From positions 1-24,636 of IMG/VR virus record IMGVR_UViG_3300024265_001327: a stretch of 24,636 bases of DNA; one strand, 5' to 3'. Shown in pieces: positions 1-24,636 of this stretch. The DNA is from a virus. Position 1 is the first letter of the stretch; every line of letters starts with the position of its first letter. The notes beneath the pieces are model-generated. The model did no database searches, had not been told where the DNA came from, and was given only the letters and a program-made list of their open reading frames with translations. A program made the position numbers and the translations under genes.

Positions 1-142
1 GATTTAGTAAAGAATACCCTCCTTCCACTGCAACATTTGTATACTCTTTACTAAATCTACAGTTCCCACAACACTCCGGTGTCAAAAGTTCCTCATGCAG
101 TTCCTCATCCATAAGTTCTGCTGACGGCATACCATCCTTCAT
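1..142 (-). CDS. Partial small Cys-containing protein, runs off left edge
   Basis: The frame opens at an ATG at 142 and is still open at base 1, so only the first 47 residues are visible. The stop of the upstream gene and this ATG share one base (TAATG), a typical translationally coupled junction. The visible part is acidic at first and then carries a compact Cys cluster (ECCGNC) that could be half of a zinc-binding site. I do not recognise the family. Together with its neighbours it belongs to the leftmost run of tiny leftward phage genes. Confidence 0.6.
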   Translation of the reverse strand, partial: MKDGMPSAELMDEELHEELLTPECCGNCRFSKEYTNVAVEGGYSLLN

Positions 143-225
143 TATATTTGTGCTCTACCAGATTCAACCAAGAACCAAGAGATTGTAAATACCCAAATAA
201 GAACTAGAACAACTAATGCTTTCAT
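142..225 (-). CDS. 27-residue single-pass membrane peptide
   Basis: A 27-codon frame (begins MKALVVLVLIW, ends SGRAQI) with a very strong ribosome binding site, TGGAGGAAAA, directly before its ATG. Nearly the whole peptide is one hydrophobic helix followed by a short polar tail, so it is predicted to sit in the host inner membrane. Its ATG overlaps the stop of the gene before it (ATGA), and its stop overlaps the ATG of the gene after it (TAATG). That packing argues it is a real gene despite its size. Function unknown. Confidence 0.65.
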   Translation of the reverse strand: MKALVVLVLIWVFTISWFLVESGRAQI

Positions 226-527
226 TTTTCCTCCAAGTCAGTTATTAAACATAACTTGATGAAACTATTTAATAACGTTCTATATAGATTAAGTTGGTTC
301 TGCATTATCCAAGTCTCTACATTATCCAAATGCGGCGCATCAACGTCAATAGGCATGAACCAATCATTCTTAGAAAGTTTGTCGATAGCATCCTCTCCGC
401 CGTGCTCCACCTCTAACATAATAGCCTTGAAGACTCTAGCAATATTACTAGCCCTCTCCCTAGGAATGCTATCTCTCAATTCTTCTATGTATTTATCTAA
501 TAATGGCAACTCTATATCTTTACTCAC
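222..527 (-). CDS. Hypothetical phage protein, 101 aa
   Basis: An open frame extends to 560, but the likely start is the GTG at 527 (MSKDIELPLL). That GTG overlaps the TGA of the preceding membrane-protein gene (GTGA), which is the junction style used throughout this operon. The product is soluble, rich in charged helices and ends DLEEK. No recognisable catalytic motif or metal site is visible. It lies between two membrane microproteins in the leftmost operon. Function unknown. Confidence 0.7.
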   Translation of the reverse strand: MSKDIELPLLDKYIEELRDSIPRERASNIARVFKAIMLEVEHGGEDAIDKLSKNDWFMPIDVDAPHLDNVETWIMQNQLNLYRTLLNSFIKLCLITDLEEK

Positions 528-685
528 GGTTGTAACCACCAAGCAAAGAACATCACACATAGAATACCTACACCCAAGATAGCAAAGGCTAATCCCATCA
601 AAACAATAGCAACGTTCTCAGGCAACCAAATTCCCCAAGCCAATCCGAGGATTAAGACTAGTAAACTGTATCCAATTATTAACAT
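524..685 (-). CDS. 53-aa two-helix membrane protein
   Basis: The frame (starts MLIIGYSLLVLILGL, ends FFAWWLQP) encodes two hydrophobic segments, about residues 2-20 and 25-48, separated by a short PEN turn: a helical-hairpin membrane microprotein. No good ribosome binding site lies directly before its ATG. Instead an AGGAGG site upstream serves a 9-codon mini-ORF that ends just past this ATG, suggesting start by re-initiation. Its TGA overlaps the GTG of the next gene. Function unknown. Confidence 0.65.
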   Translation of the reverse strand: MLIIGYSLLVLILGLAWGIWLPENVAIVLMGLAFAILGVGILCVMFFAWWLQP

Positions 686-708
686 TTTAAATCAAAGACA
701 CTTAGCAT
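679..708 (-). CDS. 9-residue leader mini-ORF
   Basis: ATG at 708 preceded by AGGAGGAAAAAGTC, the best Shine-Dalgarno in the neighbourhood. It reads MLSVFDLKC and stops at TAA 679-681, overlapping the ATG (685) of the 53-aa membrane protein in another frame. The arrangement looks like a translational-coupling leader rather than a functional peptide. It could also simply be a misplaced ribosome binding site, so confidence is limited. Confidence 0.35.
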   Translation of the reverse strand: MLSVFDLKC

Positions 709-735
709 GACTTTTTCCTCCTATGCTTAGTGATA

Positions 736-996
736 TTAACTATTTTCCATCCACAACACAAGGCCGGTAACTATAGTGACAAATCCCACTAATCCAAACT
801 TTGCTGCCGTTGATGTATCTGACAGTAATAGCGTAACTAAAAGACAGATTGCTCCAAGGATAGCTATCAATATAGAAACGCCAATAATGGTGTCTCGATC
901 ATCATTAAATAGAAATTTCCACATACTCTTGTTTCCCTTCTTTCTCTGTTCTATGGAGTCAAAGTACTCCTTTGGTTCTTCATCTAATTGATGCAT
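736..996 (-). CDS. 86-aa two-pass membrane protein
   Basis: The chosen ATG at 996 (MHQLDEEPKEYF) has GGAAAGG nine bases upstream; an earlier in-frame GTG at 1014 lacks a good site. The first 35 or so residues are charged and probably cytoplasmic. Two hydrophobic stretches follow, starting IIGVSILIAI and FGLVGFVTIV, with a short TAAK-containing loop and only a few residues after the second. The start lies inside the end of the upstream zinc-site membrane gene (17-base overlap). No family recognised. Confidence 0.7.
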   Translation of the reverse strand: MHQLDEEPKEYFDSIEQRKKGNKSMWKFLFNDDRDTIIGVSILIAILGAICLLVTLLLSDTSTAAKFGLVGFVTIVTGLVLWMENS

Positions 997-1171
997 CGTC
1001 CAATACCTTTCCACACTTTATGCAGAACTCTCCCCTGTTGTCTGACAAGGTTTCTGTCACTTCGTGCGTACACGGGTGTCCAGTGTGCGGTTTACTCATT
1101 TGTCTTTCCACGCCCGACACTACCACTACGACAAGTATTATCAGTAGTAAAGCAACTATTATCGTTATCAT
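980..1171 (-). CDS. 63-aa membrane-anchored small Cys/His protein
   Basis: The ATG at 1171 has an AAGGAGGA site close upstream. Residues 2-20 form a strongly hydrophobic anchor (MITIIVALLLIILVVVVV). The remainder is polar and contains an HPCTHE segment and a CIKCGK pair, suggesting a small zinc-binding fold held at the membrane. It overlaps the gene after it. Function unknown; the combination of one helix and a zinc-ribbon-like tail is seen in small phage proteins, but I cannot name a family. Confidence 0.7.
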   Translation of the reverse strand: MITIIVALLLIILVVVVVSGVERQMSKPHTGHPCTHEVTETLSDNRGEFCIKCGKVLDDASIR

Positions 1172-1174
1172 TAT

Positions 1175-1369
1175 TTAGTCCTCCTTCTCTTCTAAAACTT
1201 CTAATGTCAATTTAACCTTAACTCGCTTAAACTTCCTACTCATACCTGGATAACTTCCTGGGTCTTTGCCCCACATAGTGAATACCATAAATCTATCTCT
1301 TACTACACCAAAATATTTAATGTCTTTTGGAGTAATCCATCCCTCTGCACTCTTCTTTATATTTTCCAT
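1175..1369 (-). CDS. Hypothetical small basic protein, 64 aa
   Basis: Begins MENIKKSAEGWITPKD, with a start 13 bases inside the end of the upstream gene. It is rich in Lys/Arg through the middle (SRKFKRVKVKLTL) and ends acidic (EEKED). No membrane segment or Cys cluster. Its last codons also contain the ribosome binding site of the following gene. Unrecognised; a small beta-rich or nucleic-acid-binding fold is possible from the alternating basic/hydrophobic stretch, but that is a guess. Confidence 0.65.
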   Translation of the reverse strand: MENIKKSAEGWITPKDIKYFGVVRDRFMVFTMWGKDPGSYPGMSRKFKRVKVKLTLEVLEEKED

Positions 1370-1773
1370 TGTATTCTAAGTTCCTTTAAAAAGTCTTTCC
1401 ACTCTGGCACACGAGCACTACTGTTCAAAGCCCCGCACTTCTCCATAGCCCACTCATAGTATGTTTCATGTGGGTTTTTAGATGGCCCAAGTGTCCAATT
1501 AAGATGTTCATATGCTAAATTACTAGGTGCATCAGATGAATTTTCACCATACAAATCTTCACATATATCTGCGAGCATGGCACTAGTTATCATAGCTCTT
1601 GTCATATTGTGCTTATTTTTTTCTTCTAGTCTACGGCAAGTCTCTTCAAACCTTCGCTCCATAGCCAGCTTAAATCTATTGCGTATTAATTTCGCGTATA
1701 ACTCTTGATCTCCTGCTGCGAATTTTATTGCATGCCCCATCATGTCTTCAAATACATGTTCTGGTGTTTCCAT
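1357..1773 (-). CDS. Hypothetical helical phage protein, 138 aa
   Basis: The ATG at 1773 is preceded by TTAGGAGGGTATA, a strong site. The product is almost entirely helical, with an N-terminal segment rich in acidic and basic residues (RRFEETCRRLEEK) and a C-terminal part rich in aromatic residues (HLNWTLG, YYEWAMEK). No catalytic motif is seen. It shares TAATG with the preceding gene and overlaps the following one. Function unknown. Confidence 0.7.
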   Translation of the reverse strand: METPEHVFEDMMGHAIKFAAGDQELYAKLIRNRFKLAMERRFEETCRRLEEKNKHNMTRAMITSAMLADICEDLYGENSSDAPSNLAYEHLNWTLGPSKNPHETYYEWAMEKCGALNSSARVPEWKDFLKELRIQWKI

Positions 1774-1964
1774 TATACCCTCCTAAAAATTTTTAAAACT
1801 CTGGGTACGTGGTGCTCCCAGGCGTTACGTACTCCGTCTATGCCACCAGAAGGCTCTACACCATACTCACAACCTTCGAATCTTTGGCGCAAAGTAAGTT
1901 GATCACGAAATTCTTCGTACATCATTTCCACAAACTCTTCTTTAGACTTTAGACCAGCACGCAT
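1773..1964 (-). CDS. Hypothetical protein, 63 aa
   Basis: Starts MRAGLKSKEEFVEMMYEEF after a GAGGAAAA ribosome binding site and ends KIFRRV. Charged amphipathic helices with no Cys cluster or membrane segment. Its stop overlaps the ATG of the 138-aa gene (TAATG), so the two are probably made together. Function unknown. Confidence 0.65.
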   Translation of the reverse strand: MRAGLKSKEEFVEMMYEEFRDQLTLRQRFEGCEYGVEPSGGIDGVRNAWEHHVPRVLKIFRRV

Positions 1965-1970
1965 TTTTCC

Positions 1971-2120
1971 TCATTTCTTGTAATTCTTATCTGCTGTAGC
2001 TAACAGAACAAATATTGCCGCTAGTGCTAAGATTGTCCATATAATGTGTGTAACATTTGTGACAAAAATAAACACTATCAGTACTGTTAAGAAAGGATGA
2101 TCTAAACACCACTGTTTCAT
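1971..2120 (-). CDS. 49-aa two-helix membrane protein
   Basis: The frame begins MKQWCLDHPFLTVLIVFIF and ends DKNYKK. Two hydrophobic segments (about residues 10-22 and 26-42) with a short TNVTH turn predict a helical hairpin with a basic cytoplasmic tail. An AGGTGA site stands six bases before the ATG, just after the stop of the upstream membrane gene. Its stop lies immediately before the ribosome binding site of the next gene. Function unknown. Confidence 0.65.
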   Translation of the reverse strand: MKQWCLDHPFLTVLIVFIFVTNVTHIIWTILALAAIFVLLATADKNYKK

Positions 2121-2130
2121 GTGCTATCAC

Positions 2131-2304
2131 CTACCAATCTATTTCTTCCCAATACACTATTACCGCTAAAACTGCACCGAACATCAGCACAACTATACTA
2201 CAAAGAAATACTTTTACTGCGATGGTACTCAATGATAATAAAATTGATAATACCAACAATAGACCAGCTAAACCTGTAATACATCCTGCAACTCGCTTAA
2301 TCAT
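2131..2304 (-). CDS. 57-aa two-helix membrane protein
   Basis: The ATG at 2304 (MIKRVAGCITGLAG) has GGAGGG eight bases upstream and overlaps the previous stop as ATGA; an in-frame TTG at 2319 is less likely. Two long hydrophobic helices occupy nearly the whole chain, ending in an acidic WEEIDW tail. Size and shape match its neighbours, but the sequences are not obviously related. Function unknown. Confidence 0.7.
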   Translation of the reverse strand: MIKRVAGCITGLAGLLLVLSILLSLSTIAVKVFLCSIVVLMFGAVLAVIVYWEEIDW

Positions 2305-2564
2305 TTGTAAACCCTCCAAGGTTCTTCTCTACCATGCCATACATTTGCCATACATGCCGCTACCCACACGATGAACACAACTGCTGTTGCCGCTGCACCT
2401 AGTACTGATACAAGAAAGATTCCGAACGCAAACAATTGGAACCACGTAAACACTGAGTCAAGTAGACTGAGTGGAGCTGACAATATTCCCCACGCGATTA
2501 TACCAATGATAACTGTTAAAACTTTAGTTTGAAAAAATTCAAACAATCTACGATTAATTCTCAT
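2301..2564 (-). CDS. 87-aa membrane protein
   Basis: Begins MRINRRLFEFFQTKV, a basic N-terminus that should stay in the cytoplasm. Hydrophobic segments follow at about residues 15-36 and 42-72, the second long enough to cross the membrane once or twice. The tail HGREEPWRVYK is polar. It is coupled to both neighbours by ATGA overlaps, within a block of three consecutive membrane genes. Function unknown. Confidence 0.7.
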   Translation of the reverse strand: MRINRRLFEFFQTKVLTVIIGIIAWGILSAPLSLLDSVFTWFQLFAFGIFLVSVLGAAATAVVFIVWVAACMANVWHGREEPWRVYK

Positions 2565-2986
2565 GACTTACCTTTCTTCAGTGCTATCCATAGTCTTGCT
2601 ACTGCTTGTTCGGGCGTGTCACCTTCACCATAAACGTCATGTTCACTAGTGTCCCACCAAACCCCATGTGCATACCAGCGAGCGATGCAGCCATTTCCAT
2701 GCTCATTTGGTTCTGCTTGCTGATGGATAGTAGTAATTCTTCTTTCGAATGGAACATCACAAGCTCTTATAAGTTCTGAGAGTGTTGGGAGATAAGCACT
2801 GTCTTGAAGCCGTTTCCCTAGCTCATAGAAATTTAGATGGGTATCTTCATTTACTTCTTTCCACTCAGTTTCATGGTTTTCAAGAACCCACCAATTTTTT
2901 CCGTATTGTGAATACCCAGCTTCTTTCAGCTCTTTTGCCAATTCAAAGTCTAATGGCAAGAAACTAGAATTTTTACTTCCCATCAT
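2561..2986 (-). CDS. Phage hypothetical protein, 141 aa
   Basis: A soluble protein with the order LAKELKEAGYSQ, then YLPTLSELIRACDVPF, then an aromatic middle (ARWYAHGVWW), and a C-terminal GDTPEQAVARLWIAL helix. The SELI-AC and TPEQAVARLW signatures resemble a small family of uncharacterised phage proteins that I recognise by pattern but cannot name. Two adjacent ATG codons (2986 and 2983) follow a GAGAGGAAA site; either could be used. The start overlaps the upstream gene by 14 bases. Function unknown. Confidence 0.75.
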   Translation of the reverse strand: MMGSKNSSFLPLDFELAKELKEAGYSQYGKNWWVLENHETEWKEVNEDTHLNFYELGKRLQDSAYLPTLSELIRACDVPFERRITTIHQQAEPNEHGNGCIARWYAHGVWWDTSEHDVYGEGDTPEQAVARLWIALKKGKS

Positions 2987-3161
2987 TTTCCTCTCTTTTT
3001 ACTGTGTACCCACAATAAACACAGACCATATCGCCTTTTTTGAAGACACCTTTATCTCTTTTAACTGTTACGTAATCATGGTGTCCATCTTTGTCACAGA
3101 TAGTTTGTTCTTTCTTCCATGACCCTTTTGGCGGTCTCTCTTTTTTCTTTTTATTCGCCAT
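2973..3161 (-). CDS. Small basic zinc-ribbon-like protein, 62 aa
   Basis: The N-terminus is very basic (MANKKKKERPPKGSWKK). A possible zinc site is formed by a Cys and His in TICDKDGHHD and by a CVYCG pair near residue 47. This looks like a mini zinc ribbon with a nucleic-acid-binding tail, though that is inference. It starts 11 bases inside the end of the upstream Cys-rich gene, so the two are likely co-translated. Confidence 0.7.
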   Translation of the reverse strand: MANKKKKERPPKGSWKKEQTICDKDGHHDYVTVKRDKGVFKKGDMVCVYCGYTVKREENDGK

Positions 3162-3525
3162 TGTCTTTTAAATTCCACCTTTTACATTTTTCTTGTGCGA
3201 GTTTTCTTGTTGGTAATAAACGTCTTTCATCTACTATTTCGTAGTGCCGAGTACACATGCTTGTGTGATATTGAATGGAAGTGTGTTTAGGGCATATAAT
3301 AATTTCAATCTTATCTACAGTTCTTTCTACTCCTTCAACTATCCATTGTGGTTGCGCTTCAATAACTTTGCTGCCGAGACACTTAGGACATTTGTATAGT
3401 TGTCCATCCAGAAGCACAACTTCTCCAACGCCTTCACAGGAAGGGCATTTTATCTCCATACCTCTACGGATAATTCTACAAACTTTATTACCTATAAAGT
3501 ATTTATGTTCTACTGTGCAACTCAT
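3151..3525 (-). CDS. Zinc-binding phage protein with DnaJ-like CxxCxGxG repeats
   Basis: Two Cys pairs about 20 residues apart, KCPSCEGVGE and KCPKCLGSKV, match the alternating CxxCxGxG pattern of DnaJ-type zinc fingers. Further Cys/His residues (CPKH, CTRHYE) follow and the C-terminus is basic. The protein has no J domain, so it is not a chaperone of the DnaJ type; phages often carry such stand-alone fingers. Its ATG overlaps the stop of the upstream membrane protein. Role unknown. Confidence 0.75.
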   Translation of the reverse strand: MSCTVEHKYFIGNKVCRIIRRGMEIKCPSCEGVGEVVLLDGQLYKCPKCLGSKVIEAQPQWIVEGVERTVDKIEIIICPKHTSIQYHTSMCTRHYEIVDERRLLPTRKLAQEKCKRWNLKDNGE

Positions 3526-3695
3526 TTTGTAATAGCTCTACCCACTCTCTCAAAATTCATACCCGCAAGGAAAATTATAGTGATGCCTATTGGCAAAAAC
3601 AATGGAAAATCTTTCTGTGTAGATATAAACCATGCCACAAAGATTAACCTCACTACTCCCGTGAGTAATTCTATTTTCATTCGCTTTCTTGTCAT
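3522..3695 (-). CDS. 57-aa two-helix membrane protein
   Basis: A frame too short for common cut-offs: begins MTRKRMKIELL, ends RVGRAITK, with hydrophobic helices at about residues 10-25 and 31-46. The basic N- and C-termini predict both ends in the cytoplasm. The TGA stop overlaps the ATG of the zinc-finger gene (ATGA), supporting reality. No good Shine-Dalgarno precedes the ATG; instead a strong hairpin covers it (3695-3730), so translation may be controlled by RNA folding. An ATG six codons in is an alternative start. Confidence 0.65.
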   Translation of the reverse strand: MTRKRMKIELLTGVVRLIFVAWFISTQKDFPLFLPIGITIIFLAGMNFERVGRAITK

Positions 3696-3730
3696 AGCAC
3701 CCCAGGAGCCGATGAAGGCTCAAGGGGCTA
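3695..3730 (-). promoter_or_regulatory. RNA hairpin over the start of the 57-aa membrane gene
   Basis: On the minus-strand RNA, GAGCC and GGCTC pair around a 6-base loop, extended by CCC/GGG and by TAGC/GCTA arms with small internal mismatches. The outer 3' arm reaches the A of the start codon at 3695 and includes the only G-rich candidate ribosome binding site. Seen directly as base pairing; a translation-control role is inference. Confidence 0.5.
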
Positions 3731-3747
3731 TCGTACAAAGGTGGTTC

Positions 3748-3761
3748 AGGTTGGCAAACCT
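3748..3761 (-). other. Short hairpin just after the SPFH gene stop
   Basis: AGGTT and AACCT pair perfectly around a 4-base loop, 3 bases beyond the stop codon of the SPFH gene. No T-run follows on the minus strand, so it is not a classical terminator; it may protect or delimit a processed 3' end. Confidence 0.35.
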
Positions 3762-3764
3762 AAA

Positions 3765-4715
3765 CTATTTAGGAATGTTGAACAGCAACGGTGCGCCCGC
3801 TCCGCCACTGTAGTACGTGGGGAACTTACCATCCCAGACATCAATGGCTCGTTGTTGTAAGACTCCGGGAGTTAAGCTGCGCTCCAGTAGTTCGTTGGCT
3901 TTAGCAGTACCTTCAGCTTTGAGAATACGAGACTCTAAGCTGAAGGTTGCCTCTGCAATGAGCTGTTCGGCTTCAGCCTCTTTTGTCACGACTATGAGCT
4001 TTGCCTGCTTCGCCAATTGTTTCTGCTTCACTTTGTTCTCGATGGCGGCGGTAAAGTCCTTCTTGAAACTGATATTCTGCACCGAAATATCATCGACGAT
4101 CAAGTATGAAGATGCGAGACGGTCGGATAGAGTTGTTTTGATCAACTCGGCCAGTTTCCCTCGGTTAGCAATCATATCCTCGGCTTCGAATGTTGCGGTG
4201 GCTCTTTTGATTGCGTCCTGAGTTTTCGGCACAAGGATGGTTTTCGCAACTGTATCTGCGTCTCCAATATCCCTGTAGATTCTATGGACATTTTTAGCAT
4301 CGTAGTGGTAATTGACTGTGACGACCGCTCCAACATCTTGTGTGTCCTTGGAGGCCGCCGAATTCTTTTCGACATCTAATACGACCGTGTGCTCTCTCAC
4401 TCGAACCGAAACCTCGTGAACTGTCTCCACCGCTGGGGTTACAACGTTGAACCCCTCTTGCAAAATGCGGCTTTTTACACCAGATTTTTGTGAGTAAATA
4501 ACACCTCTGTGACCTGCGGGCATGATCTGAATGGCAGAAAAGAATACTAATATTCCCACCAATACAACCAGCCCTGTTACTGTACGAGAGACTGGAAAAC
4601 TCGCAATCCCTCTGATATCACCGTAATCAGTTCTGTCGAAAGATATGCCCTTCCATATCCATCCAATCAAACCAATTAGAGTGACCATAAACAATAGAAA
4701 CTTTAAAAACTCCAT
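3765..4715 (-). CDS. SPFH/prohibitin (HflC-like) membrane protein
   Basis: A 316-aa protein with two N-terminal hydrophobic segments (about residues 3-22 and 47-66), then an SPFH/Band 7 domain. The domain shows MPAGHRGVIYSQ, GFNVVTPAVETVHEVSVRV and a VTVNYHYDAKNVHRIYRDIG strand region, followed by an Ala/Lys/Glu-rich coiled coil (about 215-275) typical of prohibitins. Family members assemble into large ring-like cages on membranes and modulate proteases such as FtsH. In a phage this could remodel the host membrane, stabilise lysis timing or exclude other phages; none of these is shown by the sequence. The start has AAGGAGTAACAAGC upstream. Base composition is visibly richer in G+C than most of the window, suggesting separate acquisition. 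Confidence 0.9.
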   Translation of the reverse strand: MEFLKFLLFMVTLIGLIGWIWKGISFDRTDYGDIRGIASFPVSRTVTGLVVLVGILVFFSAIQIMPAGHRGVIYSQKSGVKSRILQEGFNVVTPAVETVHEVSVRVREHTVVLDVEKNSAASKDTQDVGAVVTVNYHYDAKNVHRIYRDIGDADTVAKTILVPKTQDAIKRATATFEAEDMIANRGKLAELIKTTLSDRLASSYLIVDDISVQNISFKKDFTAAIENKVKQKQLAKQAKLIVVTKEAEAEQLIAEATFSLESRILKAEGTAKANELLERSLTPGVLQQRAIDVWDGKFPTYYSGGAGAPLLFNIPK

Positions 4716-4757
4716 GCTTGTTACTCCTTTTACCTGTTTACCTTACTATCAAAGTCA

Positions 4758-4773
4758 ATACTCTATAGAGTAT
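4758..4773. promoter_or_regulatory. Perfect 16-bp palindrome upstream of the SPFH gene
   Basis: ATACTCTATAGAGTAT is a perfect inverted repeat with no spacer, in the 70-base gap between the acidic tail-anchored gene and the SPFH gene. A TATACT hexamer partly inside it could act as a minus-strand -10, though the -35 match (TTGGGC at 17 bases) is poor. Candidate operator or promoter; function unproven. Confidence 0.4.
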
Positions 4774-4785
4774 ATTGAGTGTGGG

Positions 4786-5055
4786 CTAGTAGCCCAATGA
4801 AACTAGTATGCTGCCAATGAGGAAACCAAGAGCCAATCCGCCGACGATACAGCCTATGACCGTCCAGACTCCAATTCCTGACTTTTCTTCTACCACCAAT
4901 TCCTCTTCTTCTTGCTTGTCGTCTTCAACAAGCTCCAGTTTAGGCACATCAACGTTGTCAGTTTCCCCTTGTACGACTTCCTCTGCTCCAGCGCCTGCTG
5001 GTTCAACCTTTTCTCCATTGTTCTCGTTCTGTTGTTCGTTCTTATCTTTGCTCAT
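4786..5055 (-). CDS. Acidic tail-anchored membrane protein, 89 aa
   Basis: The start at 5055 (MSKDKNEQQNENNGEK) is favoured because GGAAGGAG precedes it; an in-frame ATG at 5076 has no such site. The first 60 residues are polar and very acidic (KQEEEELVVEEK), probably disordered. Residues about 65-89 form one hydrophobic helix with a glycine-zipper pattern (VGGLALGFLIGS), ending at the C-terminus. This predicts a tail anchor with the acidic part in the cytoplasm. It sits next to the SPFH gene, so the two may act together at the membrane (inference). Confidence 0.75.
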   Translation of the reverse strand: MSKDKNEQQNENNGEKVEPAGAGAEEVVQGETDNVDVPKLELVEDDKQEEEELVVEEKSGIGVWTVIGCIVGGLALGFLIGSILVSLGY

Positions 5056-5077
5056 GCTTTTTTCTCTCCTTCCCATC

Positions 5078-6484
5078 TTAAAGTTCCGCTCTCTTTCTTA
5101 CGTCGGTAAAATTTTCATCACGTATCAATTGACCATCAACGAATACGGTTTCTAATAGGTCTTCGCCTTCCTCTGAGATTAGGACTGTTTTGAACTCTTC
5201 TCCAACCTTGATTAATTTAAGTCTTCCTGCTTTGGACGCTTTGTACACATCTCTTGGTTGTTTACGAATATCATGCCAAGTACCATCTCTGAGTTGTGAA
5301 GAACACTTGAAAGCAAACCGCTGTACGTCTCGATTTACGTCTTGAAGTAAGCCACCACCCATCCCAAATGTAGCTATGTTATCAGTGCTGAACTTGTTTA
5401 GTTCCACAAAAGCTAATGTCTCACTGATTGAATCTATACTTAGTCCGTCTCCCCAAAGAACTCTTACTTTCGGGTTAAGAACTTTGTATCCTTTGCTGTT
5501 TATTTCGCCTCCAAAATTATGGTAAAGCGATTGTAATATCCAAAGTACCTGCTCACCAGGGGTTCTATGCTCTGGAGATATACTGTCTGGTCTAACGACG
5601 AATACTCCATCACGTTTTAGTATCTGTTCTTTGTAGATTTTGCCCATGTACTCGTCTACGAATCTGTAAATGTCGTAAGAATCTCCCACGACGCTCAAGA
5701 TTCCAGCAGGGTATTTGGCTAATATTTCGCCCAACAACCTTATTTCTCCTTCTCTGCCGTAACTAGTCATGATACTATGCTCCGTTGCTGGTACAGAGAA
5801 AGCAATATCGCTGAAGTCACGCGGGGCATTGTAATAGTCTCTAGCGCACACAATCGCGGCCAGGGTGTCAGTACCCATAAAGTTCACTAGATGGGCAAGA
5901 CCACCTATCTCAGCGCCACTCATAGTACTTACGCCCCTTGCTCCAAAGTCATGCAACTTAAAGAGTAGACTACTTACATCGTCTGAAGTCATTCCCAAAT
6001 AAGCTTTGAGAATTCTTTTGACTTCACGACTGAGAGTAGCCACTGTGCTTGGATACCAAACTTGGCTCAAAAGTGTTTCCAAGTATGATGTTAGCCACTC
6101 ACACTCTTTGTCAGTGTTTAGTATGGTGAGCATCACATTATCTTTCGGAACTACCATGCCCTCCGGCACTGCCTTTATCATTACTGGCAATCTTCCGTCG
6201 TGTTTATTGAGTATGTGCTCCCACCCAGCTTTGTTAAAGGCTCCTGGGCCTAGATGCGCCAAGCACAATGTTTCTGCTTCATCTATTTTTTCTTGGGTCA
6301 CAACTCGGCCTAAGAACATGTTCTTGAGTATGTATTGTAACCCAAAGAAAACAGTCTCATCCCACCTTGCCGTATTTCTCGCCTCCAGGTAGGAGTATAT
6401 TCCTCGTGTGCCTGGTGGATACATATTGTGGTGAGCACCAATTTTGTAACTGTCTGTGCTTAAAATAATGTTCTTTTTGCTCAT
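5078..6484 (-). CDS. nadV: Nicotinamide phosphoribosyltransferase (NAMPT)
   Basis: A 468-aa enzyme that joins nicotinamide and PRPP to make NMN, the first step of nicotinamide salvage. It has full family length and the known motifs: LHDFGARGVS (R183, matching human R196), GTDTLAA (D205), catalytic His in FSVPATEHS (H236, matching human H247), VVRPDS (R298, D300), and the GMGGG phosphate loop (374-378). The ATG at 6484 has AAAGG nearby; an upstream TTG is possible. It lies 24 bases after a gene for the next pathway step, so the phage encodes a complete route from nicotinamide to NAD. Known phage versions are called NadV or NatV-linked. Confidence 0.96.
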   Translation of the reverse strand: MSKKNIILSTDSYKIGAHHNMYPPGTRGIYSYLEARNTARWDETVFFGLQYILKNMFLGRVVTQEKIDEAETLCLAHLGPGAFNKAGWEHILNKHDGRLPVMIKAVPEGMVVPKDNVMLTILNTDKECEWLTSYLETLLSQVWYPSTVATLSREVKRILKAYLGMTSDDVSSLLFKLHDFGARGVSTMSGAEIGGLAHLVNFMGTDTLAAIVCARDYYNAPRDFSDIAFSVPATEHSIMTSYGREGEIRLLGEILAKYPAGILSVVGDSYDIYRFVDEYMGKIYKEQILKRDGVFVVRPDSISPEHRTPGEQVLWILQSLYHNFGGEINSKGYKVLNPKVRVLWGDGLSIDSISETLAFVELNKFSTDNIATFGMGGGLLQDVNRDVQRFAFKCSSQLRDGTWHDIRKQPRDVYKASKAGRLKLIKVGEEFKTVLISEEGEDLLETVFVDGQLIRDENFTDVRKRAEL

Positions 6485-6508
6485 CAACTCTACCTTTCTC
6501 CCTTATTA

Positions 6509-7462
6509 TTAAACAGTGAATTCTTCTTTACTTATTCCTTTTTCTCTACAATGGTGTATTAACTCCCTTAATAAGTCTTCATGGCTGGGAATTAAATCAC
6601 CAGGCAGGATGTCTGTGTTTCCACTTGGTAAAAATCTTACCCACTTCAGTTCATCTAAGTCGTCTCTTGGTTGTATATCACCAAAGATATATTTGGCTGT
6701 GTAAAATGCGGTCATTATTTTATCTTCTTCTCTACTATAACGACCATCATTAATTCTAAGACTACAAACGTATCTTAAATCATCTATTTCTGCACATGTC
6801 TCTTCATTGACTTCTCGTTTGCAAGCTGCTTCCAATGAATCATCTTTCTGCGGGTCAACAAACCCTCCAGGAAATCTCCATTTTATTTCGTTCTCTTTTC
6901 TACCAATTAGCAGTTCTTCATCTTTTAAAACTGCAATATCCACGGTTTGATAAGAGGTTGCAAATCTATTTTGAGCTGCCCACGTAACACCTGCTCTGAA
7001 ATGAGCAGTTGGTAGTTCACGCAGACCAGTTTCTTTTCTCAACTGTGTCGCAGATTGACATGGCTTCTCTAAGAATTTGCGTGTATTAAACCCACCATGA
7101 TAACGGCCAATGAAACTGTCTCTACCACCATACAACATAACACTGTGATTTGGGCCTCTGAAATCATTAATTATAGAGTCTAGATTTCTTGACCACAATT
7201 CATCGTTGTCTGGTACATCTTTAATATAGGCTATTGTCGTGGTTGGGAACTCATTAAATATCATTTGCCTCCGCGATTCGTAACTGAGAGGATTATTCAT
7301 GGTCACTCTAGTATGAGCTACCCCCACTATTATGAGCAATCTGCCAGTTTTTCCTAGCACAGTGTGCATCATGTCTCTGTGTGCATCAGTTAAATAAGGG
7401 GTTTGGAATCTACCCACAATCACACCTATGTCACTGAGTTCCTCTTCTGGTTCCATGTTCAT
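6509..7462 (-). CDS. Bifunctional NMN adenylyltransferase / Nudix hydrolase
   Basis: The N-terminal half (about 10-175) is an NMN adenylyltransferase. It shows GRFQTPYLTDAH, a variant of GRFxPxHxGH in which T..H replaces H..H, and the C-terminal SATQLR motif that binds ATP phosphates. The C-terminal half (about 180-310) is a Nudix domain, GGFVDP...REVNEET, with an Asp and a two-residue insertion where the first box Glu is usual. The first domain makes NAD from NMN and ATP; the second probably hydrolyses ADP-ribose-like compounds. Same architecture as KVP40 NatV and cyanobacterial NadM-Nudix. The start overlaps the previous stop (ATGA) and has GGAGGT eight bases upstream. Confidence 0.94.
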   Translation of the reverse strand: MNMEPEEELSDIGVIVGRFQTPYLTDAHRDMMHTVLGKTGRLLIIVGVAHTRVTMNNPLSYESRRQMIFNEFPTTTIAYIKDVPDNDELWSRNLDSIINDFRGPNHSVMLYGGRDSFIGRYHGGFNTRKFLEKPCQSATQLRKETGLRELPTAHFRAGVTWAAQNRFATSYQTVDIAVLKDEELLIGRKENEIKWRFPGGFVDPQKDDSLEAACKREVNEETCAEIDDLRYVCSLRINDGRYSREEDKIMTAFYTAKYIFGDIQPRDDLDELKWVRFLPSGNTDILPGDLIPSHEDLLRELIHHCREKGISKEEFTV

Positions 7463-7767
7463 AGCTCAGTACCTCCATACTTATCTATAATTACCCAATC
7501 TTCTTTTAAATATTGTCTTACTAAATCTTCAAGGTGCTTATCATCTTTAGCCCACAATGTAGCGTATTCATGAGCTTCCATAACGTGAGTAATTACTTCG
7601 TAATGCAAAGAAGCGATTACAAAATTAGGTATGCCTGCATGATTAGATACTTTTAAATCTAAATGTTTTGTAGGCTCAAAATGTATTGAAATATTTCTTA
7701 ATAATTTTACACCTTTGCCTGTATCTTCGGTTCTAATGCGTCTTTCAAGTCTTAATTTATTTTGCAT
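7459..7767 (-). CDS. Hypothetical protein in the NAD cassette, 102 aa
   Basis: The ATG at 7767 (MQNKLRLERRIRTED) follows GAGGTTGTTG; an in-frame GTG at 7779 is less likely. A basic N-terminus leads to a beta-rich middle (KLLRNISIHFEPT, NFVIASLHYEVITHV) and a helix-rich end (HLEDLVRQYLKEDW). No catalytic motif is visible. It is translationally coupled to the NMNAT-Nudix gene by ATGA, so a role linked to it is possible but not shown. Confidence 0.7.
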   Translation of the reverse strand: MQNKLRLERRIRTEDTGKGVKLLRNISIHFEPTKHLDLKVSNHAGIPNFVIASLHYEVITHVMEAHEYATLWAKDDKHLEDLVRQYLKEDWVIIDKYGGTEL

Positions 7768-7927
7768 CAACAACCTCACTCTTGTTTACTTCTTTGCACT
7801 TGTGTTTTGTTCTTCCCACCACAGTAAGGATACAATCGCTTCCCCAAAAGGTTTCACAATGAGTCTGCCCACAAAAAGGAAGCATATCACATATATAAAC
7901 TTTTTCAATTTTTTCTCCAGGTTCCAC
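7757..7927 (-). CDS. 56-aa Cys/His-rich protein with GTG start
   Basis: A short frame starting with GTG at 7927, seven bases after AGAAGGA. It has six Cys and two His: YICDML, PFCGQTHCETF, SDCIL and KHKC, spaced as in small zinc- or disulfide-stabilised proteins. It overlaps the gene before by 23 bases and the gene after by 11, matching the packing of this operon. It has no N-terminal anchor. Function unknown; probably a metal-binding microprotein. Confidence 0.6.
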   Translation of the reverse strand: MEPGEKIEKVYICDMLPFCGQTHCETFWGSDCILTVVGRTKHKCKEVNKSEVVDAK

Positions 7928-8414
7928 TTTCTATCCTTCTAGCTCCGTGTTCTTCCATATTGTCTTTGTTGTTCATGTGATACGCCCAGACAGGAAAAAT
8001 ACTACCATTAGATTCTGTCAAAACTAATGCTCTTTCGTACAAACAATTTTTTACGCCTGGTCTAAATCCTTCCAATCTATCTAAATCATTAAAACTAGAT
8101 GACGGATTTCTGAATGTAATTACTTCTCCAAAAACTCTACCCCATTCATCACCATAGTCATTAAATGTATTAAACTCCGGGTCAGTCAATGTTTCTTGGA
8201 GTTCAACATCAAATTCATGGTCTTTCGTCCCATGCGCTATGATGGAACGGTGTGGAATCTGGATGCCAGGAAATGCACCGTGTACTAAATCATAAATTCT
8301 CCCGATAATACTTCCTTCTTCCACATGTGTAACATCTTTGCAATAAAAATAGTGGTTGCCATGACCTCTTTTTAGAGTACCATAAACAAACACTTTGTAT
8401 AGTTTTTCCATCAT
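7905..8414 (-). CDS. Gamma-glutamylcyclotransferase-like (GGCT/AIG2) protein
   Basis: A 169-aa protein with the family's glycine-rich N-terminal signature VFVYGTLKRGHGNH (8-21) and an acidic catalytic-type residue in LDRLEGF (E115). Members cleave gamma-glutamyl-amino acids or gamma-glutamylamine crosslinks to give 5-oxoproline. In phages the substrate is unknown. It is somewhat longer than the minimal fold, with an insertion around residues 60-90. Coupled to the isochorismatase-like gene by ATGA. Family assignment is solid; specificity is not. Confidence 0.85.
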   Translation of the reverse strand: MMEKLYKVFVYGTLKRGHGNHYFYCKDVTHVEEGSIIGRIYDLVHGAFPGIQIPHRSIIAHGTKDHEFDVELQETLTDPEFNTFNDYGDEWGRVFGEVITFRNPSSSFNDLDRLEGFRPGVKNCLYERALVLTESNGSIFPVWAYHMNNKDNMEEHGARRIESGTWRKN

Positions 8415-8968
8415 TTATTAACTTCCATTCTCAACACTTCATCAGTAAAAGCAAATAAAGTACCGTACATGACTCTCATTTCATTTACAATATCAAGTGA
8501 ACCATCGACTTCTTCATCTGACGCATGTAGCATAACAGCGTCGAAGGGTACTACTGTATCGTACCCACGATAAAAAGCATCAATCACACTGTGCCGTATA
8601 CTAATGTCTAAAAATGCTCCTGTAAAAATTAATGTGTCTACGGCGTATTCAGTTAGAATATAATCCAAACCTGTGTTATTAAAAGCAGAAAAAGAATTCT
8701 TGTGTAGAACTTCATCTCTTTCATAATCAACTGCTATCTCTGGTACAAGACTTGCAGCAGGAGAACCTTTCATAGCATGGTTATCCCACACCTTAAATTC
8801 AACATCTTCTGGAGAATGACTATCTATTACATGAACTGCTCTATTATAACCACTACTCCACTGTAGCAAATCATTGATGTTAACTACACAACCAGGGAAA
8901 CGAGGTGAAGCGTACCTTCCCCTGACACATTCCTCTGTAGTATCTATATTTATAACCATTGGATTCAA
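8411..8968 (-). CDS. Isochorismatase/nicotinamidase-fold protein lacking the catalytic Cys
   Basis: A 185-aa protein aligning by pattern with cysteine hydrolases such as nicotinamidase PncA: Asp in NIDTTEEC (D9), metal-site-like D49-x-H51 and H64 followed by MKGSPAASLVPEI, Lys in HKNSFSAF (K90), and the TGAFLDISIRHSVIDAF stretch. The nucleophile position, normally Cys in TDxCV, is Ser (S123). It may therefore be a binder or altered enzyme rather than a nicotinamidase. The TTG start at 8968 has AGGAGA six bases upstream and overlaps the previous TGA as TTGA; an ATG three codons in is an alternative. It shares the leftward block with NAMPT and NMNAT. Confidence 0.85.
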   Translation of the reverse strand: MNPMVINIDTTEECVRGRYASPRFPGCVVNINDLLQWSSGYNRAVHVIDSHSPEDVEFKVWDNHAMKGSPAASLVPEIAVDYERDEVLHKNSFSAFNNTGLDYILTEYAVDTLIFTGAFLDISIRHSVIDAFYRGYDTVVPFDAVMLHASDEEVDGSLDIVNEMRVMYGTLFAFTDEVLRMEVNK

Positions 8969-9279
8969 TTTGGGTCTCCTGAGGGCATTGGATTCACACT
9001 TGGTATACCAAACTCTTTAGTCACTGTTTTGGACTCTTTTCTTCCCAAAGCATCCTCCCCACCAAATTTTTCATCTATGACTACTTCTCTAATTAAAGTT
9101 ATAGTGCTTTCGTTCGCAATTATTTTTGGAGTAGACTTTGAAGTAACACTCTTTTTTAAAGCGACAACAGTATTTCCAAGTGTATGTATTTTCCAGATAG
9201 AAAAGAATAATAAAACAATTATTCCAACCATAAACACTCGTAAGTACACATTCTCATTAATTTTTACTTTTTCGCTCAT
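8965..9279 (-). CDS. 104-aa single-pass membrane protein
   Basis: The start at 9279 (MSEKVKINENVYLRVF) has AAGGAG just upstream; an open frame continues to 9381 through a structured non-coding region and should not be included. One transmembrane helix lies at about residues 13-32 (VFMVGIIVLLFFSIW). The following 70 residues are polar, ending in a Pro-rich tail (SVNPMPSGDPN), and are probably outside the cytoplasm. A spanin-like or membrane-accessory role is conceivable, but no motif supports it. Confidence 0.7.
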   Translation of the reverse strand: MSEKVKINENVYLRVFMVGIIVLLFFSIWKIHTLGNTVVALKKSVTSKSTPKIIANESTITLIREVVIDEKFGGEDALGRKESKTVTKEFGIPSVNPMPSGDPN

Positions 9280-9476
9280 AACACTCCTTTTCATTTGCTT
9301 TTCAAGTGCTTTCCGATAGCTCCCGGTCGGGGAGCCACCAGGAAGCATTTGACAGGCTTCTAGGTAACAATGGAGCAACATCCTTGATTGTTGTCGCGCT
9401 AAGGCTGAATTCGTGATGGTACATCATCTTGTTTCGGGAGTTGCTGTCCGTGCAATGCGCTCCAGTGTATTTTATT
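9280..9476 (-). ncRNA. Candidate structured RNA with five hairpins
   Basis: This 197-base gene-free stretch is richer in G+C than its surroundings. It contains successive inverted repeats: 9319-9335 (GCTCCC/GGGAGC), 9342-9360 (GAAGC/GCTTC), 9366-9392 (AACAAT/ATTGTT), 9414-9426 (TGATG/CATCA), and 9437-9463 (GGAG and TTGC paired with GCAA and CTCC around a bulge). No convincing open frame with a ribosome binding site is present. It could be a leader of the membrane gene at 8965-9279 or a stand-alone RNA. Strand is inferred from its neighbours. No known RNA family recognised. Confidence 0.45.
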
Positions 9477-9713
9477 TTAGGTTACATTTTCAAATGTTAT
9501 TCTATATCTTTCCTTATCTCCCACATCTTCTATAGACATTATTACTCTTTTTTCTACGTCAGTTACAAAATGTTCATAAAACTTATTAAACGTCAATCCA
9601 GATTTAGCAAATTCTCTTATATACCTACGGCTTATTAATTCATATAAATCTATAGGTATTGTAAATATATACAAAACTTCGTATATATTCTCTCTTACCA
9701 CAGCGTTTGCCAT
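9477..9713 (-). CDS. Hypothetical protein, 78 aa
   Basis: Begins MANAVVRENIYEVLYIF; its ATG shares a base with the stop of the preceding gene (TAATG). Soluble, with hydrophobic/aromatic helices (LYELISRRYIREFA) and a C-terminal beta-like segment (RYRITFENVT). No motif recognised. It is the last gene before the structured non-coding stretch. Confidence 0.65.
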   Translation of the reverse strand: MANAVVRENIYEVLYIFTIPIDLYELISRRYIREFAKSGLTFNKFYEHFVTDVEKRVIMSIEDVGDKERYRITFENVT

Positions 9714-10177
9714 TATGTTGTGTTCTCTTCGACTGTCTCTTTCTTTTTTTCCGTTGTTTTGTTTTCTAACCTGGCAGCAACTCTAGCAGCTTTGCTCTCA
9801 TCTCTGCGCCTTTCATACGCTTCAATTTTGCCAGCTTTGTTGTCTTTTTGTTCTTTCCTCTGGCTTTGTATATCGTCTTGGTGTTTTATAAGACCGTTTA
9901 TTGATTCAGCATATCTTCTTGAGACATTATGCAAGGCTCTTGCTAAAGCAATTTGCTCGCCAAGTTCAGCGTTCGGTGTGTCTCCTTTAGCACGAACAGC
10001 TCTACCAGTTGATGATATTCCATATAAGCTTTTTGCATCACCAACAAAACCTTGTTTATTTGGAATAGTACTGATTATTGACATTTCAACGTTAGCCACA
10101 GAAACGTCTCCATCAGAACAAGTTTTGGTTATTATTGTTACTGAATGTTCTCTTTCTTTATTTACTTTTTTGCTCAT
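9713..10177 (-). CDS. Phage protein resembling DUF1876-like proteins, with charged tail
   Basis: A 154-aa protein with CTAGGAGGAC upstream of its ATG. The first 100 residues alternate strands and a helix, ending in GDTPNAELGEQIALARAL. That resembles small dsRBD-like proteins of the DUF1876 type, in which a variable strand region precedes an ELG..LALARAL helix. The C-terminal 45 residues are a highly charged Lys/Glu/Arg helix and probable coiled coil. Family match is by pattern only; function unknown. Confidence 0.7.
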   Translation of the reverse strand: MSKKVNKEREHSVTIITKTCSDGDVSVANVEMSIISTIPNKQGFVGDAKSLYGISSTGRAVRAKGDTPNAELGEQIALARALHNVSRRYAESINGLIKHQDDIQSQRKEQKDNKAGKIEAYERRRDESKAARVAARLENKTTEKKKETVEENTT

Positions 10178-10190
10178 GGCGATAGTCCTC

Positions 10191-10508
10191 CTAGTTTATT
10201 TTTGATTGTTCTTTTGAAAACATTATATACGTTGATATAAGTGAAAATCCTTCTGCCATTATATCTGTGTATTTGTTTTCCCCTACTACTTCAGATGGAA
10301 TTAAGAACACCCCTTGCCCTAATAAGTCTTCTCTGTTGCCATCATCTTCATCCAAGAACCGTAGTTTTAGGTTTCCTTCACTCGGTAATCTTTCCACCTG
10401 CCCTATATATTCACTAGATTCTGTGAAAGCTAAATAGTGATTTTTATTAATTGATTTTGAGCTGTTCTCCAAACTCACTGCTTTCTTTGGTTCCATTCGC
10501 TGTTTCAT
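10191..10508 (-). CDS. Hypothetical protein, about 105 aa, start uncertain
   Basis: The longest frame starts at 10508 (MKQRMEPKKAVSLEN), but this overlaps the end of the RNA-ligase-like gene by 62 bases, unusual for this operon. A start further in, at the GTG in the AVSLEN stretch, would shorten the overlap; no candidate has a strong Shine-Dalgarno. The body is acidic and beta-rich (NLKLRFLDEDDGNRED, GVFLIPSEVV). It ends shortly before the ribosome binding site of the next gene. Function unknown. Confidence 0.6.
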   Translation of the reverse strand: MKQRMEPKKAVSLENSSKSINKNHYLAFTESSEYIGQVERLPSEGNLKLRFLDEDDGNREDLLGQGVFLIPSEVVGENKYTDIMAEGFSLISTYIMFSKEQSKIN

Positions 10509-11757
10509 CTATTTCCATTCCTCTTGCTGGTTGAATTTCTAGAAGATTTGCTTTCAGCACTTTCCAAATTGGTAACATTTTGTCAGCTTTCCATTTGTCT
10601 CTAGCTTCGGCCATCATTTTGGGACGTTCTCTGGGGTCATCGAAATTAATTCCTGACTCTAAAGCCCATTCTAATACTTCTGCTGCAAAATCCCTTTCGT
10701 CTTGATAACCTTTAATAGTCCAATTAATTAATGTTTCAGCTCTATAAATTTTTCCTGGGTTAAAGTCTTCTCCTAAAACCTTCATAATGTATTTTGTATC
10801 CACAACAAAACCATTAGCCAATTGTTTAGTTAGAGTTCTTGAAATCATAAATTTGTTTATATAATTTTCTGCTGTTGCTCTTAATTGTCTACTCAAGAAA
10901 CTGTAAACATATAGTTGTCCTTTGTCTCCATAAGCATAGCAGCAATATCCAGCAGTACTTATTTGCATAGTCTCTTTAACTGTATTTTTATTTAGTTCAT
11001 CCATAAATTTTTCCATAGAAGCTATTGCTCTAGGGAATGTTTTCATGTCCGTACTATCAAATTCATTTATTGCGATGGGTGGTAAGTGTCCTTTTGCGTC
11101 ACCTAATTCAAACATTTGACCATCTGTTTGTCGCACTGCAAACAAGGTAGAAGCAGCTAAATCAAAGTTATACTTTATACAACCATATACCTGATACCCA
11201 AACACTTCAAAAACCATGTTCATGTTATCCATTATTGCATCAGGTATGTGTGGGTACATTTTTAATATTTTCTTCCACAAAGATGCTGCTGGGAAACCTA
11301 TAGTGTCTCGAAGAATTTCAGTTATTCTTGGTTTGAATGTTACAAACTCTTTTTCACCATCAGTATACTTATAACCTAATACACTGAACCCTTCAAATTT
11401 CTCTCTCACAACTATGTATTTGAAAGTTGGCACAGTCTCACTATCTAAATTGCCCAAGCTAGGGTAACTAAATACTTTTTGAGGCACAAATTTCTTGTTG
11501 ACTGAAGCTATGTATAAAGAGCCATACATAAGTCCCGGTTCGTCACAAAAAGCCCCAGTAATAGTATTACCGGGGTTAAAAGTATCCTCTTCTTCAAAAA
11601 AAGATACATGTTGCTTTTGAACCTTTAATGCTTCGGAAGCCTCACTTAAAACTGTTTTTCTTTCTTTAGCAATAGAGCCAGGTTGTTTTTTTCGTTTAAT
11701 CTTATTTGTTAAAGTGTGTATAGAATTGGTATTGGTGCGGTGAGGGATATTAGACAT
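10447..11757 (-). CDS. Putative RNA ligase-like nucleotidyltransferase
   Basis: A 436-aa protein with features of the covalent nucleotidyltransferase superfamily. VVREKFEGFSVLGYKY holds a KxxG motif I candidate (K120). VFEVFGYQVYG (182-192) matches motif III. A following FDLAASTLFAVRQTDGQ stretch fits the IIIa strand region, and ANGFVV near residue 318 may be motif IV. These are in the order expected of phage RNA ligases, which seal RNA nicks through an enzyme-AMP intermediate. The N-terminal 60 residues are basic and may be flexible. Motif V is not clear, so activity is uncertain. Coupled by an 8-base overlap to the gene before it. Confidence 0.6.
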   Translation of the reverse strand: MSNIPHRTNTNSIHTLTNKIKRKKQPGSIAKERKTVLSEASEALKVQKQHVSFFEEEDTFNPGNTITGAFCDEPGLMYGSLYIASVNKKFVPQKVFSYPSLGNLDSETVPTFKYIVVREKFEGFSVLGYKYTDGEKEFVTFKPRITEILRDTIGFPAASLWKKILKMYPHIPDAIMDNMNMVFEVFGYQVYGCIKYNFDLAASTLFAVRQTDGQMFELGDAKGHLPPIAINEFDSTDMKTFPRAIASMEKFMDELNKNTVKETMQISTAGYCCYAYGDKGQLYVYSFLSRQLRATAENYINKFMISRTLTKQLANGFVVDTKYIMKVLGEDFNPGKIYRAETLINWTIKGYQDERDFAAEVLEWALESGINFDDPRERPKMMAEARDKWKADKMLPIWKVLKANLLEIQPARGMEIDETANGTKESSEFGEQLKIN

Positions 11758-12118
11758 TATTGAAACTCTCTAACGTTCTTATGTTCACATGGTCTAGCAC
11801 TGGTTTCATTGTTTCTAATCCGCCAAACATCGTATGTGGATTGTCATAATCAATTGTTGTAATCTTCCCAGCTGTCAATGGTATTTCTTGAAATTCAAAT
11901 AGTACACGCCGAATCATATCCATTACACCGTTTTCTGCCCAACCATTAGCTTCTGCTTCTATGCTCAAGGCTTCTTCTAGGGAAGTCGCTATTATTACAG
12001 AACAAAGAGTTCCTTGGTGGTCGAGCAGATACAGATTAAGTTTTTTATTTTTAATAGTTTTTTTCACTGGTGTCCTTGATTTTCTTAATCTATCTCTTGG
12101 TTCTTTTCCCGTTCCCAT
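11750..12118 (-). CDS. Hypothetical protein, about 122 aa
   Basis: Two starts are possible: ATG at 12142 (MAILFRSN) with a weak site, or ATG at 12118 (MGTGKEPRDRLRKS) with AGGAG four bases upstream, which I prefer. The N-terminus is strongly basic (KKTIKNKKLN); the rest forms an alpha/beta pattern (NLYLLDHQGTLCSVIIATS, LEEALSIEAEANGW). No known motif. A strong RNA hairpin lies in the leader at 12163-12204. It precedes and overlaps the RNA-ligase-like gene. Confidence 0.65.
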   Translation of the reverse strand: MGTGKEPRDRLRKSRTPVKKTIKNKKLNLYLLDHQGTLCSVIIATSLEEALSIEAEANGWAENGVMDMIRRVLFEFQEIPLTAGKITTIDYDNPHTMFGGLETMKPVLDHVNIRTLESFNNV

Positions 12119-12162
12119 GTTGCTCCTAAAAAGTATTGCCATTATTTCTGCCTGTTATATGT

Positions 12163-12204
12163 CCAGCAGTATGGGCCGGATGCCACAACGACCCACACTA
12201 CTGG
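12163..12204 (-). promoter_or_regulatory. 13-bp leader hairpin that pairs fully only on the minus-strand RNA
   Basis: Arms 12163-12175 and 12192-12204 enclose a 16-base loop. On the minus-strand transcript all 13 positions pair, two as G-U wobbles; on the plus strand those two would be A-C mismatches. This points to selection for structure in the leftward mRNA, upstream of the 122-aa gene. No T-run follows, so it is not a standard terminator. Candidate cis-regulatory or protein-binding RNA. Confidence 0.55.
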
Positions 12205-12226
12205 ATTGGAGGTGAAACCATCAAAC

Positions 12227-12430
12227 TTAAAACATTAAATACTTGGTCGGTATAAGTTCAGTAATACCCAATTCTTCTTTTTCTTGAGATAACATTAATC
12301 CTTTTTTATAAAAACAAAAGGGACAGGCTCTTGCTAGTTCTTCGTTTGTTGTGGGTATTTCTCCTTTTTCGGGACAAGTACATTGTTTCTCTAATTCCTT
12401 GAACATTTGTCCATAAGTAAACTCTGTCAC
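12227..12430 (-). CDS. Small Cys-rich protein, 67 aa
   Basis: Starts at a GTG (12430) downstream of AAGGAGA and is the first gene after the 12530-12558 promoter. Two Cys pairs, CTCPEKGE and CPFCFYKKG, about 17 residues apart form a plausible zinc ribbon. An internal ATG at 12406 is an alternative start. Its position suggests early expression. Function unknown. Confidence 0.65.
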   Translation of the reverse strand: MTEFTYGQMFKELEKQCTCPEKGEIPTTNEELARACPFCFYKKGLMLSQEKEELGITELIPTKYLMF

Positions 12431-12457
12431 TCTTTCAAATAGTCTCCTTTCTCCCTG

Positions 12458-12491
12458 TGTGCAGTATATTAAGTACTCTGCACATTTTTTT
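12458..12491. other. Hairpin with T-run in a 5' leader
   Basis: TGTGCAG and CTGCACA form a perfect 7-bp stem, followed on the plus strand by seven T. Read leftward it is a leader hairpin just upstream of a Shine-Dalgarno. Read rightward it has the form of an intrinsic terminator, though no rightward gene ends here. It may stabilise the leftward mRNA or stop antisense transcription. Confidence 0.4.
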
Positions 12492-12529
12492 AATCTTGTT
12501 TTTTTACTTTTTAACCATTTTCTTAGTAC

Positions 12530-12558
12530 AATATACCATTAAAGAAAAGGGCTGTCAA
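12530..12558 (-). promoter_or_regulatory. Sigma-70-type promoter driving 12430 leftward
   Basis: On the minus strand, a perfect TTGACA (12553-12558) and TATATT (12530-12535) are separated by exactly 17 bases, with an extended-10 TGG directly before the -10. It stands about 100 bases before the 67-aa gene and lies in a gene-free gap. Good match to a host housekeeping promoter, so probably early expression. Confidence 0.75.
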
Positions 12559-12578
12559 TAGTCCTGACCTGCGACTTT

Positions 12579-12593
12579 ACCAAGCAAGCTGGT
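12579..12593. promoter_or_regulatory. Imperfect palindrome upstream of the 12530 promoter
   Basis: ACCAAGCAAGCTGGT is an imperfect inverted repeat. Its CAAGCAAGCTG core starts 28 bases from the near end of the -35 hexamer, exactly as at the second leftward promoter (19132-19160). Likely a regulator binding site. Confidence 0.5.
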
Positions 12594-12630
12594 TGCGTAG
12601 GAGGCCAAACAATAAGGTTTGTTTTGGATA

Positions 12631-13077
12631 TTAACTATTCATTAGTTTTTCTTTTACAGTAGTTACTATCTCATCTATTTTTTGCCTATTGATGTCTACT
12701 AAATCAGATATTTGAGTATTACTGAACTGGAAGAACTTTAGTATTAGTACATGTCTTTCAAGTTCTGTTAATCCATTAGTTGAGTAAATATCATTATCAA
12801 TTATTTGTTCCAGTGCTTCAACTTCTTTTGCACCATCACTCTTTGTTTCATAGCCCCATGCGGCAGACTTGCTCAGGTTAATAAATCTATTCTTTATTAT
12901 TGTTTTAAAATTTGGATTTTCTGGCATACCGTCTTTTAAAGATTGTAGCATGGCCAAGACACCTTCTTGATATAAATCTTCTTTGCTCATAGAAACACTT
13001 TTAGAAAATTTATCTGCCATTCTTTTCAATAGGTTATCGTAACTGTCTATTATTTTTAACTTCTCATCATTATTCAT
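12631..13077 (-). CDS. Sigma-70-family RNA polymerase sigma factor
   Basis: A 148-aa protein with a region-2-like segment (SKEDLYQEGVLAMLQSLKDG, 31-50), which binds the polymerase clamp and -10 DNA, and a C-terminal region 4 helix-turn-helix (GLTELERHVLILKFF then NTQISDLVDINRQKIDEIV, 102-138). It is shorter than host sigmas and lacks region 1, like ECF-type or phage late sigmas. It most likely redirects host polymerase to phage promoters; the repeated element at 19219 and 19422 is the obvious candidate target (inference). Its ATG overlaps the stop of the zinc-binding gene before it (TAATG). Confidence 0.8.
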   Translation of the reverse strand: MNNDEKLKIIDSYDNLLKRMADKFSKSVSMSKEDLYQEGVLAMLQSLKDGMPENPNFKTIIKNRFINLSKSAAWGYETKSDGAKEVEALEQIIDNDIYSTNGLTELERHVLILKFFQFSNTQISDLVDINRQKIDEIVTTVKEKLMNS

Positions 13078-13436
13078 TAAAATCTATACTTACCTTTACG
13101 TTTATATTCTTCACTGTTTTTTAACTTGCACACTCTACAAGTAGAAATGCTATTACAGTAATCTTTGTCAAGGGGTTCATCGGATAAAGTACATCTATAC
13201 AGTATCACTATTTTGCTATAAAAATCTTTCTTTCCATCTGCGAATACGGCTACTTTTTTTTCACAGACTTCGCATTCCCCTCTAATAAATTTACCCAAAG
13301 GGTAATAACCCATCGCTCCTTTGAAGAGGTTTCTGAAGTTAAAAGGAACAGAATATCTTCGTTTTCCAGGTATGATAGGGTCGTCAGAGTGCCAAATTCT
13401 ACTTTGGCAATGAGGACAAATATTTTCAAGAATCAT
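13077..13436 (-). CDS. Multi-Cys zinc-binding protein, 119 aa
   Basis: Contains CPHC near the N-terminus, CEVC mid-chain, and CRVCK near the C-terminus, with other Cys between (YRCTLS, DYCNS): enough ligands for two zinc ribbons. The ATG follows AAGGAAGTGATGAA. Coupling to the sigma factor hints at a transcription-linked role, such as a sigma partner or RNA polymerase-binding protein, but the sequence does not prove this. Family not recognised. Confidence 0.7.
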   Translation of the reverse strand: MILENICPHCQSRIWHSDDPIIPGKRRYSVPFNFRNLFKGAMGYYPLGKFIRGECEVCEKKVAVFADGKKDFYSKIVILYRCTLSDEPLDKDYCNSISTCRVCKLKNSEEYKRKGKYRF

Positions 13437-13448
13437 TTCATCACTTCC

Positions 13449-13688
13449 TTATTCTCCAAATAGAATATCCATTAAAATATCTAATAGTTGTTCTATGGTA
13501 TAAATGTTTCCTTTGCCTGATAAATAGCTAACTATCTCATATCTTTTTTTGATATCAGTAACAAACCATCTAGCTGCGGCATGTTTAAATCCTCTATTAA
13601 TTCTGTTTCTGGTTATGTCTTTTTCTTCTAGTAGTTCAACTAGTAGCTCTCTTATGTGCTGTTCTTTTACGCTAAGTTTTCTTGGCAT
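13449..13688 (-). CDS. Small basic helical protein, 79 aa
   Basis: Begins MPRKLSVKEQHIRELLVELL, then a basic middle (RNRINRGFKHAAARWF) and hydrophobic C-terminal helices (IEQLLDILMDILFGE). The start is just beyond the clamp-loader stop. The pattern suggests a small DNA-binding or protein-binding helical bundle. Not recognised. Confidence 0.65.
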   Translation of the reverse strand: MPRKLSVKEQHIRELLVELLEEKDITRNRINRGFKHAAARWFVTDIKKRYEIVSYLSGKGNIYTIEQLLDILMDILFGE

Positions 13689-13689
13689 G

Positions 13690-14775
13690 TTATCCCTCTA
13701 ATAAAATTAGTTCTAAAATTATCCTTGGTGGGACATTGTAAGCGAGTAGTTCCATTTTATGAGAAATATTATTTAACATACCTTGTAGTGTGTGGGAATG
13801 TATTGTTCTACTGCCCAATAGTACCCTAGCTCCTTCTAAGAGTGTAGGGTCTTGTATTATTATTTCTGGCTTTGACAATTCTTTCACCACAATTAAATCT
13901 CTGGTGTGTTTTAATAAATCATTTATAAAAGTTCTCAAATCAATTCCACTTTTAGACATTTTCTCCACAAATAGTAGAGTCCTTTCGTTATCCCCCTCCA
14001 AAGCTACAAAAACAGCTTCATTCAATAAAGTAATTTCTGATTTATTTGCTAATAGAAATGTAGAACCTTGTTTTATATCATCTTTACACACCGTTGCTAC
14101 TTCTTCTAGTAATTGGATAGCATTTCTCATACTTCCTTCAGAAAGTTTTGCTATTACTGATAATTCATTTTTGGGTGTTGGTTCTTCACCATTTTCAGTA
14201 ACAGACATCTCTTTGCAAATTTTAACTAGATGTTCAGCTATGGTAGCGTGTCTCATTGGGATATAATTGAATGTTTTACATCTTGACAAAACCGTTTCTG
14301 GTATAGCAGAAGGATTTGTGGTGCATAATATAATTACATTTCTATCTGGCATTTCTTCAAGGCTTTTTAAAAGCGCATTAAAAGCTTCTTTGGTAAGTTG
14401 GTGTGCTTCATCCAATATAATTATTCTATAACTATTTTTAGGTGGAGTATACTGTAGAATTTGCCTAATCTCTCTAGCTTCATTGATACCTCTATTTGAA
14501 GCAGCATCAATTTCTATAACGTTAGGATTCATATCACTTTCTATTGATTTACAACTTATACATTTATTACAGGGTTCTATTTCTTGTTTATTGGTACAAT
14601 TTAAATACTTAGCTATAATTCTAGCTGTTGATGTTTTACCTGTACCTTTAGTCCCTGTTAATAGAAATGTATCACTGTTAACTTTGTCCAATGTTGACTT
14701 TAGCCTGGATACTGTAATCCTTTGGCCTACAATATCATCAAGTCTTTTTGGACGAAATTTATTAGCCCAAGACAT
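13690..14775 (-). CDS. DnaX-type clamp loader ATPase subunit
   Basis: A 361-aa AAA+ protein closely resembling bacterial DnaX (tau/gamma). It has Walker A GTKGTGKTSTAR (41-52), four zinc Cys (C60, C69, C72, C75) as in DnaX, Walker B IIILDEAHQ (118-126), sensor-1 CTTN (151-154), the SRC arginine finger (164-166), and sensor-2 EGSMRNA. It would load a sliding clamp onto primed DNA during phage replication. It matches the gamma length, without the tau extension. Bacterial-type rather than T4 gp44-type. No delta, clamp or polymerase gene lies in the window. Confidence 0.93.
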   Translation of the reverse strand: MSWANKFRPKRLDDIVGQRITVSRLKSTLDKVNSDTFLLTGTKGTGKTSTARIIAKYLNCTNKQEIEPCNKCISCKSIESDMNPNVIEIDAASNRGINEAREIRQILQYTPPKNSYRIIILDEAHQLTKEAFNALLKSLEEMPDRNVIILCTTNPSAIPETVLSRCKTFNYIPMRHATIAEHLVKICKEMSVTENGEEPTPKNELSVIAKLSEGSMRNAIQLLEEVATVCKDDIKQGSTFLLANKSEITLLNEAVFVALEGDNERTLLFVEKMSKSGIDLRTFINDLLKHTRDLIVVKELSKPEIIIQDPTLLEGARVLLGSRTIHSHTLQGMLNNISHKMELLAYNVPPRIILELILLEG

Positions 14776-15537
14776 TTAAGTTAATTTACCTCCATGTAAT
14801 TCTTCTAAGTGCATTTTTATATCGTTGTACATTGCCCTATTCTTTTCAAAAGTTTCTCCTTTTACTAAACCATTTTCTACTTGATTTTGAGTCACAGAAC
14901 CATAATGGTAATATGGTGCTGATGGTGTTGAGACAGCTCTTAAGTGACGAAATAGTATTCTGTCATGGTAGTTGTTGTCTTCAAAATAAGCAGGCTTAAA
15001 CTGCTCATTAAATAGTCCCACCACATTAACACATTTTTTGTTAATCATGTAGCAAGCAAAATCTGGATGTTCAGAATGAGGTGTTTCCATATCAAGTTCG
15101 TAGTTTAGAATATCCCACGGTTTCTCTAATGCACCTCTGACATTCAAAGCTGACGCAAGAACTATATCTTCTTCTGAAGCTTCTAAAAAATCAACTAGAT
15201 TATCTATAGTTTTTGGATGAAGAATAATATCATTGTTTGTCACAAGACAATATTCTCCCCCTAGTTTGACCATAGAATTCTCTATTATTTGATTCCAACT
15301 TCCAGCACAACAATTAGGTTCTTCATTAGTAACAACGTGTAAATGTTTTACTGATTCGTGCATATCTGAACCTGTTGTCATCTGTTGTTTTAAATAATCT
15401 TTTGTTCCATCAATTGAAGCATTGTCAATAATATTAACATATAAGTCATATTTATCTGAACGTATACTTTTTAAATAGTCTTTAGTAAATTTAACACAGT
15501 TTAATACCGGCGCACCTACGTATATCATTTTTTTCAT
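14776..15537 (-). CDS. Family 2 glycosyltransferase
   Basis: A 253-aa GT-A fold protein. The N-terminus has VGAPVLNCVKFTKDYLKS, NIIDNASIDGT contains the nucleotide-binding Asp, and LVTNNDIIL replaces the usual DxD. FEDNNYHDRIL provides the later ED motif with the catalytic-base candidate. It would transfer a sugar from an NDP-sugar to an unknown acceptor. The stop abuts the clamp-loader ATG. One of three GT2 genes in this cluster. Confidence 0.88.
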   Translation of the reverse strand: MKKMIYVGAPVLNCVKFTKDYLKSIRSDKYDLYVNIIDNASIDGTKDYLKQQMTTGSDMHESVKHLHVVTNEEPNCCAGSWNQIIENSMVKLGGEYCLVTNNDIILHPKTIDNLVDFLEASEEDIVLASALNVRGALEKPWDILNYELDMETPHSEHPDFACYMINKKCVNVVGLFNEQFKPAYFEDNNYHDRILFRHLRAVSTPSAPYYHYGSVTQNQVENGLVKGETFEKNRAMYNDIKMHLEELHGGKLT

Positions 15538-15541
15538 ATAA

Positions 15542-15823
15542 TCATTCCTTTCTGCACTCTCCTGGGTGTGCTACATATTCAAATGTTTTTCTATGTTCTA
15601 TATCAGTACCGTAAATTGTACTTGTTCGTGTATTAATAGATGTTGATGATGCTTCATAATACTCACAGTCTGTCCTACAATTTGATTTGGTTATTGGACA
15701 AAAAACATTTTTTCGTTGCATATCAAAAATCTTCTGTTGTTTGTCTGCACGTTCTCCACCCTCCCAAACGGTGGTGTGTCGCTCTTGTTCGTGTTTTTGA
15801 ACTTTCTTTTTCCAAGGCCACAT
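15542..15823 (-). CDS. Small Cys-containing protein, 93 aa
   Basis: The correct start is the ATG at 15823 (MWPWKKKVQKHEQ), overlapping the radical SAM stop (TAATG); the open frame upstream of it lies inside that gene. A basic, polar N-terminal half precedes FCPITKSNCRTDCEYYE and a last Cys in HPGECRKE, a four-Cys pattern that may bind metal. It sits between a glycosyltransferase and a radical SAM enzyme. Function unknown. Confidence 0.7.
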   Translation of the reverse strand: MWPWKKKVQKHEQERHTTVWEGGERADKQQKIFDMQRKNVFCPITKSNCRTDCEYYEASSTSINTRTSTIYGTDIEHRKTFEYVAHPGECRKE

Positions 15824-16866
15824 TAGAATAAATCTCCTCTCCAATCGTCTCTTACAAAGCATGATTCTATTATCTGGTTTTTTGGCCCTTCTACGCATCT
15901 AGGGCATTTTTCTAAGTCTATACTTTCTATAGCTTCTAAGTGTTCTTTACTTTTCCAAATTTCATCAAAGAATCTTTCATTCAAGTTGCCAAATGTTAAG
16001 TCCATTCTATCTTGACAAACAATCAAATCACCAGTAGCTTTGACGCAAGCCAGTAGTGGTGTTGCCCTACACTTTAAATAGCCTCTATCTGGAGTCCAAT
16101 GCCCTGCAAACTTATCTAACCTAATGTTAACATCTAGGTTCGAGAATGCTTTCTTTATATCATCCTCACTATATACTTGTAGAGTATTTTTTACAGTCTC
16201 ATAGATTTCTTTATCTTTCTCTGGCCAATATGCTGGTCTTATGTGTACAAAATCAGCATGTTTCTTTTCTGCCAAACTACAAAAATTTAGTATCTCAAAC
16301 GCATTTTCATGAGTTAATACCATAGCTAGACCTAAATCACCGGGGATTTCTGTCATAAAATTGTTTATTCTGTCTATGTTTTCTAATACTCTATTGAAGC
16401 CACCCATTTTTGGTTTCATTATTAAATTATAAGTATCTTCTGTGCCAGCATTGATAGAAACTCTTAAATAATCAACATTTTCTGCTATAGTTTTAATACC
16501 TCCATTATCCAAAGATACATTTAAATTTGTAGACAATGCTACTTTCAGCTTGTACTTTTTCGCTTTTATTATCATGTTCAATGTTTCGGGATTTAAAAGT
16601 GGTTCGCCACCGCCAGAGAAATGTATTGTTTTTGAATTACATTCCCGAGCTTGGCCAATTATATAATCAAAAATATCTGCTGATAATACAGCACTTTTGT
16701 TTTCACTTCTATCATCTTTCATAATACAAAAATTACAATCATTTGTACACGCATTGGTTGGATAAATATGCCAAATCAATGGAGCAGACAAACCACCTCT
16801 GGCTAATAAATCTAGTTTCAAAGGGTATTTGAGTATTTTATATGGGTTGAATCTATCTATTTTCAA
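15823..16866 (-). CDS. Radical SAM enzyme with SPASM-like C-terminal domain
   Basis: A 347-aa protein. The N-terminal domain shows the CxxxCxxC cluster motif in ACTNDCNFC (C40, C44, C47) and the SAM-binding GGGEP (85-89). The C-terminal Cys set (C266, C274, C284, C321, C324, C336), with FGNLNE..FDEIWKS between, matches SPASM/twitch domains that hold extra iron-sulfur clusters. Such enzymes modify peptides or sugars by radical chemistry. Its place among glycosyltransferases suggests a sugar or surface-molecule substrate, but a peptide substrate is equally possible. Overlaps the gene before it (ATGA). Confidence 0.92.
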   Translation of the reverse strand: MKIDRFNPYKILKYPLKLDLLARGGLSAPLIWHIYPTNACTNDCNFCIMKDDRSENKSAVLSADIFDYIIGQARECNSKTIHFSGGGEPLLNPETLNMIIKAKKYKLKVALSTNLNVSLDNGGIKTIAENVDYLRVSINAGTEDTYNLIMKPKMGGFNRVLENIDRINNFMTEIPGDLGLAMVLTHENAFEILNFCSLAEKKHADFVHIRPAYWPEKDKEIYETVKNTLQVYSEDDIKKAFSNLDVNIRLDKFAGHWTPDRGYLKCRATPLLACVKATGDLIVCQDRMDLTFGNLNERFFDEIWKSKEHLEAIESIDLEKCPRCVEGPKNQIIESCFVRDDWRGDLF

Positions 16867-17096
16867 TTAGTTTTTCCTCCAAACCCCTCATATGTTCCGT
16901 CTTCCACATATGGCTTTACTTCATCTTTCTGTGCTGCTGTTAAAGGATGCCCACGACCATCTTCCATTCTTTTTTTTGTTTTACAGTTGGTACAACAAAG
17001 ATATAAGTCATATTCACTGAATCCATTATGAGTTTTTTCGTTTTCATCCATTAGGACATTTAATGGGTTTCCACATCCGTTACAAGCTAATATCAT
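16863..17096 (-). CDS. Zinc-ribbon-like protein, 77 aa
   Basis: Starts MILACNGCGNPLNV; CNGCG and CCTNCKTKK, about 28 residues apart, form a classic zinc-ribbon arrangement. The C-terminal part is charged and ends GFGGKTN. Start overlaps the preceding stop (TAATG). It may help fold or deliver the radical SAM partner encoded next, but nothing in the sequence shows this. Confidence 0.7.
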   Translation of the reverse strand: MILACNGCGNPLNVLMDENEKTHNGFSEYDLYLCCTNCKTKKRMEDGRGHPLTAAQKDEVKPYVEDGTYEGFGGKTN

Positions 17097-17758
17097 TAAC
17101 TAAAAAACACTTTCCTAGGGAATGAATTGAGGTAATTAACAAAGGTGTTGTCTTTCAAAAATCTGTCACTTAACTTCTCTGCGTTTGAACCCATTTCAAA
17201 ATCATCAAGGTCTCTTTTAGTTAAACTCTCTCCGTGGTAAGCTACATTTGGAATGTACATTATTCTGAATCCCTCTTCTAAAGCTCTCCAGTTAAAGTCA
17301 ACATCTTCAAATTGGTATGAAGGCCAATCTTCTGTTATACCACCTAGTTTTTTCAATACTTGTTTTTTAATGTACATCACCGAGGCAGTTACATGACAAC
17401 AATAAAGTGCCACGTTCTCTCCTTCTGGTAAATGTATAATCGAGGTTCTAGCGGTCATTACTCCGCCACCATGTTGCAAACTACCGTCCTCTTTTAATAG
17501 TTTGAATCCAAAAATGTCTCCATGTGGGTAATACCTACCGAAGTTATCAAATGTCTCAGCTGTTAGAGCAGCATCATCATCCATGATAAGTACATCAGAA
17601 TCATGACCCTCTAATCCTTTATTTATAGCCTCTGGCCAAGTCATTCTGCCTGTGATTACTTTTAAATCATAATCAAAGGGTAGATGCTTTAGACTATCTT
17701 TTGAAGCCTCCCAACCTGGGCGCTCCAAAGTTGGTATAATTACTCTTATTTTATCCAA
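17096..17758 (-). CDS. Family 2 glycosyltransferase, short form
   Basis: A 220-aa GT-A protein: VIIPTLERPGWEAS at the N-terminus, a DVLIMDDDAAL DxD-type motif near residue 55, and QFEDVDFNWRALEEG as the ED acceptor-site motif. Starts at a TTG (17758) with GAGGAG nine bases upstream, directly after the stop of the preceding gene. Substrate unknown. Confidence 0.85.
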   Translation of the reverse strand: MDKIRVIIPTLERPGWEASKDSLKHLPFDYDLKVITGRMTWPEAINKGLEGHDSDVLIMDDDAALTAETFDNFGRYYPHGDIFGFKLLKEDGSLQHGGGVMTARTSIIHLPEGENVALYCCHVTASVMYIKKQVLKKLGGITEDWPSYQFEDVDFNWRALEEGFRIMYIPNVAYHGESLTKRDLDDFEMGSNAEKLSDRFLKDNTFVNYLNSFPRKVFFS

Positions 17759-18013
17759 TTAATTAATCTCCTCTTCACTCAGGGGAATAGTTATATTTTT
17801 TATAATTGGTTCCACTTTGCTTGATATTTCAATAGCTGTAGTGTTTGGCGCACCATAGATAACATTATCATTAATAAAAACATGAGGTTGATCATTCAAT
17901 GCTTTGGATAAAGTATTAATTGCTTCTGCCAAAGTATTAATTGTTTTTAATCGTTGTTCAGAATTAGGTAACTTCAGTTTAATACTTACTGGTGTTGGTT
18001 CAGTTTCACTCAT
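17759..18013 (-). CDS. Hypothetical coiled-coil protein, 84 aa
   Basis: The start at 18013 (MSETEPTPVSIKLKL) overlaps the end of the GT2 gene and follows GAGGAAAGAACAA; the frame open to 18151 is overlap only. Residues about 26-46 form a leucine/alanine-rich heptad helix (INTLAEAINTLSKALN). The C-terminal half is beta-like (HVFINDNVIYG, IKNITIPLSEEEIN). Not recognised; could be a structural or trimerising protein. Confidence 0.65.
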   Translation of the reverse strand: MSETEPTPVSIKLKLPNSEQRLKTINTLAEAINTLSKALNDQPHVFINDNVIYGAPNTTAIEISSKVEPIIKNITIPLSEEEIN

Positions 18014-18887
18014 TTGTTCTTTCCTCATTTCTCGGGACAACTCCTTTTGCGTCTGTTCTTGACCAATCTGGCCTAACAACCACAGGGAACTTGTCTCCGT
18101 ATTTGCCGAATAGTCTTTGTTCTGACTTTTCGTATATGAATTTATCTCCATTTTCTACGTCTTCACCATAAACTTCTTTAATGTGCTTTTTAGCCCACTC
18201 AAGATAAGCTGGCCTACAAGACGTTAATCCTCCAGCGTGGTCACAGCCAATTCTCAGTACAGCGTTGTCCCAACCAGCATAGAGAATATCTAAACTCAAG
18301 ATTTTATCATAAAAATGGTGGACTTCAATCAAGTCATCCCACTTTATTTCGTCCAGAGCTTCTTTTCTAATTATCAATGAAGCGCCGTCCATAATACATG
18401 CTGGGACTACTTCTACGGGCGGTAATTGCCCGTGCTCATAGTACGGGGCTCCCAACTCAAGACCTAAGAAATTACACATAGTCTGGATGCGTCCACCATC
18501 AGTACCAATTCCGACAGCACCCACAAGCCCAGATACACCTAAGTTTGGGTAATTTTTGTAGGCTCGTCTAATTATATTATCCCAGCCTAACTCTTGTACG
18601 AACAAATCATTATGAGTAAAGAAATAAATATCTGTGTCTTTGAAATAGTTGTAACCTTGCTCCAATGCTGGGTATAGCCCAACATTTTCCTCATTCCTAA
18701 GTACAAATACATTTGGGAGTGCAAGTGGCCCTGCCAAAGCTTCCACAACAGGTACTTCTGAACCATTGTCAATAATCAGTATATTAAAGTCTGGTGCGTT
18801 GATTGAGTGTTGGAATAAGTGGTCAATACACTTCTCAGTTAAATCGTGTTCTCCTATTACTGGTATTATTACTGAAATTTTTAGCAT
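18006..18887 (-). CDS. Family 2 glycosyltransferase, 293 aa
   Basis: GT-A protein beginning MLKISVIIPVIGEHDLTEK with NILIIDNGSE (nucleotide-binding Asp), ENVGLYPALEQG, and YFFTHNDLFV as the DxD-equivalent (HND). A BactGT-like acceptor region follows (VVPACIMDGASLIIRK, AGWDNAVLRIGCDHAGG). Overlaps the preceding microgene by 7 bases. First large gene after the 19132-19160 promoter. Substrate unknown; probably host surface or virion glycan. Confidence 0.88.
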   Translation of the reverse strand: MLKISVIIPVIGEHDLTEKCIDHLFQHSINAPDFNILIIDNGSEVPVVEALAGPLALPNVFVLRNEENVGLYPALEQGYNYFKDTDIYFFTHNDLFVQELGWDNIIRRAYKNYPNLGVSGLVGAVGIGTDGGRIQTMCNFLGLELGAPYYEHGQLPPVEVVPACIMDGASLIIRKEALDEIKWDDLIEVHHFYDKILSLDILYAGWDNAVLRIGCDHAGGLTSCRPAYLEWAKKHIKEVYGEDVENGDKFIYEKSEQRLFGKYGDKFPVVVRPDWSRTDAKGVVPRNEERTNE

Positions 18888-19027
18888 TGATAGAATAACA
18901 TCTCTTCCAGCATAGTTCTTTCTTCATCATTAAGCATAGCTTTGTCTGCCTCATGAAGTAAGTCTTGTTGACAAGTTGAACAGAGTTCTCCATCCTCGGT
19001 TGAGTTTCCACATCGGGAACAGAACAT
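18881..19027 (-). CDS. 48-aa zinc-ribbon microprotein
   Basis: A short frame missed by usual cut-offs: starts MFCSRCGNSTEDGELCSTC, with two CxxC pairs ten residues apart, the zinc-ribbon arrangement, then an acidic helix ending MLFYQC. AGGAAAG lies ten bases before the ATG. Its end overlaps the GT2 start (ATGCTAA). It is the first gene of the leftward unit driven by the 19132-19160 promoter. Function unknown. Confidence 0.7.
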   Translation of the reverse strand: MFCSRCGNSTEDGELCSTCQQDLLHEADKAMLNDEERTMLEEMLFYQC

Positions 19028-19131
19028 AATACATCTTTCCTTTTTTTGAATTTTCGGACATCTTATCTATATAGAATGTGTCCAAAGAGGGGGGGTTTAA
19101 GAAATTGAACGGTGAATTTTTCTTAATTTGT

Positions 19132-19160
19132 ATATTAACACAAACTGTAATGTTTGTCAA
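19132..19160 (-). promoter_or_regulatory. Sigma-70-type promoter driving 19027 leftward
   Basis: On the minus strand, TTGACA (19155-19160) and TAATAT (19132-19137) are 17 bases apart, with a TGT extended-10 before the -10. The leader of about 100 bases contains an inverted repeat GGACA...TGTCC (19056-19083) and a run of seven C. It drives the zinc-ribbon microgene and the glycosyltransferase cluster. Confidence 0.65.
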
Positions 19161-19178
19161 GCATTAATTTATAAACTT

Positions 19179-19197
19179 TTAACAAGCAAGCTGTTAA
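19179..19197. promoter_or_regulatory. Palindromic site upstream of the leftward promoter
   Basis: TTAACAAGCAAGCTGTTAA is an imperfect inverted repeat whose CAAGCAAGCTG core matches the site at 12579-12593 and stands at the same 28-base offset from the -35 hexamer. Likely bound by a shared regulator, or an upstream polymerase contact. Confidence 0.5.
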
Positions 19198-19218
19198 CAA
19201 TAAGTTTACAATTATTTC

Positions 19219-19256
19219 CCGCCGAAACCAAATCTATCTTGTATATAAGAAGTAGA
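19219..19256 (+). repeat. 38-bp element, copy 1 (presumptive phage promoter)
   Basis: Identical for the first 29 bases, CCGCCGAAACC...CTTGTATATA, and for the AGTAGA at the end, to copy 2 at 19422-19459 (35 of 38 positions). It lacks a sigma-70 -35 box but has an AT-rich -10-like end. Orientation fits rightward transcription. Confidence 0.6.
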
Positions 19257-19280
19257 ACTTTTTTACTTTGGGATTTATTA

Positions 19281-19311
19281 ATAATAATATTTATTTATAA
19301 TAATATTTATT
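19281..19311. repeat. AT-only tandem direct repeat
   Basis: ATAATAATATTTATT occurs twice (19281-19295 and 19297-19311), one base apart, in the divergent hub. The stretch is pure A/T and would melt easily; it could be a replication unwinding element or promoter-associated AT tract. Confidence 0.45.
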
Positions 19312-19421
19312 AGGGGCGAGAGAACAATCAAGCTTTTAAACCTTCAGAAAGAATTGGCAACATTTCTTTAGAAACACAACCTGCTTATTTAGAATATTTT
19401 CTAACTTTTTTTAACTTTTTT

Positions 19422-19459
19422 CCGCCGAAACCAAATCTATCTTGTATATATATAGTAGA
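19422..19459 (+). promoter_or_regulatory. 38-bp element, copy 2, upstream of rightward genes
   Basis: Second copy of the 19219 element, ending about 50 bases before the start of the GT4 gene. Its position at the head of the late-type operon and the presence of a phage sigma factor in the window suggest a phage-specific promoter. The exact -10 and -35 are not defined. Confidence 0.55.
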
Positions 19460-19510
19460 GGGAAAGTTTTACCTAGATTTATTGAACGGAAAGGAAAGGA
19501 TTGTTTTATA

Positions 19511-20701
19511 TTGAAACCAAGGATACTATTTATCACAGATAGTATTACATTTAATAGTGGATTTGCAAATGTGATACGAAAGTTATTATACTATTTTCAC
19601 GAACAAGGATATGAGGTGGCCCAACAAGCTTGGGCTTACACAGGATTTCCACCTGTACAAGCACCATTCCCAGTATATCCAATAAGGTATCCAAATGGAA
19701 ATTATTTTGGATCTGATGTTTTTCCAGACGTATGTAAAATGTTTAAACCAGACATAATTTTTTCTTTAGGAGATTGTTATGCGGTAGATTGGCTAGTGAA
19801 CAACAAGGCTATAGGGGATGCCAAATGGATTGCTTATGTACCTATTGATAGTCACCCAATACCTTCAGTACATCAGAATGGAATGGAGTTTGGTTGGCAA
19901 ACTGTACTTGAAGCTCCAGACAAAGTTGTATTTATGTCAAAGTATGGAGAGACTAAAGCAAGAGAAGTTTGTAATTTTAAGAATGAACCAGTTACTATTT
20001 ATCATGGGTACGACAAAGCTGAGTTTTACCCAGTAGATAAGCTCCATATAAAATGTAAAAATGGATTAGACCACATTGAAACAATATTTTCAACAGTGTG
20101 TACAAACTCCGAAAGGAAACAAAATCCTAGGGGGTTAGAGGCATTTGCTTTATTTTCCGAAGAGGTAGGCCCAGCAAAAACAACCATGTACATGCACACT
20201 CCGGTAAGAGATTCAAAAGAAGGATATTTTTTAGACCAAGTTGTTAAAACTCTCAACGTCAGAAATGTTATATTTGGTAAGGGGGTAATCAATGGTAAAG
20301 GAAGTCCTTTGTCTGGCGTTAGGACGGCTTACAACATCGCTGATGCCCATTTGCTACCGTCTTCCTGTGAAGGATTTGGATTGCCAATTTTGGAATCAGC
20401 GGCATGTAACACACCTACCATTGGAGTAGATTATTCTTCAATACCAGAACTAGTAAAAGGACATGGTTATTTAATAAAACCATCAGATTATATTTATAGT
20501 AGACCATATTGTATGAAAAGACCACTAATCTCTGTAGAAGGAATTGTAGAGGCTATGTTGGAGATTCATAATAATAAAGAGAAAAATATAGAACTAGGAA
20601 GAAAAGCTAGAGAGTTCGCAGAAAATTATACTTGGGAAAAAATATTACCTGAGTTTAAAACTTTGATACATGAAGTGAGCGAGTTGAGTGTAAATGATTA
20701 A
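19511..20701 (+). CDS. GT4-type glycosyltransferase
   Basis: The frame is open from 19442, but that start lies inside the 38-bp promoter element. The TTG at 19511 (MKPRILFITDSITFNSGFAN) follows AAGGAAAGGA and gives a normal 396-aa GT-B protein. A Rossmann N-terminus with FNSGFANVIRKLL and the C-terminal signature SSCEGFGLPILESAACNTP, containing the E-x7-E motif, mark family GT4. It transfers sugar from an NDP-sugar with retention of configuration. Placing it first in the late, packaging operon is unusual. Substrate unknown. Confidence 0.88.
   Translation: MKPRILFITDSITFNSGFANVIRKLLYYFHEQGYEVAQQAWAYTGFPPVQAPFPVYPIRYPNGNYFGSDVFPDVCKMFKPDIIFSLGDCYAVDWLVNNKAIGDAKWIAYVPIDSHPIPSVHQNGMEFGWQTVLEAPDKVVFMSKYGETKAREVCNFKNEPVTIYHGYDKAEFYPVDKLHIKCKNGLDHIETIFSTVCTNSERKQNPRGLEAFALFSEEVGPAKTTMYMHTPVRDSKEGYFLDQVVKTLNVRNVIFGKGVINGKGSPLSGVRTAYNIADAHLLPSSCEGFGLPILESAACNTPTIGVDYSSIPELVKGHGYLIKPSDYIYSRPYCMKRPLISVEGIVEAMLEIHNNKEKNIELGRKAREFAENYTWEKILPEFKTLIHEVSELSVND

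Positions 20702-24636: not shown

Follow-up and report, generated by a model that had tools for sequence, protein, structure and literature searches.

Does a phage that carries a nicotinamide phosphoribosyltransferase gene next to a fused adenylyltransferase-Nudix gene rebuild NAD with this pair, and do the surrounding genes take part? The question is raised by the window analysed here (the whole stretch of DNA, a 24.6-kb virus record). The same phage is extended by a 113-kb sister contig with 99.92% identity across window positions 11-13476, on which 134 ORFs of at least 90 aa were called and 109 of these 134 were examined with Pfam. All features described below lie on the minus strand.

The phosphoribosyltransferase and its fused neighbor

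The gene for a NadV-type nicotinamide phosphoribosyltransferase (NAMPT, 468 aa) occupies 5078..6484, with the ATG at the 6484 end taken as its start (the ORF lister begins at TTG 6487). Its product scores 534.7 bits against NCBIfam PRK09198 (cut-off 405), a model that carries the label nicotinate phosphoribosyltransferase, and matches Pfam NAMPT_N and NAPRTase, both above cut-off, as well as PHROG 448 ('nicotinamide phosphoribosyl transferase', E 2.6e-146). End-to-end alignments were obtained with 7yqo (399 bits) and 6tac (396 bits), which we take to be the Xanthomonas and human NAMPTs, respectively. The TDSYK, GTDT, xEHS, DSYD, RPDS, GDG, and GGG stretches are retained and presumably have catalytic roles, for instance through the phospho-His and the amide-directed Asp. 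The full-length enzyme with catalytic residues that a sequence-only reading of this DNA had described is thus confirmed.

The 317-aa fusion gene (6509..7462) ends 24 bases upstream of the NAMPT ATG on the same strand, in agreement with that reading, and encodes a nucleotidyltransferase domain (approximately residues 9-145) followed by a Nudix domain (residues 168-310). A single-sequence search with the adenylyltransferase half gave weak matches only (best PRK05379, 62 bits against a cut-off of 449), and the fusion falls below every cut-off of the PRK05379 models, the NCBIfam equivalogs for bifunctional NMNAT/Nudix proteins; for comparison, a classical phage fusion (L060) lies above one of these models (357.8 vs 354) and below the others (best 376.3 vs 397). 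A profile built from 13 relatives of the fusion placed NadM first (2qjt, E 1.6e-26; 2qjo, E 7.7e-24), and the best six Foldseek chains for its AlphaFold model (pLDDT 79, pTM 0.48) are all NadM entries (E 4e-18 to 1e-14), the NadM structures matched being 2qjt/2r5w and 2qjo. The VIA-align rows cover the Nudix half only, and the adenylyltransferase fold is assigned from the profile and Foldseek matches.

The HIGH-type nucleotidyltransferase domain carries an (H/T)xGH-type motif, TDAH, at residues 25-28 (7379..7390), in which Thr is the first residue and Ala stands for Gly. The spacing from GRFQ to this motif is that of classical NadM plus two residues, and the classical GHxKDxSS..FPQW stretch of NadM is replaced by LYGGRDSF. 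The motif pattern with His or Thr first was found in 71 of 80 fusion relatives (62 with His and nine with Thr, the sister contig among the latter); five of the nine relatives that deviate were read, and they comprise three with HxxH after an altered GRFQ, one with Ser first, and one with Gln replacing the last His. Considering the scores below cut-off, the Thr-first motif, and the rewritten stretch, NMN is a predicted rather than a proven substrate of this half.

The Nudix half matches Pfam NUDIX above cut-off (E 3.1e-11) and has a Nudix box whose REVNEE (residues 216-221) corresponds to the REUXEE metal site, although the first part of the box is two residues longer and its final Gly is changed to Cys. 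In a structural comparison this half ties among NudC, NrtR, AP4A hydrolase, MutT, and ADP-ribose pyrophosphatase. The suggestion that the domain removes cyclic signal products finds no support in a domain that ties with so many Nudix enzymes.

Linkage of the two genes and a separate NadM-Nudix branch

The two genes are linked in other viruses as well. Among the best 80 of 265 viral fusion relatives, 74 have a NAMPT gene in the 6-kb flank, on the same strand in every case (74/74) and separated from the open frame of the fusion by under 150 bp in 45. The remaining six include two near contig ends, three with identical matches that are probably one virus, and one further locus (L165). When the best 80 of 287 NAMPT loci were examined, the NMNAT-Nudix fusion was detected within the 8-kb flank of 69, again always on the same strand (69/69); ORFs shorter than 250 aa were disregarded with each of the three queries, as were best scores below 60 bits. 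The 11 loci with no whole fusion in the flank are one with a split form (L003) and ten others, several of which are on short contigs. It should be noted that the two sets of 80 overlap in contigs and contain near-copies.

Phylogenetic analysis placed the fusion in a separate ('compact') branch of phage NadM-Nudix proteins (61-protein tree, SH-aLRT 100). Loci with a best NMNAT score below 60 bits or a NAMPT score of at most 150 bits had been dropped from the input, as had L110 (same contig as L002), and the sequences were thinned at 60% identity (from 86 to 51 and from 56 to 11); the fusion tree excludes L003 as well. The NAMPT tree tracks the fusion type, with 2-3 changes vs a shuffled mean of 10-11. 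Both trees were built with a 'quick' method and have some long end branches.

In L003, the NAMPT nests inside the branch of the window, and the place of the fusion is taken by a NadD-like domain (PRK07152, E 1.7e-9, below cut-off; Pfam CTP_transf_like, E 2.8e-12, above cut-off) followed by a stand-alone Nudix of the same type. Judged from these matches, L003 represents a natural swap of the adenylyltransferase half for a NadD-like domain, which hints at what that slot must do. A single-sequence scan of viral contigs with the fusion matched the sister contig alone. Among cellular genomes (four, and then 14 of one phylum, one of them shared with the four), we observed matches to the Nudix part and one genome with one match to the adenylyltransferase part, a sample too small to call the compact branch phage-only.

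Other genes of the row

Upstream of the pair, 8411..8968 encodes a protein of the isochorismatase/nicotinamidase fold (185 aa from TTG; PF00857, E 2.2e-24, together with alignments and fold Z scores of 20-23). It keeps Asp9, Lys90, DSH (residues 49-51), and His64, but an AGT codon at 8600..8602, identical in the 113-kb sister contig, places Ser123 where the catalytic Cys would stand, and the Asp-Lys-Cys triad of nicotinamidases is thereby broken in both contigs. The nicotinamidase fingerprint, given in the consulted excerpt of PMC3581539 as a DxH...PxH metal site plus CV, is also incomplete: DSH is kept, but DNH replaces PxH and SI replaces CV. The protein scores below all NCBIfam cut-offs. 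By sequence, it is probably an odd, disabled relative of nicotinamide-destroying enzymes.

At the 80 NAMPT and 80 fusion loci this protein matched only the sister contig of the same phage, as it did in a single-sequence scan of viral contigs. An alignment-based scan added two more viral relatives, both with Cys and neither with a NAMPT or fusion match in the stretch of its locus that was covered. Two Cys-bearing relatives adjoin nicotinate phosphoribosyltransferase genes, namely L099 from a bacterium (PRK08662, 483 bits) and L200 on a viral contig (PRK07188, E 1.7e-39, below cut-off). One could imagine a phage-evolved, non-hydrolysing nicotinamidase that binds nicotinamide intact and either holds it for NAMPT or blocks host PncA complexes, a scenario that we regard as speculative and unlikely. 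If true, it would divert nicotinamide from the deamidating route of the host into the two-step route of the phage and would add a third component, with a guarding role, to the phage NAD pathway. We found nothing relevant on a phage nicotinamidase or isochorismatase in such a role within the literature collection searched, and neither word occurs in PMC9503650.

The gene at 7905..8414 encodes a GGACT (gamma-glutamylamine cyclotransferase, AIG2-like) family protein of 169 aa (PF06094, E 6.3e-17, 62.7 bits vs a cut-off of 22.8) with YGTL and LDxxEG motifs, the Glu of the latter presumably having a role in this family. At the same 80 NAMPT and 80 fusion loci it matched the sister contig and, weakly, one other (L055, E 6e-4). 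Between it and the fusion lies an ORF of 101-106 aa (7459..7779; ATG 7764 or GTG 7779) that overlaps the fusion start by 4 bases, has no convincing family, and has no relatives outside this phage at those loci; a possible 40-codon ORF from TTG (7786..7908) was noticed by eye between this ORF and the GGACT gene. The sequence-only reading had counted three further uncharacterised genes as possible parts of the same system. We rejected the three as conserved parts, since they are nearly absent from NAMPT and fusion loci of other contigs, and the word uncharacterised was wrong for two of them, which belong to the isochorismatase-fold and GGACT families.

Farther upstream, a 138-aa ORF (8965..9381) that has no convincing family, and in which visual inspection suggests a single membrane helix, overlaps the isochorismatase-fold gene by 4 bases. 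Directly after NAMPT come a 96-aa acidic protein with a C-terminal membrane helix (4786..5076; helix by eye, no informative family) and then an SPFH/Band 7 protein (3765..4715; PF01145, E 3.2e-24). A promoter scan stayed at shuffle level (18 found vs 17.2 expected).

Predicted pathway, alternatives, and known systems

Taken together, NAMPT and the fusion very probably form a phage NAD salvage pair. NAMPT would convert nicotinamide and PRPP into NMN, and the adenylyltransferase half would join NMN and ATP into NAD. This route had been proposed beforehand and, as a prediction, is well supported by the families, the fold, the adjacency, and the linkage across contigs. The Nudix half most likely cleaves ADP-ribose or NAD-like dinucleotides to AMP and a phosphoribosyl part, which would clear ADP-ribose and, via host enzymes, could feed PRPP. 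The PRPP synthetase domain PF13793 is absent from the 113-kb contig, implying that PRPP would be supplied by the host unless the rest of the genome encodes a synthetase; this domain was found in 2/50 NAMPT-locus records (50 of the 80 NAMPT loci, a different 50 from those of the Pfam counts below). The likely benefit is that the NAD level would be sustained when host NADase defences or infection itself deplete NAD. Use of the pair against NADase defence is plausible from published work, the anti-NADase role of phage NAD rebuilding being drawn from the consulted excerpts of PMC9503650 and PMC12774641.

The pair may instead raise NAD for the own synthesis of a large phage, as part of general metabolism, and this reading is possible if on balance improbable: NAMPT relatives are widespread (1910 of 50697 phage records, many hosts) and the sister contig encodes an anaerobic ribonucleotide reductase, a DNA polymerase, a primase, and a helicase by Pfam, but the families listed for 109 of its 134 ORFs (in two batches, 25/35 and 25/26 families listed) included no recognisable NAD-consuming enzyme, the NAD-dependent epimerase that is present only borrowing NAD. 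The same genome also encodes a borderline Macro domain (23.7 bits vs a cut-off of 22) and a SLOG-family protein, company that the consulted excerpt of PMC9503650 ties to ADP-ribose conflict. That the adenylyltransferase half uses a substrate other than NMN, as a cytidyltransferase, with only the Nudix half touching NAD metabolism, appears very unlikely. The PHROG 395 cytidyltransferase match of the fusion (E 2.4e-8), the 'cytidyltransferase' annotation in Tunturi_5 (one record), and the rewritten motifs speak for it, but NMN adenylyltransferases rank first in both the profile and the fold comparison, NAMPT accompanies 74/80 relatives, and a NadD-like domain is the stand-in in L003.

A broader reading, in which all genes between 9381 and 3765 form a single NAD system to which the isochorismatase-fold and GGACT proteins also belong, would fit the overlapping or closely spaced genes on a single strand and the nicotinate phosphoribosyltransferase neighbors of the Cys relatives. 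It is nevertheless unlikely in view of the near-absence of the isochorismatase-fold, 101-aa, and GGACT genes from other NAMPT and fusion loci and of low Pfam counts, with the sister contig included in each (isochorismatase 2/100 records, from one set of 50/80 NAMPT loci plus 50/80 fusion loci; GGACT 4/50, from that same NAMPT set). Genes for a COOH-NH2 ligase and for a glutamine amidotransferase are also present in the phage, and we take these to be the more common context of a gamma-glutamyl cyclotransferase. Finally, NAMPT and Namat, the enzyme of NARP1-type pathways that acts on ADP-ribose pyrophosphate, have a common catalytic core according to the consulted excerpt of PMC12774641. It is exceedingly improbable that the window encodes Namat, given the alignment scores with 7yqo and 6tac compared with 221-241 bits for the three lowest same-named chains (be they NAMPT or Namat) and a neighboring NMN adenylyltransferase that NARP1 does not need. 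No PRPP-synthetase-like domain was detected in the window genes scanned or in the sister contig, and the Namat identity was set aside on the chain alignment scores.

The preferred reading, a salvage pair, is of a published kind. Like the window, Vibrio phage KVP40-type NadV plus NadM-Nudix systems, the pathway of which is reportedly also named NARP2 in a Nature paper, have NAMPT adjoining an NMN adenylyltransferase-Nudix fusion with the same predicted reactions. Phages with NadV plus NadM-Nudix are described in the consulted excerpt of PMC9503650; the window thus confirms the pathway, and its reading is sound but not new. In contrast to KVP40-type fusions, that of the window belongs to the separate branch, with GRFQxxxL(H/T)xxH containing two extra residues, LYGGRDSF for GHxKDxSSxYLxxFPQW, and, in the Nudix half, a DDWRYR stretch that reads INDGRY in the window. 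Bacterial NadM-Nudix proteins (2qjo, 2qjt/2r5w) share the domain order and fold, but the window fusion has 17-19% identity to them in structural alignment and lies below all PRK05379 cut-offs. What is new, judging from sequence comparison, is this separate phage NadM-Nudix branch with a rewritten signature out of reach of the NCBIfam models, and cytidyltransferase-type labels may make counts of phage NAD rebuilding too low. With PncA and isochorismatase-like cysteine hydrolases, the isochorismatase-fold gene shares the fold, Asp9, Lys90, DxH, and His64, but it has Ser for the Cys nucleophile and DNH for PxH. The identical Cys-to-Ser change at the aligned site is found in 3O94, described in the consulted excerpt of PMC6271260 as an engineered C136S Streptococcus pneumoniae nicotinamidase crystallised with nicotinamide bound; the change was engineered there but is natural in the window, and the sequence comparison gives 43 bits. 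The presence of such a relative in the row raises the question of whether phages also prevent nicotinamide from being wasted by the host.

Linkage of NAMPT and the fusion in viral genomes

The minus-strand gene at 5078-6484 (from its ATG) was assigned to NAMPT by NCBIfam, Pfam and solved-structure alignment: it passes an NCBIfam model labelled nicotinate phosphoribosyltransferase (534.7 bits, cut-off 405), matches the Pfam NAMPT N-terminal domain, and is aligned along its length by solved NAMPTs. The adenylyltransferase-Nudix fusion (6509-7462) also lies on the minus strand, 24 bases away, which confirms the gene pair described in the sequence-only reading.

NAMPT relatives were detected in 1910 of 50,697 phage records and relatives of the fusion in 6 of 50,697, 5 of them spanning at least 80% of its length. 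By examining the best 80 of 287 NAMPT loci in IMG/VR, we found an NMNAT-Nudix fusion within the 8-kb flank at 69 (56 of the classical NadM-Nudix type and 13 of the compact type to which the window fusion belongs, sister contig included), always on the same strand (69/69) and either upstream (67) or downstream (2) of NAMPT; the other 11 loci, including that on viral contig L003, have no fusion in this flank. A scan of viral contigs with the compact alignment gave 265 relatives, and NAMPT is present within the 6-kb flank for 74 of the best 80, on the same strand in all 74, downstream in 73 and upstream in one, with less than 150 bp between the open frames at 45 of these 74 loci. The six relatives lacking NAMPT comprise two near contig ends, three with identical matches (probably one virus), and one without such an excuse. 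On the NAMPT tree, fusion type changes 2-3 times, against a mean of 10-11 after shuffling, which indicates that the pair was mostly co-inherited, with a few re-pairings.

The sister contig, a 113,027-base viral contig (L002, G001), is a further stretch of the same phage, as it matches positions 11-13476 of the 24,636-base window at 99.92% identity. Eight of the 11 differences fall within 10 bases of the SPFH gene (window 3937-3946), perhaps through an assembly effect or a local rearrangement. The six pieces of this contig carry 26 tRNA genes (ARAGORN), and a TROVE/Ro60-type family match was observed in pieces L093-L094. Encoded in the tRNA region (L094:11011-11478 and L094:14619-15119) are a protein with a borderline Macro domain and one with a weak, sub-cut-off match to gp30.3, and the phage genome also encodes a SLOG-family (YAcAr) protein; the borderline Macro domain and the SLOG-family protein fit an ADP-ribose conflict setting but are no proof of it. 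Glycosyltransferase-like genes (PHROGs) are located at 14776-15537 and 19442-20701 of the window, with a radical-SAM gene between them.

A compact branch of NadM-Nudix proteins

By single sequence, the fusion matches known NMNAT-Nudix proteins only weakly (62 bits, cut-off 449). When it was aligned with relatives from the neighbourhood of other phage NAMPT genes, the compact group proved distinct from classical NadM: its GRFQxxxL(H/T)xxH is two residues longer than the classical GRFQPxHxxH, LYGGRDSF occupies the place of GHxKDxSSxYLxxFPQW, and its Nudix half contains a DDWRYR stretch, which reads INDGRY in the window protein. A single branch separates 50 compact from 11 classical proteins in a tree of 61 built by a quick method after thinning (SH-aLRT 100). 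Both a profile of 13 compact proteins searched against PDB (bacterial NadM first, E 1.6e-26 and 7.7e-24) and Foldseek with the AlphaFold model (pLDDT 79, pTM 0.48; six NadM chains as best matches) put NadM first, and thus fold and ancestry make the fusion a NadM-Nudix, though one of a divergent branch. Its nucleotidyltransferase motif begins with Thr, which is tolerated at the first position in (H/T)xGH enzymes. The pattern with H or T first is present in 71 of 80 fusion relatives (62 H, 9 T); among five of the nine exceptions that were read, one has Ser first and another lacks the last His.

The L003 NAMPT falls among those paired with compact fusions (26 compact rows plus L003). Upstream of it (L003:5962-7963) are, in this order, a 372-aa ORF with a NadD-like C-terminal part, a free-standing compact-type Nudix that scores 78 bits with the window fusion, and another Nudix-like ORF. 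The 372-aa ORF matches Pfam CTP_transf_like over the cut-off (E 2.8e-12) and PRK07152 under it (E 1.7e-9, residues 208-369), and no Pfam match at E 0.01 was found in its N-terminal 200 residues. The simplest reading of these sequences is that the adenylyltransferase half was swapped for another one, its function being retained. This one case favours adenylylation of NMN (or nicotinate mononucleotide) for the fusion's slot. With regard to the Nudix half, AP4A hydrolase, NrtR, NudC, MutT and ADP-ribose pyrophosphatase tie as structural matches (Z 15.7-17.2), and hence no single substrate is picked out and the earlier suggestion that this domain removes cyclic signals is unsupported.

Neighbouring genes and a serine-bearing isochorismatase-fold protein

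Genes from 9381 down to 3765 overlap or are closely spaced on one strand. Of the three further genes previously considered uncharacterised, two are identifiable: an isochorismatase-fold protein (8411-8968, minus strand; PF00857, E 2.2e-24) and a GGACT cyclotransferase (7905-8414, minus strand). The remaining 101-106-aa ORF (7459-7779, minus strand) has no convincing family, and relatives outside the window's phage were not found among the loci searched.

The predicted isochorismatase fold (four-sequence alignment, pLDDT 75.5, pTM 0.78) matches cysteine amidohydrolases, nicotinamidases and isochorismatases full-length (Z 20-23). The protein has Asp9, DSH at 49-51, His64 and Lys90, but the nucleophile Cys is replaced by Ser123 (codon AGT in both window and sister contig); Cys occupies the aligned place in all four cellular relatives found and two viral ones. 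In an Omnitrophota genome, the gene of the nearest cellular relative overlaps or directly adjoins one for nicotinate phosphoribosyltransferase (PRK08662, 483 bits against a cut-off of 243), and viral relative L200 lies beside a similar gene (E 1.7e-39, under cut-off). These neighbours point to a nicotinamidase origin, although the solved structure that comes closest carries the label of an N-carbamoylsarcosine amidase relative and members of the family have many different substrates. An engineered C136S bacterial nicotinamidase was crystallised with nicotinamide (PMC6271260), and structure titles of C-to-S biuret and triuret hydrolases name the bound substrate; by analogy, the Ser form could bind without turnover. 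Alternatively, Ser123 may be a slow nucleophile, or another substrate may be used. Such phages seldom carry an isochorismatase gene: it was found in 2 of 100 records, the sister contig and L085 (G003), and that of L085 also lacks the Cys and does not lie near its NAMPT. In L200 (L200:4860-6822, IMGVR_UViG_3300032053_000101), a Cys-bearing nicotinamidase-like gene precedes the nicotinate phosphoribosyltransferase-like one and an RNA ligase, and from this gene content a phage pathway via nicotinic acid is possible; scanning viral contigs with each of the first two genes returned L200 alone.

GGACT was detected in 4 of 50 records, sister contig included. The phage also encodes a glutamine amidotransferase and a COOH-NH2 ligase, with which GGACT may belong rather than with the NAD pair; these two genes and Ku, near each other at L096:9479-12803 of the sister contig, are candidate partners.

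Relation to known phage NAD pathways

The pathway (nicotinamide and PRPP to NMN to NAD) is that described for phages in PMC9503650, where NadV is reported from 22% of medium-sized phages, 33% of jumbo phages and all phages that have NadM, and where phage NAD synthesis is argued to counter NADase defence. PMC12774641 lends support to this use in the case of NARP1, a related route, and PMC12028318 reports a NARP2 protein in vibriophage particles. No defence target is indicated by any gene read in the window. The earlier interpretation is partly supported: families, fold and linkage speak for NAD rebuilding by the pair, but not for Nudix action on cyclic signals. The system is of a known kind, in which the fusion is the divergent enzyme and the Ser-isochorismatase the odd neighbour.
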